NCBI GenBank assembly: GCA_913055805.1
Contig: CAJXLF010000004.1
Span: 1-64,000 of the forward strand
Length of the DNA: 64,000 nucleotides
From: an uncultured Salinisphaerales bacterium
Lineage (GTDB): Bacteria > Pseudomonadota > Gammaproteobacteria > Nevskiales > CAJXLF01
Reading direction: 5' to 3'
In this document: positions 1 to 64,000 of the stretch, one piece after another
How positions within the stretch are numbered: position 1 is the first letter of the stretch
How the letters are laid out: each line of letters opens with the position of its first letter
Translations under genes and position numbers: made by a program
The notes under the pieces: generated by a model
What the model was told of the DNA's origin: nothing
Databases searched by the model: none
What the model saw: the letters and a program-made list of their open reading frames with translations, nothing else

Positions 1-93
1 TATATCGAGGTGTTTTACAATCGGCAGCGACTGCATCAGACCTTGGGGTATCGAACTCCCCTGCAGGTCGAGCAGGCAACTACCATGATTTAA
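1..93 (+). CDS. IS3-family transposase OrfB, C-terminal end (cut by window edge)
   Basis: Thirty codons are open from the window edge to a TAA at 91-93. They read as the end of an integrase-core (rve) transposase, with FYNRQRLHQTLGYRTP, the typical last helix of IS3-family OrfB (F-N-x-x-R-x-H-x-x-L-G-Y-x-x-P). The rest of the element lies to the left. Just past the stop, two stretches beginning GGTGTCCG (around 99 and 163), each followed by CCAGACCC, look like element-end sequence, but I cannot place the terminal inverted repeat. The element appears to have landed in or beside an integron attC site. Confidence 0.85.
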   Translation, partial: YIEVFYNRQRLHQTLGYRTPLQVEQATTMI

Positions 94-135
94 TTACGGT
101 GTCCGGGAACGTCAGTACAGCCCAGACCCCTTTTA

Positions 136-153
136 TTAACTCCAGCGTTGGGC
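136..153 (+). repeat. Right half of an integron attC site (R' core at 147-153)
   Basis: The sequence TTAACTCCAGCGTTGGGC ends in GTTGGGC (147-153), which fits the attC/attI core GTTRRRY and follows the usual form of an attC right arm. The left arm that should pair with it is missing and is replaced by the IS3 end. Integron recombination cuts inside this core, so the cassette carrying the SnoaL-like gene would start at about 148. Confidence 0.6.
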
Positions 154-236
154 ATCAGTGATGGTGTCCGAAAATGGCCAGACCCGGAAGCATATGACCG
201 TAATAATGAGAGCTTAATCGCAGGAGAGTAGTTGTC

Positions 237-653
237 ATGATGAACTCTGAACAGAACCGGAACGCTGTCATTGAAGCCTGGAAGGTGTTTAAGACGCGCG
301 ATGTGCGACGCATCTCGGACCTGTTCACCGATGACGCGGAATGGATTGCGCAGAAAGGCAATGCAACCGCAGTCGCGTTAGATGCATCCGACCACATGGT
401 TGGAAACGAGGCAATCGCAGAATTTCTCGGTTCTGGAATGTACAAACTGTATCGGGATGTGCGTATCGAATTCCGTAGCGTAGTCGCAGACGGAAATACT
501 GTTGTCGTGGAAGAGCACATGTCGGCGACCCTTCCAAGCGGAAAAGTGTACGAAAACGACTATTGCTTCTTCTTTGTTCTCGACAATGGAAAAATTAAAC
601 AAGTTCGTGAGTACATGGACACTCACAAGGGGCACCAGATCGTTTTTGGGTGA
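237..653 (+). CDS. SnoaL-like / NTF2-fold protein, probable integron cassette gene
   Basis: A 138-residue protein of the SnoaL-like NTF2 superfamily, small alpha+beta barrels that include ketosteroid isomerase-like and polyketide cyclase-like proteins. The N-terminal helix (N-R-N-A-V-I-E-A-W), the FTDDAEW strand, GNEAIAEFLG and the closing strands V-V-E-E-H-M, NDYCFFFVLDNGKI and QVREYMDTHK match the family. The substrate is unknown. The start is ATG 237 behind AGGAGA (222-227); a second ATG follows at once. The gene nearly fills the interval between an attC right arm (136-153) and an attC left arm (660-683), the layout of a single-gene integron cassette. Confidence 0.85.
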   Translation: MMNSEQNRNAVIEAWKVFKTRDVRRISDLFTDDAEWIAQKGNATAVALDASDHMVGNEAIAEFLGSGMYKLYRDVRIEFRSVVADGNTVVVEEHMSATLPSGKVYENDYCFFFVLDNGKIKQVREYMDTHKGHQIVFG

Positions 654-659
654 GATGAT

Positions 660-683
660 GCCCAACAAATCTCTTCAGCGGAC
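660..683 (+). repeat. Left half of an integron attC site (R'' core GCCCAAC), truncated
   Basis: GCCCAAC at 660-666 fits the RYYYAAC core and is the exact complement of the GTTGGGC at 147-153. It is followed by AAATCTCTTCAGCGGAC, a usual attC left arm. The right arm is absent: after 683 the sequence changes to GTCAGGGTCAGACTCGATTG, which looks like the edge of another inserted element. The site lies 7 bases past the SnoaL-like stop codon, as expected for a cassette. Confidence 0.6.
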
Positions 684-801
684 ATTGGGACAAGTCAGGG
701 TCAGACTCGATTGATTCTCGTGACCTCTTCTAGCGCGTGAACTTGTGCTTTGTTGTTTGTGCGCATAAAGTAAGCGCATATCTTGTAAGTGGAAGTTCCC
801 C

Positions 802-1044
802 ATGCACATAGAAAAAGCTGTTGAAGAGAAGTCTCCCGTCAACCTGAGAATCCGAAGCTCGTTGAAGCAACAGGCCAAGAGCCTGGGAATCAATTTGTCG
901 CAGACGCTGGAGGCGACGCTGGAGCGGGAGATCAGCCGCCGGGAACAGGAAGAGTGGCTCGCCGAGAATCGCAGGGCGATCGAGGCGTATAACCGGCGTA
1001 TCGAAGAACATGGCCCTGCATTGTCCGCGTACCGAAGCTTTTGA
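802..1044 (+). CDS. ccdA: CcdA-type antitoxin
   Basis: An 80-residue antitoxin of the CcdA family. It has an N-terminal ribbon-helix-helix DNA-binding part (VNLRIRSSLKQQAKSLGINL, then SQTLEATLE) and the family's C-terminal toxin-binding tail (W-L-A-E-N-R-R-A-I-E-A-Y-N-R-R-I-E-E-H-G). It should bind and neutralise the CcdB toxin encoded next and repress the promoter. A short dyad TGCGC-N9-GCGCA (760-778) lies just upstream and may be the operator. Its stop codon overlaps the toxin start (TTGA at 1041-1044), giving tight translational coupling. Confidence 0.88.
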   Translation: MHIEKAVEEKSPVNLRIRSSLKQQAKSLGINLSQTLEATLEREISRREQEEWLAENRRAIEAYNRRIEEHGPALSAYRSF

Positions 1045-1370
1045 GCGTCAGCGTGCCGCAATTTGATCTTTACCGGAACCCCAACCCGGAAACACGTGCA
1101 TGGGCCCCTTATGTCGTGGATCTTCAACATGAAATGCTGAGTGGCCTGGCTACTCGCGTGATGGCACCGTTGGTCGTTGCCAAGCCATCAGGCGAGCCGC
1201 CAATGAAGGGGCTGAATCCAATCGTTTCCGTTGAAGGCCGGGATTATTTTCTGTCCACTGCAGAAATGGCATCAGTTCCGGTCAGGGAGTTATCAGATCC
1301 CTTGGGGAATCTCCTGTCGTATCGCAATGATCTAATGGCGGCTGTCGATTTACTCTTTACGGCAGTTTAA
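1041..1370 (+). CDS. ccdB: CcdB-type toxin (DNA gyrase poison)
   Basis: A 109-residue protein of the CcdB family, which poisons DNA gyrase when not held by CcdA. It shows the family's strands FDLYRNPNPETR, PYVVDLQHEML, TRVMAPLV, LNPIVSVEGRDYFLSTAEMA and the ending NLLSYRNDLMAAVDLLFTAV, close to the usual length of about 100 residues. The start is TTG at 1041, overlapping the antitoxin stop. The pair sits in the mobile part of the window, where such modules stabilise integron arrays and plasmids. Confidence 0.88.
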   Translation: MSVSVPQFDLYRNPNPETRAWAPYVVDLQHEMLSGLATRVMAPLVVAKPSGEPPMKGLNPIVSVEGRDYFLSTAEMASVPVRELSDPLGNLLSYRNDLMAAVDLLFTAV

Positions 1371-1393
1371 TTAAAGGCTTCATGGAGCAATTA

Positions 1394-1430
1394 ACCTACT
1401 CCGTAGGTCTTTTATACCTATTCAATAGGT
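1394..1430. promoter_or_regulatory. Tandem dyads upstream of lysE-type gene
   Basis: Two perfect inverted repeats with the same outer half-site: ACCTAC-TCC-GTAGGT (1394-1408) and ACCTATT-C-AATAGGT (1416-1430). Their centres are 22 bp apart, about two helical turns, as expected for cooperative binding of two regulator dimers on one DNA face. They lie between the ccdB stop and the exporter gene. No regulator gene is adjacent, so the cognate protein is unknown. Confidence 0.5.
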
Positions 1431-1437
1431 TGATACC

Positions 1438-1509
1438 ATGACCACAAAAATAACCTTGCAAACGGTATTTGGCGGAAAAACCGCCACCCGGCATGAAGGT
1501 AAGAAATAA
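1438..1509 (+). CDS. Possible 23-residue leader peptide overlapping the LysE exporter start
   Basis: A short frame starts at ATG 1438 and its TAA (1507-1509) overlaps the ATG of the exporter, the form used for translational coupling. Inside it lies a hairpin, GGCGG-AAAAA-CCGCC (1471-1485). I see no homology, and no strong ribosome site precedes the ATG. It may be a regulatory leader or chance. Confidence 0.3.
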   Translation: MTTKITLQTVFGGKTATRHEGKK

Positions 1510-2144
1510 TGATGCCCATTGAATCGATACTGGCATTCACCCTTGCTTCGGTTCTACTGAGTCTCGCACCTGGGCCGGATAATATTTTCGTGCTTACGCA
1601 GTCGGCCCTTTACGGCAAGAAATCGGGCGTGCTGGTTACGCTTGGCCTGTGTACCGGGCTTGTTGTGCACACGACGGCGGTGGCTGTGGGCGTGGCGGCG
1701 ATTTTCCAGACCTCAGTCATTGCATTCACTGTGCTGAAGGTGGTCGGGGCGATGTACCTGCTTTACCTGGCCTGGCAGGCGTTTCGGGCATCTGCACAAA
1801 GCCTTGAAGCCTCGGGTTCGGTTGTGCGTTCGAACGGCGCCTTGTACCGCCGGGGCATCATCATGAACATCACCAACCCCAAGGTCTCGATTTTCTTCCT
1901 TGCCTTCCTGCCGCAGTTTGCATCACCGGAACATGGCTCGCTGGCGGTGCAGATATTTCTCCTGGGCGGGATATTCATTCTTGTCGCCCTGATGATTTTC
2001 TGTGCGATCGCCTTCCTGGCCGGCGCGCTGGGTGACTGGTTGAACAGCTCACCCAGGGCGCAGATTTATCTGAATCGAATTGCCGGTACCGTGTTTGTCC
2101 TGCTGGCGCTCAAACTGGTGACTGCCAGTGCATATGGGACCTGA
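1509..2144 (+). CDS. LysE/RhtB-family amino-acid (or related solute) exporter
   Basis: A 211-residue inner-membrane protein of the LysE/RhtB translocator family, at the usual length. The N-terminal signature is clear (PGPDNIFVLTQSALYGKKSG), followed by the second and third membrane segments (LGAMYLLYLAWQAFR-like, residues about 75-95), RRGIIMNITNPKVSIFFLAF in the middle and two C-terminal membrane segments. The family exports amino acids, homoserine lactones or similar small molecules; the substrate cannot be told. ATG 1509 overlaps a short upstream frame and is followed by a second ATG at 1512. Twin dyads at 1394-1430 suggest repressor control. Confidence 0.88.
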   Translation: MMPIESILAFTLASVLLSLAPGPDNIFVLTQSALYGKKSGVLVTLGLCTGLVVHTTAVAVGVAAIFQTSVIAFTVLKVVGAMYLLYLAWQAFRASAQSLEASGSVVRSNGALYRRGIIMNITNPKVSIFFLAFLPQFASPEHGSLAVQIFLLGGIFILVALMIFCAIAFLAGALGDWLNSSPRAQIYLNRIAGTVFVLLALKLVTASAYGT

Positions 2145-2219
2145 TAAATCAGATGCAGAGTCCGTTTTTCCCCGCAGTGTTTACCGGACTGAATCAGCCG
2201 GATTAAGATCGGCCATGTT

Positions 2220-2486
2220 ATGAGCAGCCAGAGAATCTCAACCGGCGTTGTACACAGTCTGCCCACGGATTTACGGAGCGTATTGCTTGCAGACGCGGCA
2301 GCACTGGATCGGTGGGAAGACATCACCCCACTCGCGCGTAATGAATGGATCTGCTGGGTGGAAGACGCGAAAAAGGCGGAAACGAGAGACAAGAGGATCG
2401 CGCGTGTCGTCGGCGACCTGAAGGATGGCAAACGCCGGCCATGTTGCTGGCCCGGCTGCCCGCATCGGGAAAAGACCGGCAGGTAA
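2220..2486 (+). CDS. YdeI/OmpD-associated family protein
   Basis: An 88-residue protein matching the C-terminal domain of the YdeI/OmpD-associated family (OmdA type): W-E-D-I-T-P-L-A-R-N-E-W-I-C-W, then KAETRDKRIARVVGDLKDGK and a Cys-rich end RRPCCWPGCPH. Family members have been linked to resistance against antimicrobial peptides and to outer-membrane proteins, but the biochemical role is unclear. The C-terminal cysteines (C-C-x3-C) could hold a metal. It stands alone, convergent with the gene at 2522. Confidence 0.75.
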   Translation: MSSQRISTGVVHSLPTDLRSVLLADAAALDRWEDITPLARNEWICWVEDAKKAETRDKRIARVVGDLKDGKRRPCCWPGCPHREKTGR

Positions 2487-2513
2487 AAAGCGCCCGGCTC
2501 ACACACCGGGCGC
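2484..2513 (-). terminator. Rho-independent terminator for the minus-strand gene at 2522
   Basis: A perfect 8-bp stem, GCGCCCGG-N8-CCGGGCGC (2490-2513), is followed on the minus strand by a run of T residues (2484-2489). It lies 8 bases past the stop of the minus-strand membrane protein and overlaps the end of the plus-strand gene, so it may stop both transcripts. Confidence 0.8.
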
Positions 2514-2521
2514 CGCTATCC

Positions 2522-2902
2522 TCAGCCCGCCTTGCGAGTGGACTTTATAAACAGCACCTTCATTAGCACCACGCCGGCAAACACCACCACCGAAGCCAGA
2601 CTGAGTACGGGCCCGATCTTCTCACCCGGTAACAGCCCCTGGTAAAAGCAGAACAGCCCGATGAACATCACCAGAATGCCGACCTGGTGGCAGTAGTACT
2701 GCACGCGTGAGAGCGTCGTTGTGCCATCCGTGATCCACAGCTTGTGGATGATGGCGTAGATAAACGACACCACCATGCCCAGTAACAGAATATGCGCATG
2801 CGTCACATGCTGGGCGTGGTTCTGGCTGATACCCATATACACGCCCAGGGCCATACCAAGTACGCCATAGCCTAAAGCGGTCAGTACATACTTACGATCC
2901 AT
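2522..2902 (-). CDS. Four-helix membrane protein with conserved histidines, function unknown
   Basis: A 126-residue integral membrane protein with four predicted helices (about residues 4-24, 36-55, 70-90, 100-118). The first two helices carry several histidines (Q-N-H-A-Q-H-V-T-H-A-H-I, then IIHKLW), and YYCHQVG follows in the third. The arrangement resembles small proteins related to haem-copper oxidase subunit I fragments, so haem or metal binding is possible but unproven. I place the start at ATG 2902 because GGAGG lies 7 bases upstream; a GTG 12 bases further up would sit before that site. Confidence 0.7.
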   Translation of the reverse strand: MDRKYVLTALGYGVLGMALGVYMGISQNHAQHVTHAHILLLGMVVSFIYAIIHKLWITDGTTTLSRVQYYCHQVGILVMFIGLFCFYQGLLPGEKIGPVLSLASVVVFAGVVLMKVLFIKSTRKAG

Positions 2903-2944
2903 ACACACCTCCACTTTTAGCCGGGCGGCAAGTCGCCCTGCTGT

Positions 2945-3175
2945 TTATTCCACGCCGAACTTGCCGGCTTTGGGTTTGGGACCGAACAGTGTGACTTCGC
3001 CGTCAATGAGAACAGGAATACGGCGCAACGGGCTCAGGCGGCTGAATTGATTATTGCCAAAGAACGGCACCAGGGGATCAATATCGTAGGCGATGCCTTT
3101 GAGTCCCAGACACACCAGCACCTTGCGGACATAGGGCGAAAGACAGGAACCGATAATGCGGGTTTTTGTGCTCAT
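2945..3175 (-). pseudogene. Truncated glutathione S-transferase (N-terminal thioredoxin domain only)
   Basis: Seventy-six residues read as the N-terminal domain of a GST: I-I-G-S-C-L-S-P-Y-V-R-K-V-L-V-C-L, then YDIDPLVPFFGNNQFSRLSP and RRIPVLIDGEVTL, including the conserved cis-proline (IPVL). After GEVTL, where a family member continues into the D-S-x-x-I segment and an all-helical domain of about 120 residues, the frame turns into an unrelated tail (FGPKPKAGKFGVE) and stops. It is probably a relic of deletion or rearrangement. Confidence 0.75.
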
Positions 3176-3274
3176 GGCTCGCATCCAACGCCCGGCGGCG
3201 CGATGCAGGCATTATGCACCAGCTTTGCCGATTACAGCAGAGTATCCCCGGCGTTATTTTCATGACGCACTTAG

Positions 3275-3712
3275 TCACTTAAGCCCCGACAGCACTTGCT
3301 CCAATGCGCCAAGGAATCTTGGCCAGCCATAGCTCGCGCCCTGGTAGTAGGCCCCGGCGCCTTCGGGCGGGAAGCCTGCCTGTTCCAGACGGATCAGCGT
3401 GCCCCTCTCAGTCGGTGTCAGCGTCCAGGTCACCACTGTTCGCATATTGCCCGCCTCTTCACCTGAAGAATCCCAGCGATAGGACAACCGCTGGCCATGC
3501 TCCACTTCCAGCACTTCGCAGTCCACCACGCCATTCCAGGTCGGTGTTGGCTCGCGGCGGAAGTTGAAGTGGTGACCCACCACGGGCTGGAAGTCGTTAT
3601 GCATCAGCCATTCGTCCAGCAATGCACTCTCGGTGAGGGCGCGCCAGACTTTCTCCGGCGGATGCGGCATTTCCTGCTCGAAAACCAACCTGCGTGTTTC
3701 AGCGTCGCTCAT
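3275..3712 (-). CDS. SRPBCC / AHSA1-type protein
   Basis: A 145-residue START-like (SRPBCC) protein of the Aha1/AHSA1 type, with the hallmark PPEKVWRALTE near residue 18, LLDEWLMHNDF, WNGVVDCEVLEVEHGQRLSY and GASYGWPRFLGALEQVL at the end. Such proteins form a deep hydrophobic pocket; the ligand is unknown. The frame is open further upstream through the DoxX gene, but ATG 3712 with GAGGGCG before it is the sensible start. It is the third gene of an ArsR-DoxX-AHSA1 operon, a frequent trio. Confidence 0.88.
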   Translation of the reverse strand: MSDAETRRLVFEQEMPHPPEKVWRALTESALLDEWLMHNDFQPVVGHHFNFRREPTPTWNGVVDCEVLEVEHGQRLSYRWDSSGEEAGNMRTVVTWTLTPTERGTLIRLEQAGFPPEGAGAYYQGASYGWPRFLGALEQVLSGLK

Positions 3713-3726
3713 AATCCGCTCGCCCT

Positions 3727-4095
3727 CTACACGGGTTTCAGCACAAGGCGGCCGTAGGCAATGAACGCGCATATGGCGGCCACCACCAGCCAGTAGATCA
3801 TGGGACTGTAGTTGGTCTCCGCGGAATAGAAGAGCAAGCCGCAGAACAGCAGCATCTCTGCCGCAATGACGCCGGCTGCCAGGGGCGCCAGCATGGCCAG
3901 GGGCTTGTAGAAGAGCGGCAGTACCAGGGCCAGGCTGCAAAGCAGTTCAACCACGCTCATCGACAACCAGACACTGTTCGGCAATACCTTGAACGCCGGC
4001 ATGGTCTGTTCCGCCGAATTGGAAAACTTCCACACTGCGCCCACCGCCGTGTGCAGTGCGAGAAGAGTCTGAAGCGCCCACAGGAATATGTTCAT
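3727..4095 (-). CDS. DoxX-like membrane protein
   Basis: A 122-residue inner-membrane protein of the DoxX-like family with four predicted helices, starting MNIFLWALQTLLALHTAVGAVWKFSNS and including ELLCSLALVLPL and PLAAGVIAAEMLLF. DoxX-like proteins are often linked to redox or detoxification operons but lack a settled reaction. An AAGGAG site precedes ATG 4095. It lies 32 bp after the ArsR gene and 14 bp before the AHSA1-type gene. Confidence 0.85.
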   Translation of the reverse strand: MNIFLWALQTLLALHTAVGAVWKFSNSAEQTMPAFKVLPNSVWLSMSVVELLCSLALVLPLFYKPLAMLAPLAAGVIAAEMLLFCGLLFYSAETNYSPMIYWLVVAAICAFIAYGRLVLKPV

Positions 4096-4127
4096 GACTT
4101 ATCTCCTTTCAAGTCTGTTGATTGTCC

Positions 4128-4463
4128 CTATAGATCCATTCGATTGAGCAGCGCTTCCAGGCGCGCGAAACGCTCCTGCCAGAAAGCGCCGTAAAAACCG
4201 ATCCAGTCGAATAGCGGTGCCAGCCCTTCGGGACGGGCGCTGTAGTGCGTCTGCCGGCCGTCACGCCGGTCAGTCACCAGGCCCGCCTGCTTGAGCAACC
4301 CGAGATGTTTGGAAACGGCGGGCTGCGAGATCCCGGAGTAATCCGTCAGCACGCGCACGGTCAATTCCCCGTCCCGGCACAGGCGCTCGAAAATTGCGCG
4401 TCGCGTGGGATCAGCCAGGGTGCTAAAAACTTCGGTTTGTAAATCGCTGGATGGAACAGGCAT
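4128..4463 (-). CDS. ArsR-family winged-helix repressor
   Basis: A 111-residue ArsR/SmtB-type regulator. It has FSTLADPTRRAIFERLCRDG near residue 14, the recognition helix SGISQPAVSKHLGLLKQAGL and the wing RRDGRQTHYS. No metal-binding Cys pair is present in the recognition helix, so it belongs to the ligand-sensing rather than the classical metal-sensing branch. It heads the operon with the DoxX-like and AHSA1-type genes and should bind the perfect palindrome at 4468-4493, four bases upstream of its own start, as an autorepressor. Confidence 0.92.
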   Translation of the reverse strand: MPVPSSDLQTEVFSTLADPTRRAIFERLCRDGELTVRVLTDYSGISQPAVSKHLGLLKQAGLVTDRRDGRQTHYSARPEGLAPLFDWIGFYGAFWQERFARLEALLNRMDL

Positions 4464-4467
4464 GCAC

Positions 4468-4493
4468 TATTCATAACCGAATGGTTATGAATA
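4468..4493. promoter_or_regulatory. Perfect operator of the ArsR-type repressor
   Basis: An inverted repeat with 11-bp perfect arms, TATTCATAACC-N4-GGTTATGAATA. Its position directly before the arsR-type ATG, where it would cover the promoter, makes it the probable autoregulatory site. Confidence 0.85.
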
Positions 4494-4551
4494 AGTCAAG
4501 CGACGCGGGTTTTCAAATCCGGGATACAACAGGCTTTTATACGTAAACCAG

Positions 4552-4884
4552 TCAGGCTCCGCTTTTGCCGGACATGATCGCCTGGCCCAGTTCCTTGCGA
4601 TTCGCGCCCAGGGCAATCAGTGACCTGATCATCATGTCCAGAGAAACACTGGCATCGCCTGCTTCCATTTTGGCGACACGTGACTGACTGGAGTGAATCA
4701 GTTCGGCGAATTTCTTCTGGGTAAGGTGCTTCTGTTTTCTTTTTTCCCGGAGCGCACGTGTCAAGGACAACCGCATTTCAACCAAGGTCTTTTCTTCCTT
4801 GCTAAGGCCCAGGAAATCCTCGGTGTTACCGATGCGCCAGCCCCTGGCTTCCAGTGATTTTCTTTTAACGGTCTTCATGGTCAT
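4552..4884 (-). CDS. HigA-type (XRE) antitoxin
   Basis: A 110-residue antitoxin with a helix-turn-helix of the Cro/cI type in its middle (REKRKQKHLTQKKFAELIHS, then SQSRVAKMEAGD) and the ending SLDMMIRSLIALGANRKELG. It should neutralise the toxin encoded just upstream and repress the module. It overlaps the toxin gene by 20 bp, toxin first, as in higBA loci. ATG 4884 and ATG 4878 are both possible starts. Confidence 0.88.
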   Translation of the reverse strand: MTMKTVKRKSLEARGWRIGNTEDFLGLSKEEKTLVEMRLSLTRALREKRKQKHLTQKKFAELIHSSQSRVAKMEAGDASVSLDMMIRSLIALGANRKELGQAIMSGKSGA

Positions 4885-5203
4885 AACTCTTGAGTCTTGA
4901 CTTGCAGGTACTAATCACCGACTTGGGTGTCTTGTTTGTTTTCTTATCGAACACATCCAGTATCACAATGGCGTCAGGATCAGTACGATAAATAATCCGC
5001 CAGGTAACACTTTCATCCTGAATACGCAGCTCGTGACATCGCCTACCAATATTCGGCATCGGTCTGGAATGCGGCAGGGACAGGTTTTCACCGGCCTGTA
5101 ACTGCCGCAGCAGAAAACCCGCTTCCAGGCGGGCTTCTAACGAGAACGGCGGTGTTTTCACCTCACCGTGCATCCATACCAATGGCTTGTCTCGCTTCTG
5201 CAT
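4865..5203 (-). CDS. HigB/RelE-type (Gp49-like) toxin
   Basis: A 112-residue toxin of the RelE/HigB superfamily, phage Gp49-like branch: K-P-L-V-W-M-H-G-E-V-K-T-P-P-F-S at the start, LLRQLQAGENLSLPHSRPMP in the middle, then CHELRIQDESVTWRIIYR and VFDKKTNKTP. The family cleaves mRNA, usually on the ribosome; the basic and aromatic residues of the active site (H, R, Y, K) are present. The palindrome at 5216-5231 lies 13 bp upstream. Confidence 0.9.
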   Translation of the reverse strand: MQKRDKPLVWMHGEVKTPPFSLEARLEAGFLLRQLQAGENLSLPHSRPMPNIGRRCHELRIQDESVTWRIIYRTDPDAIVILDVFDKKTNKTPKSVISTCKSRLKSYDHEDR

Positions 5204-5215
5204 ATCTTCATTATT

Positions 5216-5231
5216 ATGTCAATTTTGACAT
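5216..5231. promoter_or_regulatory. Operator palindrome of the higBA-type module
   Basis: A perfect dyad ATGTCAA-TT-TTGACAT, 13 bp before the toxin start. The TTGACAT arm may also serve as a -35 box. It is the probable binding site of the HigA-type antitoxin. Confidence 0.7.
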
Positions 5232-5257
5232 TCATTATGCAGAAGTTCTCGGATTGA

Positions 5258-6415
5258 TCAACCCCCGGCTTGCATGTGCCCGTGCCGCTCCACGTCAATA
5301 CCATGGCCAGGTGGCAACAGAGCTTGCAGCTCATCCGAAGCGAGCGCATTCCAGGCCGCCACGGACTGCCGCCACACCTTCGCCTGGAAACTCTTGGCCA
5401 CATGGCGGAACGGTTGGCCGTCGAGTTCGCCGTCGTAGAGCGCTTCACGCCGGTCGAAGGCAGCTTCGTTGAAACGGGTCTGCCCTTTTGCCCGCCAGTC
5501 TTCGTAGGCGGCCAGGTTCTGCTGCATGAGCGGCACGTGGATGCGGCAGATCTCGGCCAGCAAGGGTTTCAATGCGGCATTGATCTGCAAGTCCGCACCC
5601 GGCTGACTGGCCGACACATCACCGCGATGCAGGCGCCATAGCCAGGCATGCAGTTTCGGACCGCGCGCCTTGAGCATGGCTTCAGCGGTCGGGTCGATTT
5701 CCAGGTTCATGGCCAGCTGGCCGTAGATGGCGGCATCAGCCAGGGTGAAGCGTTCACCCAGCACGAAGGGTCGTTCGGTGAGCAGGGTTTCCAGAATGTC
5801 AATCAGGCGGAACCAGCAGGATTCGAGCAAGTCATGCGTGGGTGGGAAACCCGGCAGCGAATCGGGCGCCACGCTGAACAGGTAGGGCATGCGCCGTGTC
5901 TGTCGCTTGCTGAAAACTTTCGCCGTGATGAATTCCAGCGGACCGTAGATGGAGCGGTATTCGTGGGCCACCAGCTTGCCGGCGGTGTTGTCCGCCGCCG
6001 ACAGTTTCCAGCGGTTGTGATGCACCATGTACAGGCCGAATTCGTCCAGGTAATCGTCGATCAGCCGCACCACGAAGGCGGCTGCGGGGTCATCGGGAAT
6101 GACCCGCTGCCCGGCCGGCAGCTTCTGATCCAGCCACACGGCAATCGCCGTGGAGTCGTAGAGATTCTCGCCCTGCGGGCCGAACAGGAACGGCACCAGC
6201 GGATACTCGTCCTCGGGTTCCATCTTGGGCGCGGTCAGCGGCAGCTTGCCCGCCACCAGCCGGGCGCGGCGCAGATGGTAGCGCCAGTCTTCAATGAAGT
6301 TGCCTGCACCGGGCAGCACCTTGTAGCTCAGGCCGGCATGCCGGCACAGCAGAATGACTTTCAACCCGAAAGGCGACAGGCGGGAAGTCCAAATAACCCA
6401 AGAAATTTCGGCCAT
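5258..6415 (-). CDS. Long glutathione S-transferase-like protein
   Basis: A 385-residue protein with an N-terminal thioredoxin-like GST domain (W-T-S-R-L-S-P-F-G-L-K-V-I-L-L-C-R-H-A-G near residue 10, LVPFLFGPQGENLYDSTAIA with the cis-Pro and D-S-T glutathione-contact positions) and a helical C-terminal domain (FVLGERFTLADAAIYGQLAM around residue 245). It is much longer than the usual 200-230 residues, with a large insert between the domains and an extra C-terminal region of about 120 residues. Glutathione transfer is possible but the substrate is unknown. The broken GST at 2945 is not part of it. Confidence 0.8.
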   Translation of the reverse strand: MAEISWVIWTSRLSPFGLKVILLCRHAGLSYKVLPGAGNFIEDWRYHLRRARLVAGKLPLTAPKMEPEDEYPLVPFLFGPQGENLYDSTAIAVWLDQKLPAGQRVIPDDPAAAFVVRLIDDYLDEFGLYMVHHNRWKLSAADNTAGKLVAHEYRSIYGPLEFITAKVFSKRQTRRMPYLFSVAPDSLPGFPPTHDLLESCWFRLIDILETLLTERPFVLGERFTLADAAIYGQLAMNLEIDPTAEAMLKARGPKLHAWLWRLHRGDVSASQPGADLQINAALKPLLAEICRIHVPLMQQNLAAYEDWRAKGQTRFNEAAFDRREALYDGELDGQPFRHVAKSFQAKVWRQSVAAWNALASDELQALLPPGHGIDVERHGHMQAGG

Positions 6416-6571
6416 AAAATAAAGGTTAAAAACAGATAATCACTATTTCAGTATTTCATTCGCGTTTACTTAAATTTATTGCGAACAAATTAGCAACAAG
6501 CTAAAATTCTACTTGCCCTGTTTTTCGTGAAGTCCTAAGTTCCACTTGGGATACGCCGTCCGGCATAGCGA

Positions 6572-7417
6572 TCACGGGGCATTTCTTTTTCCTGCCTTCG
6601 GATTTATAACCACCTCGTTCGGTACAAAGCGCCAGTGTCTGTAGGGGTGGTGCCATCGGTTCGATTTATCCCCATGAATACCCGTAGTAATACCTATATT
6701 AAAACTTGGATAAATTCCTCTGATGCGGGTATTAATATGTTTATATAACTTTTCTTTGGCAATCGTTCTTTTCCCTCTTTGATGAGCGCCTTCTGGCTTA
6801 ACCTTGTGCTTATCATTTAGGCGAAAGTTAATTGAACCAAGCACAATATCCAAGCATTGAAGAATATCGTGTTCATGACTTTCTACTTCAGCGATTTGGT
6901 CACGATCAATTTTAATCCCTGCCTGTTTAAACTGTTTATATCGATTTAAACCGACAACATGATCCTTGAATAATTCTCTTTTCTCGCTGGTGTCCGGAAG
7001 TCTGTCCAGATAAAGTCTTAATCGAATTTCTTCTTGCTCATCATCAGAATATGCTAACCCGAAGGCATGTTTAATAAACTTATAATAAAGCAAGAAATAT
7101 CTATGCTCATGATGATAGGTTTCAAGGTTTTTAGCCAGCAAATAATTATGAGTAAACATAATTCGTATTTTAATAATGTCTTGTTCAACAAAATCGAAAA
7201 AAGTATCCATGAGAATCTTGTATTTATTTAAATAGTTTTTCGTGATTTTTTGCCATTTAACTTCATTATGAAGATTAAGTTCTTTTTTCTTTCCGGCAAT
7301 GGCCGCATTGACTGATTCTACGTGGGATGAACGTACAAGCGCCCCTCCGTAAAAATTTGAATAATGAGCCCCATCTGAATCGGACTCATCACTATAAATT
7401 AGATATTCTAAAGCCAC
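6572..7417 (-). CDS. DUF3800 protein, AT-rich and probably acquired
   Basis: A 281-residue protein of family DUF3800, which has an RNase H-like fold with acidic residues at the core and is often found near phage or defence genes. Visible hallmarks are YLIYSDESDSDG at the N-terminus (the D-E pair), LRLYLDRLPD in the middle and HDILQCLDIVLGSINFRLN near residue 190, followed by a basic region. The start is GTG 7417; no better ATG is seen. Base composition is clearly more AT-rich than either neighbour, and AT-rich non-coding flanks (6416-6571, 7418-7495) go with it. A nuclease-like role is inference. Confidence 0.85.
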   Translation of the reverse strand: MALEYLIYSDESDSDGAHYSNFYGGALVRSSHVESVNAAIAGKKKELNLHNEVKWQKITKNYLNKYKILMDTFFDFVEQDIIKIRIMFTHNYLLAKNLETYHHEHRYFLLYYKFIKHAFGLAYSDDEQEEIRLRLYLDRLPDTSEKRELFKDHVVGLNRYKQFKQAGIKIDRDQIAEVESHEHDILQCLDIVLGSINFRLNDKHKVKPEGAHQRGKRTIAKEKLYKHINTRIRGIYPSFNIGITTGIHGDKSNRWHHPYRHWRFVPNEVVINPKAGKRNAP

Positions 7418-7495
7418 GAAATTCTCGCTATTTTTAACTGTACTAACAGTTTTAATTTTACATTTATATATTGATTATTGATCAATCAATATTCT

Positions 7496-8281
7496 TTAAT
7501 CCCTATTCTCAAGCCAGCCAATTATGCTGCCTGCCACCTGCTCCCAACCCTTCTCCGACATCATGTTGTGGGCCATGCCGGGAAACAGCACCGCTTCAGT
7601 GCCATAGGCCCTGGCCGTGGCCTGTTCTTCGGGTACGGAAAAGATTTCGTCGTTTTCGCCTGCCAGCACCAGCACCGGTGTTTTCACTCTGGTGGGTTTG
7701 GGCAGGTTGAGCAGCAGCATGTCCAGCGCGGCGCGAAAGGCTTCGTCCTGCAGGCGTTCGAAGTGGCGTTTTATTGTTTCCTCGGGCACATCCTCCGAGT
7801 AGAACCACTCGCGGGTGAGCGCCGGGGTTTCCACTATCGGCCAGGCGCTCATTAGCAGATTGAAACGCAGAAACCGCATCGGGTAACGGCGGATAATTTT
7901 CATGATGAAGCGCCAGGTACCGGATACCGGCAGGGAGGCCAGCAACACCGCGCCGGGCACTTGATGGGTTTCCAGAAACTTCTGCACCACACCGCCGCCC
8001 ATGGAGTGGCCGACCAGAATGGGCGCGCGGGGCAAACCACTCACGACCTGTTCGACATCCGCCGCATAATCCGCCATGGAATGCCAACGCAGTTTCTCGC
8101 GACCCTCGCTGTTGCCGTGGCCCCGCAGACTCATGGCGTGCACTTCCCAACCACGCTCAGCGAAGTAGTCCATGAAACCGTCGTCCCAGCACCAGGCGCC
8201 ATGCCAGGCGCCGTGCACGAACAGGATGGGCGTATCGTGCTGCCGTTCTTCCGGCTGCTTACTGATGACTTCAAGTTTCAA
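7496..8281 (-). CDS. Alpha/beta hydrolase (lysophospholipase-like)
   Basis: A 261-residue alpha/beta hydrolase. ILFVHGAWHGAWCW forms the oxyanion region near residue 20, GHSMGG holds the nucleophile Ser near residue 93, LVLAGENDEIF carries the acid and MAHNMM the catalytic His near residue 240. The reaction is ester or thioester hydrolysis on an unknown lipid-like substrate. The start is TTG 8281: a strong GGAGG lies 7 bases upstream and there is no ATG nearby. It follows the epoxide hydrolase-like gene by 14 bp and is probably co-transcribed with it. Confidence 0.85.
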   Translation of the reverse strand: MKLEVISKQPEERQHDTPILFVHGAWHGAWCWDDGFMDYFAERGWEVHAMSLRGHGNSEGREKLRWHSMADYAADVEQVVSGLPRAPILVGHSMGGGVVQKFLETHQVPGAVLLASLPVSGTWRFIMKIIRRYPMRFLRFNLLMSAWPIVETPALTREWFYSEDVPEETIKRHFERLQDEAFRAALDMLLLNLPKPTRVKTPVLVLAGENDEIFSVPEEQATARAYGTEAVLFPGMAHNMMSEKGWEQVAGSIIGWLENRD

Positions 8282-8295
8282 TGTCTCGCCTCCTG

Positions 8296-9327
8296 CTACA
8301 GGTTCCCGAGAAAACGGAGCATAGCCTGATTCACCGGCTCGGGCTGTTCCATCTGCACCCAGTGCCCCGCATCAGGCACGATGAGGCTTTGCTGCAGACC
8401 GGGCACTGCCCATTGCATGAAATCCATGGCCGACTCACCACTCATGATCATGACCGGGTCTTTCTCCCCGGCAATAAACAATGTGGGCGTTTCTATCCGC
8501 TGGCCCAGGTAACGGGCATTCAGTTCCCAGTTGCGGTCGGCGATGCGGTAGGCATTGAGCGGCCCGAAGAAACCGCTGGTCTGATATTGCATGGCGTAAT
8601 AGCCGATGTCATCGCTGTTCATCCAGGGCCAGGGCAGCTCGGGTGCGGCGGGCAGCACGTCGAGATAACCCATGCCCGGCCTGCCCTGTGAAAAAGCCGC
8701 CAGCAAATCACCTTCCCCACTCAGCGCCCAGTAGATGCGCCGGAAGAACTCCTCCGGCTGCGCCTCCAGCTCGGCTTCTGCCGGGCCGACCTGCTGGAAG
8801 TAATGCGCATGCAGGAAGCTGTTCTGTGCGTATTCGGCGAATACCTCACTGGGCTTTTTCTCGGGTGGCGGTTCGCCGCGATGGCCTACGCCGTAGCGGC
8901 CGTAATAGTCATGGTCGTAGGGCACGCTGAGCACGATCAACCCTTGCACCCGCTCGGATGCGACCAGCGCCACGTTCCACACGGCCGGGGCGCCAAAGTC
9001 ATGGCCGACGAACACTGCCTGCGCCTCGCCCAGATGATCGAGCAGAGCCAGCAGATCACCGCGCACCTGATCGAGGTCGTAGTCTTCAATATGCTTCGGC
9101 TGATCGCTGCCCCCATAGCCCCGCATGTCCAGCGCCACCACGCGATAGCCGGCCTCGGCCAGCACCGGCAACTGCTTGCGCCAGCTATACCAGAGGCCGG
9201 GAAACCCGTGACAGAACAGCACCAGCGGCCCGTCATTCTCCAGCCCCTGGCTGACGAAATGCAGGGTGATGCCATTCAGGGTTTCGCTGTGATGCCGCAG
9301 CGGCAGAGGTTCTTGTTGTTGCTTCAT
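8296..9327 (-). CDS. Epoxide hydrolase-like alpha/beta hydrolase
   Basis: A 343-residue member of the epoxide hydrolase branch of the alpha/beta fold. It has FCHGFPGLWYSW (HGxP oxyanion motif), DMRGYGGSD, GHDFGA with an Asp nucleophile near residue 109, IAGEKDPV and DAGHWVQ with the catalytic His near residue 320. The Asp nucleophile favours epoxide hydrolysis or dehalogenation over ester hydrolysis. The cap domain has several Tyr residues, as needed to polarise an epoxide, but the exact pair is not assigned. It is first in a two-gene operon with the hydrolase at 7496. Confidence 0.85.
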   Translation of the reverse strand: MKQQQEPLPLRHHSETLNGITLHFVSQGLENDGPLVLFCHGFPGLWYSWRKQLPVLAEAGYRVVALDMRGYGGSDQPKHIEDYDLDQVRGDLLALLDHLGEAQAVFVGHDFGAPAVWNVALVASERVQGLIVLSVPYDHDYYGRYGVGHRGEPPPEKKPSEVFAEYAQNSFLHAHYFQQVGPAEAELEAQPEEFFRRIYWALSGEGDLLAAFSQGRPGMGYLDVLPAAPELPWPWMNSDDIGYYAMQYQTSGFFGPLNAYRIADRNWELNARYLGQRIETPTLFIAGEKDPVMIMSGESAMDFMQWAVPGLQQSLIVPDAGHWVQMEQPEPVNQAMLRFLGNL

Positions 9328-9431
9328 GCACTCAAGCCTAACGGATTAATCCTGTGCTGGCGGAGTCGGGATGCAAGAAAAAGCCAGCGTCCCGGTCTTT
9401 ATATACATCGATTTTCCACCTGGGGTTACCC

Positions 9432-9905
9432 ATGACCAGCGAAGCCAGACCTCCCTTGCCGCCTTTTGATGTGGAATCGGCCATGCAGAAGGTTCGCCTT
9501 GCTGAAGACGCCTGGAACTCCAGGGACCCGGAACGGGTTTCTCTCGCCTACACCACCGACAGTCAATGGCGTAACCGCAGCGAGTTTGTTTCCGGGCGTG
9601 AAGCCATCGTCGCTTTCCTGCAGAGAAAATGGGACAGGGAACTCGAATACCGGCTGATCAAGGAACTGTGGGCCACCGCCGGCAACCGCATTGCGGTGAG
9701 GTTTGCCTATGAGTGGTGCGATGATGCGGGCAGCTGGTTCCGTTCATATGGCAATGAAAACTGGGAATTCAATGATGCCGGCTTGATGCAGCGCCGTATC
9801 GCCAGCATCAACGACCTGCCGATCAAGGCATCAAACAGAAAGTATCACTGGGACCTTGGCCGCCGCCCCGATGATCATCCCGGCCTGTCTGACCTGGGCT
9901 TCTAA
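9432..9905 (+). CDS. DUF1348 / NTF2-like protein
   Basis: A 157-residue protein of family DUF1348, an NTF2-fold group with very high sequence conservation: [63 protein letters not shown] and [14 protein letters not shown] at the end. The role is unknown. The frame is open 78 bases further upstream, but family members start at about MTSEARPP, so ATG 9432 is chosen. Confidence 0.88.
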
Positions 9906-9919
9906 ACAGTACTGCAACA

Positions 9920-11035
9920 CTAGAGTGTGCGCCTGAACTTGAGAATGGAAACCAGCACAAACAGCCCGGCAAAGCCCGCCAGGGCCGTAAACGGTACGAG
10001 GAGATCGGCGAACAGCGTGTTCTTCACCAGCAGACCCCGGATGATCTCCACGAAATAGGTGAAGGGAATGGCGTAGCTGATGGGGCGCACCATGCCGGGG
10101 ATGGCCTCAATGGGAAAAATGAAGCCCGACAACAGGATCGAGGGCACGATGATGAAAATAGCCAGAAACATGGCCTGCTGCTGAGTGCTGGAGACCAGTG
10201 AAATCAGCAGCCCGAGGGCGATCATGGCGGCAACGAAAATCAGCGCCAGCATGAACAGCAGGGCATGCGAGGATGGCTGCGGTATATCAAACACCGCCCA
10301 GCCGACGCCCAGGATGAAGTAGAAATCCAGCAGGGCGATGATGACATAGGGCAGCAGCTTGCCTATCACGAAAGCCGATTTGCTGACCGGGGTCACCAGC
10401 AGCTGCTCTAGCGTGCGCTTCTCCCTTTCCCGCACCACCGATATGCCGGTGAGAATCAGGGATATCTGCATGATCAGCACGCCGATTACACCTGGCAGGA
10501 AAAACCAGGTTTCCTTTTCATCCGGATTGAACAGGATCTCGGTATCCATGATGAAGGGCTCGGGTGCGATCACTACGTTGTCGGCATCGGCGTCGAGGAA
10601 ATACATGTCGGCCGTCACATCATCGTCGGTGGCCGCCCCGGACTGGTATTTCATGGCGGTGGTCAGAGACGGCATGGTGCCGTCTACATAGAGCTGGATA
10701 TGGGGCTGTCGGTTCTCGGTCAACTCGGCGGAAAAACTGGCATCGATGTACAAACCGGCCTTGGCGCGCCCTGCCCGGATTTCTTCAATCACGGCCTCGC
10801 GGCTGTCCACTTCATAGAGTTCGAAATAGCCATCCGTCCACAGGCCGGTCTTGATCATATTGCTGAAGAAGGACTGGTCCGCATCGACGTAAGCCATCTT
10901 CACGTTCTGTGGTTCCAGCTTCAGCGCGACACCAAAGAGCAGCAACAGCACCAGCGGCATCACCACGATGAGCACAATCAGCCGCGGGTCACGCCGCAGT
11001 TGTAGCAGCTCCTTGCGGAAGATGGCCCGGATCAT
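9920..11035 (-). CDS. ABC-2 type transporter permease
   Basis: A 371-residue inner-membrane permease of the ABC-2 (YhhJ/YbhR-like) type. It has one N-terminal helix after F-R-K-E-L-L-Q-L-R-R-D-P, a periplasmic domain of about 150 residues and five or so C-terminal helices, with VVREREKRTLEQLLVTPVSK, the family's coupling motif, at about residue 200. It pairs with the ATPase at 11032 (4-bp overlap). Such pairs export drugs, lipids or polysaccharides; the half-size subunits imply a dimer of each. No membrane-fusion protein gene is adjacent. Confidence 0.9.
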   Translation of the reverse strand: MIRAIFRKELLQLRRDPRLIVLIVVMPLVLLLLFGVALKLEPQNVKMAYVDADQSFFSNMIKTGLWTDGYFELYEVDSREAVIEEIRAGRAKAGLYIDASFSAELTENRQPHIQLYVDGTMPSLTTAMKYQSGAATDDDVTADMYFLDADADNVVIAPEPFIMDTEILFNPDEKETWFFLPGVIGVLIMQISLILTGISVVREREKRTLEQLLVTPVSKSAFVIGKLLPYVIIALLDFYFILGVGWAVFDIPQPSSHALLFMLALIFVAAMIALGLLISLVSSTQQQAMFLAIFIIVPSILLSGFIFPIEAIPGMVRPISYAIPFTYFVEIIRGLLVKNTLFADLLVPFTALAGFAGLFVLVSILKFRRTL

Positions 11036-11919
11036 GCCGCCTGCCTCTGCTGGGTCAGGGCGATAAACACGTCTTCCAGATTGGGTTCCACTTCGGTCAG
11101 CGAGGACTGCCCACCCAGCACATCCTGCAATGCCTGCTGACTGACAGATGTTTCCACCACCATGCGCAGCTCGTCGCCGAACTGGTTCACCAGCATCATC
11201 CCCGGCATGGCCAGCAGCCGCTCATGCAGTTCCGGTTCATAGGCCACTGCGGCAGCGTATACCCGGGCATCGCCCATGGCCCGCCTGATGCTATCCGGCG
11301 TGCCCTCGGCTACAACGCGTCCTGCGGAAAGAAAGGCCAGTCGGTGGCAGCGCTGCGCCTCTTCCATGTAATGCGTGGTCACGAACAGGGTCTTGCCTTC
11401 AGTGCTCAGGCGATAGAAATCATCCCAGAGCAGCTTGCGCGTCACCGGATCAATACCGGCAGTCGGCTCATCCAGAAACAGCACTACCGGATCATGCGCC
11501 AGGGCACAGGCCAGGGCCAGCCTGCGTTTGTAGCCACCAGACAGGTTGCCGGCAAAACGGTCCCGGTACGGCATGAGCTCGTAGCGCTCCAGCAGATCTG
11601 TCAGGCGCGCCTTGTCTGTTACCCCATACATGCGGGCATAGAAGTCGAGATTTTCCAGCACGGTCAGCTCTTCGTATTGGCCGAAATACTGGGCCACGTA
11701 GCCGAAATCCGCCTGCGACCTGTTGAGCGGTTTGCCATTGATCCGCACCTGGCCTTCGTCACATTCAATGATGCCGCATAGCATGCGGATGGTGGTGGTC
11801 TTGCCCGCCGCATTCGGCCCCAGCAGACCGAATATCTGGCCGCTGTCCACATGCAGGGACACCTCATCCACCGCCTTGTGCGAACCAAAGAACTTGCTCA
11901 GATGGTCGGCGTCAATCAT
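11032..11919 (-). CDS. ABC transporter ATP-binding protein
   Basis: A 295-residue ATPase. It has Walker A GPNAAGKTTT near residue 35, Q-loop VAQYFG, signature L-S-G-G-Y-K-R-R-L-A, Walker B VLFLDEPTAGIDP and the switch His in VTTHYMEEAQRC. The C-terminal extension with LEDVFIALT is typical of ABC-2 exporter ATPases (YbhF/CcmA-like drug-export type). Its stop overlaps the permease start by 4 bp. It is divergent from nothing obvious; the AraC gene at 11973 runs the same way 53 bp upstream. Confidence 0.93.
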   Translation of the reverse strand: MIDADHLSKFFGSHKAVDEVSLHVDSGQIFGLLGPNAAGKTTTIRMLCGIIECDEGQVRINGKPLNRSQADFGYVAQYFGQYEELTVLENLDFYARMYGVTDKARLTDLLERYELMPYRDRFAGNLSGGYKRRLALACALAHDPVVLFLDEPTAGIDPVTRKLLWDDFYRLSTEGKTLFVTTHYMEEAQRCHRLAFLSAGRVVAEGTPDSIRRAMGDARVYAAAVAYEPELHERLLAMPGMMLVNQFGDELRMVVETSVSQQALQDVLGGQSSLTEVEPNLEDVFIALTQQRQAA

Positions 11920-11972
11920 CGCGGCAGATTACCACGAGAGCCTTGTTGAGCAGGGCGCCATACAACATTCCG

Positions 11973-13007
11973 CTAATCAGCTGAACTGCCAACACGGCGC
12001 ATAAAATCACTGGGACTCTCGCCACTCTCCCGCTTGAAAGCGCGAGAAAAACTGGCCACCTCGTTATAGCCCAGTTGATACGCAATTTCGGACACGGATA
12101 GCTGTCCTGAAGCAAGCAACTCCCTGGCCTTTTCGTAACGAATACTTTTGGACAATTCCAGGAACCGACTGCCTTCCCTTTTCAGGTGCCGGTCGAGTGT
12201 ACGCGGCGACTGGTTCAGTAGATGCGAAAGCTCGGCCAGCGAGGGAAAACCGTGGCGGGATTCCCTGAGCATCATGCTCACCCACTCGGTCATCCTGCGT
12301 GAACGGGTGGTCGATTGAATGAGCTGATCACAACGGGTCTCCGCCATCTTGAGCGCATTGGGGTCGGCCATGGGTAAAGCCTGGGACACCACTTCATTCT
12401 CGAACAGCATGCGTGCACCCGGTGCGCCCTCAGCCTCAAAATGAAAAACTGCCGGCTGCAACTGCCGGTAAAGCTCCACATACGCAGGCGCTTCATATGA
12501 AACATGCACGTCGTAAACCGGAAAGCGTGGATATGAAAGTGACTTGATCTGTTCATGGGCACTGACCACCACGGTTTCCAGCAGAAAACGGAAAGCCCGG
12601 TAATCCAGGCTGACCAAAGGCCGGAACTGCACTTCGGAAGTATGCCGCCCACGCCGGTAATGCATGCTGAAAGCCGGGTTCATGAGCCGGTAATAGCGGG
12701 ACGCCAGCTGCAGGGCATAATCCAGCGTGGGACTGGTGAGAATGGCATAACCCAGAATCTCGTGGCTGCTGAGCTTGATTTGTCTGCCGAGCACAAAACC
12801 CAGATCCCGGCGGCCGCTATGGGCCAGCAACGCCGCCACCAGCTGCTCAAATTGATGCATCGACAGCATGGCATTGGGTGCGTAGAGCTGGGCCGCGCTA
12901 ATGCCGGCGGCCTTGAACACCACCTCGGTATCGAGCCCCTCATCCTCCAGTGAATGACAAAGCTGAGCGTAATAGCGCGCCGGCATCCGTGGTTGATTGC
13001 TGAGCAT
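11973..13007 (-). CDS. AraC-family regulator with Arabinose_bd-type N-terminal domain
   Basis: A 344-residue regulator. The N-terminal 190 residues match the OruR/ArgR-like ligand domain (Arabinose_bd type; L-G-Y-A-I-L-T-S-P-T-L near residue 90). The C-terminal 100 residues hold two helix-turn-helix motifs, SLAELSHLLNQSPRTLDRHL and LSVSEIAYQLGYNEVASFSR, plus R-A-F-K-R-E-S-G-E-S-P-S-D-F. It is divergent from the cupin operon at 13123, with a 17-bp palindrome between them, so it probably controls that operon and itself. A second regulator of the same architecture lies at 16399. Confidence 0.92.
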   Translation of the reverse strand: MLSNQPRMPARYYAQLCHSLEDEGLDTEVVFKAAGISAAQLYAPNAMLSMHQFEQLVAALLAHSGRRDLGFVLGRQIKLSSHEILGYAILTSPTLDYALQLASRYYRLMNPAFSMHYRRGRHTSEVQFRPLVSLDYRAFRFLLETVVVSAHEQIKSLSYPRFPVYDVHVSYEAPAYVELYRQLQPAVFHFEAEGAPGARMLFENEVVSQALPMADPNALKMAETRCDQLIQSTTRSRRMTEWVSMMLRESRHGFPSLAELSHLLNQSPRTLDRHLKREGSRFLELSKSIRYEKARELLASGQLSVSEIAYQLGYNEVASFSRAFKRESGESPSDFMRRVGSSAD

Positions 13008-13051
13008 CTCTCCCGTCTTGCGCTGTTTATCGGTACGTAAATATCAACTCA

Positions 13052-13068
13052 TTGTCAGAAAATGACAA
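13052..13068. promoter_or_regulatory. Perfect palindrome in the AraC/cupin divergent promoter
   Basis: TTGTCA-GAAAA-TGACAA is a perfect 6-bp-arm dyad lying 55 bp before the cupin ATG and 45 bp from the AraC ATG. It also fits the inner part (TGTCR-N8-CAA) of the longer element seen at 17432, 26802 and 37099, although the outer TGTCG repeat is missing here. Confidence 0.5.
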
Positions 13069-13122
13069 GTTTCTACGCGGGCTCAGGAATCAGAATGACA
13101 ACTCCACAAAAGGAGACAACGC

Positions 13123-13593
13123 ATGAACTTTCAAAACATCGACACCGGCTGCATCGACCTGGAATCCCTGCCATGGATTCCCTTTACCCCCTACAGCCCG
13201 GACGTGCTGCTGAAGTACGTCAAGTTCAACCCGATCACCGGCGAGATGATCGTGTTCCTGAAAGCCCCGGGCGACATGGAAATGCCACGGCACCATCACA
13301 GCGGCACCGTGATTGCCTACACCCTGACCGGCAAATGGAAATACAAGGAACATGACTGGACGGCTGGTCCGAACACCGTGGTCTATGAGACTGCTGCCAG
13401 CGAACACACCCCGCAGGCCCTGAATGAAGGCGAGGTGCTGGTGTTCAACGTGATCGTCGGCGACCTGGTTTACCTGGATGACAACAACAATGTCATCGCC
13501 ATCGAGAACTGGAAAACCGGCATGCAGCGTTATCTGAAGTACTGCGAAGATAACGGTATTGAGCCGCAGGACCTGACAGCCTTTAACGGTTGA
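13123..13593 (+). CDS. Cupin, 2,4'-dihydroxyacetophenone dioxygenase-like
   Basis: A 156-residue protein of the DAD-like/ChrR-like cupin group. The metal-binding region PRHHHSGTVIAYTLTGKWKY (two or three His near residue 50, then a Gly turn) and TVVYETAASEHTPQAL with a second-motif His are visible. 2,4'-Dihydroxyacetophenone dioxygenase cleaves an aryl-ketone C-C bond using iron; whether this protein does is unknown. ATG 13123 follows AAGGAG. It starts an operon with the membrane protein at 13599 and the hydrolase at 14252, facing away from an AraC regulator. Confidence 0.82.
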   Translation: MNFQNIDTGCIDLESLPWIPFTPYSPDVLLKYVKFNPITGEMIVFLKAPGDMEMPRHHHSGTVIAYTLTGKWKYKEHDWTAGPNTVVYETAASEHTPQALNEGEVLVFNVIVGDLVYLDDNNNVIAIENWKTGMQRYLKYCEDNGIEPQDLTAFNG

Positions 13594-13598
13594 GTGCG

Positions 13599-14255
13599 AT
13601 GAAATTCCCGGCCTCTCAGCCTGTCATCGCTGCGCTCTGTCTGCTGCTGTTCGCCGCCGTCTGGTTGTGGCAATCACCCAGCCTGCTCGGCGGCAAAATC
13701 GGTTCGCAGGAACTGGACGCCTATCTTGCCGTGATTGAGCAACTGGCCATGCCACCGCAAGAAAAGGCCGAGGCACTGCAACGCCTGCGCCGCTGGGGCG
13801 AGACCGATGACGGCCGCCCGTTCTACATGGTCAACATGATGCGCTACCGCGAAGCCTTGCTGCGCTACCCGGGCGCACCGGACAACAACATGACGCCGGA
13901 AGCATCGAATCGCCATTATGAGCAATCGGTGATGGCGCTGGTATTCAAGGTCGGCGCCTATCCGCTGGCTGCCGGCAACGTGCAGAGTGAAAGCGTATTG
14001 CCCACTGCGGCCGGCCATGACAACTGGGGGCGCATGATCGTGGTGCGCTATCCCAGCCGGCGGGCCTTCTTTGAGTTGCTGACCGACCCGGCGTACCGGC
14101 CTTATGCGCCCTACAAGTTCATGAGCATGGATACCGCCCTGGTACCGGCAGAGGTCGAATTCCTGTGGCCCGAACCCCGCTGGCTGGCGGGTGGCATTCT
14201 GTTAATCCTGTTTCTGGGCATCGGCTGGTTGCGCGCGGCAAGGGCAGGATCATGA
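13599..14255 (+). CDS. Membrane-anchored protein with DUF1330-like ferredoxin-fold domain
   Basis: A 218-residue protein with an N-terminal helix (residues about 8-25), a soluble middle and a C-terminal helix (about 192-212). The middle has GRPFYMVNMMRYRE and W-G-R-M-I-V-V-R-Y-P-S-R-R-A-F-F-E-L-L-T-D-P-A-Y, which resembles DUF1330 and related dimeric alpha-beta barrel proteins. No reaction can be given. ATG 13599 is preferred over an upstream TTG that overlaps the cupin stop. Its own stop overlaps the next ATG (ATGA at 14252). Confidence 0.65.
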   Translation: MKFPASQPVIAALCLLLFAAVWLWQSPSLLGGKIGSQELDAYLAVIEQLAMPPQEKAEALQRLRRWGETDDGRPFYMVNMMRYREALLRYPGAPDNNMTPEASNRHYEQSVMALVFKVGAYPLAAGNVQSESVLPTAAGHDNWGRMIVVRYPSRRAFFELLTDPAYRPYAPYKFMSMDTALVPAEVEFLWPEPRWLAGGILLILFLGIGWLRAARAGS

Positions 14256-15088
14256 ACACAGAGACCTTGCCGACATTTAACAGCCGACGTATCGACGTGG
14301 GCGGACTCTCGCTGAATGTGGTGGTCGAAGGCGAAGGCCCGGACGTGCTGCTGATCCACGGCTTCCCGGATTCGCACCAGGTCTGGCGTCACCAGATTCC
14401 GGCCCTGGTGGAGGCCGGTTACCGCGTCATTGCGCCGGACCTGCGTGGCTACGGAGACAGTGACATGCCGCGAGCAGTTGCCGACTACCGGATCGAAAGC
14501 GTAGTGAGTGATCTGGTTGCCCTGCTGGACGAGCTGGGCGTGAACAAGGCCCGCGTGGTGGCACATGACTGGGGCGCCATCATCGGCTGGTGGCTGGCCA
14601 TGCTGCATCCGGAGCGGGTTGACCGCTACGTGGCCATGTCGGTGGGTCACCCGAATGCCTATGCCCGCGGCGGCCTGGCGCAGAAACTGAAAGGCTATTA
14701 CGTCTATCTGATGCAGCTGACCGGCCTGATTGAATGGCTGCTCAAGGCCGGGAACTGGTTCGTGTTCCGCCTGCTGGCGGGCAATCATGCCGAATTCGGA
14801 CAATGGCGGCGCGAGATGTCACGACCCGGCCGTCTGACCGCCGCCATCAATCTCTACCGCGCCAATCTGGGCAGCATGGTGCTGCCACGCAATCACCCGC
14901 GGACCGCGGTGCCGGTACTGGGTATCTGGAGCAGCCGCGACTGGTATCTGGCGGAGAAGCAGATGAAGATGTCGCAACGCTATGTGGATGCGCCTTTCCG
15001 CTACGTGCGCGTAGACGGCGTCAGCCACTGGCTGCAGCTGGATGCACCGGAGCGCGTCAATCCGCTGCTGCTTGAATACCTGGCGTAA
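14252..15088 (+). CDS. Alpha/beta hydrolase, epoxide hydrolase/dehalogenase type
   Basis: A 278-residue hydrolase with LLIHGFPDSHQVW, D-L-R-G-Y-G-D-S-D, AHDWGA (Asp nucleophile near residue 108), VLGIWSSRDWYL (acid region) and V-S-H-W-L-Q-L-D-A-P-E (catalytic His). It resembles the hydrolase at 39233 in length and in the segment A-M-S-V-G-H-P-x-A-Y, so the two are probably paralogues. It is last in the cupin operon, coupled by an ATGA overlap. Confidence 0.85.
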   Translation: MNTETLPTFNSRRIDVGGLSLNVVVEGEGPDVLLIHGFPDSHQVWRHQIPALVEAGYRVIAPDLRGYGDSDMPRAVADYRIESVVSDLVALLDELGVNKARVVAHDWGAIIGWWLAMLHPERVDRYVAMSVGHPNAYARGGLAQKLKGYYVYLMQLTGLIEWLLKAGNWFVFRLLAGNHAEFGQWRREMSRPGRLTAAINLYRANLGSMVLPRNHPRTAVPVLGIWSSRDWYLAEKQMKMSQRYVDAPFRYVRVDGVSHWLQLDAPERVNPLLLEYLA

Positions 15089-15110
15089 GATTTAAGCAAC
15101 CTGTAAAAAC

Positions 15111-15205
15111 GTCATTTCGACTGGAGGCGAAGATCGCCGGAATGGAGAAACCCTGAACTTTGAGATTTCTCCACTCGCTCGCTTTGCTCACTCGGTCGAA
15201 ATGAC
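15111..15205. repeat. Dispersed palindromic element (GTCATTTCGA type)
   Basis: Outer arms GTCATTTCGA (15111-15120) and TCGAAATGAC (15196-15205) face each other, and an inner pair GGAGAAA/TTTCTCC lies between them. The unit resembles intergenic repeats (CATTTCGAC...GGAGAAATCT) scattered in many proteobacterial genomes. It fills the gap between the hydrolase and the dehydrogenase gene and could form a long hairpin in RNA. Confidence 0.7.
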
Positions 15206-15222
15206 ATGCAAGGAGACCACCA

Positions 15223-16392
15223 ATGAAAACCGTCGTCTGCCAGAACAGCGAACTGCGCGTTGAAGACCGGACCGAACTCAAACCAGGCAAGGGCCAGGTG
15301 CTGCTGGAAGTGCTGCGCTGTGGCATCTGCGGTTCGGACCTGCACCTGCGCCATCACTGCAATCACATGAATGAGGTGATCCAGCGCCAGGGTTTCACCC
15401 GCTTCCCCAGCGCCAGTGACAAGGTGGTGTTCGGCCATGAATTCTGCGGCGCGGTGCTGGACTATGGCCCCGGCACCAAACGCAAGGTAAAGACCGGTGC
15501 GACGGTCTGTGCCGTGCCCCTGCTGCGTAATGGCAAGGACATCGACCTGACCGGTCTCTCCGCCCATGCGCCGGGCGCCTATGCCGAACAGCTGCTGGTG
15601 CAGGAAGACCTGATGATGGCCGTACCCAACGGCCTGGATGCCGACCATGCCGCGCTGACCGAACCGATGGCGGTGGCCCTGCATGCGGTGAACCGCAGCG
15701 AGATCAAGAAGAGTGAAGTGGCGATTGTCATTGGCTGCGGTCCGGTGGGCCTGGCCGTGATTGCCATGCTCAAGGCGCGCGGCGTGCGCACCGTCATTGC
15801 CAGCGATTTCTCGGCCACACGCCGCCAACTGGCCGAGGGCTGCGGCGCCGATGTCGTGGTGAACCCGGCAGAGAATTCCCCCTACGAAAACTGGGAGCAG
15901 TTCGGTTTTCTCGGCACCCTGCCGGGCGCACTGGAACTGGCGGTGGGCACCACCGAACAGCTGCGCAGGTTGCCGCTGCCCTGGTGGCAGGTATGGCGCA
16001 TGGCGGAAAACCTGGGACTCGGGCCCAAGCGCCCGATCATCTTTGAATGCGTCGGCGTACCGGGGGTCATCCAGAACATCCTGGATGGCGTGCCGATCAT
16101 GTCACGCGTCATGGTGGTAGGCGTGTGCATGGAAGCCGACAAGATCGAACCGGTGGTCGGCATCAACAAGGAAATCGACCTGCGTTTCTGCATGGGCTAC
16201 ACCCCGCTGGAATACCGTGATGCCCTGCACCTGTTAGCCGACGGCAAGGCCAACTGTGAGCACCTGATCACTGGCACTGTCGGCCTGGACGGAGTGGCGA
16301 ATGCCTTCGATGCCCTTGGCAGCGCCGAGCATCACGCCAAGATTCTGATTGATCCAAAGCTTTCCGGAGACGGCGTACGCGACGCCGCCTGA
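15223..16392 (+). CDS. Zinc-binding alcohol dehydrogenase (MDR superfamily)
   Basis: A 389-residue medium-chain dehydrogenase. The catalytic zinc site is present: R-C-G-I-C-G-S-D-L-H (Cys near residue 37), GHEFCG (His-Glu near residue 70) and A-L-T-E-P-M-A-V-A. The NAD(P) motif is VIGCGPVGLAVI near residue 170. The four-Cys structural zinc lobe is absent. An insert of about 40 residues rich in Trp and Leu (around 225-265) is unusual. It presumably oxidises or reduces an alcohol/ketone pair; the substrate is unknown. ATG 15223 follows AAGGAG. Confidence 0.85.
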   Translation: MKTVVCQNSELRVEDRTELKPGKGQVLLEVLRCGICGSDLHLRHHCNHMNEVIQRQGFTRFPSASDKVVFGHEFCGAVLDYGPGTKRKVKTGATVCAVPLLRNGKDIDLTGLSAHAPGAYAEQLLVQEDLMMAVPNGLDADHAALTEPMAVALHAVNRSEIKKSEVAIVIGCGPVGLAVIAMLKARGVRTVIASDFSATRRQLAEGCGADVVVNPAENSPYENWEQFGFLGTLPGALELAVGTTEQLRRLPLPWWQVWRMAENLGLGPKRPIIFECVGVPGVIQNILDGVPIMSRVMVVGVCMEADKIEPVVGINKEIDLRFCMGYTPLEYRDALHLLADGKANCEHLITGTVGLDGVANAFDALGSAEHHAKILIDPKLSGDGVRDAA

Positions 16393-16398
16393 CGGCTG

Positions 16399-17412
16399 TC
16401 AGTGCATGTCGGCCTGTTGCGCCTGCCGGAACTTCTTTGGCGTCATGCCGAACCAGCGCTGGCAGGCGCGGTTGAGTGTGCTCTGCTCCGAATAGCCGAG
16501 CAAGCCGGTAATCTGGCTCAGGTAAAGACCGGACTCTGCCAGGAAGTGCGCCGCCATTTCCTGGCGTACCTCATCAACCAGATCCTCGTACTTCGTACCC
16601 TCTTCCACCAACCGACGCTGCAGGGTGCGGTGATGCAAGGCGAGCTGTTCCGCAATCGTCTGAATGCTGCACTGACCGGTCGACAACAAACGCCGGATCA
16701 GTTCCTTGACCTGCAACACCATGGAGGTCTCGGTGGTACGGAACTTTGATTCCAGAAACTGCGTCACCAGTTGCCGGGTCTGCGGGTCGGCGCTGTCTAT
16801 CGACTGATGCGCCACCGCATCAGCAATATGGAAACCACACCAGCCCTGCTCGAAATAGACACGGCAGCGATACACTTCCTTATAAGAAGCCTCGGGCGCC
16901 ATCTGCGAATGTGGAAAATACATGCCCAGCGGCCTGGCCTGCTGACCCGCCAGCAGCCGCAGTATCTGCATCCCCACACCCATGCTCAATTCCATGACCT
17001 GGCGTTGCGGCAGCCCGGTTTCCAGAATCTCGTAATTGAGGCGGTAGTAACCAGACCCATCGGGTTGATCCATGCTGACGTGGAGCGCCGGGCTATGCAC
17101 ATGCAGAAAACGGCCGATCGCTTCGAAGGCGCCGACCACTGATTCGGAGTTACGTGCAATCACCGCAATCGGGCCCAGGATATTCAGGCTCTGGCTATTG
17201 CCCAGGCGCATGCCGAAATCCGGGCATTCCAGTTCGGTTGCCGTGGCATCCAGCATCTGTGCAAAACCGCGATAGGGATAGAAGTCGTCAGGACGATCGG
17301 CCAGATCCACCGGCAGATTCCAGCGGCCCATAAGCTCCGCCGGGTCTGCGCCCAGTTCCTGCACCTGTTCCCTGAAACCCACCAGGGATGCAGCTCGAAT
17401 CAGACTCGCCAT
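16399..17412 (-). CDS. AraC-family regulator with Arabinose_bd-type N-terminal domain
   Basis: A 337-residue regulator with the same architecture as the one at 11973: an N-terminal ligand domain (NILGPIAVIARNSESVVGAF) and a C-terminal AraC domain with SIQTIAEQLALHHRTLQRRL and LSQITGLLGYSEQSTLNRAC followed by R-W-F-G-M-T-P-K-K-F-R. A GAGGGGG site precedes ATG 17412. It is divergent from the 3-hydroxyacyl-CoA dehydrogenase gene; the element at 17432-17468 starts only 20 bp from its ATG. It is the best candidate regulator of the shared element found at three promoters here. Confidence 0.92.
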   Translation of the reverse strand: MASLIRAASLVGFREQVQELGADPAELMGRWNLPVDLADRPDDFYPYRGFAQMLDATATELECPDFGMRLGNSQSLNILGPIAVIARNSESVVGAFEAIGRFLHVHSPALHVSMDQPDGSGYYRLNYEILETGLPQRQVMELSMGVGMQILRLLAGQQARPLGMYFPHSQMAPEASYKEVYRCRVYFEQGWCGFHIADAVAHQSIDSADPQTRQLVTQFLESKFRTTETSMVLQVKELIRRLLSTGQCSIQTIAEQLALHHRTLQRRLVEEGTKYEDLVDEVRQEMAAHFLAESGLYLSQITGLLGYSEQSTLNRACQRWFGMTPKKFRQAQQADMH

Positions 17413-17431
17413 GCATGTTCCCCCTCATGCC

Positions 17432-17468
17432 TGTCGCACCATGATAAATCATTGTCGTCTGAAGGCAA
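17432..17468 (+). promoter_or_regulatory. Shared AraC-type regulon element, copy before 3-hydroxyacyl-CoA dehydrogenase
   Basis: TGTCG at 17432 and TGTCG at 17453 are direct repeats exactly 21 bp apart; GGCAA at 17464-17468 follows with N8 between TGTCG and CAA. The outer part reads TGTCGCACCATG. The same layout and much of the intervening sequence recur at 26802-26838 and 37099-37135. Two direct repeats two helical turns apart suit an AraC-family dimer. Confidence 0.7.
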
Positions 17469-17537
17469 TTTTTGCCGCCACAGAGCTTATATATTGAGTA
17501 GCTAACCAGACTATAGAAATGCAATCAGGAGACTGGC

Positions 17538-18512
17538 ATGTCGCGAATCAATAATCTCACCGTTCTCGGCGGCGGTGTGCTTGGCGGGCAGATCGCCTGG
17601 CACAGTGCCTTCAAGGGTAAAAACGTCGTGGTCTTCGACATTAGCGACGAGGCCCTGCAGGTTTGTCAGTCAGCGCATGATCGCTATGCGGCTATCTATC
17701 GGCAGGATGTCGGCGCCGCTGAGGCGGATATCGCCGCTACCCGTGCGCGCATCAATTACAGCACCGATCTGGCCAACGCCGTCGGCAAAGCCGATCTGGT
17801 CATTGAGGCCGTACCCGAAGTGCCGGAGATCAAGACGGATGTCTACCAGAAGATGGCGCCGCTGCTGCCCGAGCACACGCTGATCGCCACCAACTCTTCC
17901 ACCCTGCTGGCGCGCGATTTCGCCGCAGCCACCGGCCGACCGCAGCAGTTCTGCGCCCTGCACTACGCCAATCTCATCTGGATGATGAACCTGGCTGAAA
18001 TCATGGCCCATTCGGGCACCTCGGACGAGACACTGAGGCAGGTCACTGAGTTCGCCATTGAAACCGGCATGGTGCCCATTCCGGTACAGAAGGAGCAGAA
18101 CGGCTACGTGCTGAACACCTGGTTCGTTGCCCTGCTCAACGCCTCACAGACGCTGGTCACCAATGGCATCGCCACACCGGAAGTCGTCGACAAGACCTTC
18201 ATGATCGCCAACCGCGGCTGTGGTCTGGGACCGATGGGCATGATCGATGTGGTGGGCATGAAGACTGCCTACGACGTGTGCCATTACTGGGGCACGGTGA
18301 ATAACGATGCACAGATGCTGGCCAATGCCGAGTATTTCAAGACGCAGTTCATCGACAAAGGCAAACTGGGATTACAGACCGGCGAAGGTTATTACCGCTA
18401 TCCCGACCCCGCCTATGCCGCGCCGGACTTTCTGCAGGTGCCGGACCTGTCTGCGGTGGAAAGCATTGTGTCGCTTTGCCGCCTGCATTCAAAAACAGAG
18501 GCCGCTGCCTGA
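17538..18512 (+). CDS. 3-hydroxyacyl-CoA dehydrogenase
   Basis: A 324-residue NAD-dependent 3-hydroxyacyl-CoA dehydrogenase (HbdA/FadB2-like), oxidising 3-hydroxyacyl-CoA to 3-oxoacyl-CoA in beta-oxidation, or the reverse. It shows the Rossmann motif LGGGVLGGQIAW at residues 9-20, VIEAVPEV, IATNSSTL and a catalytic pair in LHYANLIWMMNLAE (His then Glu). The usual HFFNP segment is changed to HYANL, so specificity may differ from standard enzymes. The C-terminal domain has NRGCGLGPMGMIDVVGM and GLQTGEGYYRYP. ATG 17538 follows AGGAGA. Substrate could link to PHA monomers. Confidence 0.88.
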   Translation: MSRINNLTVLGGGVLGGQIAWHSAFKGKNVVVFDISDEALQVCQSAHDRYAAIYRQDVGAAEADIAATRARINYSTDLANAVGKADLVIEAVPEVPEIKTDVYQKMAPLLPEHTLIATNSSTLLARDFAAATGRPQQFCALHYANLIWMMNLAEIMAHSGTSDETLRQVTEFAIETGMVPIPVQKEQNGYVLNTWFVALLNASQTLVTNGIATPEVVDKTFMIANRGCGLGPMGMIDVVGMKTAYDVCHYWGTVNNDAQMLANAEYFKTQFIDKGKLGLQTGEGYYRYPDPAYAAPDFLQVPDLSAVESIVSLCRLHSKTEAAA

Positions 18513-18590
18513 AACCGCTGAGGTTTTACCCTGCTGGATAAAGCGGACGACTCAAGCCAATTGTGACGTCCTGAGGGATTTTATTTATTA

Positions 18591-18656
18591 CGTTCACCCT
18601 GAGCTTGTCGAAGGGTAGATGGTTCTATTCACCCTTCAGCAAGCTCAGGGCGAACG
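18591..18656. repeat. Dispersed palindromic repeat (TTCACCCTGAGCTTGTCGAA type)
   Basis: The arms CGTTCACCCTGAGCTTGTCG... (18591-18616) and ACCCTTCAGCAAGCTCAGGG... (18631-18656) are nearly perfect complements. This is a widely dispersed intergenic palindrome in proteobacteria. It sits between two convergent genes and could act as a bidirectional transcription barrier. Confidence 0.75.
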
Positions 18657-18667
18657 CAGGGTTAATT

Positions 18668-19516
18668 CTAATCCGTCAGAAACCCATCAATCAGGGCCGC
18701 TGTTTCCGCAGCCCGCAGGGTCATGAACAGATGCCCGCCGCCAGCGATGATTTCGAGGCGGGCGTTGGGTAGCAATGCCGCCAGGATACGGGCATTGATG
18801 GGGCGCACCAACGGATCATCGTCCCCGCTGATCACCAGGGCCGGACTGTCGATACGATGCAACCACGGCAGGCTCGTGAACTGGTACATGGCTAGCACCT
18901 GTTGCAGATAGGCGCGGGTACTGGGCGCACGGGTCCGCTCCGCATGCCAGAGCGCCCGTTCCGGGTGATTGCGCATTTCACCGCCATACAGCGTCGCGGC
19001 GTTACGGGCCATGTAGTCCCGCGAGAGATAACGCTGCGGCGTGAGCATACGTAACAGCGCTGACGGCTTGCCGGGCACCATGAAGATGCCGGGGCTGGTG
19101 GCCATCAGCACCAGATGCGAAACACGCGCCGGATAATCACGCGCTATTTGCTGGGCCAGGGCACCGCCCCAGGACACACCGGCGACGGCAAAACGTCCCT
19201 GCATACCCAGCCGGGTCATGACCTTCATCAGCATGCCGGCATAGCGCGGCAACTGTGGCCAGAACCAGCCGGACTGCGAGCCTCCCGTGCCCGGCAAATC
19301 CACAATGATCACCGGCCGGCCCTGGATCTCCCGAATGAACGGCAGAGCCAGTTCCAGATTCGCGCCGATGCCATTGCAGAGCAGCAGCGGCTCACCCCTG
19401 CCGGCGCGGTGCGCATAGCGCAACACCCGCCCGTCAATAGTGATACGCCCGATGTGCAGGCCGACCTCCAATGGCGGCGGCGTATGCTGCACAGCGCCTG
19501 CGTTTGTCATGCTCAT
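18668..19516 (-). CDS. phaZ: Poly(3-hydroxyalkanoate) depolymerase (intracellular)
   Basis: A 282-residue alpha/beta hydrolase matching the medium-chain-length PHA depolymerases. It has LLLCNGIGANLELALPFI, V-D-L-P-G-T-G-G-S, GVSWGG with the nucleophile Ser near residue 118, LVISGDDDPLV (acid) and G-G-G-H-L-F-M (His). It frees hydroxyacids from storage granules. It lies 15 bp downstream of the PHA synthase, the classical phaC-phaZ order, as last gene of the DUF1329-DUF1302-ligase-phaC-phaZ operon. Confidence 0.87.
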   Translation of the reverse strand: MSMTNAGAVQHTPPPLEVGLHIGRITIDGRVLRYAHRAGRGEPLLLCNGIGANLELALPFIREIQGRPVIIVDLPGTGGSQSGWFWPQLPRYAGMLMKVMTRLGMQGRFAVAGVSWGGALAQQIARDYPARVSHLVLMATSPGIFMVPGKPSALLRMLTPQRYLSRDYMARNAATLYGGEMRNHPERALWHAERTRAPSTRAYLQQVLAMYQFTSLPWLHRIDSPALVISGDDDPLVRPINARILAALLPNARLEIIAGGGHLFMTLRAAETAALIDGFLTD

Positions 19517-19531
19517 GATTGCCTGAAGACC

Positions 19532-21214
19532 CTAGTCAAAAACGTAGGTGCCCGGCGCCTTGAGCAGCATAGGGTAGGCCTCATTGCCCAGCTCCAGCGG
19601 CGCTGCATGCTTGCGCCCGGAGCGCTTGCCCAGCCAGGCATACCAGTGCGGCCACCAGCTGCCATCCTGGTGCTGGGCCTGCGCCTGCCACTGGCTCGGG
19701 TCCTTGTGATCCCCCGGACCATGCCAGAACTCGGCTTTCTTGCCGCCCGGCGGATTGAGAATGCTCTGGATGTGGCCGCTGTTGGACAGCACGAAGGTGG
19801 TGTCGCCGCCCAGCAACTGGGTGCTGCGGTAGCAGGCCTGCCAGGGTGTGATGTGATCGGTGGTGCCACCAAGGATATAGCTGTCGCAGTTGACCTGCGC
19901 CAGGTCCACCGGCACCCCTTGCAGACGCAGCTGCCCACGTTGGGTCAGCGCATTGGTCTTGTAGATATCCAGGAATTCCTCATGCAGACGGGCCGGCAAA
20001 CGGGTGTTGTCGCAGTTCCAGTACAGCACGTCAAAGGCCGGCGGCGCATTGCCGAGCAGCACATTGTTCACCCAGTAATTCCAGATCAGGTCATTGGGCC
20101 GCAGCCAGGCAAAGGCCGCGGCCATGTCCCGGCCCTCCAGCACGCCCTTGCGCCGTGAGACTTTCTTGGCGGCTTCGACCGCGCGCGGGCCGGCAAACAG
20201 CCCCAGCGCCGTATCTCCAAGGGCGCCGGTATCCAGCACATTGACCAGCAGGGTCATGGAGTTGATGCGTTCGTCGCCCACCGCCCGGCGTGCAGCCACG
20301 AAGGCCGCCAGGGTAATACCGCCGGCACAGGCGCCGAGCATGTTCACCCGCGTCTGGTGCGTGATGTTGCAGGTCACGGATACCGCCGACTCGATTGCGG
20401 CGGCGTATTCAGCCAGCCCCCAGTCCGCATGGCCGCGGCCGGGGTTGCGCCAGCTCACGACAAAGACCTGATAACCGGCCTCCACCAGCCCCTTGACCAG
20501 GCTCTTTTCGGGCGACAGATCAAACACGTAATACTTGTTGATCTGCGGCGGCACAATCAGCAGCGGTCGGGCGTAGACCTTCTCGGTCTGTGGCTGATAC
20601 TGAATCAGCTCCATCACCTCGGTACGCGCCACCACCGCGCCCTCGGTAGTGGCGAGGTTTTCACCCACCTTGAACTTGCGGCCGTCGACCTGACTCGGCA
20701 GGCCCCGGTTCTTGCGCAGGTCGTGCAGGAAGTTCTTCAGTCCCTCGCGGGCGCTTTCGCCGCCGGTTTCACGGAATTTCTTCAGCGCGGCCGGTTGCCA
20801 GGGGAAATTGGAAGGCGCGATGGCATCGTTGAGCAGGTCAACCAGAAAATCCAGCCGCAGACGGCCGTATTTGCTGAGATCGTCCTGCGCATCCACCCAA
20901 TGGTGGGTCATGGCGCGCCAGGCCAGCCATGACTGCAGCCAGGTGCGGTAGGCGCGATTCGATTGCCAGGACTCATCGGCGAAACGGCGGTCGCGGACAT
21001 CCGGGGTCAGATCGGACTCGCCCTGCACGACCTTCACGAGTTCACCCGCCAGTTCGCGGGCGTTACGGGCCGTGAGGCGTGGCTGGCGCGCCGCCAGCCC
21101 CAGCGCCTTGAGCCCTTCACGCGCCACATCACGCGCCCGCATCCCGACAATGGGATTGGGGCCGAGCATCACTTCGGTACTGCGGGCGGCTATCTTGTCA
21201 GTGCTGTCTTTCAT
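19532..21214 (-). CDS. phaC: Class II poly(R)-hydroxyalkanoate synthase
   Basis: A 560-residue PHA synthase, at the length of class II (medium-chain-length) enzymes. The lipase-like box is GACAGG with the active-site Cys (about residue 295), the Asp is in GGTTDHITPW and the His in LSNSGHIQSIL. Other hallmarks are LLIVPPQINKYYVFDLSPEK, VVSWRNPGRGHADWG and the ending KAPGTYVFD. It polymerises 3-hydroxyacyl-CoA into storage granules. A GGAGA site precedes ATG 21214. It lies between the acyl-CoA synthetase and the depolymerase. Confidence 0.95.
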   Translation of the reverse strand: MKDSTDKIAARSTEVMLGPNPIVGMRARDVAREGLKALGLAARQPRLTARNARELAGELVKVVQGESDLTPDVRDRRFADESWQSNRAYRTWLQSWLAWRAMTHHWVDAQDDLSKYGRLRLDFLVDLLNDAIAPSNFPWQPAALKKFRETGGESAREGLKNFLHDLRKNRGLPSQVDGRKFKVGENLATTEGAVVARTEVMELIQYQPQTEKVYARPLLIVPPQINKYYVFDLSPEKSLVKGLVEAGYQVFVVSWRNPGRGHADWGLAEYAAAIESAVSVTCNITHQTRVNMLGACAGGITLAAFVAARRAVGDERINSMTLLVNVLDTGALGDTALGLFAGPRAVEAAKKVSRRKGVLEGRDMAAAFAWLRPNDLIWNYWVNNVLLGNAPPAFDVLYWNCDNTRLPARLHEEFLDIYKTNALTQRGQLRLQGVPVDLAQVNCDSYILGGTTDHITPWQACYRSTQLLGGDTTFVLSNSGHIQSILNPPGGKKAEFWHGPGDHKDPSQWQAQAQHQDGSWWPHWYAWLGKRSGRKHAAPLELGNEAYPMLLKAPGTYVFD

Positions 21215-21237
21215 GATGGTCTCCGGCCAACTGGCCC

Positions 21238-22914
21238 CTACTCCCAGATCACGCGCTGACCGGCGGCATACCAGTCATCCACGTTGGCGGCATAGCGGTC
21301 CTCGATGACATTGCGCTTGATCTTCATGGTGGGCGTCAACATGCCGTTCTCAATCGTCCAGGCATCACGCACCATCACCGCAAAAGCCAGATGCTCATGC
21401 GGATCCAGCGTGGCATTGACGCTTTCCAGCTGCGACTCGATGGCTGCTGCCAGGGCGGCGCGCCCTTCTTCCGAGGACAGTGCATCGGCCGCCGCCGGGC
21501 TGGGCATCATCAGTACATAGGGCTGTGTATGGTTGGCGCCGCTCACGCAGACCACTTCCACCTGCGGATGACCGAGCTTGCACTCGATCGGCACCGGCGC
21601 CACGTACTTACCCTTGGCGGTCTTGAACAGCTCCTTGAGCCGGCCGGTGATACGCAACCGCCCGTCTTCATCCACTTCACCCAGATCACCGGTGCGGAAC
21701 CAGCCATCCCCGGTGTAGGCCTCTTCAGTCTTGTCCGGCGACTTGTAGTAGCCGAGCATGCCGCCAGGGCTCTTGATCTGTACTTCACCGTTCTCGGCGA
21801 TGCGCCGCTCCACACCCGGCGCCGCATGACCGACATAACCCACCTTCGAGCGACCCGGCAGCGACAGATGCGAATAGGCGAAGTCCTCGGACATGGCATA
21901 ACCTTCCAGCAACTCCAGACCCAGGTCGCGATACCACTGCTGCACGCTGGGCGCCAGAGGCGCGGAGCCTGTCACCGCGACCTGCGTATCCTGCAGGCCC
22001 AGCTGGGTCAGCACCTGCTGACGGGTCGGCCCGGCGGTGGCTTCATCGGCCAGCAAGGCATCGAGTTTTTCCTGTGGCAGCTTGGCCTGTACGGCCTGCT
22101 GGAATTTCACCCACAGGCGCGGCACGGAATGAAATACCGTGGGCCGCGCGCGCCTGAGGTCATCGGCAAAAGACGCCAGGCCTTCACTGAAGAAGACCTG
22201 GAAACCGTAGCGTAGCGAGGAGGCCTCCACTACGGCAGCTTCGAAAACATGGGCCAGGGGCAGATAGGAAATCATGCGGTCCACGGTCGTCATGTCCTTG
22301 GCATTGCCCAGCAGCGTGGCGCCCGCGGCAATGGCGCGGAAGGGCACCATCACGCCCTTGGGCACACCGGTGCTGCCCGAGGTGTAGACCAGCCGCGCCA
22401 CTTCCTCCGGATGACGCTGTACCGGTTCCGCCATCGGCTCCGCACTGGCAATCACGCTGTCCCATTCCTGGCTGAAATCCGGCAGTCCCTGAGATGGCGC
22501 ACCGGGCAACAACACGGCAGACATGCCGGAAGGTACGCCGGGCTGCATGCTGCTCCAGTCATCCAGCGGGCCCAGGAACAACAACCTTGTTTCGCTGTGT
22601 TCAAGAATGAAGCTCAGGGTTTCTGAATTGAGTGATGGATAGACCGGCACGCTCACATGCCCCGCCATCCAGATGGCCAGGTCGGCCATGATGTAGTGCG
22701 CGCAATTACGCGACAGCAAGGCAATGCGGCTGCCCGCAGGCAAATCCAGCGACTGCAGATAACCCGCCATGCGGCGCACCTGGTCAGCGGTTTGCGCCCA
22801 GCTGTATTCAATGACCTCGCCGTTGACCGGCTGGGTCATGTAAATGGCATCGGGTTGCGTGGCCTCCCACTGCAGAAGGCCGGTAACGGGGGTCCAGTGG
22901 GTCGTACTGTTCAT
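21238..22914 (-). CDS. AMP-forming long-chain acyl-CoA synthetase
   Basis: A 558-residue adenylate-forming enzyme, activating a carboxylic acid to its CoA thioester. It has the P-loop VYTSGSTGVPKGVM near residue 175, G-Y-A-M-S-E-D (in place of the usual GYGxTE), GDGWFRTGDLGEVDEDGRL and GRLKELFKTAKGKYVAPVPIE, the last holding the catalytic Lys. The sequence resembles long-chain fatty acid synthetases. It is placed directly upstream of phaC (23-bp gap), where it would supply acyl-CoA. GAGGTG precedes ATG 22914. Confidence 0.9.
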   Translation of the reverse strand: MNSTTHWTPVTGLLQWEATQPDAIYMTQPVNGEVIEYSWAQTADQVRRMAGYLQSLDLPAGSRIALLSRNCAHYIMADLAIWMAGHVSVPVYPSLNSETLSFILEHSETRLLFLGPLDDWSSMQPGVPSGMSAVLLPGAPSQGLPDFSQEWDSVIASAEPMAEPVQRHPEEVARLVYTSGSTGVPKGVMVPFRAIAAGATLLGNAKDMTTVDRMISYLPLAHVFEAAVVEASSLRYGFQVFFSEGLASFADDLRRARPTVFHSVPRLWVKFQQAVQAKLPQEKLDALLADEATAGPTRQQVLTQLGLQDTQVAVTGSAPLAPSVQQWYRDLGLELLEGYAMSEDFAYSHLSLPGRSKVGYVGHAAPGVERRIAENGEVQIKSPGGMLGYYKSPDKTEEAYTGDGWFRTGDLGEVDEDGRLRITGRLKELFKTAKGKYVAPVPIECKLGHPQVEVVCVSGANHTQPYVLMMPSPAAADALSSEEGRAALAAAIESQLESVNATLDPHEHLAFAVMVRDAWTIENGMLTPTMKIKRNVIEDRYAANVDDWYAAGQRVIWE

Positions 22915-22923
22915 GGGAACACC

Positions 22924-25314
22924 TCAGAAGGAATAACGGACGTAGGCGAAGGCGTGGTCGCGGTCGCTGATCTGGTTATAGGGCTCGGCGCCACGGAACC
23001 AGTTGTAGCCGACGTGGAACTGCCAGTTCGCCTGATAACGGATGGCGATGTCGGTGAGGAGGGACTGGCGGCCTTCCAGGAAGGATTCACCGGGGCCGGG
23101 TGAAGTGCCCTTCACATCATCACCGAAGATGATCAGCGGCTCGATACTGATGCCCGGCAGGATGCTGTCCCAGCGCGGGATCATGATCAGGCGGTAGCCC
23201 CAGGAAAAATCATCCGGGAAGCCTTCCGCCTGCTGGGTAGGATTGAAACGCAGGCCATCCGAGCCGTCCGGGTTGCTGCGTACATCCGAACCCTGTGGAT
23301 GGCACACGCGGCCACCGCCCTGCGCAGTACCCGTGCCGTCGGCACCGGCACTGGCATGGGTAAAGGTGCCCGGCGCCTCCAGCGGGAGCTCGCAGGGGCC
23401 GGGCAGATCGGGCACGTACTGTGCGCCGATCTCAAACAGGAACAGGAACTGGCTCATGTCCAGGAAGTTGGGCACGAACACATAGGTGCCGCCCAGATTG
23501 AACTGGTAGGACTCGAAGGTTTCCCAGCCACGGATATAGCTGTTGGCGGCCAGTTCCTCGTTACGCTGGCCGCGGTACGGCAGCACGTAACTGGGATAGG
23601 CGCGCGCCGCACCCGGCAGGTCGCCACCGACCGGCGCTGCGATCGAGAAAGTGTTGGGTCCACTGGTAGGCGTACCGATACAAGGCACCGCTGCACTGCT
23701 GCCGGGACTGCAGCGGGTCAGCGTGGGCTGGAACGCGGCAAAGGCCAGATCCTCGGCGTCCACCTGGATCGGCAGATCGGGACGGTAGGCCACCTCACCC
23801 TGCAGGGCCAGTTCGCCGAAGCTGGTGTTGAAGCTGATGCCGTAGAGTTCGATGTCCTCCGGATATTCCAGCTGCACTCTTGCCGAACTGAGCAACAGGG
23901 TGTCCGAGGTCGCTGCGCCGGGATCGCCTGTTACATGATGAGCCAGGGGTAGATCGGGACAGGCCAGCAGATAGCTCGAGGTATCGAAGGCATCGATACC
24001 CAGATCATTGCCTTCGCGCTTGGCGCAACTGGCATCGGTGGCATAGAAGCTCACATAGGGCAGCCGGCTGTGATAGTTCATGTAGTAGAAGCCCAGCTCG
24101 GTACCGTTGTTGAGCCACTCGGCGTAATAGCGCACAGCCGCACCATACTGACCGCCGTCCTCGGGCTCGTTGTCCCGCAAACGCCCGACGTTCAAAGTGG
24201 TGTTGGTAATGGCCGTCAGCACATTGTCCTGCGGGAAGGCGTCGTCCGAGAAGGACTCGGCCGCCGAACCGAAACTGATGTTGATGCGGTCGACCACATT
24301 GTTGGTGCCGACATCGATAAAGGACAGGAAGCTGCCGGGGCCAAAGATTTCAATCGGCTGCCATTCATATTGATAGAAGGCTTCCAGTGAAGTGTTCTCG
24401 GTAATGCCCACGGTGCCAAACACCAGACCCACCGGCTCGAAGATTTCCACCAGATCCAGACCGGTGCGGAACAGATGATTCAGGTTGGGCGGATTGATCT
24501 GGTTCAGGGAGTTCACCGCCAGGGTCACACTTTCGCCCCAGTTGACCGACTGCCGGCCCACCTTCAGCTGCAACTCGCGGTCACCATAGACCGGAAAATA
24601 GCCGTAGACATAGGCGTCCATGATCTTGGCGTCGGCGCCGATCTGGTCACGCAGTTCACCGCCTTCGCGGTCATTGCGCACTACCTGACCGGGGCCGTAA
24701 GTGGGCACGCCCAAAGTGCCGGGCCCGAGCGGCGTGGTCGGCAGGGTAATGGGCACACCCAGCACCTCGGTGATCGCATCGCGTCCGGCGCTTTCCAGGA
24801 TGGAAGGGCCGGTGGCGGGCGTACCGTCAATGATGCGGTTCGGATGGTATTCCTCGAAATCGGCGTTGACGAAATCGTAGAACGCATAGGCCCGGCCGAA
24901 GAAGCCGTAACGGCCGTCGTAGTCCAGGGTCAGGTCGCTGATGATCTTGGTCACACCCTGCACCATGTCGTGCTTGTCGTAGTTCAGGTTGCCGTCGTCC
25001 CCGTTATTGGAGAAAGCGCCGGGCGCATTGATACGCGCCTGGTTGGGCTCCACATCACCCTGATAGATGCCCTGGCAGATTTTCACCGGACAGACATTCG
25101 GATCGAGATTGGCCTTGCCGATCAGATGATCGGCCTGCTCTTCCATACGCCAGGCGCCACCCAGCGTGATACCGGTATTGAGCACACCGCTGACACCCTC
25201 GCCGATATCCCAGTCAAAGGTCACCGCCGTGGCGGGAACCGAACACAGGGCTGTCAGCAACGCCAACAGCGCCCGACACTTTACGCAAGCTGCGAATTCA
25301 ATGAAACGCGACAT
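22924..25314 (-). CDS. DUF1302 outer-membrane protein
   Basis: A 796-residue protein of family DUF1302. It has an N-terminal signal sequence (LLALLTALCSVPATAVTFDW) and a barrel-like body with many alternating aromatic strands, KVGRQSVNWGESV, G-Y-R-L-I-M-I-P-R-W-D and a C-terminal strand ending in F (YVRYSF), as in outer-membrane beta-barrels. DUF1302 genes travel with DUF1329 genes and are induced during growth on hydrocarbons, steroids or terpenes in several bacteria; uptake of hydrophobic compounds is the likely role. It is 9 bp upstream of the acyl-CoA synthetase. Confidence 0.85.
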   Translation of the reverse strand: MSRFIEFAACVKCRALLALLTALCSVPATAVTFDWDIGEGVSGVLNTGITLGGAWRMEEQADHLIGKANLDPNVCPVKICQGIYQGDVEPNQARINAPGAFSNNGDDGNLNYDKHDMVQGVTKIISDLTLDYDGRYGFFGRAYAFYDFVNADFEEYHPNRIIDGTPATGPSILESAGRDAITEVLGVPITLPTTPLGPGTLGVPTYGPGQVVRNDREGGELRDQIGADAKIMDAYVYGYFPVYGDRELQLKVGRQSVNWGESVTLAVNSLNQINPPNLNHLFRTGLDLVEIFEPVGLVFGTVGITENTSLEAFYQYEWQPIEIFGPGSFLSFIDVGTNNVVDRINISFGSAAESFSDDAFPQDNVLTAITNTTLNVGRLRDNEPEDGGQYGAAVRYYAEWLNNGTELGFYYMNYHSRLPYVSFYATDASCAKREGNDLGIDAFDTSSYLLACPDLPLAHHVTGDPGAATSDTLLLSSARVQLEYPEDIELYGISFNTSFGELALQGEVAYRPDLPIQVDAEDLAFAAFQPTLTRCSPGSSAAVPCIGTPTSGPNTFSIAAPVGGDLPGAARAYPSYVLPYRGQRNEELAANSYIRGWETFESYQFNLGGTYVFVPNFLDMSQFLFLFEIGAQYVPDLPGPCELPLEAPGTFTHASAGADGTGTAQGGGRVCHPQGSDVRSNPDGSDGLRFNPTQQAEGFPDDFSWGYRLIMIPRWDSILPGISIEPLIIFGDDVKGTSPGPGESFLEGRQSLLTDIAIRYQANWQFHVGYNWFRGAEPYNQISDRDHAFAYVRYSF

Positions 25315-25336
25315 GTCTATCTCCCCCGACAGAATG

Positions 25337-25368
25337 AAGGCGGGTGCGATCTTCGCCGCACCCGCCTT
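25337..25368 (-). terminator. Intercistronic hairpin between DUF1329 and DUF1302 genes
   Basis: A perfect 12-bp stem, AAGGCGGGTGCG-N8-CGCACCCGCCTT, lies between the DUF1329 stop and the DUF1302 start. On the minus strand no T-run follows, so it is more likely an attenuator or an mRNA-stability hairpin that raises DUF1329 relative to the genes behind it than a full terminator. Confidence 0.6.
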
Positions 25369-25375
25369 TAGCTGA

Positions 25376-26743
25376 TTAACGCGTAGTCCGCTTTTTCACC
25401 TGCTGTGCCTGGAATTGTTTTTCTTCGTATTCCGGCGTGAAGTCGTACGGCTTGTCCTCATTGATCATGGCCGTGGCGAAGTAGATGCCGGTCTGCAGGT
25501 CGTAGATGATTTCGGGAATGGTGGCGCAGGCGCGCACGTTCACCGAACAACCGAGGTGACCTTCCTGGAACTTGTAGTACTGGTCACGATGGTCGTAGTT
25601 GTCCAGCATCGTCGCAGTCCAGGTGTCTTCGTCGAAGTAGATCACTTTCTTCTTGAAGGTATGACGCACATCCGGTTTGTTGTTGGCTTCCACCACCCAC
25701 ACGCGGTGCACTTCGTAGCGCGCCAGGTCCTGGTTGATATGGCCCCTGTGCAGAATGTCGGCGTACTTCACGTCCGGGCTGTTGATGCGCGCGGAATTGT
25801 TCGGAATGATCATTTCCTTGCGGCCGATCAGCTTCCAGGTGAAGCGGTCCAGCTTGCCGTTGATCATATCCACCTGGTCGTAGAACTGCTGACCATCGGT
25901 ACCCTCATAGGGGTTGTCGTAGGCCACCGAAGGTGCGCGGCGAATGCGGCGCAGACCGGGGTTGTACAGCCAGGCATCACGGTAGTCGGCGTGTTCCCAG
26001 GCCAGCAGCAGCTGACCGGCATTACGTGGTGGCGCAATGGTTTCCGACAGGTACCACAGGAAGATATCGTCGCCCGTGTTCATGCTGCCCGGCTCTTCGA
26101 GATTGGCGTACTTGAACTTCACTTCCTCGATCAGCTTGGTGATCTGGTAGTCGCCGCTCTGCTGCACAATGGCCTGGTTGTTATAGCGCACCACGTTGTT
26201 GCCGCGCCATTTCAGGCGGTGGTTCCACCAGGGGTGCGCGCCGCTGGTCGGAATCGGGAACGGGAAACCCTGGGTCGCGTTGCGGATCTTGTCCGGGTCG
26301 CCGCCTTCCAGTTCGGTACGGGTGGCGTTTTCTATGGTGGATTTGTAGACCGCATCCGGCCAGGCGGCGTCACGATGCGAAGGGTACACATTCATCTTGT
26401 AGCTGTCGTACCGCTGCAGCATCTGCTTGTGACCCTCGGACAACAGGTCGGCATATTCCGCCATGTTGGCCTTGGTGATGGTGTAGAGCGGCTTCTCATC
26501 CGGGTAGCGGTCCTTGGGCCACTCGGGATCTTCCTTGATTTCAGGATAAGGCGTATAGGGTGTCCACTCCGGTACCGTGCCCCCTTCATTGCCCGCACGA
26601 ACGGCGCCGACCGGTGTCAGTTCGGTGCCTTCGATGCCAAGCTTGGCCGCCTCTTCGGGCGAGACCTTGGCCATGACCGGGGCCGCGGCAAATATCACCA
26701 GCAGACCGGCCATGAATGAATAAACAGACTTGTGAAAAGTCAT
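25376..26743 (-). CDS. DUF1329 periplasmic/outer-membrane lipid-handling protein
   Basis: A 455-residue DUF1329 protein with a cleavable signal sequence (SVYSFMAGLLVIFAAAPVMA). The family resembles LolA/LolB-like half-barrels that carry lipids. Hallmarks are EEAAKLGIEGTELTPVGAVR, YPSHRDAAWPD, W-K-L-I-G-R-K-E-M-I-I-P, YEVHRVWVVEAN and YFDEDTWTATMLDNYDHRDQ. ATG 26743 follows GGAGG. The gene leads the operon DUF1329-DUF1302-ligase-phaC-phaZ and has the shared AraC-type element 59 bp upstream. A paralogue lies at 47877, beside CYP51. Confidence 0.88.
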   Translation of the reverse strand: MTFHKSVYSFMAGLLVIFAAAPVMAKVSPEEAAKLGIEGTELTPVGAVRAGNEGGTVPEWTPYTPYPEIKEDPEWPKDRYPDEKPLYTITKANMAEYADLLSEGHKQMLQRYDSYKMNVYPSHRDAAWPDAVYKSTIENATRTELEGGDPDKIRNATQGFPFPIPTSGAHPWWNHRLKWRGNNVVRYNNQAIVQQSGDYQITKLIEEVKFKYANLEEPGSMNTGDDIFLWYLSETIAPPRNAGQLLLAWEHADYRDAWLYNPGLRRIRRAPSVAYDNPYEGTDGQQFYDQVDMINGKLDRFTWKLIGRKEMIIPNNSARINSPDVKYADILHRGHINQDLARYEVHRVWVVEANNKPDVRHTFKKKVIYFDEDTWTATMLDNYDHRDQYYKFQEGHLGCSVNVRACATIPEIIYDLQTGIYFATAMINEDKPYDFTPEYEEKQFQAQQVKKRTTR

Positions 26744-26801
26744 GACGTGCTCCTCCGTCAAAATGCGAGGAGGCATTATCTGCAGGCGGCGAACGGAAAA
26801 A

Positions 26802-26838
26802 TTGCCGCCAGATGACAATTTTTTGACTTGGCGCGACA
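26802..26838 (-). promoter_or_regulatory. Shared AraC-type regulon element, copy before the DUF1329-phaC operon
   Basis: Read on the minus strand: TGTCGCGCCAAG begins at 26838, a second TGTCA begins 21 bp later, and GGCAA ends at 26802. The inner part TTGTCATCTGGCGGCAA compares with TTGTCGTCTGAAGGCAA at 17452-17468. The element ends 59 bp before the DUF1329 ATG. It lies in the gap shared with the divergent GMC dehydrogenase gene at 26928, so it may control both. Confidence 0.75.
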
Positions 26839-26927
26839 GGGGCTTTCCTGCCCATGTCTTTGCGTTATCTTTCTGCCTGGAGTGAGAAAACAAACACCCA
26901 GGCTGTTAAAAGGACCAGGATCTGAAT

Positions 26928-28511
26928 ATGTATGACTACATTATTGTAGGGGCGGGTTCCGCCGGCTGTGTACTGGCTGCCCGGCTCAGTGAAGACCCGA
27001 ATATCAAGGTCTGTCTGCTGGAAGCAGGCGGTAAGGACAAAAGCGTACGCATCCACGCGCCGGCGGGCGTGGTCACCATCATGCCGCGCAAGGGCGCTAT
27101 CAACTGGGGCTTTGAGACCGTCCCCCAGCCTGGCCTGAATGGCCGCCGCGGTTATCAGCCGCGCGGCAAGGTGCTGGGTGGTTCCAGTTCCATCAACGCC
27201 ATGCTTTATGTGCGCGGTCACCACCGGGACTATGACCACTGGGCCGAACTGGGCAACGAAGGCTGGAGCTTCAGGGACGTTCTGCCTTATTTCATCAAGT
27301 CCGAGAACAACGAGAACATCCGCAACGAATATCACGGCCAGGGCGGCCCGCTGAATGTCATGAACCTGCGCTCGCCCGGCGCCCTGAACCAGCCATTTAT
27401 CGACGCCTGTGTGGCGAACGGCATCCCGCATAACGCCGACTACAACGGCGCCGAGCAGGAAGGCAGCTTTGAATTCCAGGTGACGCACATCAACGGTGAA
27501 CGTTGCAGTACCGCCAAGGCCTATCTGACGCCGAATCTCGAGCGTCCCAATCTGGACGTGATTACCGACGCACATGCCGAGAAAGTCCTGTTCGAGGGCA
27601 AACGCGCCGTCGGTATTCAGTACCGTCAGGGCGGTGCAAGCAAATCCGTGAAAGCCGGCAGGGAAGTCATCCTCAGTGGCGGCGCCTTCAACTCACCGCA
27701 GCTGCTGATGCTGTCGGGCATCGGCCCCGGTGCGTATCTGCAATCGCTGGGAATTGACGTAGTGCATGAACTGCCCGGCGTCGGCAAGAACCTGCAGGAT
27801 CACATCGATCTGGTGCACAGCTACCGGACGTCCTCGGCCACCGATACCTTTGGTGTATCCCTGCCGTTTATCCCGCGCTTTACCAAGGCGATATTCGAAT
27901 GGCGCTCCAGACGCAGCGGCCTGATCACCACGCCGTATGCCGAGGCCGGCGCCTTCTTCAAGAGTTCACCGGATGCGCCCATTCCTGATCTGGAACTGGT
28001 GTTCGTGCGTGCGCTGGTCGATGACCATGGCCGCAAGATGCATCTGGGTCACGGTTTCAGCTGCCACATGACCCTGCTGCGGCCCAACAGCCGTGGCGAA
28101 GTGACGCTGGCCAGCACCGACCCGATGGCTGACCCGTTGATCAATCCACGTTTTCTGGAAGATGACGAGGACATGCGCATCTTCCGCCTGGGGGCCAAGA
28201 AACAACGCCAGATTCTGGAGTCACCGCAACTCGGCGCCGATCGCGGCAAGATGCTCTACGACTTCGACCCCAACGACGATGCCGCCTGGGATGCCGACAT
28301 CCGCAACCGTGCCGACACACAGTACCATCCGGTGGGCACCTGCAAGATGGGCCGTGACGATCTGGCGGTAGTCGACCCGCAGCTCAAGGTGCATGGCATC
28401 GAAGGCCTGCGCGTAGTGGATGCCTCCATCATGCCGACCCTGGTGGGCGGCAACACCAATGCACCGGCTATCATGATCGCCGAGAAGGCGGTGGATATGA
28501 TCAGGGGCTGA
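26928..28511 (+). CDS. GMC-family FAD dehydrogenase (choline/alcohol dehydrogenase type)
   Basis: A 527-residue glucose-methanol-choline oxidoreductase. It has the FAD motif [19 protein letters not shown] at the N-terminus, [34 protein letters not shown] and the active-site His in [10 protein letters not shown], followed by [17 protein letters not shown]. It oxidises a primary alcohol; the substrate is unknown, long-chain or terpenoid alcohols being plausible in this context. It is divergent from the DUF1329 operon and convergent with the histidine kinase gene (3-bp gap). Confidence 0.92.
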
Positions 28512-28514
28512 TCT

Positions 28515-30440
28515 TCAGTTCCTGATCAGCAGGACAATTCGGGTTCCTGTTGCAGAGGACAATATCTCCAGACTGGCGGCGAGTTGCTCGGCGCGGTAGC
28601 GCATATTGGAAAGCCCATGTCCCGTGGTCTCTTTTGACTGAATACCGCAGCCATTGTCCTCGACTTCAATACGCACCCTGCCGCGCCCGTTCCCGCTGCT
28701 TTCCGGGCGTATGCGCACCCAGATATCTTCCGCCTGCGAGTGCCGCAAGGCATTACTCACGGCTTCACGGACTATACGCACGATATGAGTGAGTGCGGTC
28801 GGGGTCAGTTCGGGGGTTTCGGGCAATGCATCCATAGACCAGTTCAGACTGGGCCCCTCGCCCATGAAGGCCGGCTGCAGCCTGGCTCGAAGCGTGCCCA
28901 TCGCCGAACTCAGGTCGCCCTGCTCCAGCTCCAGTGAATCTATGGTCAGGCGCAATTCGTCCAGAGTGCCACGCAACGACTCCGCCAAGTCTGTCGATGC
29001 CACGCTATCACTTTCGGCCATGGCCACTGCTGCAACGAGGTTGCCACCCACACCATCGTGCATGTCACGCAGAATGCGCTCGCGCTCTTCCTGGATGGCA
29101 CGTTCGCGTTCCAGTTTTCCCATCCGGGTAAAACTTTTCTCCAGCTCGGCAGTGCGCTCCTTCACCCGTTGATTGAGTTCGCGATTAAGTGTCTCGGCTT
29201 CCTTGAGCGAGCGTACAAAACGCGAAAGCAGCAACCAGCCGAATACCGCAATCACGACCGGGATGCTGTATTGCATCAGCTTGCCATCCACACGGGATAG
29301 CAGGCCATTGCTCACCAGGCAGTCATGTATGCCCAACACGAAAATAAGTAACGCGGCGGTCAGCAGCCATTGGACCTCGACATCCCGACTGCGCCAAACC
29401 GCATGAATCATCATGAAGGTGGGGTACAGCCCAATCGCCAGCCAGCTAACCGTCCAGATGCGTATGCCCACGAAGTGCATCAGGCCGTGATCGTAGGCTG
29501 CTAAGCCGCAGAGGATGAGCGTGCCAATCAATGCATAAGTGAAGAGCCCGCGTTCCAGTTTAGAGCGCTCATAACCCAGCAACCCATGCACATACGGCGG
29601 GATCATCACAATGAACCAGCCCAGGCTGACATGCCAGAACAGGTCCCATGCAACAGCAGGCACCGGCGGGTTGGCAACAAACAGATACAGGTTGTGCACC
29701 GACCAGATAAGGGTTCCGAGCCCATACCAGCGGTAAACCGGTTCCACGGGCTGGCTGATGTAAATAAGCAAGGTGGCGATCGCGAGCAGGCCGGCAGCGA
29801 TACTGGTCACAATGGGAACCGTGATCTTTAGTGTGTACAGAGACTGGTAAAAGGGTCTGAGGGACTTATCTGGCCCCACATAAACCGGTGCGATCAGCCC
29901 GGTGCCCGGCGGTTGGCTGGCCAGGCGAACCATGAATTCATTCTGGCCTTCATGGATGAGACTGTTGGGTAAATTGAAATAAAGCGGCCGGTTCCAGTTC
30001 CGGGTAGTGCGATGCCCGAAAGTCCCGCCCGAACCTGCCAGCTCGCCATTGATATACAACTCGGCATTCATGGTGAGGCTGGGCAGGTAAACCGCCCAGA
30101 GTTGTTTATCCATATTCGGAATAATCAGTACGAATCGGTACCAGGCATGTTCAAGTTCCTTGCGTTCCTTCTGCTGCCAGTCATCCGGCAAGGAAACAGG
30201 CTGCCAGCCTTGCATGTCGGTTGGTGGCGGTTGTGCAGCCTCTGACGCAATAACCCAACCTTTGGAAAGCTCAAGCGCCTCATGGCCAGGTCGTTCGCTG
30301 AGCGTACGCAGCAACAGGGCCAGGATCACAAGGGTCACGCCCAGAATCATCAACCAGCGAAATAAATCGACCAGGAAATCGAGTGGGGATTCCCAACTCA
30401 GACGGTCATTCTGGTTGAACTGGACAAAAGGCTTGCCCAT
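28515..30440 (-). CDS. Membrane sensor histidine kinase (NarX/DegS type)
   Basis: A 641-residue kinase. It has one N-terminal helix (about 27-45), an extracytoplasmic jelly-roll-like domain (about 50-200, with WQPVSLPDDW and LYINGELAGSGGTFG, like 7TMR-DISM extracellular parts), seven or so helices (about 205-405), a coiled coil (LNRELNQRVKERTAELEKSF) and a HisKA_3 box ERERILRDMHDGVGGNLV with the phosphorylated His. HATPase motifs are IVREAVSNALRHSQAE, VEDNGCGI and T-T-G-H-G-L-S-N-M. The signal is unknown. Its ATG overlaps the stop of the response-regulator gene (30440-30442). Confidence 0.92.
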   Translation of the reverse strand: MGKPFVQFNQNDRLSWESPLDFLVDLFRWLMILGVTLVILALLLRTLSERPGHEALELSKGWVIASEAAQPPPTDMQGWQPVSLPDDWQQKERKELEHAWYRFVLIIPNMDKQLWAVYLPSLTMNAELYINGELAGSGGTFGHRTTRNWNRPLYFNLPNSLIHEGQNEFMVRLASQPPGTGLIAPVYVGPDKSLRPFYQSLYTLKITVPIVTSIAAGLLAIATLLIYISQPVEPVYRWYGLGTLIWSVHNLYLFVANPPVPAVAWDLFWHVSLGWFIVMIPPYVHGLLGYERSKLERGLFTYALIGTLILCGLAAYDHGLMHFVGIRIWTVSWLAIGLYPTFMMIHAVWRSRDVEVQWLLTAALLIFVLGIHDCLVSNGLLSRVDGKLMQYSIPVVIAVFGWLLLSRFVRSLKEAETLNRELNQRVKERTAELEKSFTRMGKLERERAIQEERERILRDMHDGVGGNLVAAVAMAESDSVASTDLAESLRGTLDELRLTIDSLELEQGDLSSAMGTLRARLQPAFMGEGPSLNWSMDALPETPELTPTALTHIVRIVREAVSNALRHSQAEDIWVRIRPESSGNGRGRVRIEVEDNGCGIQSKETTGHGLSNMRYRAEQLAASLEILSSATGTRIVLLIRN

Positions 30441-31153
30441 TAATCTCCAACCTTCAAAAGTCCCAGATTGGCTGCTTCGTATACCGCCTCGGAACGTGAA
30501 TGCACATCGAGCTTGTCGTAGATATGCCTGATATGGGTAATCACCGTGTTCTGAGATATCTCCAGAGCCGAGGCAATATCCCCGTGCGAGTACCCTCGGG
30601 CCACCAGTTGAAGAATTTCTGCTTCCCGGCCAGATAATCTGGGCACATCCGGCTCTGCTTCGACCACCTCCGTCCTGAAGCGTTTCAGCAGGTAGCGCGC
30701 GATCGCCGGGCTTATCGGAGACTCGCCCCGCATGAGGGCTTCCAGATTGGGCACCAGCTCCTGCGGCCTAAGATCCTTGAGCAGGTAACCGTCTGCACCG
30801 GCCTCCATGGCCGTCACAACGCTGCGTTCATCGCCCAACGAACTGATCACGGCAATGAACGGACGCGGCGACCAGGTGGATGCCTCGGCAATCAGGCTCG
30901 TGCCATTGCCGTCCGGCAGGCGCAGGTCCACCAGAAGGATTTCTGCTTCCCTGGCCTGCTCCAGCTGTCCCTTTGCATCCGACAGGGACCCGGCAGCCCC
31001 GCAAATGGCAAAGCGCCCGGACTCATTCACCAGCTTGCAGAAGCGTGCCCGGATACGGGCGTCGTCCTCCAGCACGAAAACCTTGTGCTCGTTTGTTGTT
31101 TTCTCCGGCATGGGATGTTCCACCCAGCGCGCCAGTTCGGCCGTGAGTTTCAT
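30440..31153 (-). CDS. NarL/LuxR-type response regulator
   Basis: A 237-residue two-domain regulator. The receiver has VFVLEDDARIRARF, the phospho-acceptor in LLVDLRLPDGNGTSL and K-D in GADGYLLKDL. The output domain has LSGREAEILQLVARGYSHGD, then IASALEISQNTVITHIRHIY. It is first in a two-gene operon with the kinase. The receiver begins about residue 23, so an internal ATG at M15 (31111) is an alternative start. A small dyad ATGGG-CATC-CCCAT (31207-31220) in the upstream gap might be its target site; this gap also serves the divergent surface-protein gene. Confidence 0.92.
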   Translation of the reverse strand: MKLTAELARWVEHPMPEKTTNEHKVFVLEDDARIRARFCKLVNESGRFAICGAAGSLSDAKGQLEQAREAEILLVDLRLPDGNGTSLIAEASTWSPRPFIAVISSLGDERSVVTAMEAGADGYLLKDLRPQELVPNLEALMRGESPISPAIARYLLKRFRTEVVEAEPDVPRLSGREAEILQLVARGYSHGDIASALEISQNTVITHIRHIYDKLDVHSRSEAVYEAANLGLLKVGD

Positions 31154-31285
31154 ACTAGCTGATTCTCGTTGCGGTCACTAATTCACATTAGGCAAAGTCG
31201 AAGTAGATGGGCATCCCCATTTCTTGCGATACCGCCTGGTTCCCGATCTCACTAAAGTTAAATGACTACAAATAGGGAGAAAGCC

Positions 31286-33754
31286 ATGGAGACAAGAGGG
31301 GTGCGTTGGGTCAACAAACTGGTGTTTGTTTTGCTTTTTACCTGCGTCGCGGTCTCAGAAGCCGCGATTATTACGGTGGATACGCTTGCGGATGATGGGC
31401 CGGGTTGTACCTTAAGGGCGGCGATCGCTGAAGCTCAATCCGGGTCCGGGGACCTGGGTTGTACCCCTGTTAGTGAAATGAATCCGGAAATAGATTTCAC
31501 AATCAATTTCCAGGAGAGCCTTTTTGACGGCTCATTGAAAACCATTACGTTGGAAGATGATGGCGAGTCCGGTACCGGCATAGATGTTAATTTGGCCCGA
31601 GGCAGTATTCTGATTGAAGGCCCCGGCTCTGATGAATTGCGCATACGTGCTGGTGATGTTGGTGCTGACAGAGCACATGAAATTTTTGATGTCATTGATA
31701 CTGATGAATCATTCCTGCTCACGGGGCTGACGCTCTCTGGCGCGTCCGATGGCGCTATTGTGAGTGAAAGCAAAGTCATTCTTGAAGATGTGCTTGTTAC
31801 TGGAAATCCGAGTAGCGGACTTCCTGTGGTCTTTATAGACGGTGCGGGTTTCATCATGACGGACAGCCGCATCGAGAATAATAGTTTTCAATCTCCTGAT
31901 GTGATTGAAGATGCTGCTGCTCTATTGCTTAGAGATGTGATCGATCCGGAAACCGAAATATTGCGTTCGTTCATTGGGAATAACATTGTCTCAGAAGGTT
32001 CTTCAGGGCTAGTGACAGGCATTCTTCTTGAATTCTCTTTTCTACAGTTAAGTGACAGCCAGGTGGCCAATCATCCCGACGGCTCGGGTATAAGGGGATT
32101 TGGCAGCGTTCTACATCTGGAGAATAGCCAAGTCACCAATAACCAAAGCCCAGTCGGTGCAGGCGGCATCTGGCTTCAACTTGGGGAAATAGAAATTACG
32201 AGATCGCGGATTGAGAACAACACCTCAACCTTTGACAACGAACTTGCGGCCGGGGGCCTATTGGCCTTGGATGCCGACGTGACGATGGAGCAGAGTACCA
32301 TCGCCGGTAATCGCTCCATCAACCAGGCCGGTGGTGTTTGGATTGCCCGTGGTGACGCCGTAATCAGAAGAACGACCATTGCCAATAACAGTGCCGTAAG
32401 AGGAGGCACATTGGGTGTGCATGGTGGTGGACTCTGGCTAAGCAATGCATCCCTGGAACTGGTGAATAGCACCATCTCAGGCAACTTCCTGGAAAGTGAC
32501 AACACCGTAAAATTGGGTGGCGGTATTTTCCATGCCAATAATGGCTCCGGGGATGAGCCAGACACTATAAATATCTTGCACAGCAGCTTCGTTAATAACC
32601 TTGGCGGTGCGGGTGCCGGTGCGCTGGTCGTTCGTGCAGAGGCCGACTTGCCTACCAATATTCAAATCATCAATAGCATTCTTGCGCAGGAAAGCACTGA
32701 ATTTAATCTTTGTAGCTTTCTGGCAGACGGCGCGCCTATCCCCGCTTTTGGCGTAGCAAACATGGCGACTGACGATAGTTGCGGCAACAACAGCAGCTCG
32801 ATGTTTCTCGTGGGGGAAGGAGAAAACGGTATTACCGCTTTTGCGAATCTGAAGCTGGGCGAGCTGGCGCAAAACGATGGCTCGAGTCAGACCCATGCAC
32901 TCGGAATCGGCAGCGTGGCAATAGATGCAGCCAACCGGGTTGAGTGTGGCTCACCTATTCCGTTCCCGGATCAGCGTCTTGTACAGAGACCTATCGATGG
33001 TGATGATGATGGCGAGGCCGACTGCGATATAGGTTCGTACGAAGCCAGCGAGATCGCCTATGACTATGGTGACGCACCCGACAGCTATGGCACCACAATC
33101 GCGAGTGGTGGCCCACGTCACGTAAACGCAGGTGTACAACTCGGTACTCTGAGAGATAGCGAAGACGATGGCCAACCAACGGCCGACGCTGATGGCGATG
33201 ACAATGCCGAAACGGATGATGAAGACGCATTGGCCACGGCAGTGACGGTGCAGGCCGGGACTACCCTGACGCTTGAATTTACCGTGACCACAAACGGTTC
33301 CAGCAACCCCGTTTTGAATGCCTGGCTGGATCTTAACCAGGATGGGGATTTTGAGGACGATGCAGGCGAGCAGGTCGCAACCGATATGGCCGTGATTCAG
33401 GGCATCAACGAGGTAACGGTGGCTATTCCATCCGCAGCGGCGGCGGGTACTTACTATGGACGCGTAAGGGTCTGTAGTGATGCGACGGTTTGTAGCACGC
33501 CAGGTGGCACGGCAACCGATGGCGAAGTCGAGGACCACCTTATTACCGTGACTGCTGCCGAGGTGCAGGAAGATAACAACAATGACAATGCCGATACCGG
33601 CGGTGACGGCGGTGGAGATGGTAGCAGCGGTGGCGGCGGATGCAGCCTGGGCATCGCTTCTGCCGAGAAACCAGACCCGGTCCTGCCGCTACTGACGCTG
33701 CTGGCGCTTGGAATACTGATGCGACGCCGCCGGATTCGGACAGCACAGACGTGA
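31286..33754 (+). CDS. Beta-helix surface/secreted protein with CSLREA-like, GEVED and C-terminal sorting domains
   Basis: A protein of about 822 residues. After a signal sequence (LVFVLLFTCVAVSEA) comes a CSLREA-like box (ITVDTLADDGPGCTLRAAIA). A right-handed beta-helix of repeated N-S-x-I/T-x-x-N type turns runs to about residue 560 (for example SRIENNTSTFDN, STIAGNRSINQAGG, TTIANNSAV). A GEVED domain follows (YDYGDAPDSYGT ... TDGEVEDHLITV). The end is a Gly/Ser linker with GGGC, a hydrophobic segment PLLTLLALGIL and RRRR, a sorting signal of GlyGly-CTERM or a Cys-containing CTERM type. ATG 31286 is chosen because AGGGAGA lies just before it. Probably an anchored adhesin-like or carbohydrate-binding protein. 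Confidence 0.85.
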   Translation: METRGVRWVNKLVFVLLFTCVAVSEAAIITVDTLADDGPGCTLRAAIAEAQSGSGDLGCTPVSEMNPEIDFTINFQESLFDGSLKTITLEDDGESGTGIDVNLARGSILIEGPGSDELRIRAGDVGADRAHEIFDVIDTDESFLLTGLTLSGASDGAIVSESKVILEDVLVTGNPSSGLPVVFIDGAGFIMTDSRIENNSFQSPDVIEDAAALLLRDVIDPETEILRSFIGNNIVSEGSSGLVTGILLEFSFLQLSDSQVANHPDGSGIRGFGSVLHLENSQVTNNQSPVGAGGIWLQLGEIEITRSRIENNTSTFDNELAAGGLLALDADVTMEQSTIAGNRSINQAGGVWIARGDAVIRRTTIANNSAVRGGTLGVHGGGLWLSNASLELVNSTISGNFLESDNTVKLGGGIFHANNGSGDEPDTINILHSSFVNNLGGAGAGALVVRAEADLPTNIQIINSILAQESTEFNLCSFLADGAPIPAFGVANMATDDSCGNNSSSMFLVGEGENGITAFANLKLGELAQNDGSSQTHALGIGSVAIDAANRVECGSPIPFPDQRLVQRPIDGDDDGEADCDIGSYEASEIAYDYGDAPDSYGTTIASGGPRHVNAGVQLGTLRDSEDDGQPTADADGDDNAETDDEDALATAVTVQAGTTLTLEFTVTTNGSSNPVLNAWLDLNQDGDFEDDAGEQVATDMAVIQGINEVTVAIPSAAAAGTYYGRVRVCSDATVCSTPGGTATDGEVEDHLITVTAAEVQEDNNNDNADTGGDGGGDGSSGGGGCSLGIASAEKPDPVLPLLTLLALGILMRRRRIRTAQT

Positions 33755-33852
33755 ACGGCTCTAAAGAAGCGATATAACTGCTCGCTGGACTGATACCCGT
33801 CAGCCTGACCGCCTCAACCTTGCCCTGGCCAGTTATGCGAATGTGATACGGG

Positions 33853-35397
33853 TTATCGTCGCCGCCCGGAAGTGCTTTTCACGGCAGGATACGAGAATGC
33901 TTCTGTGGCAGCCCGGTTAGAGAGTGCAGGTTTTCCGTCAGGCGGTAATACGTCCTTCGACATAGCCGCTTCCAGTTCGTCGAGCGCCTCACTGGCATAG
34001 ACCGCCAGGCGTTGCAGATGCGGCAGACAGTCACGGCTGCCGGTGAATCCCACCGTGAGCTGGCCGTCGTAACTGACGCAGGAAATGTTCAGCGCCTGCC
34101 CCTGCATGGGAATCGACACCGGGTAGATGGCTTCCAGCCGGGCCCGGCCCATGTACAGCGTACGCTGCGGGCCTGGCACATTGGAGATCACCACGTTCAT
34201 CGGCGGCCGGACCTTCGCACCCTGCCCGCTGAGCAGCACGGCGATTGCAGGGGACATGGTCATCATGGTGAGCAGCGAACGCATGGAGCCCGGCAGGCTT
34301 TGCAGATGCCGTTTGCTGGCCTCCATGGAATCGCGAATCGTCTGCAGCCGCTCCAGCGGATCGGCGATATCGGTACCCAGCACCGACCACAGGAAGCCCA
34401 CGGCGTTACCGGCGTCTTCCTTTTTGCTGTCGGCACGCAGGCTGACCGGCACCCCGGCCACCAGTGAGCGGGCCGGCAATTGATGACTGTCCAGCAGATG
34501 CCGGCGCAGCGCGGCACTGCTGATAGCCAGGAAAACATCGTTGACCGAAGCCCCGGATGCGGCAGCCACTTTCTTTATGCGGCCCAGGTCCAGGCGCTGG
34601 GTCGCCACGCGGCGGGCGGCGGTCACGGAGCCATTAAGAATGCTCCGCGGTGCTTCAAAGGGCAGCCGGATAGGCTCAACCGCCCCGCCCCGCCGTAATA
34701 ATGGCAACCAGGCGTCCTTGACAGCCTTGGGCAGGCCCAGCGCAGACACCGTCTTGGCATCCCTTTTCGACTTGAACCTGTCTTTTTCCCTGGCATCGGC
34801 AGGCCGTTCTACATCCGCCCAGGGCGCTGTCCAGTTGTTTGCGCCCGGCGCATCGCCCAGGCAGCGGGTCAGCAGATGCATACCTTTCACGCCATCAATA
34901 ATCGTGTGATGAATCTTGGTGTAGAGCGCGAAGCGGTTCCCGGAAACGGCTTGACCGGTTTCCGGATCAATTGACGGGCCGAGACCTTCAATGACGTGAC
35001 AGGTCCACAGCGGCCGCGAACGGTCCAGGGTCACACTGTGCAGATGCGAGACCAGTTCGCCCAGCTCACGCTCACCACCGGGGGCCGGCAGACAGGTATG
35101 GCGCACGTGGTAATCCATGTCGATGTCGTCCGTCTCGACCATGGCCGGGGCCAGACGCGACAACGGCACCGGCGCCAGTTTCAGATTCCAGGGCCGGGCC
35201 AGCTTCTCCGGCCCGCGCAGGGTCTGCACCACGGACTTGATGAAATCCTTCGGCGCATTCTTCGGCAGCTGAAAGACCTGCAGGCCCGCCACATGTGTCG
35301 GCGTTTCGCGTCTTTCTATCTGCAGAAAGGTGGCGTCCAGCAATGACAGGCGCCGCGGTTTTTTCCTGGTTGCAGTTTTCATTGTTGAAGTACTCAT
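33853..35397 (-). CDS. Wax ester synthase/diacylglycerol acyltransferase (WS/DGAT)
   Basis: A 514-residue bifunctional acyltransferase. It has the catalytic HHTIIDG near residue 150, the N-terminal R-R-L-S-L-L-D-A-T-F-L-Q-I-E, PMNVVISNVPGPQ and a final segment S-Y-D-G-Q-L-T-V-G-F-T-G-S-R-D. It esterifies alcohols, diacylglycerol or possibly sterols with acyl-CoA to make neutral storage lipids. The start ATG 35397 overlaps the GMC oxidase stop (ATGA), so the two are translationally coupled and the oxidase's alcohol may be relevant to its substrate. The frame is open further upstream, but only antisense to conserved GMC codons. Confidence 0.93.
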   Translation of the reverse strand: MSTSTMKTATRKKPRRLSLLDATFLQIERRETPTHVAGLQVFQLPKNAPKDFIKSVVQTLRGPEKLARPWNLKLAPVPLSRLAPAMVETDDIDMDYHVRHTCLPAPGGERELGELVSHLHSVTLDRSRPLWTCHVIEGLGPSIDPETGQAVSGNRFALYTKIHHTIIDGVKGMHLLTRCLGDAPGANNWTAPWADVERPADAREKDRFKSKRDAKTVSALGLPKAVKDAWLPLLRRGGAVEPIRLPFEAPRSILNGSVTAARRVATQRLDLGRIKKVAAASGASVNDVFLAISSAALRRHLLDSHQLPARSLVAGVPVSLRADSKKEDAGNAVGFLWSVLGTDIADPLERLQTIRDSMEASKRHLQSLPGSMRSLLTMMTMSPAIAVLLSGQGAKVRPPMNVVISNVPGPQRTLYMGRARLEAIYPVSIPMQGQALNISCVSYDGQLTVGFTGSRDCLPHLQRLAVYASEALDELEAAMSKDVLPPDGKPALSNRAATEAFSYPAVKSTSGRRR

Positions 35398-37043
35398 GCC
35401 GCTTCCTCCATCGGCCGTCCCTTGCCCGACAATTCCTTGCGCGCCGGAATGAAGCTCATGGCGCGCTCGGCCAGTGCGGTGATGGTCAGGCTCGGGTTCA
35501 CACCCAGATTGGCGCTGAGCATGGAGCCGTCCACCACATACAGACCTCGGTAATTGAACACGCGGTTCTGCGCGTCGATCACACCTTTTTCGGGGCTGTC
35601 CGCCATGGCGCAGCCGCCCATGCAATGCGCGGTCATCGGCACGTTGAAGGCGATCTCACTCATCGAGCTGAGCGCCACACCGCCAGTCGCCTTGGCCGCT
35701 TTTTCGGTAAAGGCATTGGCCTCGGGAATGAAAGTGGGAATGCGTTCGCCGTGCGTAGTCAGCTTCTTGATAAACGGGAAATACCAGGGACGTTGCCAGC
35801 GGATGTCGATATGCCCGTCCAGGGTCTGCATCACCAGGAAGATCACCGTCTCACGCGACCAGCGCCAGGGCAGGATGGCGCGGATACCGTCGAGTGGACG
35901 CGTGACGAGCAGCTTCAGCATGGCCGCCAGCCAGTAAAGTACCCGGCTGGGGCCGGCACGACCGCCGGTCAACACAGTGAACAGGCTACTCATGAGATTG
36001 GAGCCGTCGGGATAGCGCACCGCTTCGATATGCGTGTGCTCGTCGATGTAGATACCCGAACCGATGGCAATGCCCTTGGACAGATCCTGCTGCGTACCTG
36101 GATAACGCACGCCCAGTATGGATTCCGCATTGGTGCGCACGCGCTTGCCCAGGTCATCGGAAATATTGGGCAGCGAACCGGCATCCTTGAGCCGGAACAA
36201 CAGTTCCTGGGTGCCGAGCGAAGAAGCGGCAAACACCACGTTCTTCGCCGTCAGCGTACTGCGCTTTTTGAAGAAGCGGGCGAAGGCCGGCACCGTGGTC
36301 ACAACATAACCGTCTACACCGTCGGCCTGACCTTTCAGGGGTTGTACATCGATGACTTTCGTTTCCGCCCGTACTTCAGCGCCCTGCTGTTCCGCCAGAT
36401 ACAAGTAGTTCTTGTCGAGGGTATTCTTGGCGCCGAAACGGCAACCCACCATGCAGCCGCCACAGGCCTGACAGGACTGGCGGACAGGGCCCTTGCCACC
36501 GAAGTACGGATCGGGATATTCGGTGCCCGGCGCATCGCCATCCTTGCCGAAGAATACGCCCACATCGGTGTAGTAGAAACTGTCTTCCACGCCGGCGGCT
36601 CGCGCCATTTCCTTGAGCTTTGCATCGGCCAGACCGGGGCGCTTGTTCTGCGTGACGCCCAGCATCCTTTTGGCCATGGCGTAGTGCTCGGGCATCTTCT
36701 CCTGCCACTGGTCAAGACCGGCCCAGTTGCCGTCGTTCCACACCGAATCCGGTGGCACCAGCAGAGTCTGGGCATAAGTAATGGATCCGCCGCCCACGGC
36801 ATTGCCGTGCAGGATCATCACATGCCTGAACAGACGCAGGCGCAGAAAACCTTTCAGCGACAGCAACGGCGCCCACAGATAATTCCAGAACTTCCAGTTG
36901 CTTTTGGGCAAGGTCTCGGGCGACCAGCGGCGACCCTGTTCGATGACCGCAACCTTGTAACCCTTCTCGGTCAACCGGTGCGCGGACACACTGCCGCCAA
37001 AGCCGGAGCCGACGATGATGTAATCGTAATCATGGGTTGTCAT
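35394..37043 (-). CDS. GMC oxidoreductase, cholesterol oxidase (ChoD)-like
   Basis: A 549-residue FAD enzyme. It has DYIIVGSGFGGSVSAHRLTE at the N-terminus, the Cys-rich CQACGGCMVGCRFGAKNTLD typical of the ChoD-like branch of GMC proteins, and the C-terminal ALSSMSEIAFNVPMTAHCMG and GCAMADSPEKGVID with the active-site His, then NPSLTITALAERAM. Family members are called cholesterol oxidases, but many act on other hydroxylated lipids. ATG 37043 follows GGAGG. The shared AraC-type element lies 56 bp upstream, and WS/DGAT follows with a 4-bp overlap. Confidence 0.9.
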   Translation of the reverse strand: MTTHDYDYIIVGSGFGGSVSAHRLTEKGYKVAVIEQGRRWSPETLPKSNWKFWNYLWAPLLSLKGFLRLRLFRHVMILHGNAVGGGSITYAQTLLVPPDSVWNDGNWAGLDQWQEKMPEHYAMAKRMLGVTQNKRPGLADAKLKEMARAAGVEDSFYYTDVGVFFGKDGDAPGTEYPDPYFGGKGPVRQSCQACGGCMVGCRFGAKNTLDKNYLYLAEQQGAEVRAETKVIDVQPLKGQADGVDGYVVTTVPAFARFFKKRSTLTAKNVVFAASSLGTQELLFRLKDAGSLPNISDDLGKRVRTNAESILGVRYPGTQQDLSKGIAIGSGIYIDEHTHIEAVRYPDGSNLMSSLFTVLTGGRAGPSRVLYWLAAMLKLLVTRPLDGIRAILPWRWSRETVIFLVMQTLDGHIDIRWQRPWYFPFIKKLTTHGERIPTFIPEANAFTEKAAKATGGVALSSMSEIAFNVPMTAHCMGGCAMADSPEKGVIDAQNRVFNYRGLYVVDGSMLSANLGVNPSLTITALAERAMSFIPARKELSGKGRPMEEAA

Positions 37044-37098
37044 TGAATGCTCCTCCATTCGCTGAGGAGGCATTATTCGCTTTCAGGGGAACAGAAGA

Positions 37099-37135
37099 TT
37101 GCTCTTAGCCGACATTTTTTTGACTTGGTACGACA
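37099..37135 (-). promoter_or_regulatory. Shared AraC-type regulon element, copy before the GMC-WS/DGAT operon
   Basis: On the minus strand, TGTCGTACCAAG begins at 37135 and a second TGTCG begins 21 bp later, with a run of A residues between them; N8 and CAA follow, ending at 37099. Distance to the gene start is 56 bp, against 59 bp for the DUF1329 copy. Similarity to the copy at 26802 covers the whole outer half, and the following GAGGAGGCATTAT leader segment also matches. Confidence 0.75.
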
Positions 37136-37165
37136 GGGATTTCTGATCTAGAATCATTCTGAGTT

Positions 37166-37184
37166 ATTAACGTTTGACGTTAAT
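37166..37184. promoter_or_regulatory. Operator palindrome of higBA
   Basis: A perfect dyad ATTAACG-N5-CGTTAAT ends 8 bp before the higB ATG. Autorepression by HigA or the HigBA complex at such a site is the norm for this family. Confidence 0.75.
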
Positions 37185-37192
37185 ATTCCTGA

Positions 37193-37471
37193 ATGGTCAG
37201 GTCTTACAAAAATAAAGCGACTGAAAAACCGGCCTGCAACAAGCGCGTGCCCCGTTTCGTCAACATCGAACGTGCTGCACTCCGCAAGATTCGCCAGCTT
37301 CAGATCGCCGCTACTTTGGACGACTTGAGAATTCCGCCGAGCAATCGGCTGGAAGCATTGAAGGGCGACCGTAAAGGCCAGCACAGCATTCGCATCAACG
37401 ACCAGTTCCGCGTCTGCTTCCGCTGGGTGAATGGCAACGCCTATGACGTGGAGATCACTGACTATCACTGA
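37193..37471 (+). CDS. higB: HigB toxin (RelE superfamily)
   Basis: A 92-residue mRNA-cleaving toxin of the HigB/GraT type. It has the conserved R-K-I-R-Q-L-Q-I-A-A-T-L-D-D-L-R-I-P-P, N-R-L-E-A-L-K-G-D-R and the C-terminal HSIRINDQFRVCFRW, then AYDVEITDYH, holding the catalytic Arg, Trp and His. The gene precedes its antitoxin by 21 bp. It is the second higBA-like module in the window and is not closely similar to the one at 4552-5203. Confidence 0.92.
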   Translation: MVRSYKNKATEKPACNKRVPRFVNIERAALRKIRQLQIAATLDDLRIPPSNRLEALKGDRKGQHSIRINDQFRVCFRWVNGNAYDVEITDYH

Positions 37472-37492
37472 CAGCCTGGAACGAGAAACGCC

Positions 37493-37783
37493 ATGACCCA
37501 TATCACACCGATTACCCCTGGCGAGTTGCTCCGCGACGAGTTCCTGGAGCCCATGGGCATCACCCCGTATCGCCTTGCCAAGGACATCCATGTTCCTGCT
37601 ACCCGCATTGGCGAAATACTGAATCGCGGCCGCGCCATCACGGCGGACACTGATCTACGCCTGTGCCGCTATTTCGGTCTTTCCGAGGGCTATTTCCTGC
37701 GTGCCCAGATGGCGCATGATCTGGATGCTCTCAAGCAGACCCTGAAGGACGAACTGGAAACCATCGAACCCTGCGCTGCCTGA
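37493..37783 (+). CDS. higA: HigA antitoxin (XRE)
   Basis: A 96-residue antitoxin with the HigA signature I-T-P-G-E-L-L-R-D-E-F-L-E-P-M-G at the N-terminus and a helix-turn-helix in ITPYRLAKDIHVPATRIGEI, then RAITADTDLRLCRYFG. It binds HigB and represses the operon through the palindrome at 37166-37184. The module separates the storage-lipid block from the sterol-type cluster. Confidence 0.93.
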   Translation: MTHITPITPGELLRDEFLEPMGITPYRLAKDIHVPATRIGEILNRGRAITADTDLRLCRYFGLSEGYFLRAQMAHDLDALKQTLKDELETIEPCAA

Positions 37784-37819
37784 GTCTGGCCTGCCAACGC
37801 CGGCTGCAAAACGCGATGA

Positions 37820-39157
37820 TCAGTCCATAACACAACTGGAAACTGCATCCCCTGCCTGCAGCCAGACCGGGCTGCTGTAGGCCACCGGCATGCCCTCGGC
37901 ATCCAGCACGCGCAGGTAGTACCAACGTTTATCTTCAGTCACATCGACTATGTGATTGAGTTTGCTGCCGGAGGCGCTGGTGACAATCTCACCGAGACCG
38001 GAAACGATTTCCAGCCGACCGCCGGCTGGCATGGCCGCAGTAACTTCAGCATGGAGCTGAACCTGTGTACCCGAGGGAGGCGAATAGACACTGCCCATCG
38101 GTTCGCTGTCGGCAGCGAATAGCAGGCGGATGTCATTATGATGCTGCGCCAGGGCATAGAAGCGGCGGGCCAGCATTGCCTGCTTCAGGGTTTCTGCCTG
38201 ATTATCCGTCGCAATCATGACCGTCTTGGCGCGTTCAGGTCTGGCCCATTCGCGGCCATGTTCATCTTCCGCACCCACCGGCCCCAGACGCCAGCCCCGG
38301 TCCAGGGCGAATGCATACCAGCCTTCGGGCGGGGCATTGTTGTCGGTGTCATAGGCATCGGAGGATTTGCCGAACACCTCAACCCCCACGCTGCGTTCAG
38401 CGACCGCCTCACGGTATTCGAAACCATTGAAGGCATAGGCCGGATCGCCCAGGAATTCATGGAACATGTCTTCACGGCCCGGATGGTTGAACACCAGCAG
38501 GCCATCCGCACCCCCGCCAATCTGCGGATTGAAACCGAACCAGAACCAGAAGCCCTCCATGGACAGCAGGTAACCGTCCGTCAGCTTGGCGTTGATCTCG
38601 TTCTGCGAAAAAAACACATTGATATGTCCAAAGCGATCGGAGGTCCATTCAAATCCACGCACCGCGGTAAAGCTGTCATCAGTAGCGGCGGCAGCGAGAG
38701 TTGCGGTTTCCTCCCATTTGGTGAGCCCCAGCAGCGGATAGTCAGGCGGAAACAGTTGCAGGCATTCAGGCAGCTGCGCCGACAGACAGTCGGTACTGGC
38801 TGTAATCGGCAGGCGCAGGTTGTCGGAGTGATCGCTGCCAAGCATGTAATCCAGCCCCAGGTCACGACCCGCCTGATAGTAATCCGCCGGCGTGGTGCCG
38901 ATTTCACCATCGGAATAACCGCTGTGTTCATGGATGGAGCCCAGCAGATGAGGATAAGTCATCCAGTCAGGGACGCAGCTTTGTTCACCACCACCCGGCT
39001 CTGGTTCGGGTTCGGGAGTATCAGTTTCACCCTCCTCCTGCTCACCCGGGGGGTCGGCCGGCGCCGGATCACTGTTATCGTCACTGCAGGCAGCCAGGCT
39101 GGCCAGCAGCACCAGAAGAAGTACACGCAGGAAAATGGGGCTGAGGGGGGACATCAT
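37820..39157 (-). CDS. PHP-domain lipoprotein
   Basis: A 445-residue exported lipoprotein: signal LLLVLLASLAAC with lipobox Cys near residue 24, then an acidic low-complexity linker (about 25-60). The catalytic part is a polymerase-and-histidinol-phosphatase (PHP) fold with metal ligands in S-I-H-E-H-S-G-Y-S-D-G, LDYMLGSDHSDN, VFNHPGR and GAEDEHGREW. It should be a metal-dependent phosphoesterase outside the cytoplasm. It is last in the minus-strand run below the sterol-type cluster but 75 bp apart, so co-regulation is not certain. The start is the first of two ATG codons. Confidence 0.8.
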   Translation of the reverse strand: MMSPLSPIFLRVLLLVLLASLAACSDDNSDPAPADPPGEQEEGETDTPEPEPEPGGGEQSCVPDWMTYPHLLGSIHEHSGYSDGEIGTTPADYYQAGRDLGLDYMLGSDHSDNLRLPITASTDCLSAQLPECLQLFPPDYPLLGLTKWEETATLAAAATDDSFTAVRGFEWTSDRFGHINVFFSQNEINAKLTDGYLLSMEGFWFWFGFNPQIGGGADGLLVFNHPGREDMFHEFLGDPAYAFNGFEYREAVAERSVGVEVFGKSSDAYDTDNNAPPEGWYAFALDRGWRLGPVGAEDEHGREWARPERAKTVMIATDNQAETLKQAMLARRFYALAQHHNDIRLLFAADSEPMGSVYSPPSGTQVQLHAEVTAAMPAGGRLEIVSGLGEIVTSASGSKLNHIVDVTEDKRWYYLRVLDAEGMPVAYSSPVWLQAGDAVSSCVMD

Positions 39158-39232
39158 AGATTCACCGGTTTAGCGGCACATGATAGTCCGCCGGCGATGA
39201 AGACTTGATGACATCCACCAGTTCATCGTGCT

Positions 39233-40066
39233 TCAGGTAGCCCTGAAATGCGACACAAGCAAGGCATTCAGGGTGTCCGGCTGCTCCAGCGGAATCCAGT
39301 GATGCCCCTGCAAACGTTCATAACGCCAGGGTCCGTCGACATAGTTTTCCGAAGCCTGCATCTGCGACTCGGTGAGGAAGCGGTCACCGTCACTCCAGAT
39401 TCCCAGCGTGGGCGCCGACACATTAGGTTGCCGCTGGATGAGTACCGGATACAGGGCCGCGCGATAGATACGCAAGGCGCCAGTGAGCCGTCCGGGCTGG
39501 CGCAGACGCGTTACCACTTCTTCCATCCGCGGATGTGAACTGAAGACACGCGCCAATCCGAAATAGCCGTTGCCACCGAGCAACCATTCGGCAAAACCGC
39601 CCAGTTGGAAGAACAGCGTGTACCAGCCCAGCAGTTTCTGTTTCAGACCGGAGCGTCCATAGGCGGTGGGGTGCCCCACCGACATCACTGCCAGGCGCTT
39701 CACCCGTTCCGGAAAATGCGCTGCCAGGAACCAGGCAATGACCGCGCCCCAGTCATGTCCTGCAACATGCGCCTTTTCTATGCCCAGATGATCCAGCAAC
39801 GCAGCATGATCGGAGGCGATCAGCCGGGCATGGTAATCCCGCACCCGTGGCGCCATATCCGATTCGCCGCAGCCCAGGGTATCGGGGGCGATACAGCGAA
39901 AGCCGGCTGCATGCAGTGCCTCGATCTGCGCGGCCCACATGTCGGCGGTGTCGGGAAAGCCATGCAGCAACAGTACGGGCGGCCGCTGCATATCGCCGGG
40001 CGCAGAATCCAGATAGGCGAGTTCGAAACCGCGGTGTGTGAACCGGGCGCGTTGCAGATTCTGCAT
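39233..40066 (-). CDS. Alpha/beta hydrolase, epoxide hydrolase/dehalogenase type
   Basis: A 277-residue hydrolase with LLLHGFPDTADMW, DTLGCGESD, A-G-H-D-W-G-A (Asp nucleophile near residue 109), LGIWSDGDRFL and L-Q-G-H-H-W-I-P-L-E-Q-P-D (catalytic His). It resembles the product of 14252. The start lies 6 bp past the SDR stop, so the two are co-translated. The reaction could be opening of an epoxide or hydrolysis of an ester formed upstream in the sterol-type cluster; this is inference. Confidence 0.85.
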   Translation of the reverse strand: MQNLQRARFTHRGFELAYLDSAPGDMQRPPVLLLHGFPDTADMWAAQIEALHAAGFRCIAPDTLGCGESDMAPRVRDYHARLIASDHAALLDHLGIEKAHVAGHDWGAVIAWFLAAHFPERVKRLAVMSVGHPTAYGRSGLKQKLLGWYTLFFQLGGFAEWLLGGNGYFGLARVFSSHPRMEEVVTRLRQPGRLTGALRIYRAALYPVLIQRQPNVSAPTLGIWSDGDRFLTESQMQASENYVDGPWRYERLQGHHWIPLEQPDTLNALLVSHFRAT

Positions 40067-40072
40067 GACGCT

Positions 40073-40882
40073 CTACTTCAGCACCTGACCGATCTGCAGG
40101 CGCGCCAGTACGCCGGCCAGACGCGGAGAGAAACGCTGGGCAAACCAGCCCACGCCCACTTCAATACGCGGGGTAATGCAGATGAGCTTGCCCTTGCGCA
40201 CATCACGCAGCAGATCGGCGGCCACCTTGTCCGGCGACGCACCCTTCTTTTCGTAGAAGGCGACAGCCTGAGCCTGATGGCTTTGGGTTTCGCCGGTCAT
40301 GATGGTGTTCTTGACGATGGCCGTATTGATAATGCCCGGGCAGAGAATGGTGACGCTGACGTTGGTATCGTGCAGCTCGGCCGCCAGCGATTGCGACAAC
40401 CCGACCACCGCATGCTTGGAAGCGCAATAGGGCGCCATGCGGGGGATGGAGATGAGGCCGGCCGCCGACGCCGTGTTGATGATGTTTGATGGCGTGGTCT
40501 GCTTGCTCATGCGCGGCAGGAAGGCGTGCAGGCCGTTGACCACGCCCATGACATTCACCTCCATCACCCGGCGCCAGTCATCCAGTCCGGTATCCAGCAC
40601 GAAAGCGGCATGGCCGATACCGGCATTGTTGAACAGCAGATCAACACGGCCGTCTTCGGCAAACACCTTGTCGGCCAGTGCCTGTACCGCATCAGCGTCG
40701 GTCACGTCGACGCTGTGCGCCCGCCCATCCTTGAGACTGCGGGCCACCGCTTCGGCCGCCTGCAGATTGACGTCAGCGCAATGCACCTTGGCGCCGTAAC
40801 GGTCCAGCAACTGGGCGATAGCGCGGCCAATGCCGGACCCCGCACCGGTGACCACCGCCACCTTGTCTTTATAGAAGTTCAT
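40073..40882 (-). CDS. Short-chain dehydrogenase/reductase
   Basis: A 269-residue classical SDR. It has VAVVTGAGSGIGRAIAQLLD at the N-terminus, L-F-N-N-A-G-I-G, the Ser in N-T-A-S-A-A-G-L and the catalytic YCASK near residue 155. It should interconvert an alcohol and a ketone using NAD(P). The C-terminal RIEVGVGWFAQRF resembles SDRs of lipid and steroid operons. An AAGGGGG site precedes ATG 40882. It lies 75 bp below the DUF6351 gene, with a strong hairpin between. Confidence 0.9.
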   Translation of the reverse strand: MNFYKDKVAVVTGAGSGIGRAIAQLLDRYGAKVHCADVNLQAAEAVARSLKDGRAHSVDVTDADAVQALADKVFAEDGRVDLLFNNAGIGHAAFVLDTGLDDWRRVMEVNVMGVVNGLHAFLPRMSKQTTPSNIINTASAAGLISIPRMAPYCASKHAVVGLSQSLAAELHDTNVSVTILCPGIINTAIVKNTIMTGETQSHQAQAVAFYEKKGASPDKVAADLLRDVRKGKLICITPRIEVGVGWFAQRFSPRLAGVLARLQIGQVLK

Positions 40883-40924
40883 GTCAGCCCCCTTGAATAG
40901 AAGCTGCTCAGGATAACCCAGGAA

Positions 40925-40946
40925 GGGGCGGCAGATGCCGCCCCTC
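40925..40946 (-). terminator. Strong hairpin after the DUF6351 gene
   Basis: A perfect 10-bp stem with a 2-base centre, AGGGGCGGCA-GA-TGCCGCCCCT, lies 11 bp past the DUF6351 stop codon. No T-run follows on the minus strand. It may terminate part of the transcripts or protect the 3' end of the upstream message. Confidence 0.55.
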
Positions 40947-40957
40947 AGGTGAACTGA

Positions 40958-43402
40958 TTATTCGGCGAAGATGCCGAAGGCGGGTGAAGTCCAGCCGAGA
41001 CCGGAATACTCAGGCGCTGCGGGCAGCGGCTTGCCGCCGTACACCACGTTGCCCTGGTCGTCCGAATACACCAGCCAGGGCACGGTCTTCTGCTTGTCCA
41101 CACCTGGCTGACTGTAGTCACAGACGCCGTCAGGAAACGCTTCCTGCAGCTGCGCCCACTCCTCGTCGCTGAATCCGATTGGACCATAGTCATCGCTGCG
41201 GTCCAGCGGTTTCAGCTGGCAGCTGTGATCGTCATAGGTGCCCGATTGCCCGGCGATGCCGCGCGGCGTGGTGAACTCGGTACGCAGCGTGTCACCCACC
41301 AGACCGGCGCCGCAGACTGCTCCCAGCACCGGATCAACGACCAGACGCAAGGCAGGATTGAGCGCCGGGTCCAGACCTGCATGCGCAGCAAACAGAATCG
41401 GTCCCAGCACGGGTCCGAACAACTGATTCAAGGTGGGTTGCAGCAGCGGCAGCTGGATGCCCTCGGGTGCGGTCAATGCTGAAGCAGCACTGCAACGATC
41501 ATGCAGATCGCCGGGGCGATTCTGCAGGATCTTTTCGGCCAGCGGCACATCCCGCTCGTCTGCTTCCACGGCCGACAACCAGCGGTCCATGGCCAGCAGG
41601 GCCTCGGAGGAGTAATTGGGATCGCCGATCAGCGGCGTCTGACCGAACCAGATGACATGGTTGTCGAAATGACCCTGTTCACGCAGCAAACGCCCACGCA
41701 TGGCCCAGGCCCATTGCGCATCATGCGCGATGCCGGGATCAGGGCCGCCGTGATCAATGATGGCTACGGTGTCGAGCTGACTGGCGCTGTTGAGCCAGCC
41801 GGTCCGGTACATATTGCCCAGCGCCGGGTCATCCGCATGCAGGCGGGTTTCCACCGCTTCGGCATTAATGTCCAGCCCGCCGATCTTGCTGTTCAGGTCC
41901 ACGAACATGGCCGGGGTAATGACGCCGGCGCGCAGCGCCTCCAGACCATACTGGATGCCCTGACCATCCACCGGCAGACCGGCGAAACCGCGGCCGAGCA
42001 TGACCTCGTTGTCTGACCAGACTTCGGGCTGACGCGGGCCGAACAGGTTGATAAGCAGGTCGAAGACACTGCAGCGCACGCCGGAGGGATTGGTTTCGGG
42101 GTGATAGCCGATGTCCTCGCCCACATGGCCGCAGCCGGGCTTGGGATCGACTGCCCGCTTGAACAGGCCTTCGTCCATGACGATGGCATTCACCGGCAGG
42201 ATATGACCCTCCACCGCCGACCACTGCGTGGGCGACCAGACGATGCCCTCGCCCCAGCGGGTCGGGTCCTCGAAGTAGCGCCGCAGCATGTGATAGTCGT
42301 AGGCCTGCGCGCCCGGTGAAGCCGTATCCGGGTAGGAGCAGGTCACGATCAGACCCTGGTAGATGCCGGGATAGGCATTGGCCACGGTCTGCTGGGCAAT
42401 CGAGCCGCCGGAGCAACCCGAACCGATGGTGTAACGCAGCGGGCCGTAATGCTCGATCAAATGTTCCTTGGCCATCATCAGCGACTCGGCGTTCATGGCC
42501 ACGCTGCAGTTATGCCCGGTGTTGGCCAGCGCGGTGGACATGACGGCAAAGCCTTTGCCCAGCGCCACAGTCGGGCTGTCGCCAACGGTGACCGGTACTT
42601 CCGGCGGAATGAAATCAAAAGTGCCGGAATAATCGGTTTTAGGCGCCCCGCCGACACCATAGGAGGCCCCGCAGCCACCGCCATGCGGCACGAACACCTT
42701 GCCGTTCCACTGCGCCTGCGGCGCCCAGGGCTGCCAGTCCTGGGCTGGATCAAACAGCACCGCAATGCGGTACTGGTCACGATCCTGGTAGCCGATTTCC
42801 TCGCGCACAATGAAGGGTACGGTAACGCCGTGATCGGTGGTGGTCTGCGCCACATCGGTAGGGGGATTGTCAGGATCGTAGGGCAGCAACCCGGCATTCA
42901 GCGGATTCGAGGACTTGTAGAAATAGCTGAAAACCGGCGCCTGATTACAGTGCTCATCTTCTGCGCCTTCCTGACATGCCCAGGGCTGCACCTGCGGACC
43001 TGAGAACACCGGACCGCCGTTCGGATGATTAATGATTTCGGCGGTGGCATTAGCGCCGGGCAGCTGGGCGACAAAACTGTTCTTGCCCAGTTGCAGCCCC
43101 GTCACCAGGCCGCGCAGATTGCCGTCATCCGTCAGGGCAAAGACGCTGCTGACGTCGCTGCCATTGAGCCGCATGCCGACGTTGTCCGGATTCGCCCCTT
43201 CGGGCACCAGCACCTCAATCAGGACATCGCCGCCACTGATCAGATCGGCACGGTTTGAAAGCACATGAATGGACGAGGAACTGGCCAGCTGGCTGCCGCC
43301 ACCCGCCGATGAATCGTCGTCATTATCGCCACCACCACAAGCGGACAGGCCTGTCATGGAAGAAAAAACCAGCGCCAGCCACAGGCCGTATTTATAGGAC
43401 AT
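40958..43402 (-). CDS. DUF6351 esterase-like lipoprotein
   Basis: An 814-residue exported protein with signal and lipobox (FSSMTGLSACGGG, Cys near residue 22). The N-terminal domain (about 45-120) looks beta-rich; the rest has an alpha/beta-hydrolase look, with F-V-P-H-G-G-G-C-G-A, TIGSGCSGGSIAQQTVANAY (nucleophile Ser in GCSGG near residue 330) and I-I-D-H-G-G-P-D. It matches family DUF6351, whose substrates are unknown; tannase- or esterase-like action on a bulky ester is plausible. Its place in the sterol-type run suggests release of esterified or conjugated sterol outside the cell. GGGGGAG precedes ATG 43402. Confidence 0.78.
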   Translation of the reverse strand: MSYKYGLWLALVFSSMTGLSACGGGDNDDDSSAGGGSQLASSSSIHVLSNRADLISGGDVLIEVLVPEGANPDNVGMRLNGSDVSSVFALTDDGNLRGLVTGLQLGKNSFVAQLPGANATAEIINHPNGGPVFSGPQVQPWACQEGAEDEHCNQAPVFSYFYKSSNPLNAGLLPYDPDNPPTDVAQTTTDHGVTVPFIVREEIGYQDRDQYRIAVLFDPAQDWQPWAPQAQWNGKVFVPHGGGCGASYGVGGAPKTDYSGTFDFIPPEVPVTVGDSPTVALGKGFAVMSTALANTGHNCSVAMNAESLMMAKEHLIEHYGPLRYTIGSGCSGGSIAQQTVANAYPGIYQGLIVTCSYPDTASPGAQAYDYHMLRRYFEDPTRWGEGIVWSPTQWSAVEGHILPVNAIVMDEGLFKRAVDPKPGCGHVGEDIGYHPETNPSGVRCSVFDLLINLFGPRQPEVWSDNEVMLGRGFAGLPVDGQGIQYGLEALRAGVITPAMFVDLNSKIGGLDINAEAVETRLHADDPALGNMYRTGWLNSASQLDTVAIIDHGGPDPGIAHDAQWAWAMRGRLLREQGHFDNHVIWFGQTPLIGDPNYSSEALLAMDRWLSAVEADERDVPLAEKILQNRPGDLHDRCSAASALTAPEGIQLPLLQPTLNQLFGPVLGPILFAAHAGLDPALNPALRLVVDPVLGAVCGAGLVGDTLRTEFTTPRGIAGQSGTYDDHSCQLKPLDRSDDYGPIGFSDEEWAQLQEAFPDGVCDYSQPGVDKQKTVPWLVYSDDQGNVVYGGKPLPAAPEYSGLGWTSPAFGIFAE

Positions 43403-43448
43403 TATTGCTCTCCCCCCGATCGCAATATTTCAATATAACAAGAATATT

Positions 43449-43468
43449 GCCACGGCCCCTGCCGTGGC
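43449..43468 (-). terminator. Hairpin after the cycloisomerase-like gene
   Basis: A perfect 8-bp stem GCCACGGC-CCCT-GCCGTGGC lies 17 bp past the stop at 43486. On the minus strand AATATTCTTG follows, which is AT-rich but not a T-run. Partial termination between the cycloisomerase-like and DUF6351 genes is likely. Confidence 0.5.
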
Positions 43469-43485
43469 GGGAGGGCAAAAAATAA

Positions 43486-44277
43486 CTAGAGTCGGCCGAC
43501 CAGCCGTGCCGCCATGTCCAGCAGGTAGAAAGTCAGCATGGAAGCGCTCAGGCCGCCGGCCACCGTCTGCAGCAGACTCCAGCTTTTCTCCCGGGTTTCA
43601 TCCAGGAAGTAATAGATGGGGAAGCTGGCAATAAAATAGGTGGCGTAGATGGCCGAACCGTAAGCCAGCATCAGTTCCATTTTTTCGTAATGGAAGTTCT
43701 CCGCAATCAACGGATTGGCCATGGCGCGGGTTTCCATCCAGGCCCAGGCATAACCGATGAGGAATACAAAAAGCGGGAATAACAGCCACTTGAACGGCGC
43801 CAGGCTGTTGAGCTTGCGCAGGGCGATATTGGCCGTGGCGTGATAGGTCATGAAGTACACATGCGTGTAGGCATACATGATCAGCGGCACCACCTGCTCA
43901 CCGCTGCCGACCAGCGCCGAATCCAGGTTGCTGGTGATGTTGGGGTAGGTATAGACCATGCCCAGTACATCGAAAAAATACTCGCTGCCGAAGTAGTTGC
44001 CGAAGAAGCCGAAGATGAAAATATAGAGATTGGCCTTGAACCAGTAGCTCTGGTGCCAGGGCTTGTCCGTGTAGCGCCGGGCAACCAGCATCGGGATGAT
44101 GAAAGCCGGCATGGCCGTGGCAAAGGCATGCAGCAGCATGGCCGTATCGCCCCAGACCGCGCCCCAGCCGGTGAGCATCATCATGGCCATGGAGGCCATC
44201 CAGACCGGCGAGTAGAGCAGGAAGAATTTCTCTACCCAGGCCTTGTCGGGATTTTCGGAAAACCAGTTGTTTTTCAT
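43486..44277 (-). CDS. Cycloeucalenol cycloisomerase (CPI1)-like membrane protein
   Basis: A 263-residue polytopic membrane protein with about six helices. It aligns along its whole length with what I know of plant cycloeucalenol cycloisomerase (about 280 residues): S-E-N-P-D-K-A-W-V-E-K-F-F-L-L-Y-S-P-V-W at the start, A-M-P-A-F-I-I-P-M-L, Y-W-F-K-A-N-L-Y-I-F, GNYFGSEYFFDVLGMVYTYP, THVYFMTYHATANIALRKL, W-M-E-T-R-A-M-A-N and AIYATYFIASFPIYYFLDE. The plant enzyme opens the 9-beta,19-cyclopropane ring of cycloeucalenol, giving obtusifoliol. ATG 44277 follows GAGAGGGTGAT; a frame extension upstream lies in a dispersed repeat. It sits three genes below CYP51. Confidence 0.85.
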   Translation of the reverse strand: MKNNWFSENPDKAWVEKFFLLYSPVWMASMAMMMLTGWGAVWGDTAMLLHAFATAMPAFIIPMLVARRYTDKPWHQSYWFKANLYIFIFGFFGNYFGSEYFFDVLGMVYTYPNITSNLDSALVGSGEQVVPLIMYAYTHVYFMTYHATANIALRKLNSLAPFKWLLFPLFVFLIGYAWAWMETRAMANPLIAENFHYEKMELMLAYGSAIYATYFIASFPIYYFLDETREKSWSLLQTVAGGLSASMLTFYLLDMAARLVGRL

Positions 44278-44280
44278 ATC

Positions 44281-44362
44281 ACCCTCTCCCCAATCCTCTC
44301 CCCTCAAGGGAGAGGGAGGTTAATGGTTCTCCCCCTCCCTTGAGGGGGTCAGGGGGAGGGGG
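44281..44362. repeat. Dispersed palindromic repeat (CCCTCTCCC/GGGAGAGGG type)
   Basis: Inverted pyrimidine-rich and purine-rich runs (CCTCTCCCCTCAAGGGAGAGG, and further on CTCCCCCTCCCTTGAGGGGG) fill the gap between the SnoaL-like and cycloisomerase-like genes. Related units are at 46062-46155, 46428-46480 and 62872-62912. The unit appears to supply the purine-rich ribosome site of the cycloisomerase-like gene. Confidence 0.75.
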
Positions 44363-44364
44363 AA

Positions 44365-45018
44365 TCACTTACCGGTCATGGCGATTTTCACCATCGCCAT
44401 GAAGTTCCTGAGCTTCTCAGCCTTGCCCGGCTCCGGCCGGATACGCCGGTGGCCCGGCATCAGCTTGCCCTTGGCCTGCAGGTGGATTTTTTCCTTCACC
44501 ACCGGGGCCAGTACACCCGACCCGGCCAGTTCGAAGAAAACGGCCTTGGCATTGCCCAGGTCGAAGAAGTCGCGCTGCCATTCCCACTGGTAGTTGCCGG
44601 CGTACTGGAACCAGGAACCGCCGATGCCCTCGATGCAGATCTGCGAGCCGTCCTTGCGCTTGTACGGCGACACCTGGCGCCAGAAGCCGACGACGCTGCC
44701 ACGTTTTTCGTCGATGATGACATCGTGATAGGGATACTCCCATTCCTCGAAACCCTTCATCTGGTAACCCAGCGCGACATCGCAGATTTCCTGGCGGCCA
44801 TCGGCCACGAACTGTTCGTTCGGTCCGATATTCCACTCGTAGACCGCGTTCTCGGTGTACATGGGGCCCAGGTACCTGGTCCAGTTGCCTTCCCTCTCGG
44901 CGTCAACGTTGGCCTGCAGCCAGCGCTTGAGCATCTCTTCCATTTCCTCGCGGGGGAAGGCCCTGGTCGGCGGGGTGATCGAGGGACAGCGTTTGTCCTT
45001 GAATACCTTTTCGGACAT
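44365..45018 (-). CDS. SnoaL-like / NTF2-fold protein of the sterol-type cluster
   Basis: A 217-residue protein with an NTF2-like core (about residues 25-150): MLKRWLQANVDAEREGNWTR, YTENAVYEWNIGPNEQFVADG and IIDEKRGSVVGFWRQVSPYK with W-Q-R-D-F-F-D-L-G-N-A. A basic C-terminal tail of about 60 residues follows. The fold is shared with ketosteroid isomerase and limonene epoxide hydrolase, so a sterol isomerase or carrier role fits the neighbours, but the active-site residues cannot be matched. AGGAGA precedes ATG 45018. It lies 8 bp below the SDR gene. Confidence 0.78.
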   Translation of the reverse strand: MSEKVFKDKRCPSITPPTRAFPREEMEEMLKRWLQANVDAEREGNWTRYLGPMYTENAVYEWNIGPNEQFVADGRQEICDVALGYQMKGFEEWEYPYHDVIIDEKRGSVVGFWRQVSPYKRKDGSQICIEGIGGSWFQYAGNYQWEWQRDFFDLGNAKAVFFELAGSGVLAPVVKEKIHLQAKGKLMPGHRRIRPEPGKAEKLRNFMAMVKIAMTGK

Positions 45019-45026
45019 GGTTTCTC

Positions 45027-46058
45027 CTAGGGGTGCACCGCAACGCGTGGCGCAAATTTTGTTTTCAGGTGACCGGACGCGGCCAGCCACCTGACGGTGT
45101 CGGTCAGGGTGTCTGCCGGTTCGCGGAAATGCAGTCGGCTGTGACGCAGGTATTTTTCCGAGCTGGCCGGCGTCCACTGGGTGACATATCCCATGGCCTC
45201 GACCGAGATCGGTGTTTCAAAGGGAACGATCTTCTTGAGCAGGTCCATCACCTGTCCCATGGCGCGGAAGACCGGTCCGGGTATCGGCAGGCTGAACAGG
45301 CGGCGGCCGGTGACCGCCTCCAGTTTCTGCCGCAGTTCCGGCCAGGGGTAATAGTGGCCGCCGATGATGTAGCGGGCGTCTTCGAAATCGCCGGTGGCAG
45401 GATGTTCCAGCAGATAGCGATGCGCCTCGGCCAGGTCTCGCACGTCCACGCACTGAAAGCCGGTAGTGGTATTGGGGATCATCTGCGAGATGAACTGGGC
45501 AAAGGCGTGGTTGGCTTCACTCAGCTTCGGATCGTCCGGCCCGACAATGGCGCTGGGGTAGGTCACCTGCACGGGACAACCCCGCGCCTGCAACCCGCGC
45601 ACGTATTCATCGCTGTCGCGCTTGGAACGGGAATAGGCTTCGCGGGTGTTGGCCAGCGGCGTGGTCTCGTTGATCTCGTCGAATCCGGTCTGCATCAGCA
45701 CGCTGAGACTGGAGACATACACGATGTTGCGGATGCCCAGGTCGCAGGCGGAGCCGATGACGGCCTTCATTCCGCCGACGTTGTTTTCGTAGGTTTGCTG
45801 CGCCTTGCGCGGATCCAGCGACACGGCCGCGGCGGCATGCAGCACGGCGTCACAGCCGACCATGCCCTGGCGGATCGCGTTTTCGTCGCACATGTCCGCG
45901 ACGACGAAGTCGCTGACCTCATGACCGTGCCGGCTGAAATAGGTCCTGGCCGCATCGGGGTTGCGCACCAGCAGGCGCAGTTCGTGACCGGCGTCCAACA
46001 GGGAGCGCGCAGTATGCGCGCCGACGAATCCCGTCCCGCCCGTGAGAAAGATTTTCAT
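45027..46058 (-). CDS. Extended SDR, 3-beta-hydroxysteroid dehydrogenase/sterol dehydrogenase-like
   Basis: A 343-residue NAD(P)-dependent epimerase/dehydratase-type protein. It has the N-terminal FLTGGTGFVGAHTARSLLDA, VLHAAAAVSLDPRKAQQTYE, V-Y-V-S-S-L-S-V-L and the active-site A-Y-S-R-S-K. The C-terminal part resembles 3-beta-HSD-like proteins, which oxidise the 3-hydroxyl of sterols; in bacterial C4-demethylation a reductase of this fold (SdmB) acts with a Rieske oxygenase, but no Rieske gene is seen here. It is next to CYP51 on the same strand. Confidence 0.82.
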   Translation of the reverse strand: MKIFLTGGTGFVGAHTARSLLDAGHELRLLVRNPDAARTYFSRHGHEVSDFVVADMCDENAIRQGMVGCDAVLHAAAAVSLDPRKAQQTYENNVGGMKAVIGSACDLGIRNIVYVSSLSVLMQTGFDEINETTPLANTREAYSRSKRDSDEYVRGLQARGCPVQVTYPSAIVGPDDPKLSEANHAFAQFISQMIPNTTTGFQCVDVRDLAEAHRYLLEHPATGDFEDARYIIGGHYYPWPELRQKLEAVTGRRLFSLPIPGPVFRAMGQVMDLLKKIVPFETPISVEAMGYVTQWTPASSEKYLRHSRLHFREPADTLTDTVRWLAASGHLKTKFAPRVAVHP

Positions 46059-46061
46059 CTA

Positions 46062-46155
46062 ATCCCCTCTCCCTTCCAGGGAGAGGGATAGGGTGAGGGT
46101 AGGCAGTCCACCGTTACCCCTCACCCCCACCCTCTCCCCTGAGCGTAGAGGGAGT
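46062..46155. repeat. Dispersed palindromic repeat reaching into the 3' end of the CYP51 gene
   Basis: Runs CCCCTCTCCC...GGGAGAGGGA at 46073-46090 and CCCCTCACCCCCACCCTCTC...TAGAGGGAG at 46117-46152 form inverted pairs of the same type as at 44281. The second part is translated: it encodes the CYP51-ferredoxin tail L-R-G-E-G-G-G-E-G before the TAA at 46114-46116. Confidence 0.75.
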
Positions 46156-47850
46156 TTCCCCTTCCAGCCTCAGGGCTTGGGTCGGGCAATACTTCACTGC
46201 GTCCTCGACCTTGGCGCGCTCCTCATCCGTGACCGTTTCCTTGATGACTTGCAGCACGCCGTCCTCGCCTACCCTGAAGTGCTTTGGTGACTCGCCCATG
46301 CACACGGCATGGCCCTGGCAGAGTTCGCGGTCCACGATGACCTTGAGTTCGACAACCTTCGGCTTCTCCTGCACATGGAAAGGACAGCCTTGGGCCGATG
46401 CTTCCGACTGGCCGGCACTGCCGACTTGCCCCCACCCCTTCCCTCCCTCGCTTGCGGGGGAGGGTGAGGGAGGGGGTCCACGGCGCCGGTAGCGCACCCG
46501 GCAGGGCGTGACCGGCTGCACGATCATGTCCTTGTAGTTGTCGACATAACTGTCCGGCGCATCGACCAGTTCGAACTCGTAGCGCCGCAACAGCACGGCG
46601 AAAATCGCCTTGATCTGGAACTGTGCGAAGGCATTGCCCGAGCACTTGTGCTTGCCGCCGCCAAACGGCTGGTAGGCCATGAGGTTCTTGTCCTCACGCC
46701 GTTCCGGCGAATACCGGTTCGGGTCAAACACCTGTGGATTGCTGAACAGCTTCGACATGCGATGCGTCACCGGCGGGCTGGCCCAGACCATGTCGCCGGC
46801 CTTGATACGGTAGTCCCTGAAGTGCAGGTCTTCGGACACCTGCCGCATCAGAATAATGAGCGGCGGATGCAGGCGCAGCACCTCCTTGACCACGTTTTCC
46901 AGCACCGGTACCTCACGCAAACTCTGAAAAGTCACCTCGCCTTTCTCGCCCAGCAGCTCATCCAGTTCCTGCCGGGTTTCGCGCAGAAACGCCGGGTTCC
47001 TGAGCAGTTCCAGCAGCACCCAGGCAGCGGTGCCGGAACTGGTGTGGTGCCCGGCAAAAATGGCGCCGATGAGCATGCCGGTGATTTCGTTATCAGTGAG
47101 CGGAGTACCGTCGTCATAGCGCATGTCGATCAGCGACTGGAACATGTCATGCGGTTTTTCGGCCTGGGCTTCGCGTTTCTTGATAATGGCGCCCACCAGT
47201 TCCTGCAACCGCTTGCGGGCACGGTCGCGGCGGCGGAATTTGGGAATGGGCAGATAGGGAAAATGGTAGGCCAGCGGACTCACGCCCTGTTCCAGGTCGT
47301 GATAGATATGGGCGAATTCCTCATTCAGCTCATAACGGAACTCGCGACCCAGCAGACAGTGGCTGGCGGTGTTGATGGTGAGCTGTTTCATGAACTCGAC
47401 CAGCTCGATTTCACCCGCCTCACCCCAGTCGGCAATGATGTCCTCCACTTCCTGCACGATCTTCTGCGAGTGATTGCGCATGGCATCAATACGCAAGGAG
47501 GGCATCAACGCCTTGAGCTGCTGGTCCTTCTTCTCCAGCGGTGCGTCGAATACCAGCCCCTCGCCGAAGATGGGGGTCATGAGTTTGTAGGCGGCGGACT
47601 GGTCCAGCTGCTCGTCACTGGAGCGGTAGAAAAGTTCGCTGGCCTCGTCGCCCGTAAGCAGCACGATCTTCTGCCCCAGCAGCGTGAAGGCAGCGATTTC
47701 GCCGGCCTCGTCAGCCACCTTCTGCACAAACCGGTAGGGATTCGTGGCGAAGGGAATCATGTGGCCGACCCAGGGCAGGCCACCCTTCATGTGCGGCGGC
47801 TCATTACCGGTGCTGAGGTGGTCCGATGCCGGCAGGCTCTTGCTTGTCAT
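46114..47850 (-). CDS. cyp51: CYP51 sterol 14-alpha-demethylase fused to a [3Fe-4S]-type ferredoxin
   Basis: A 578-residue fusion. Residues 1-452 are a cytochrome P450 of family CYP51: Y-K-L-M-T-P-I-F-G-E-G-L-V-F-D (substrate site 1), the CYP51 I-helix signature AGHHTSSGTAAW near 265, ExxR in KEVLR, LHPPLIILMR, and FGGGKHKCSG with the haem Cys near 403. Residues about 500-563 are a ferredoxin with C-x5-C (511, 517) and Y-C-P (555). CYP51 removes the 14-alpha-methyl of sterols by three oxidations; the ferredoxin supplies electrons, as in the CYP51-ferredoxin fusion known from Methylococcus capsulatus. The linker (about 457-474) and tail are encoded by a dispersed repeat. GAGGGCG precedes ATG 47850. 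Confidence 0.95.
   Translation of the reverse strand: MTSKSLPASDHLSTGNEPPHMKGGLPWVGHMIPFATNPYRFVQKVADEAGEIAAFTLLGQKIVLLTGDEASELFYRSSDEQLDQSAAYKLMTPIFGEGLVFDAPLEKKDQQLKALMPSLRIDAMRNHSQKIVQEVEDIIADWGEAGEIELVEFMKQLTINTASHCLLGREFRYELNEEFAHIYHDLEQGVSPLAYHFPYLPIPKFRRRDRARKRLQELVGAIIKKREAQAEKPHDMFQSLIDMRYDDGTPLTDNEITGMLIGAIFAGHHTSSGTAAWVLLELLRNPAFLRETRQELDELLGEKGEVTFQSLREVPVLENVVKEVLRLHPPLIILMRQVSEDLHFRDYRIKAGDMVWASPPVTHRMSKLFSNPQVFDPNRYSPERREDKNLMAYQPFGGGKHKCSGNAFAQFQIKAIFAVLLRRYEFELVDAPDSYVDNYKDMIVQPVTPCRVRYRRRGPPPSPSPASEGGKGWGQVGSAGQSEASAQGCPFHVQEKPKVVELKVIVDRELCQGHAVCMGESPKHFRVGEDGVLQVIKETVTDEERAKVEDAVKYCPTQALRLEGETPSTLRGEGGGEG
46428..46480. repeat. Dispersed palindromic repeat inserted in frame in the CYP51-ferredoxin linker
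   Basis: CCCCACCCCTTCCCTCCCTC ... GGGGGAGGGTGAGGGAGGGG forms an inverted pair around CGCTTGCG. It matches the intergenic repeats at 44281, 46062 and 62872 in composition and form but lies inside the coding sequence, giving a Pro/Ser/Gly-rich stretch (P-P-P-S-P-S-P-A-S-E-G-G-K-G-W) between the two folded domains. Confidence 0.75.
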
Positions 47851-47876
47851 GGTTCGCCCTCTTGACTCGTTCTGCT

Positions 47877-49235
47877 CTACTGACCGAGACGGGCAGCCAC
47901 TTCCGGACTGAACATCTGCTTGCGCATGGGTGTGTTCAGACGCCACCAGTCCTTGGACTCGTTGACCAGATAGGTCGCCTCATACGCGCCCGAGGTCAGG
48001 TCATGAAACATCGACACGCCACGGTGGTAGGTGCCGGATTCCTGCGAATAGAAATAGGCGATCCAGTTCACCCGCCAGAGCTGATCCTGATTGTCGTAAC
48101 TCTCGGAGAGATGACCCAGCCAGGTGTCCTCATCGGCATAGATGCGCCGCTTCTTGTACACATGGCGCACGCCGTCCTTCAGATAACCTTCCACCACCCA
48201 GACCCGGTGCAGCTCATAGCGCAGGTAATCGGGATTCAGGGTGTTCGGCGTAATCAGGTCCTTGTAGGGCACCGCCGGATCATTGATCCTGTAGTTGTGG
48301 TGCGGGATGTAGATTTCCTTCTTGCCCACCAGTTTCCAGGTATAGCGTTCCGGCGAACCGTTGTAGATGTAGTCATCGTCCGAAGTGCGCAGCCCGGCCG
48401 GCGGCACCGGATAGTCGAAGCCGACTTCGGGCGCCTTTCTGACCCGGCGGATACCGGGCTGGTATTGCCAGGCCTGGGTCGCATTGCCCTTGTAATTACT
48501 GGGCTGGTAGCCGACGCTGATCTCGCCTTTCTGACGGGAGGGCAACAGCATCTGAATCAGGAAATAACCTTCCACCGGATGCGTGTAGGGCACACGCTCA
48601 CCCGGGTTCGGGTTGGTGCCGGTGTTCATGACCTGGAAGTCCCAACGTCCCCAGGCAACCTCACCGTTTTCATAGACGTCCGCGATATCGAACACCACCT
48701 TCTCGGTCCAGGCCCGGTGCGGCTTGATGATGTTCCAGATGGCTTCCAGCCCGGTTTCGGGAAAAGCGAAGGGATGCACGCCACTGGTGCCTTCCAGCCC
48801 CAGCCCTTCATCCACAATCTTCGCTTCCGTCACATTGCTGCGCAGCGCATCACAGACCCAGTCGGCAAAACGGAAATCCCGGTGACTGGGATAGACATGC
48901 ATTTTGAAGGTATCGGGATACTTGGCGAACATGGCCTTCTGGCCTTCGCTGAGGTGCGTGGCATGCTCGGCCATATTGCTGGCGGTAATCGTGAACAGCG
49001 GCTTTTCGTCGGCGTAGGGACCCGGTTCGTAGCCATGCTCCGAATTCACGCCAGGCCAGGCCTTGAACCATTTGCCGCTGTACTCGGCCACGCCGTTTTC
49101 TGAACCCGCGCGCTCGGCGCCCATGCAGGTATATTGGTCGCTGTCCAGCTTGGCCAGGTCTTCCGCCGGGTCCGCCGAGGCAATGGTCATGCCCCAGAGC
49201 GGCAAGCTCAACGCCGCCACCTTGACTAGTCTCAT
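47877..49235 (-). CDS. DUF1329 protein of the sterol-type cluster
   Basis: A 452-residue DUF1329 protein, paralogue of the product at 25376, with a signal sequence (VAALSLPLWGMTIASA). Shared features are E-R-A-G-S-E-N-G-V-A-E-Y, YPSHRDFRFADWVCDA, W-K-L-V-G-K-K-E-I-Y-I-P, YELHRVWVVEGYL and YADEDTWLGHLSESYDNQDQ. It should sit in the periplasm or at the outer membrane and handle a hydrophobic compound. It is the first gene of the minus-strand run containing CYP51 (26-bp gap), under a 20-bp palindrome at 49297. No DUF1302 partner is adjacent here. Confidence 0.87.
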   Translation of the reverse strand: MRLVKVAALSLPLWGMTIASADPAEDLAKLDSDQYTCMGAERAGSENGVAEYSGKWFKAWPGVNSEHGYEPGPYADEKPLFTITASNMAEHATHLSEGQKAMFAKYPDTFKMHVYPSHRDFRFADWVCDALRSNVTEAKIVDEGLGLEGTSGVHPFAFPETGLEAIWNIIKPHRAWTEKVVFDIADVYENGEVAWGRWDFQVMNTGTNPNPGERVPYTHPVEGYFLIQMLLPSRQKGEISVGYQPSNYKGNATQAWQYQPGIRRVRKAPEVGFDYPVPPAGLRTSDDDYIYNGSPERYTWKLVGKKEIYIPHHNYRINDPAVPYKDLITPNTLNPDYLRYELHRVWVVEGYLKDGVRHVYKKRRIYADEDTWLGHLSESYDNQDQLWRVNWIAYFYSQESGTYHRGVSMFHDLTSGAYEATYLVNESKDWWRLNTPMRKQMFSPEVAARLGQ

Positions 49236-49296
49236 GCTCCTCTCCGCACCGTTCTGGGATGGATTTTGCGGTGAGGAGATAATCTACCTTTCTATT

Positions 49297-49316
49297 TCAG
49301 TAATTGCAATTACTGA
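49297..49316. promoter_or_regulatory. Perfect 20-bp palindrome upstream of the CYP51 cluster
   Basis: TCAGTAATTG-CAATTACTGA is fully self-complementary. It lies 62 bp before the DUF1329 ATG, in the only AT-rich stretch of the region, and is the best candidate operator for the cluster. The TNTNAC-like shape (AGTAATTGCAATTACT) is reminiscent of TetR- or LysR-type sites; no regulator gene is adjacent. Confidence 0.7.
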
Positions 49317-49372
49317 TTTATGTGCATCACTGTCACCCGACGAGCTTGCCCTGCGTCTGATCCCTGCAGCTT

Positions 49373-49849
49373 TCAGGCCAGACCCTTTCTCATACCCAGC
49401 AGCGTTCTGATCAGCTTGACCGGGCCTGCACCTTTCAGCAGCTGTTTGAGCATACTGAGGGCATCGAAGTAGACCCGTTCGCAGACCAGGCGGTCGCCCT
49501 CGAAAATGAAATAGGCCGTCATGCGTACCTCGAAAGCGTTGCCAGTGGGCGGCATGCCCCTGAAAGCGCCCAGATGCGTGCCCCGCAGCCAGAATTCGAC
49601 TATGACGGCGTCCTCGGCGTGACGCAGTGCGATCAGTTCATTTCTCTGGTCGGGAAACGCCGCACGGGAGTCTTCGTAGTAGGCGCTGACTTCCTCAATG
49701 CCATCGTAAACCGCGCCGGTGGGAATGATTTCGTAATGCGGATGGGGAAAGGTTGCCAGCACCTTGTCGAAGTCATGGGTGTTTTCGTCCTGCATATGGT
49801 CACGCACGATGGCTTCGCGGCGTGCACGAATCGCCTCGCTATCGTTCAT
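49373..49849 (-). CDS. SnoaL-like polyketide cyclase-type protein
   Basis: A 158-residue NTF2-fold protein of the SnoaL ester-cyclase type: R-R-E-A-I-V-R-D-H-M near the start, HDFDKVLATFPHPHYEIIPT, GIEEVSAYYEDSRAAFPDQR, VIVEFWLRGTHLGAFRGMPP, T-G-N-A-F-E-V-R-M-T-A and FEGDRLVCERVYFDALSMLK. The H-G-x-x-P-T-G-form matches cyclase-like members, but the ligand is unknown. ATG 49849 is chosen over a frame extension. It lies upstream of the CYP51 run, 137 bp away, and may belong to it or stand alone. Confidence 0.85.
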   Translation of the reverse strand: MNDSEAIRARREAIVRDHMQDENTHDFDKVLATFPHPHYEIIPTGAVYDGIEEVSAYYEDSRAAFPDQRNELIALRHAEDAVIVEFWLRGTHLGAFRGMPPTGNAFEVRMTAYFIFEGDRLVCERVYFDALSMLKQLLKGAGPVKLIRTLLGMRKGLA

Positions 49850-49915
49850 GGTCTTCTCCCGCCCCGGTGGAACCATGAGCATACGCCGAATAGCAGGCGG
49901 CCCAAACTCCGGCGG

Positions 49916-51193
49916 CTACTGGGTGGGGGTGGCGATCACCTTGATGCTGATGCCGATATTGCGCGACACGTACTGGCCGTCCGGATCGGAGGACATCCCC
50001 ATATTAAAATCCGCCCGGTCGACTTCCGCCTGGCCGGCGATCTCCAGGGCGTCACCGGACAGGGTCAGCACCAGGGTCGGGATGGTGACACTGTGACGCT
50101 TGATCGTCAGGGTACCTACAATGGCAAACCGGTCCTCGCCCAACGGCTTGATACTGGTGGAACGAAAGGTGGCATAGGGATGCTTGGCCACGTCGAACCA
50201 CTCATCCTGCGGCAAGGTGCTGTCATGCAGAGGCACGCCGTCCGTCGCCGAGGCCGTATCGATGACCGCCAGTATGCGTGATTGCTCCGGCTGCTGTGGG
50301 TCAAAGCGGATTTCCGCCAACCAGGTCTTGAAGCTGCCCTGGAACGGCTTGCGCACATGGCTGCCGCTGAAGCCGATCCCGCTACCCGCCGGCAGCACCT
50401 GCCAGACCGGAGCAGCGCCCGTCGTTTCATCCTCCATGGCCGCCAGCACCGCCGACATGGCCGACGCAGTCTCCGGCTTTTCGCCGGTGCGCAGGTGTGC
50501 CGTGGTGGCATAGGCAATGAAGAGTGCTGCGATCACTACGGTGGTCAGCGCGGCCAGGGGCCGGGCCGGTGTCAGCGCCGGCAGTGGACGCTCCGGTGAT
50601 TGCAACCAGGGCAGCATGCGCGCCAGTACGCCATCCTGTTTGACAAACTGGTGCCGCAGCGCCGCCACAACATGTAGAACCAGCAGACCCAGCAGGCTGA
50701 AGGCCAGCACTTCATGGGTCTCTGCCGTCGCGGCTGCCAGCTGCTGACGAAAGGCGCCCGCCGCCTCATTCACAGCAAACAGATGCGGCACCTCAAACAA
50801 CCCGAACCACAGCGTCGGCACGTTCAGCGGCGCGTCACCGCGCCATTGGGCCGAAACATACAGCCAGCCACTGAGCGGGATGCCGATCATCAGCACATAG
50901 AACGCCCAGTGCGTGAGGCTGGCCAGAGCCCGTGCCGAGGTCGGCATATGTGCGGGCAACGGTGGTGGTGGAAACAGATATCTCCAGGCGAGCCGCAACA
51001 GGCTCAGAACGAGGATGCAAAGGCCCATCGACTTGTGCAGTTGATAAGCCTCAATGGCGAGTTCGCGCGAGTCGTCCTCGTGAATCGCCTCGTGCATCCA
51101 TAAGCCCAGGCCCAGATTGCCGAGGATGGCGGCTGCGATCACCCAGTGAAGGGTAATCGCAACCGCGGTATAGCTGGCGGTACTATTCTGCAC
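49916..51193 (-). CDS. Cytochrome b561-YceI fusion
   Basis: A 425-residue fusion. Residues about 1-215 are a di-haem cytochrome b561 with four to five helices and haem-ligand His in ITLHWVIAA, YQLHKSMG, LTHWAFYVL and L-V-L-H-V-V-A-A-L-R-H. Residues about 245-425 are a YceI domain (SGIGFSGSHVRKPFQGSFKT ... VDRADFNMGM), a lipocalin-like fold that binds polyprenoid lipids such as ubiquinone. It may shuttle electrons to or from a lipid quinone. The GTG at 51193 overlaps the upstream YceI stop by 11 bp and is the likely start; a longer frame would run antisense-free but inside that gene. Confidence 0.88.
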   Translation of the reverse strand: MQNSTASYTAVAITLHWVIAAAILGNLGLGLWMHEAIHEDDSRELAIEAYQLHKSMGLCILVLSLLRLAWRYLFPPPPLPAHMPTSARALASLTHWAFYVLMIGIPLSGWLYVSAQWRGDAPLNVPTLWFGLFEVPHLFAVNEAAGAFRQQLAAATAETHEVLAFSLLGLLVLHVVAALRHQFVKQDGVLARMLPWLQSPERPLPALTPARPLAALTTVVIAALFIAYATTAHLRTGEKPETASAMSAVLAAMEDETTGAAPVWQVLPAGSGIGFSGSHVRKPFQGSFKTWLAEIRFDPQQPEQSRILAVIDTASATDGVPLHDSTLPQDEWFDVAKHPYATFRSTSIKPLGEDRFAIVGTLTIKRHSVTIPTLVLTLSGDALEIAGQAEVDRADFNMGMSSDPDGQYVSRNIGISIKVIATPTQ

Positions 51194-51977
51194 TGTCCTG
51201 TGAATCTTCTTCCGCGCCGTTGTCTTCCGGCACAGCGGCTTGGGCGACCACCTGATGCAGTTCGCCGCTGAAACGGATCGTGACTTCATCACCCACCAGC
51301 GGCGGCTCAAGCAGATGCATCATGCCGAAGTCGGAGCGCTTGATCTTGCCTGTGGCATTGAAACCCAGGGCACCGTTACCGCTGAAGGGGTGCACCGGCA
51401 CATCGCCCGTCACCTCGACCATCATGGTCACCGGCTTGGTCTGTCCCAGGAAGCTGAGCTCGCCATCAACCTGCAACCTGCCATCGTCAGCGGTTTCAAT
51501 ATTGGTGGACTGGAAACGGATACTGGGGTACTCACCGGCATTGAGAAATTTCGGACTCTGTGACAGATCCTCATCCCAGGTCTGGTACGGCGAGTCCTGA
51601 TGGGTGGCCTTGTAATCACCCGAGAAGCCGGTCTTGACTGATGCCGGGTTGATCGTGACATTCACCGAGGATGCTTCCAGATTTTCAGAATCCAGATCCA
51701 GCACGATATCGAATTCCGCGAAACGGGCGATATATTCGGCCAGGTTGAGATGCATCAGGCCGAAGGTCAGGTTGGCGTGGTTCGGATCGAGCCGGTACTC
51801 ACCGGAAGGCGCCTGAATGCTGAGTGGCTTGGGGGCCGGAGCCACCCTGGTCTGGGCCGGCTGAGTGGCCGTTGACTCACTTGCCGCCGGCTTGCTGGAA
51901 GCCTCTTCGGGGCCTGAAGATTCAGAACAGGCGAGCAGACCCACACTCGCGACCAATATGACAATAAAAGCTCTCAT
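51183..51977 (-). CDS. YceI-family lipoprotein
   Basis: A 264-residue lipoprotein with signal IVILVASVGLLAC (lipobox Cys near residue 17) and a low-complexity linker (about 20-55). A YceI domain follows (YRLDPNHANLTFGLMHLNLA, FNATGKIKRSDFGMMHLLEP). YceI proteins bind isoprenoid quinones in the periplasm. A Glu/Asp-rich C-terminal tail (E-D-N-G-A-E-E-D-S-Q-D-S-A-E) is unusual. AAGGAGTG precedes ATG 51977. It is translationally coupled to the b561-YceI fusion, giving two YceI units per operon. Confidence 0.9.
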   Translation of the reverse strand: MRAFIVILVASVGLLACSESSGPEEASSKPAASESTATQPAQTRVAPAPKPLSIQAPSGEYRLDPNHANLTFGLMHLNLAEYIARFAEFDIVLDLDSENLEASSVNVTINPASVKTGFSGDYKATHQDSPYQTWDEDLSQSPKFLNAGEYPSIRFQSTNIETADDGRLQVDGELSFLGQTKPVTMMVEVTGDVPVHPFSGNGALGFNATGKIKRSDFGMMHLLEPPLVGDEVTIRFSGELHQVVAQAAVPEDNGAEEDSQDSAE

Positions 51978-52198
51978 GAATCACTCCTTGTGATTGTTTC
52001 CGCAGCTTCATGGACCGCCGTGCAGCTTGCTGAACAGCGTCCGCCGATTAATAAATCTGCCCGGCTCCGTATGAACGGACAGTTCTCTCGTGACCCGGGA
52101 ATGTTCGATTATCTGGCAGGATAATGGTTCCCGACGCCATACACGATTCCGGTTCTGCCCTGTTAAAGTGACGGGGCATCACCGCCGAGGACATCATA

Positions 52199-52528
52199 AT
52201 GAATGAATTCGTCTATAAAACCCTGCTCTGGCTGCTGGCGCTGGCCTTCGCCGGGGCCTTCGCCTTCATCGTCATGCCGCCGTTGCTGGCCTCGGGCGAT
52301 ATTATCGGCGCCTTTGCCGCCGGTTTCGTGAATCCCTATTCCTCCGGCTATGCGCTGGACGCCATCATGTGCTGGTGCGTGCTGGCGGTATGGATCATCT
52401 TCGAGGCCCGCAGCCAGGGCATCCGTCATGGCTGGATAGCCCTGGTGCTGGGCCTTGCGCCCGGCGTTGCCACCGGCTTTGCCGTCTACCTGCTGATTCG
52501 CATGAGGCAAATGAAAACGGCTGCATGA
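52199..52528 (+). CDS. DUF2834 small membrane protein
   Basis: A 109-residue protein with three membrane helices (about 8-28, 48-70, 82-102). It matches DUF2834: L-L-W-L-L-A-L-A-F-A-G-A, F-V-N-P-Y-S-S-G-Y-A-L-D and W-I-I-F-E-A-R-S-Q-G-I-R-H-G-W. No reaction is known. The 220-bp gap before it (51978-52198) contains no gene that I can see. ATG 52199 follows GAGGAC. Confidence 0.75.
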   Translation: MNEFVYKTLLWLLALAFAGAFAFIVMPPLLASGDIIGAFAAGFVNPYSSGYALDAIMCWCVLAVWIIFEARSQGIRHGWIALVLGLAPGVATGFAVYLLIRMRQMKTAA

Positions 52529-52560
52529 TTCTCTGGCCCGGGCAGGTCTGATAAAGGGAG

Positions 52561-52577
52561 GCCGGTCGCTGACCGGC
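52561..52577 (+). terminator. Hairpin between the DUF2834 and thioredoxin-like genes
   Basis: A perfect stem GCCGGTC-GCT-GACCGGC, 33 bp past the stop and 17 bp before the next ATG, without a T-run. It may be an attenuator or chance. Confidence 0.35.
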
Positions 52578-52593
52578 ATACCCGGAGCTGAAC

Positions 52594-53145
52594 ATGCCGC
52601 GTTTGTTTCTTGCCCTGTGCCTTTGCCTGACGGGGCTCATCCCGTTGTCTGCACGCGCGCTTCTGACTGCCGAGGAAGCCCCGCAGGCGCCTGCCTTCAC
52701 TCATACAGCCGAAAGCGAATGGATCAATTCAGCGCCCCTCACGCTCAGTGAACTTCGCGGTCAGGTGCTGCTGCTGGATTTCTGGACCTTCGCCTGCTGG
52801 AACTGCTACCGCTCCTTTCCCTGGCTGAACGACCTGGAGAACCGCCTGCACAACGAGGGCTTGCGCATTATCGGCGTGCATACGCCCGAATTCGATCATG
52901 AGCGGGTGCGCGCCAACATCGAGAAGAAAATTCACGAGTTTGGCCTGCAGCATCCGGTCATGATGGACAACGATTTCAGCTACTGGAACGCCATGGACAA
53001 CCGTTACTGGCCGGCCTTTTACCTGATCGACAAACAGGGCCGTATCCGGGCCCGCTACGCCGGCGAAACCCACAAGGGCGACCGGCGGGCGCAGAAGATC
53101 GAATCCGACCTGAAGGTCCTGCTGTCCGAACCGGCTCAACCCTGA
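52594..53145 (+). CDS. Thioredoxin-like periplasmic protein (DipZ/TlpA C-terminal type)
   Basis: A 183-residue exported protein: signal LFLALCLCLTGLIPLSARA, then a thioredoxin fold with the active site FACWNCYRS (C-W-N-C) near residue 70. VLLLDFWTFACWNC, PWLNDLENRLHNEGLRIIGV, HTPEFDHE and W-P-A-F-Y-L-I-D-K-Q-G-R-I-R closely resemble the redoxin domain of DipZ. The redox partner is unknown. Its end overlaps the convergent gene at 53136 by 10 bp. Confidence 0.88.
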   Translation: MPRLFLALCLCLTGLIPLSARALLTAEEAPQAPAFTHTAESEWINSAPLTLSELRGQVLLLDFWTFACWNCYRSFPWLNDLENRLHNEGLRIIGVHTPEFDHERVRANIEKKIHEFGLQHPVMMDNDFSYWNAMDNRYWPAFYLIDKQGRIRARYAGETHKGDRRAQKIESDLKVLLSEPAQP

Positions 53146-53615
53146 GAGCGCCAGCCAAGGCGTTCGGCCACCGACCGCGCCAGATCCAGCGGCCCCGCCA
53201 ACAGGAACAACGGATTCTGATCAAACTGTGCCGGCACGCCTTCAAACAGACGGTGACCAACCATGTGCAGCACCGTACCGATCACTATCGCACCCGCGTA
53301 GAGCCATGCGGCAATGTCCTGCCCGGCCCCTGCCCTGGTCAGCACTGCCGTCATTCCGGCCAGCAGCAGCAATAAAGTCAGCTGCAGGCCCAGCGCCAGC
53401 GGCCAGGACCAGCGCCCGAACACAAACAGCATGGCCAGAACCCACAAGGCCAGCGGATCAAGGTAATGCCCGGCGACCTGCACGGACGGCAGCAAGGCTA
53501 CCAAGCCGAGGATGCCCAGCATGACCAGTGGAATACCGGCACTGTGCAGCTTACGGTTGACCGGATTTCGATGTATGCGGTTGTACTCATCCAGCAAAGC
53601 CTCAAGAGACTGCAT
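53136..53615 (-). CDS. Mpo1-like (DUF962) membrane protein
   Basis: A 159-residue protein of the DUF962/Mpo1 family. The N-terminal motif EYNRIHRNPVNRKLHSAGIP and the later V-L-H-M-V-G-H-R-L-F-E-G-x-P-A hold the conserved His residues; four helices lie between. Yeast Mpo1 is an iron-dependent dioxygenase in the alpha-oxidation of 2-hydroxy fatty acids, so a lipid role is plausible. ATG 53615 follows a strong GGAGGT. Its start overlaps the hydrolase gene by 14 bp, forming a two-gene operon. Confidence 0.88.
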   Translation of the reverse strand: MQSLEALLDEYNRIHRNPVNRKLHSAGIPLVMLGILGLVALLPSVQVAGHYLDPLALWVLAMLFVFGRWSWPLALGLQLTLLLLLAGMTAVLTRAGAGQDIAAWLYAGAIVIGTVLHMVGHRLFEGVPAQFDQNPLFLLAGPLDLARSVAERLGWRSQG

Positions 53616-54483
53616 GCCGGACCTCCTTTTTCGCTGCCACTGTCGGCGCGGAGGGCAGGCCCTCACAAAATGCCATGAATCCCTGCAGGAAGGCATCCGG
53701 TTGCTCCATGAAGGCCGAATGTCCGCCCTTGAATGTGCTGAGACTCCCTTGCCGCAGAGCCTTGATGGCCGGCTTGCACATCCACAGGGGAATCACCCGA
53801 TCACCCTTGGCCCAGGCACACCAGACCGGCATATCCAGACCGGCGGCCATTTCGCGGATATCGGCCTCGGGCTGACCGAAGCCTTCCCAGGCTGCGCGCA
53901 GCAACGGTGCGTATTCATAGCCCGCATCGATGATGCGTTGACGCTGCTCTGCCGCAGCCGCTTGTGGCAAGACCATATGGCGATAGTAGAAGCGGTAAGC
54001 GCTGCCGAACCACCCGGCACCGCCCTCACCGGCACGGAAGAACCGCACGAACAGGCTGACGATGCCACGCACCATGGCGTTCACCGGCACCAGACCCGCA
54101 GAATCACAGAGCACCAGCGCCCGTACCGGCTGGCGCGCTGCATAATGGATAGCCGCACCCCCGCCGATGGAGTTGCCCAGAATGATCGGCTGCGTCACCT
54201 GCAGCTTCTGCAGGGCGATTTCCAGTATCTCGGCATAGCGCCTTGCCGAGGGCGGCTGGCTGTCCGGGCCCGAACGTCCATGATCTGGCCAGTCGATACG
54301 GATCACCTGGAAACAGTTTCCCAGGGTTGCCGATAATTTTTCGAAATCGCGGCCGCCGTGAGCCACCGCATGCAGACAGACCAGAGGCCAACCCTGACCT
54401 TCCCGCTTCACCGCCAGCCGGACGCCGTCACAGTCCAGTATTTCGGCATCTTCCGGCAGGCCACATTCCTGACGCATATTCAT
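53602..54483 (-). CDS. Alpha/beta hydrolase
   Basis: A 293-residue hydrolase with VCLHAVAHGGRDF, RIDWPDHGRSGPD, LGNSIGGGAAIHY (nucleophile Ser near residue 103), W-A-K-G-D-R-V-I-P (acid) and FKGGHSAFMEQPD (His). The substrate is unknown. ATG 54483 follows AAGGAG. It is divergent from the TetR gene at 54580, and both operators in the gap lie directly before its start, so it should be TetR-controlled. Confidence 0.85.
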   Translation of the reverse strand: MNMRQECGLPEDAEILDCDGVRLAVKREGQGWPLVCLHAVAHGGRDFEKLSATLGNCFQVIRIDWPDHGRSGPDSQPPSARRYAEILEIALQKLQVTQPIILGNSIGGGAAIHYAARQPVRALVLCDSAGLVPVNAMVRGIVSLFVRFFRAGEGGAGWFGSAYRFYYRHMVLPQAAAAEQRQRIIDAGYEYAPLLRAAWEGFGQPEADIREMAAGLDMPVWCAWAKGDRVIPLWMCKPAIKALRQGSLSTFKGGHSAFMEQPDAFLQGFMAFCEGLPSAPTVAAKKEVRHAVS

Positions 54484-54497
54484 GGACAACTCCTTAA

Positions 54498-54534
54498 GTG
54501 ATATTCGTATCACGTTTTGTGATTTTTATATCAC
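54498..54534. promoter_or_regulatory. Twin TetR operators
   Basis: Two 16-bp dyads, GTGATATTCGTATCAC (54498-54513) and GTGATTTTTATATCAC (54519-54534), begin 21 bp apart and share the half-site GTGAT/ATCAC. They lie between the hydrolase and the TetR gene, in the right place to block both promoters. Confidence 0.8.
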
Positions 54535-54579
54535 TTTGTGCTAGATTGCAAGTCTCCTATATTGGCTGTTACTACAAAC

Positions 54580-55152
54580 ATGGCTTCCAGACCCGCAGCA
54601 CTGGGCCGGCCCCGCGGCCGGCGCAACACCAGCGAACAACTGATCAAGGCCGCCATGGCTGAATTCCGCGAGCTGGGCTACAACGGCACCGACAGCAACA
54701 AGATCGCCCGCCGCGCCGGCTTCGCCCCGCAGACTTTCTACCGCTGGTTCGCAGACAAAACCGAGATTTTCATTGCCTGTTACCGCGCCTGGGAAGACGA
54801 GGAAAAAAGCGTTCTGGACGGCTTGATCGAGCAGAATGCCCCGGCCTCAAAGCTGGTCGATGCGATCATCCAGCATCACCGCAAGCATCTTTTATTCCGG
54901 CGCAGCCTGCGCCTGCTCGCCGTGGAAGACCCGGCCGTACGCAAGGCGCGCGCCGAAAGCCGGCGGCGTCAGGCGCAACGCATCCGCGAATGGCGGCAAT
55001 TGCCGGAACAATCGACGGACCGCATTCTCATCGCCCTGCTGCAGATCGAGCGCCTGGCCGATGCCTGCGCTGAAGAGGAAGGCAGCGACCTGGACCTGCC
55101 CGATAAGCAGATACGGCAAACCATTGCGGAATTGCTGTCAGCCCTGAATTAA
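54580..55152 (+). CDS. TetR-family repressor
   Basis: A 190-residue regulator: N-terminal helix-turn-helix with LIKAAMAEFRELGYNGTDSN, then KIARRAGFAPQTFYRWFADK, and a helical ligand domain. The start at ATG 54580 (M-A-S-R-P-A-A-L-G-R-P) is preferred to a GTG at 54538 that would put the second operator next to the coding start without a ribosome site. It probably represses the hydrolase-Mpo1-like operon and itself through the twin dyads at 54498-54534. Its end overlaps the convergent SRPBCC gene by 4 bp. Confidence 0.88.
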   Translation: MASRPAALGRPRGRRNTSEQLIKAAMAEFRELGYNGTDSNKIARRAGFAPQTFYRWFADKTEIFIACYRAWEDEEKSVLDGLIEQNAPASKLVDAIIQHHRKHLLFRRSLRLLAVEDPAVRKARAESRRRQAQRIREWRQLPEQSTDRILIALLQIERLADACAEEEGSDLDLPDKQIRQTIAELLSALN

Positions 55153-55613
55153 TCTCCAAGCCTCTCGAGACAGCGCCTGAGATTCTGCATGCCGGCTGTC
55201 GCACGTTTCTGCATGAGCTTTTTGGCCAGGGGCAACAGAAACAGACGCGCCAGCAAGGCGTCATTGCGGCTATACATGCGCCAGCGAATTTCACCAAGAC
55301 CGGGTTCCGGAGCGCTGATGTCGATTTCCATACGCGGCAACAAGCCCGGGAACCTGCCTTCGGTAACCAGCCTTGTGGGTGTTTCACAGGCCACCACTTC
55401 AACGGCAATGTCACGCCGGCCCCGAAACGGAATCGACACGGTCTCTCTGTATACCTTGCCCACTTGCGCGCAAGGCAGGTCATCATCAGCCCGCATCCTG
55501 ATCACCCCCGGAAACCACTCGGCAAGGTTCTCCAGATCCGAGACATAGGCATAAGCCGTTTCACCATCACACTGCACCGTTATCTTCGCGCTCGCCAACA
55601 GATACATGGCCAC
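55149..55613 (-). CDS. SRPBCC (START-like) protein
   Basis: A 154-residue polyketide cyclase/dehydrase-like protein: AYAYVSDLENLAEWFPGVIR near residue 20, KVYRETVSIPFRGRRDIAVE and a helical end LFLLPLAKKLMQKRATAGMQ. A hydrophobic ligand is expected; its identity is unknown. It is divergent from the MerR gene at 55677 and reads from a MerR-type promoter (dyad 55644-55663), so it is probably activated by that protein. Confidence 0.82.
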   Translation of the reverse strand: MAMYLLASAKITVQCDGETAYAYVSDLENLAEWFPGVIRMRADDDLPCAQVGKVYRETVSIPFRGRRDIAVEVVACETPTRLVTEGRFPGLLPRMEIDISAPEPGLGEIRWRMYSRNDALLARLFLLPLAKKLMQKRATAGMQNLRRCLERLGD

Positions 55614-55643
55614 CTCGCATTTAACTCAATGCAAGATGCTAAT

Positions 55644-55663
55644 CTATAGAGCCAACTCTATAG
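55644..55663 (-). promoter_or_regulatory. MerR-type dyad between -35 and -10 of the SRPBCC gene
   Basis: A perfect dyad CTATAGAG-CCAA-CTCTATAG lies within a minus-strand promoter in which TTGACT (-35) starts just at its edge and TAGCAT or TAGATT follows. An over-long spacer carrying the dyad is the hallmark of MerR-activated promoters. Confidence 0.75.
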
Positions 55664-55676
55664 TCAAGCGGTCAAT

Positions 55677-56048
55677 ATGCGAATCGGTGAACTGGAATCC
55701 CGCAGCGGCCTGAGCCGCCACACCCTGCGCTACTACGAGGCACGCGGCCTGCTGGGTGAAATCAGGCGTGGCGCGAATAATTACCGCGACTACCCCGAAG
55801 CCCTGGTAAAGCAACTCATACTGCTACAGCAGATGCAGGCACTGGGCTTTTCACTCGAGGAAATCCATCAGGTGCTGACGAGCCTGCGCGCCCGCGACAT
55901 CGACTGCGCCAGAGGCGCCCGGCTCATGGCCGAAAAACGTGCGGTTATAGACGAGCAGATCCGTAATCTGAAAAAAGTCAGCCGGACACTGAAGCAGGAA
56001 CAGGGGCGTCTGGAAGAACGCGCCCGGCAGCATGGCCTGGCACCCTGA
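55677..56048 (+). CDS. MerR-family activator
   Basis: A 123-residue MerR regulator: M-R-I-G-E-L-E-S-R-S-G-L-S-R-H-T-L-R-Y-Y-E, then LLGEIRRGANNYRDYPEALV, MQALGFSLEEIHQVLTSLRA and a C-terminal coiled coil (IDEQIRNLKKVSRTLKQEQG). One Cys is present (D-C-A-R-G), so classical metal binding is doubtful. It should act on the dyad at 55644-55663 to control the SRPBCC gene. Confidence 0.92.
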   Translation: MRIGELESRSGLSRHTLRYYEARGLLGEIRRGANNYRDYPEALVKQLILLQQMQALGFSLEEIHQVLTSLRARDIDCARGARLMAEKRAVIDEQIRNLKKVSRTLKQEQGRLEERARQHGLAP

Positions 56049-56220
56049 GCAACATCCACCCGAACGACCAGTGTGCGATCCGCTGCGCCACCAGTGCCAG
56101 GTAGCAAGGGTCCATGCGGCACTTGAACCAGGTATACCAGCGGTAAAACGGTTCCGCCTTTCGATAATGATCTGAAGCCCGGCGTATGAGGTTGTTCAAT
56201 AAGGATTCCGATTCCACCAC
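55978..56220 (-). pseudogene. Possible gene remnant (methyltransferase-like N-terminus)
   Basis: An 80-residue frame in an otherwise gene-free gap (56049-56310) that runs antisense into the MerR 3' end. Its first part, A-E-P-F-Y-R-W-Y-T-W-F-K-C-R-M-D-P, resembles the N-terminal segment of some SAM-dependent methyltransferases found beside acyltransferase genes, but the nucleotide-binding motif never follows. It may be a relic or chance; the rest of the gap shows nothing. Confidence 0.25.
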
Positions 56221-56310
56221 GTACCGCGTGTTGATACCGGGAAAGAATATAGCGGGGCCGGAAGCGCTATAAAGTGTGTTACCGAAGACCGGAACGGGCC
56301 TGCGCCCGGC

Positions 56311-57624
56311 TCAATATCCCCAGGACACCAGCTCGGCCACCAGGTCGCGATAGAAACCCTCACGGCTGAAACGAAAGCCGGAATTATCTTCGCCCATGCA
56401 GCTCATGCGGCCCTCGTCCATGCCCGGCACCTGGGCGCTGGCATAGGCCATATGCGGCAGACCTGGGTGCTGAACCTCGGGGTCGAGGGTTTCGCCCATG
56501 ATCCAGCGCGGCATCACCGGCGTTGCGCCGCCGGTGGACCCGGCGCCGTAGGTGGTGAACTGCTGCGAATCGACCGAGATGTTGCCATCGTTGGCCCCTT
56601 CCCGTTGTTGCACGATCTCCCAGAACAGCCGCGTTTCGGTAAAGCAGGGATGACTGATGTCATTTATCTGCGAAGTGAAGCTTTGATAGAGGATCGGATG
56701 CTGCGGATCCTCCGGCAGCGGGTACAGTTCGTTGAAGCTGGGCGCGCATTCCACACCGCGGCCGGGGGTGCAATCCATGTCGGTGGTTTCCAGCATGTAC
56801 TTGCGGCTCAGGGCCACCACCGACTCACTGGCCTGCGTGGTAAGCGCCCCGTTCTGACTGAAGCCATCCACGCCAAGCGCCAGATCCAGCACCAGTGAAC
56901 GGCATTCGGGAAACAGGCAGGCGGCCAGCATTTCGAGCACCCAGTCCGCCTGCGCCGTGCCCTTGTTGGCGCCGGCGAGTGAAGTCCAGCTCGCCACATG
57001 CTGGTACATGAGCTTGCCACTGAATTCGTTGGTCACCGCCGCCAGCATGTAGCGGGAATCCGGACAGCCCTGGGAATGGCAGATGATGTTGAACTGGAGC
57101 TCCCGTTGACACTGCTGAACATCACTGAAACCATGCCTGGCCCTGTGATCAGCGTCGGCACAATAATCAATTGTCGCCAGATGAATACCATCGACCGGTT
57201 CAGGATTTTCGCCTTCGCACAGCACTTCATCGACTGTGGTGCCCGCGCATTTCTTGTACAGCAACTGCCCACGCCGTTCATGCGAGGCATAGGGAAGTTT
57301 GTCCGGCTGATAAACCACGGCACCCGCCGCTTCAAGCATCTTCTTGACGCCATAGGGCTCAAATTCGTCACCCTCCGGGATGTCGCCCTGAAAGGAGTTG
57401 TCGGCTGTCCGCGACCAAGGGTGAGAAAGCACGATTGGCCAGTAGGTCGCCAGACTCCGCCCTTCTCCGCTGGGCGGCGGCGCATAGAAACTGCCATCCG
57501 GGCCCGCACCCTGCAGAAGCGACTGACTGCTGACGCCTGGCACGGTCGCCGAATCGTTATCGGAGTCCCCACAGCCGGCGAGCAACAAGCCCGCCAACAG
57601 CAGCGCCACCCTCACGGTGGACAT
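56311..57624 (-). CDS. Lipase-like alpha/beta-hydrolase lipoprotein
   Basis: A 437-residue exported lipoprotein: signal VALLLAGLLLAGCGD (lipobox Cys near residue 18). The body resembles triacylglycerol lipases: YWPIVLSHPWSRTAD, F-N-I-I-C-H-S-Q-G-C-P-D (nucleophile Ser near residue 185 in HSQG), SWTSLAGANKGTAQADWVLE and a late P-G-M-D-E-G-R-M-S segment. Hydrolysis of extracellular lipid esters is likely. It starts 3 bp after the M28-like stop, so the two are one operon. Confidence 0.82.
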   Translation of the reverse strand: MSTVRVALLLAGLLLAGCGDSDNDSATVPGVSSQSLLQGAGPDGSFYAPPPSGEGRSLATYWPIVLSHPWSRTADNSFQGDIPEGDEFEPYGVKKMLEAAGAVVYQPDKLPYASHERRGQLLYKKCAGTTVDEVLCEGENPEPVDGIHLATIDYCADADHRARHGFSDVQQCQRELQFNIICHSQGCPDSRYMLAAVTNEFSGKLMYQHVASWTSLAGANKGTAQADWVLEMLAACLFPECRSLVLDLALGVDGFSQNGALTTQASESVVALSRKYMLETTDMDCTPGRGVECAPSFNELYPLPEDPQHPILYQSFTSQINDISHPCFTETRLFWEIVQQREGANDGNISVDSQQFTTYGAGSTGGATPVMPRWIMGETLDPEVQHPGLPHMAYASAQVPGMDEGRMSCMGEDNSGFRFSREGFYRDLVAELVSWGY

Positions 57625-57627
57625 TGC

Positions 57628-59211
57628 TTACAGACCCAGGTCCGGCACGATGGATGACAGGGGCAAGCCGATCAAGGCCGAGGGCGTGGCATCGATCGCA
57701 TCGATGATGTCCACAAAGGCCTCGGTCACCGGCACCAGTTGTTCGCGGTCCACCTTGTCCAGGGTATCGGCCTGGTCATAAAGATAATTCGGACCCGAGA
57801 TCAGGCTGGCAGTGGGAATCCCCTTGGTGCACACGAAGGACGCATCCGTGGGCATGCCCCCCACCGCACAAAGGGCTTCAGCATTCAACAAGGCCGTACG
57901 TTGCAGGTCATGTTCCACCAGTGCACTGATCATTGCGGCCTTCAGGGTCGGCCCAAATGTATTCATGATGCCGCGGATTTCCGACTTGTCGGTGATTACC
58001 AACTCGCCGTTATCACCCTTGATGCCCTGCTTGCCGATGTGCTCCAGGGTGACGTTGGCGACGATGTTGTAGGGCGTCTCCTTGTTGACGATGTATTTGT
58101 CCACAAAAGCCATATGGCCCTGATAACCGGTGAAATGGGAATCGAAGGTTGTAAACATCAGGGTCTTCTCGCGAGAGCCTTCCGGCTGTGACGCATAGTA
58201 CTGGGCCTGGGCCAGCACCGCAGCCGTGCCACTGCCATCTTCCACGGCGCCATAGAACACCGAATCGTGATGTGACTGCACCATGATCGTGTCGGTGCTC
58301 TTGCCTGGCAGAAAACCCACCACCGAACGCGCTTCAACCTCGGTGCGACTACCCTCCATCACCATGTTAACGGGAGCGCTGCCGCCACCCTGACTGATCA
58401 TCTGCCGAATTCGTTTTCCTTCGCCAGGGGATACCCAGAAACCCGGAATCGTGACGCTGGTACGCCGGTAAAACTCGTTGTAGTACTTGTTGGATTCGAA
58501 ATAATCGGCCAGCACCCCGATGAAGCCGGCAGCACCAGCGTCCATGGCAGCGTTGAGCACGTCCGAATAGGTTGTGAGATAGGGATTGGCGATCACCAGC
58601 GAGGGCTCCACGATGGTCAACCCGGGGTCCCAGAGAAACTCCATGAAGGGGACCAGGCCCGCTGTCGGCAGAATGAACTTCAGGTCGAAGAGCACGATCT
58701 TGCCCTCAACATCCTTTAGCGCCATTTCCAGCGGCGTACCCAGACCGACATCCACGATCTCGGTTTCGAGCCCGCCCGGTCCGGTGGAAAAATCGGACGG
58801 CTCGTCAGGCGTCACAAAGGAAAAGGCGGAAGGAAAGGCATCGATCTCTTCACCTGCGATCCGCACCCCGTAATCCGTCGTTTCCCACTTCCAGGAAGTG
58901 GCTGTTTCGTAATGCACATCCTGAAGCCCGAGTTTCTCGAACTGGCATTTCACATAGGCCGCGGCCATGCGCCCTTCGGGGGTGCCGGTGCGGCGGTAAC
59001 CAATGGCCACGAGATCTTCAATCCAGCCGAAGATACGTTCCTCACTCGGAATGCCTTGCGCCTCGGGCGAGGTATCATGCGAGCAGTCCAGCGTGGATGG
59101 CTGGCCGCCACCCCCCATGTTCAGGCCATTGTCGTTATCACTGCCACCACAGCTGGCCAGCAGAAAAAGGCACAGGCCGGCAGCAGCCGTATAAATAAGG
59201 GATCGGGACAC
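57628..59211 (-). CDS. M28-type metallopeptidase-like lipoprotein with degenerate metal site
   Basis: A 527-residue lipoprotein: signal AAAGLCLFLLASCGG (lipobox Cys near residue 21), a PA-like insert and an M28 aminopeptidase fold. The first metal ligands are present in QSHHDSVFYGAVEDGSGTAA (His-x-Asp, then Asp). The usual Glu-Glu pair is replaced by M-F-T-T-F-D-S-H-F-T-G-Y-Q-G-H, and the final Y-H-T-x-x-D-T is Y-D-Q-A-D-T-L-D, so the last His is lost. Catalysis may be altered or absent. The start is GTG 59211, since GGAGGAG lies directly upstream; a GTG at 59223 would fall in front of that site. Confidence 0.78.
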   Translation of the reverse strand: MSRSLIYTAAAGLCLFLLASCGGSDNDNGLNMGGGGQPSTLDCSHDTSPEAQGIPSEERIFGWIEDLVAIGYRRTGTPEGRMAAAYVKCQFEKLGLQDVHYETATSWKWETTDYGVRIAGEEIDAFPSAFSFVTPDEPSDFSTGPGGLETEIVDVGLGTPLEMALKDVEGKIVLFDLKFILPTAGLVPFMEFLWDPGLTIVEPSLVIANPYLTTYSDVLNAAMDAGAAGFIGVLADYFESNKYYNEFYRRTSVTIPGFWVSPGEGKRIRQMISQGGGSAPVNMVMEGSRTEVEARSVVGFLPGKSTDTIMVQSHHDSVFYGAVEDGSGTAAVLAQAQYYASQPEGSREKTLMFTTFDSHFTGYQGHMAFVDKYIVNKETPYNIVANVTLEHIGKQGIKGDNGELVITDKSEIRGIMNTFGPTLKAAMISALVEHDLQRTALLNAEALCAVGGMPTDASFVCTKGIPTASLISGPNYLYDQADTLDKVDREQLVPVTEAFVDIIDAIDATPSALIGLPLSSIVPDLGL

Positions 59212-59333
59212 GCTCTCCTCCACGCGGGCTTACGCCCTGAGTTATGACTTATAAAAAGGGATTCGGATTTGCTCCATGCTAGTGCAAGCCCCTATATTGC
59301 GCTTGTATGAAATGCCGGTTTTATTAGTATCAA

Positions 59334-60134
59334 ATGACGGACATTGAACACCCCGCCCCTGCTGGAGTGACCATCTATTACTGGCCCTGCAGCCTGGTTT
59401 TACTGGCGCCTTCACTGATACTTGACCGCCCGACCAGCCCGCTCTGCGCCACCCTGAGAATCGCCTGCCGCGAGCCCTATACTATTGAAGTGGAAGGGAA
59501 AACCATTACCACCCGGGCATCACTGGTAGCGCCCAAGGCCGGCCGCAAGCGGGTACTGGCCGTGAATAGCGACGTGGCCCTGTTCTACCTGCCGATTGAC
59601 GTGCCCGAATACGCAGGGCTGAAAACACTGCTGGCTGACGAACCGGTTATCGATCTGCCCATAGAAAAGTTCGAAGCACTGTTGCCGCGCATGCGCCAGG
59701 CCATGACGGAGATCGTCTCCGCCGACAGCATCAAGCAACTGGTGCGCGATGTTGTCCTGGCTATCACGGGAGACCAGAAAATTTTCATTCCCCCACCCGA
59801 CGCCCGCGTGACTGAAGCCTGCCGCATACTCGACGACATGCCATTAAGTGAAGTCAGCCTGGAAACCGTCGCCGGCAAGGTACATCTGTCCGCCTCGCGC
59901 CTGCGTGAACTGTTCAAACAGCAAACGGGTTTCACTATTGGTGAATACGCACGCTGGCGCGGCGTGTGGCGGGCGGCGCTTTTCTGGCAACGCGGAATGA
60001 AACTGACCGATGTGGCCGTAGAAGCCGGCTTCTACGACCTCGCCCACATCGACAAGGCCTTTAACGAGGTGTTCGGCATGAATCCCTCGACCGTGATCGA
60101 TCCGCGCTTCGTGACTCTGGTGAACTGCGAATAA
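59334..60134 (+). CDS. AraC-family regulator (short N-terminal domain)
   Basis: A 266-residue regulator. The first 150 residues form a short beta-rich sensing part (HPAPAGVTIYYWPCSLVLLA) unlike the Arabinose_bd type of the two others here. The C-terminal AraC domain has SLETVAGKVHLSASRLRELF and LTDVAVEAGFYDLAHIDKAF, then N-E-V-F-G-M-N-P-S. It is divergent from the M28-like/lipase operon and convergent with the GGDEF gene, so the lipoprotein operon is its likely target. No clear ribosome site precedes ATG 59334. Confidence 0.87.
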   Translation: MTDIEHPAPAGVTIYYWPCSLVLLAPSLILDRPTSPLCATLRIACREPYTIEVEGKTITTRASLVAPKAGRKRVLAVNSDVALFYLPIDVPEYAGLKTLLADEPVIDLPIEKFEALLPRMRQAMTEIVSADSIKQLVRDVVLAITGDQKIFIPPPDARVTEACRILDDMPLSEVSLETVAGKVHLSASRLRELFKQQTGFTIGEYARWRGVWRAALFWQRGMKLTDVAVEAGFYDLAHIDKAFNEVFGMNPSTVIDPRFVTLVNCE

Positions 60135-60143
60135 TCGAGTCGT

Positions 60144-61244
60144 TCAGACGTCAACAATCAGCGGGTCATCTCCAGGCACCGCCCTTTTCAGAACGTCTTC
60201 CGCGGTAGCCAGCCACTTATCCAGTGGCATGGCGCCGAACTCGGCTACCGCCGCTGCCGTGCGTAACGCACCATGCGTACCGGCATTGGACAGACCCTTC
60301 ACTATTCGCCGCGCAGCGCTGTTGGCGCCTTCGGTATCGGCTGCCGGCAATAACACGGCCAGCACGCCCTGCCGGTACACCACGGGGGTATCCGAACCCG
60401 CACGCACCAGTCCCCGCAGCGCCTGGGCGGCATCACGAACACGCTTCTCGCCGGCCGTCTCCTGCGCGTCCATGGCGATTAACAGTAACGCGGCAGACCC
60501 CCCCTGACGCCGAATACGGCCGAGTTCCTTTTGCAACCGGCTGTCCAGAAAAGCCCGGCGATACAGCCCGGTGTCCGGATCAATTCGCTGCGCCGGGCTC
60601 AGGCTCGGCTCGGCAGGATAGAGCCAGGCGCGCAACCTGGCGGCCAGCAACACACTGATCGCCAGAACAAACAGCAAGGCGCCCAGACCCCAGGGCGTCA
60701 GATAAGGCGCATAGGCAAAATGCGCACCGAGCGGCCCGCGGGGATTGATCACTGCGGCCGATTCAAACACCAGCACCGCAACGTGGCCGGCCAGTAACAA
60801 AGCTGCTGCCCACCAACCAGCCTGACCCGGCAAGGCCGCCAGGGCGGCAATCATCAGGACGGGTAACAGCAACAAAAACGGACTGCTCAGTGCGCCCGTC
60901 ACATGAAACACAGCCAGTACATAAAGACCCAGCCAGACCATGACAGCCACCAACAACCATTGCACCCGATGCGCCGAAGCCCGGGGCACGCGTTCATACC
61001 AGTCCGGATAAATCAGTAATGCGGTCAACGCCAGCGTGTTGAGTAAAAACACCGCCAGCAACGCGTTGTACATCAGCGAGAAAGCGCCTGTTTCAGGCCA
61101 GACGAACATATCCGTGAAACGCATGGACAGCTCGGTCATGATGGCGCCGATGGCGCCTGCCCAGGCCAGCAGCACCAAGCCGCGAAGAATCGAAAGATAA
61201 TCCTCGAGAAGAAGGCGCGGTAATGCAGTCCGTTTAGCCGGCAT
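60144..61244 (-). CDS. Membrane protein with degenerate GGDEF domain
   Basis: A 366-residue protein with six predicted helices (about 20-220) and a C-terminal GGDEF-like fold (about 232-360): I-D-P-D-T-G-L-Y-R-R-A-F-L-D-S-R-L and AVLLPAADTEGANSAARRIV. The signature that should read G-G-D-E-F is Y-R-Q-G-V-L-A-V-L-L-P, so no metal or GTP catalysis is expected; it may bind nucleotide or act as a scaffold. The pilin gene lies 80 bp upstream on the same strand. Confidence 0.82.
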   Translation of the reverse strand: MPAKRTALPRLLLEDYLSILRGLVLLAWAGAIGAIMTELSMRFTDMFVWPETGAFSLMYNALLAVFLLNTLALTALLIYPDWYERVPRASAHRVQWLLVAVMVWLGLYVLAVFHVTGALSSPFLLLLPVLMIAALAALPGQAGWWAAALLLAGHVAVLVFESAAVINPRGPLGAHFAYAPYLTPWGLGALLFVLAISVLLAARLRAWLYPAEPSLSPAQRIDPDTGLYRRAFLDSRLQKELGRIRRQGGSAALLLIAMDAQETAGEKRVRDAAQALRGLVRAGSDTPVVYRQGVLAVLLPAADTEGANSAARRIVKGLSNAGTHGALRTAAAVAEFGAMPLDKWLATAEDVLKRAVPGDDPLIVDV

Positions 61245-61324
61245 TTATCGCAACTCCGCGGTATGAGACAAAGGACGGTTAAGCTGGATGATGTTGAGTA
61301 AAGGCATGCTCATCAATCTCCTGG

Positions 61325-61753
61325 CTACGGCGTGCTGCGGCAATTCGGGGGCAGCAGATGATCAGGCAACGTAGAACCACAGGTCCAGCTGACAGCATCG
61401 CCCGAAGCAGGCGTAAGGGTCACGGCATGCCCGCTCAACTGGCTGCCCTGCAGATCCGCCTGGATAACGCCTCCGGCGAGTATGCTCACGCGTAACACAT
61501 ATTCGCCGGTGAAGGATTCCGGCGCTCCCAGCCCTGCGTCTGCATTGTTGTCGGGAAAGCTGCCGTTGACTGAATAATATTCAGTCACTGCCGTCATCGG
61601 GGCAGTTACAACGTTGAGCGCCTCGGCCACCTTGGCGCGAGTCGTGTAATTCAGGTACACCGGAATCGCAATCGCCGCCATGATGGCCACGATGGTCACT
61701 GCAATCAGCAACTCGAGCAGCGTAAAGCCCTGCACCCTGGAAGACGTTTCCAT
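61325..61753 (-). CDS. Type IV pilin-like protein
   Basis: A 142-residue prepilin: short leader METSSRVQG, cleavage before F, and the hydrophobic helix F-T-L-L-E-L-L-I-A-V-T-I-V-A-I-M-A with the conserved Glu at +5. The globular part has Y-Y-S-V-N-G-S-F-P-D-N-N-A and two Cys near the end (WTCGSTL, PPNC) that can form the D-region disulphide. Major or minor subunit cannot be told; no assembly genes are adjacent. Confidence 0.9.
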   Translation of the reverse strand: METSSRVQGFTLLELLIAVTIVAIMAAIAIPVYLNYTTRAKVAEALNVVTAPMTAVTEYYSVNGSFPDNNADAGLGAPESFTGEYVLRVSILAGGVIQADLQGSQLSGHAVTLTPASGDAVSWTCGSTLPDHLLPPNCRSTP

Positions 61754-61832
61754 GTCTTCCAGATTAGTCCCAGTGTCATCAGACGGTCAACGAAATATTT
61801 TTCTGCTCACACTGCCGGCAGGATCCGGGCAA

Positions 61833-62867
61833 TCAGGCGCTGGCGGCCTGGCGTTCCTTCGCCATGGTCAGGGCGCAGTCCTCGATCATGTCTTCCTGGC
61901 CACCAACCATCTTGCGACGACCGAGTTCGAGCAGGATCTCACGAGCGGAGATGCCGTACTTTTCTTCTGCCCGCTTGGCGAACAGCAGGAAGGACGAGTA
62001 CACACCGGCGTAGCCCAGGGTCAGGGCGTTGCGGTCGATACGTACCGGGAAGTCGAGGATCGGCGTGACCAGATCCTCGGCCACGTCGGAAATCTTGAAC
62101 ACGTCAACGCCGGTTTCAATGCCCATGCGATTGCATACCGCCACGAACACCTCCATCGGTGTGTTGCCGGCGCCGGCGCCCATGCCACCGCAGGCGCAGT
62201 CGATACGATTGGCTCCCGCTTCCACCGCGGCAATGGAATTCGCCACACCCATCGCAAGGTTGTGGTGACCATGGAAGCCGATCTCGGTGTTCGGATTGGC
62301 TTTTTCACGCAACAGGCCCACGCGGGCTTTCACGTCATCCGGCAGCATATAGCCTGCCGAGTCGGTCACATACAGGCAGTTGGCGCCGTAGCTTTCCATG
62401 AGCAGGGCCTGCTCGACGATTTCCTCGGGCGAAATCATATGCGCCATCATCAGGAAGCCTACGGTATCCAGGCCCATCCTGGCACCCAGATTGATGTGCT
62501 GTTCGGAAACGTCGGCCTCGGTGCAATGCGTAGCCACGCGGATGGTGGTCACGCCGCAATCGGCGGCCATCTTCAGATGATCCACCGTACCAATGCCCGG
62601 CAGCAGCAGGGCAGAAACCTTGGCCTGCTTGAGGTGCGGAATCACCGCGCGCAGGTATTCCTCGTCGGTTGCCGCCGGAAAACCGTAGTTCACCGAAGCG
62701 CCGCCCAGGCCATCGCCATGGGTGACTTCGATCAGCGGTACGCCGGCAGCGTCCAGACCCTGCGAGATGCTCTGCATCTGCTCAATCGTGATCTGGTGCC
62801 TCTTGGGATGCATGCCGTCACGCAACGACATGTCATGCACTGTTACTTTTCTACCTTCAAGATTCAT
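61833..62867 (-). CDS. dmpG: 4-hydroxy-2-oxovalerate aldolase
   Basis: A 344-residue class II aldolase of the DmpG/BphI/HsaF family, at the usual length. Hallmarks are [16 protein letters not shown] at residues 9-24 (Arg and Asp of the active site), [20 protein letters not shown]-type strand [22 protein letters not shown] (metal His pair) and [14 protein letters not shown]. It splits 4-hydroxy-2-oxo acids to pyruvate and an aldehyde, passed by tunnel to the dehydrogenase encoded upstream. This is the end step of meta-cleavage of aromatic or steroid A-rings. The start follows a purine-rich GGGGAAAAGAA. Confidence 0.93.
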
Positions 62868-62871
62868 TTCT

Positions 62872-62912
62872 TTTCCCCCTCACCCCAACCCTCTCCCGCC
62901 AGGGGAGAGGAG
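62872..62912. repeat. Dispersed palindromic repeat between the aldolase and dehydrogenase genes
   Basis: CCCCCTCACCCCAACCCTCTCCC followed by GGGGAGAGG is the same unit type as at 44281, 46062 and 46428. It sits at the 5' end of the aldolase gene and provides its purine-rich ribosome site. Confidence 0.7.
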
Positions 62913-62936
62913 TTTGCTGCGGCGAGTTATTGACCC

Positions 62937-62964
62937 ATCTGTGTAATCTGTGAAATCTGTGGAT
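62937..62964. repeat. 28-bp repeat ATCTGTG type, left copy
   Basis: ATCTGTGTAATCTGTGAAAT... (28 bp) is a perfect inverted copy of 63888-63915. The two copies flank the acetaldehyde dehydrogenase gene exactly: this one lies 6 bp past its stop. The unit itself contains three tandem ATCTGTG-like steps. Confidence 0.85.
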
Positions 62965-62970
62965 TCAGCC

Positions 62971-63879
62971 CTATGCGGCTGGCTCGAAACTCAGCCGACC
63001 CGCCAGCATATCTTCAGCGAACATTTCGGCGGTGCGTGCCGCGGCGGCGGTCATGATGTCCAGGTTGCCGGCGTACTTGGGCAGGAAGTCGCCCAGGCCC
63101 TCCACCTCCACATAGGTCGTCACACGGTTGCCGTCGAACACCGGGCCGTTGACCAGCCGGTAGCCGGGCACGTATTTCTGCACCTCGGCAATCATGTCGT
63201 GCACGGACTTCGTGATGGCCTCCTGATCCGGCGCGTCCTCGGTCAGGCAATGAATGGTGTCACGCATGATCAGCGGCGGCTCGGCCGGATTGATCACGAT
63301 AATGGCCTTGCCCTGCTTGGCGCCGCCCACTTTCTCCACCGCGCCGGCAGTGGTGCGGGTGAACTCGTCGATGTTCTTGCGCGTGCCGGGGCCGACGGAT
63401 TTCGAAGCGACGGTGGCGACGATTTCGCCATACTTCACCGGCTGCACGCGGGACACGGCAGCGACCATCGGGATGGTGGCCTGACCGCCGCAGGTGACCA
63501 TGTTCACATTACGCTCATGACCACCAGCGTGATCCTTAAGATTCACGGGTGGCACGCAGTAGGGACCAATCGCTGCCGGGGTGAGATCAATCATCATCAC
63601 GCCCAGCGCGGTCAGCTTGTCGGAGTTTTCCTTGTGCACGTAAGCGCTGGTGGCGTCGAAGGCGATGCGGATTTCGTCTTCCTTTACATGCGGCACCAGG
63701 CCGTCTACACCTTCATGCGTGGTCTTCAGGCCGGCATCGCGGGCGCGGGCCAGGCCCTCGCTTTCCGCCTCGATACCCACCATCCAGGCCGGCTCCAGTA
63801 CCTCGGAACGCCGCAGCTTGTACAGCAGGTCGGTGCCGATATTGCCGGAACCGATAATGGCGCATTTGATCTTGCTCAT
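62971..63879 (-). CDS. dmpF: Acetaldehyde dehydrogenase (acylating)
   Basis: A 302-residue CoA-acylating aldehyde dehydrogenase of the DmpF/BphJ/HsaG family: [15 protein letters not shown] at the NAD site, [12 protein letters not shown] with the active-site Cys near residue 130, [12 protein letters not shown] and [14 protein letters not shown]. It turns acetaldehyde or propionaldehyde from the aldolase into acyl-CoA. The start ATG 63879 has no ribosome site: the ATCTGTG repeat abuts it (ends 8 bp away), suggesting the repeat replaced the leader. Confidence 0.94.
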
Positions 63880-63887
63880 AATTATCT

Positions 63888-63963
63888 ATCCACAGATTTC
63901 ACAGATTACACAGATTGATTTTCACGAAACCAGGCGTCATCGAGCCCTGTGTAATCCGTGGAT
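63888..63963. repeat. 28-bp repeat, right copy, with partial third copy
   Basis: The 28 bases at 63888-63915 are the exact reverse complement of 62937-62964. A shorter inverted copy, CTGTGTAATCCGTGGAT (63947-63963), follows and can pair with the first to form a stem-loop around 63916-63946. No gene is seen between 63880 and the window end. Confidence 0.8.
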
Positions 63964-64000
63964 GAACACACTACTCCTCAAACCCTATTGCCGCTGAACC

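Follow-up and report, generated by a model that had tools for sequence, protein, structure and literature searches.

CPI1, the cycloeucalenol cycloisomerase, has been described in plants and in protists whose sterols begin at cycloartenol. For the plant enzyme, PMC8172173 cites Lovato et al. (2000); Dictyostelium is one of the protists that have it. In plant sterol synthesis, CPI, CYP51 and a C14 reductase work in succession, and 4,4-dimethyl cyclosterols are poor substrates of plant CPI1 (PMC12667688). In bacteria, an 8,14-sterol reductase (8,14-Bsr) was described in 2026, with its pocket residues; the CYP51 and Bsr of methanotrophs serve sterol synthesis, and mycobacteria need neither of them to be viable or pathogenic (PMC13277303). 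We found no description of a bacterial CPI1 in the literature searched, and no solved structure for this membrane enzyme family. Here we analyze a 64,000-nucleotide stretch of DNA from an uncultured Salinisphaerales bacterium (contig CAJXLF010000004.1, hereafter the window), for which a preliminary description had proposed a CPI1-like protein encoded near a CYP51.

Layout of the operon

The four genes listed in the preliminary description (CYP51–ferredoxin, SDR, NTF2-type and CPI-like) are all present; they lie on the minus strand and follow the order given there (Table 1). A DUF1329 gene lies 26 bp upstream of CYP51, as one does upstream of CYP51 in some relatives (the DUF1329 neighbours in loci L031/L048, L033 and L034 are 63–70% identical), and is probably the operon's first gene. 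At the other end, the CPI gene likely starts at the ATG at 44277 rather than at the ORF finder's TTG at 44307, and is followed by a terminator-like hairpin, found by a consensus scan whose hairpin count was no higher than in shuffles. The cholesterol oxidase and the HsaF- and HsaG-type genes in the same window were absent from the preliminary description, and a wax ester/DGAT-type acyltransferase is also encoded there, at 33853–35625.

Table 1. Features of the window, with the basis for each assignment.
Feature	Position	Strand	Basis
Terminator-like hairpin, 8-bp stem, 7 G-C pairs, directly 3' of CPI gene	43449..43468	-	consensus scan only
CPI1-like membrane protein, 263 aa, predicted cyclopropyl-sterol isomerase	43486..44277	-	145 bits and 34% identity to a provisional AtCPI1 sequence; 41 invariant columns; helical membrane model
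NTF2/SnoaL-type protein, 217 aa, predicted 8,14-sterol reductase (8,14-Bsr)	44365..45018	-	six published pocket residues
Extended SDR, 343 aa, HpnA/SdmB-like; predicted 3beta-hydroxysteroid dehydrogenase or C4-decarboxylase-like step	45027..46058	-	Pfam and NCBIfam
CYP51 sterol 14alpha-demethylase with C-terminal single-cluster ferredoxin, 578 aa	46114..47850	-	best solved match 6mcw; Pfam p450 and Fer4_15
DUF1329 protein (LolA-like)	47877..49235	-	Pfam PF07044, 361 bits
Cholesterol oxidase, GMC type	35394..37073	-	NCBIfam NF058674 equivalog, 1013.8 bits, cut-off 850
4-hydroxy-2-oxovalerate aldolase, HsaF type	61833..62867	-	TIGR03217 equivalog, 556.7 bits, cut-off 286
Acylating acetaldehyde dehydrogenase, HsaG type	62971..63879	-	TIGR03215 equivalog, 478 bits, cut-off 282

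The proteins of the operon

The likeness to plant CPI1 had been said to run along the whole protein, and it does: blastp against a provisional Arabidopsis CPI1 sequence aligned 267 positions at 34% identity and 145 bits, a figure that we treat as a lead, and an alignment with 12 bacterial relatives contains 41 invariant columns, the plant row included, in agreement with full-length likeness. The bacterial relatives are themselves 27–40% identical to this plant sequence (blastp). Neither Pfam nor NCBIfam gave a CPI1 model match for this product. The product is a polytopic membrane protein with conserved CPI1-family motifs, and its predicted structure is a helical membrane model (pLDDT 82.5) for which neither Foldseek (best E 2.4) nor VIA-align (best Z 4.1) returned a convincing fold relative; we do not take the predicted model as proof of a new fold. 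From its sequence, we infer that it would carry out a CPI1-type reaction, with a 9beta,19-cyclopropyl sterol as substrate and a delta-8 sterol as product. Viral carriage of this gene was considered and dropped, as no relative in viral contigs matched the two patterns used.

The P450, previously described as a CYP51–ferredoxin fusion, is a true CYP51 fused to a ferredoxin: its best solved matches are CYP51s, the first being the CYP51–ferredoxin fusion 6mcw (648 bits) and the second M. tuberculosis CYP51 (445 bits), and its translation contains both the I-helix AGHHTSSGT and the haem-thiolate motif. It is predicted to have 14alpha-demethylase activity. At the substrate-hint position, where obtusifoliol-specific CYP51s have Phe, the window protein has Leu and its relatives mostly Leu or Met, which fits, if weakly, a substrate range that includes 4,4-dimethyl sterols.

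The NTF2-type gene is predicted to encode the next step after CYP51, a role that the preliminary description did not notice. Its product matches all six residues of the 8,14-Bsr pocket (Y37, Y43, Y78, Y80, D133 and D136) with exact spacing, and it is 57–65% identical to proteins of two methanotroph-like genomes that bear the pocket residues at the published numbers. It is encoded one gene away from the ferredoxin-fused CYP51, and the two genes co-localise in the same way in relatives. Our structure model from 5 sequences reached a pLDDT of 40; we assign the NTF2 fold from what has been published for the family and from a weak SnoaL_2 match of an orthologue (E 1.1e-4, below cut-off). Read in this way, the operon would span three successive steps: cyclopropane opening, 14-demethylation and delta-14 reduction.

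The SDR encoded between CYP51 and the Bsr homologue matches Pfam Epimerase and 3Beta_HSD; its NCBIfam matches, to HpnA at 165 bits and to SdmB at 95.5 bits, are under cut-off. The genome resembles methanotrophs with SdmA/SdmB C4-demethylation in having a Rieske oxygenase of a related kind and extended SDRs, in the operon or 25–30 kb away, but their scores (65 bits for this second Rieske protein, 95.5 and 193 bits for the SDRs) are far below the family cut-offs of 600 bits (NF052579, NF052578), and we rejected their membership of these families. We found no clear C4-demethylation enzyme.

Recurrence among bacterial relatives

The CPI relatives that we call clade A belong to Gamma- and Alphaproteobacteria and Myxococcota. 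CYP51 lies within 3.6 kb upstream of CPI in 31 of the 36 testable clade-A loci, as opposed to 1 of 27 in clade B, and two Chloroflexota CPI genes have no adjoining CYP51. Because the gene order recurs across phyla, the association is not due to chance. The gene set forms an operon conserved across several phyla, which had gone unnoticed in the preliminary description. As for sterol-catabolism genes, an HsaC-like gene is found in 36 of 44 clade-A genomes and in none of 14 controls, KshA_C occurs within the order in all 17 CPI-bearing genomes as opposed to 31 of 68 others, and in the Myxococcota clusters HsaC and HsaD lie 4–6 kb downstream of CPI.

In many loci the CPI gene comes directly after the Bsr gene, an arrangement that would also suit a double-bond isomerase whose substrates are 14-methyl or 14-demethyl sterols with the ring already opened. 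Such an enzyme might shift delta-8 or delta-8(14), say, in a cassette for lanosterol-type sterols, with no cyclopropane involved. Consistent with such an isomerase, seven Myxococcota genomes combine the CPI family with an OSC, and in all seven the OSC is of the lanosterol type (VSDCTAE, not ISDCTAE). Work cited in PMC13277303 points the same way: a lanosterol-fed Mycobacterium yields a delta-8(14) C19 steroid, whose double bond would need handling. We nonetheless consider this explanation unlikely, given that the protein resembles, from end to end, a plant enzyme for which a single reaction is known. CPI also adjoins CYP51 directly in several loci that lack Bsr, it accompanies CYP51 in one genome (G044) that gave no match to Bsr, and it is missing from the lanosterol-type producer cluster, which has OSC, CYP51 and Bsr. 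Separately, the VSDCTAE motif in all seven OSCs means that CPI does not follow cycloartenol synthesis in these genomes.

Degradation or synthesis

The succession of CPI, CYP51 and C14 reductase in plants, and the part played by methanotroph CYP51 and Bsr in synthesis, might suggest that the operon serves the bacterium's own de novo sterol synthesis. However, the lack of a sterol cyclase, previously reported for the window, extends to the whole genome (95.7% complete), in which neither of two models for squalene/oxidosqualene cyclase (PF13243 and TIGR01787) found a match, and no sterol cyclase was found in the operon-bearing Gamma- and Alphaproteobacteria. The search for squalene monooxygenase that had been suggested returned one weak SE match (34 bits), and matches of this sort also come up in E. 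coli and Caulobacter. On the genome-wide cyclase searches we dropped own synthesis, which we now regard as very improbable.

What the genome does contain looks like the equipment of a sterol degrader rather than a maker. It encodes KshA, the 3-ketosteroid 9alpha-hydroxylase (253 bits against PF19298 and 361 bits against solved KshA), FadD3 of C/D-ring breakdown (699 bits, cut-off 657), clear homologues of HsaC and HsaD (271 and 189 bits, with curated cut-offs of 450 and 400, respectively), and HsaE-like, thiolase and ketosteroid dehydrogenase-like genes as well. Ring opening and 14-methyl removal had originally been proposed for either synthesis or degradation; because this gene set is present and a cyclase is not, sequence and context favor the degradation branch, and the synthetic one falls away.

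If the cassette served to modify or detoxify scavenged sterols, as membrane or storage material, it would need no tie to breakdown. The dispensability of CYP51 and Bsr in mycobacteria and the acyltransferase noted above are in keeping with such a role, but the cholesterol oxidase and ring-cleavage genes of this genome, partly in the same window, and the HsaC and HsaD of the Myxococcota clusters speak against it, and we give it little credence.

Proposed role

We therefore favor, with a probability of roughly two in three, the view that this operon-like unit of a CPI1 homologue, a CYP51–ferredoxin, an 8,14-Bsr homologue and an SDR, as its sequences identify them, is an entry cassette for sterol degradation, by which exogenous 9,19-cyclosterols would become catabolisable. 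Weighing against this view are the seven Myxococcota genomes that have both the CPI family and a lanosterol-type OSC, the two Chloroflexota CPI genes with no adjoining CYP51, and the HsaC and HsaD scores under their strict cut-offs. The substrates would be plant or algal (cycloartenol, 24-methylenecycloartanol, cycloeucalenol). The CPI1 homologue would protonate the cyclopropane and, with loss of the C8 proton, give delta-8 sterols; CYP51, drawing electrons from its fused ferredoxin, would remove the 14alpha-methyl to give a delta-8,14 diene, and 8,14-Bsr would reduce this to a delta-8(14) sterol. C3 oxidation could fall to the cholesterol oxidase, the SDR or both, and C4-demethylation and side-chain removal to other enzymes, after which the nucleus would pass to KshA, 3-ketosteroid dehydrogenase, HsaC/D/E/F/G and the C/D-ring enzymes. 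We are unsure of the order of these steps, both because plant CPI1 acts poorly on 4,4-dimethyl cyclosterols and because a clear C4-demethylation enzyme did not emerge.

The same gene set in several bacterial groups suggests that microbes use the plant CPI1 reaction for breaking sterols down, not for making them. More tentatively, a shared and horizontally spread cassette (CPI1, CYP51 with ferredoxin, 8,14-Bsr and often an SDR) may allow at least two phyla to mineralise plant or algal 9,19-cyclosterols, and the CPI1 of the eukaryotic phytosterol pathway may be a branch of this bacterial family, which would bear on its origin. If our reading is correct, the operon offers a genetic handle on the breakdown of cycloartenol-type sterols bearing both a cyclopropane and a 14-methyl, and the bacterial CPI proteins offer study material for a family for which we found no solved structure. 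CYP51, 8,14-Bsr or CPI1 in a genome would also not be proof of sterol synthesis, a point that bears on biomarker and early-eukaryote arguments.

Comparison with known systems

Like plant CPI1, with which it shares full-length homology and invariant residues, the window protein is paired with CYP51 as the next pathway step; unlike it, the window protein is bacterial, has a gene that shares its operon with those for CYP51 and a non-homologous C14 reductase, and belongs to a genome that has sterol-degradation genes and no cycloartenol synthase, its substrate being a prediction. In mycobacteria the ferredoxin is separate from CYP51 rather than fused to it, and our pattern-bound scan did not find CPI in Mycobacteriales. 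They do resemble this bacterium as sterol degraders with CYP51 and Bsr, which are proposed to act there on exogenous lanosterol (PMC13277303). The Methylococcaceae share the same fused CYP51 and the same Bsr, with all pocket residues, and use these enzymes in sterol synthesis (PMC13277303); they have an oxidosqualene cyclase and no CPI, whereas the window comes from a degrader with CPI and no cyclase. Finally, this genome has KshA, HsaC/D/E/F/G-like proteins, FadD3 and cholesterol oxidase in common with known 9,10-seco sterol degradation; that pathway begins at 14-desmethyl sterols, whereas the cassette would extend it to 9,19-cyclo, 14-methyl sterols.

A putative operon for consecutive sterol steps

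The pairing of a CPI-like protein (a homologue of CPI1, the plant cycloeucalenol cycloisomerase) with a CYP51-ferredoxin fusion, and the set of genes described with it, were confirmed on the minus strand of the window, which is bases 1-64000 of contig C4 in a 3.38 Mb genome. Because the gaps from the DUF1329 gene to the CPI-like gene are only 26, 55, 8 and 87 bp, these five genes likely form a single operon. G+C-rich inverted repeats, all of one kind, are found among them (44282-44317, 46065-46139) and again at 62877-62912, and the P450-ferredoxin linker (about 46380-46490; GPPPSPSPASEGGKGWG) seems to be a translated stretch similar to these repeats. A gene for a large DUF6351 tannase-like protein follows the CPI gene after 83 bp, on the far side of the terminator-like hairpin; its product may be a secreted esterase, with sterol esters as one possible substrate.

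Features of contig C4 (the window is positions 1-64,000)
Feature	Position	Strand	Remark
DUF1329 protein	47877-49235	-	first in order
CYP51-ferredoxin	46114-47850	-	second in order
Extended SDR	45027-46058	-	third in order
NTF2-type protein	44365-45018	-	fourth in order
CPI-like gene	43486-44277	-	fifth in order
Terminator-like hairpin	43468-43449	-	3′ of CPI-like gene
DUF6351 tannase-like protein	40958-43402	-	709 bits
Cholesterol oxidase	35394-37073		1013.8 bits, cut-off 850
Wax ester synthase/DGAT	33853-35625	-	
DUF1302/DUF1329 pair	22924-26893	-	
HsaF- and HsaG-type genes	61833-63879		within window
SDR near KshA	72409-73410		
Rieske protein near KshA	74808-75812		
KshA	76060-77160		361 bits to solved KshA

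The CPI-like protein matches Arabidopsis CPI1 over its whole length (34% identity, 145 bits), a comparison to be taken as a lead; chance is not a plausible origin for such a match. An alignment that joins it to the plant sequence and 12 relatives from bacteria has 41 invariant columns. Structure prediction (pLDDT 82.5) gives a helical membrane protein of some seven long helices, for which comparison with solved structures gave no convincing match. Our literature search found no account of a bacterial CPI1; most subscription papers lay outside it, and an earlier description is possible.

We assign the P450 to CYP51 because its best match among solved structures is a CYP51-ferredoxin fusion (6mcw, 648 bits, covering both domains). 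Among the operon neighbors, most was learned from the NTF2-type protein. Methylococcus 8,14-sterol reductase (8,14-Bsr) is a protein of this type that turns the delta-8,14 diene made by CYP51 into a delta-8(14) sterol (Lee, Giner and Welander 2026, PMC13277303), and all six pocket residues named for it (Y37, Y43, Y78, Y80, D133, D136; PMC13277303) are present in the window protein with exactly equal spacing. Two other gammaproteobacterial genomes, with a methanotroph-like gene content, encode proteins 65% and 57% identical to the window protein, and there the six residues carry precisely the numbers given in the paper. Since CPI, CYP51 and the C14 reductase catalyze successive steps in plants (PMC12667688), the operon is predicted to cover three consecutive sterol steps.

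Distribution of the CPI family

With the search confined to two peptide patterns, 84,980 species genomes yielded 85 loci; the 80 that were kept fall in Gammaproteobacteria, Alphaproteobacteria (Zavarzinia, sphingomonads), Myxococcota and Chloroflexota. Their tree has two large bacterial clades, with the window protein in clade A and the Arabidopsis sequence on a long, weakly supported branch near that clade's base. CYP51 lies on the same strand, no more than 3.6 kb upstream of CPI, at 31 of 36 testable clade A loci, and Bsr is found at 23 of these 36; by the same criteria each occurs at 1 of 27 clade B loci, and the role of clade B may differ. Its members (L090, L097-L099, L103-L118, L122-L125) are 33-42% identical to the window protein and have no CYP51 or Bsr neighbors; in Solimonas and Nevskia a KshA-like Rieske oxygenase is encoded some 1-3 kb away from the gene, and in Haliea and Spongiibacteraceae relatives it adjoins an extended SDR. 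One record titled Klebsiella pneumoniae (L091, CAMAXE010000001.1), probably a mislabelled MAG, has a clade B CPI gene, CYP51 and a Rieske oxygenase.

The myxococcal locus L075 reads Rieske, regulator, CYP51, Bsr, CPI, with HsaC- and HsaD-like genes 4-6 kb downstream, as also found downstream at L121. An HsaC-like gene is present in 36 of 44 clade A genomes vs 0 of 14 controls, and KshA_C exceeds its cut-off in 17/17 CPI-bearing genomes vs 31/68 without CPI (85 genomes of the window's gammaproteobacterial order, to which Solimonas, Nevskia, Oceanococcus and Stenotrophobium also belong; p 1.5e-5, not corrected for kinship).

Probable degradation rather than synthesis

The preliminary description allowed for either sterol synthesis or degradation, having noted neither sterol cyclase nor squalene epoxidase in the window. 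Both absences extend to the 95.7%-complete genome: two models found no squalene or oxidosqualene cyclase (OSC), and the only hit resembling squalene epoxidase is weak and belongs to a type that E. coli has too. The window and its flank encode cholesterol oxidase, KshA and HsaF- and HsaG-type proteins, with HsaE- and HsaD-like genes just past the window end, and a cluster on contig C12 combines an HsaC-like dioxygenase and a ketosteroid dehydrogenase-like flavoprotein with FadD3 (699 bits, cut-off 657), a lipid-transfer thiolase (707, cut-off 424) and an enoyl-CoA hydratase (384, cut-off 260). The HsaC and HsaD scores are under their strict cut-offs. Given these genes and the missing cyclase, the gene set taken together marks the bacterium as a sterol degrader; degradation is supported over own synthesis. 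The DUF1302/DUF1329 pair, of a kind that recurs near CPI loci of relatives, and the wax ester synthase/DGAT gene are possible sterol uptake and storage parts.

With gene presence, homology, Bsr pocket residues, conservation of the set and catabolic context established here, we propose that the CPI homologue would protonate the 9,19-cyclopropane of a presumed cyclosterol substrate with loss of H-8, and that the products would enter the 9,10-seco route. The C4 methyls should go before ring cleavage; no SdmA/SdmB member was found, and the Rieske protein and SDR near KshA are candidates only for this role.

Contrast with sterol producers

The methanotroph-like genome G381 has a producer cluster of CYP51-ferredoxin, Bsr and an OSC with the lanosterol-type motif VSDCTAE, and no CPI within 20 kb. 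The main rival explanation, that the CPI homologue moves a double bond in ring-opened sterols, is weakened both by this cluster and by genome G044, which has CYP51 and CPI without Bsr. Cyclosterol ring opening and 14-demethylation by the CPI-like protein and CYP51, in degradation, is the reading that sequence and gene context support. Myxococcota are the untidy case: seven genomes have both the CPI family and a lanosterol-type OSC, five of them also with an HsaC-like gene. The OSC frames in the genomes that carry the CPI loci L126 and L131 (Polyangia MAGs G090 and G092) run to 1145-1159 aa, far above the 634-position model, as a possible fusion or merely a long open frame. No OSC was found in the Gamma- and Alphaproteobacteria carrying the CPI operon; a producer cluster lacking CPI and CPI-operon genomes lacking OSC are what would be expected if CPI serves exogenous cyclosterols.
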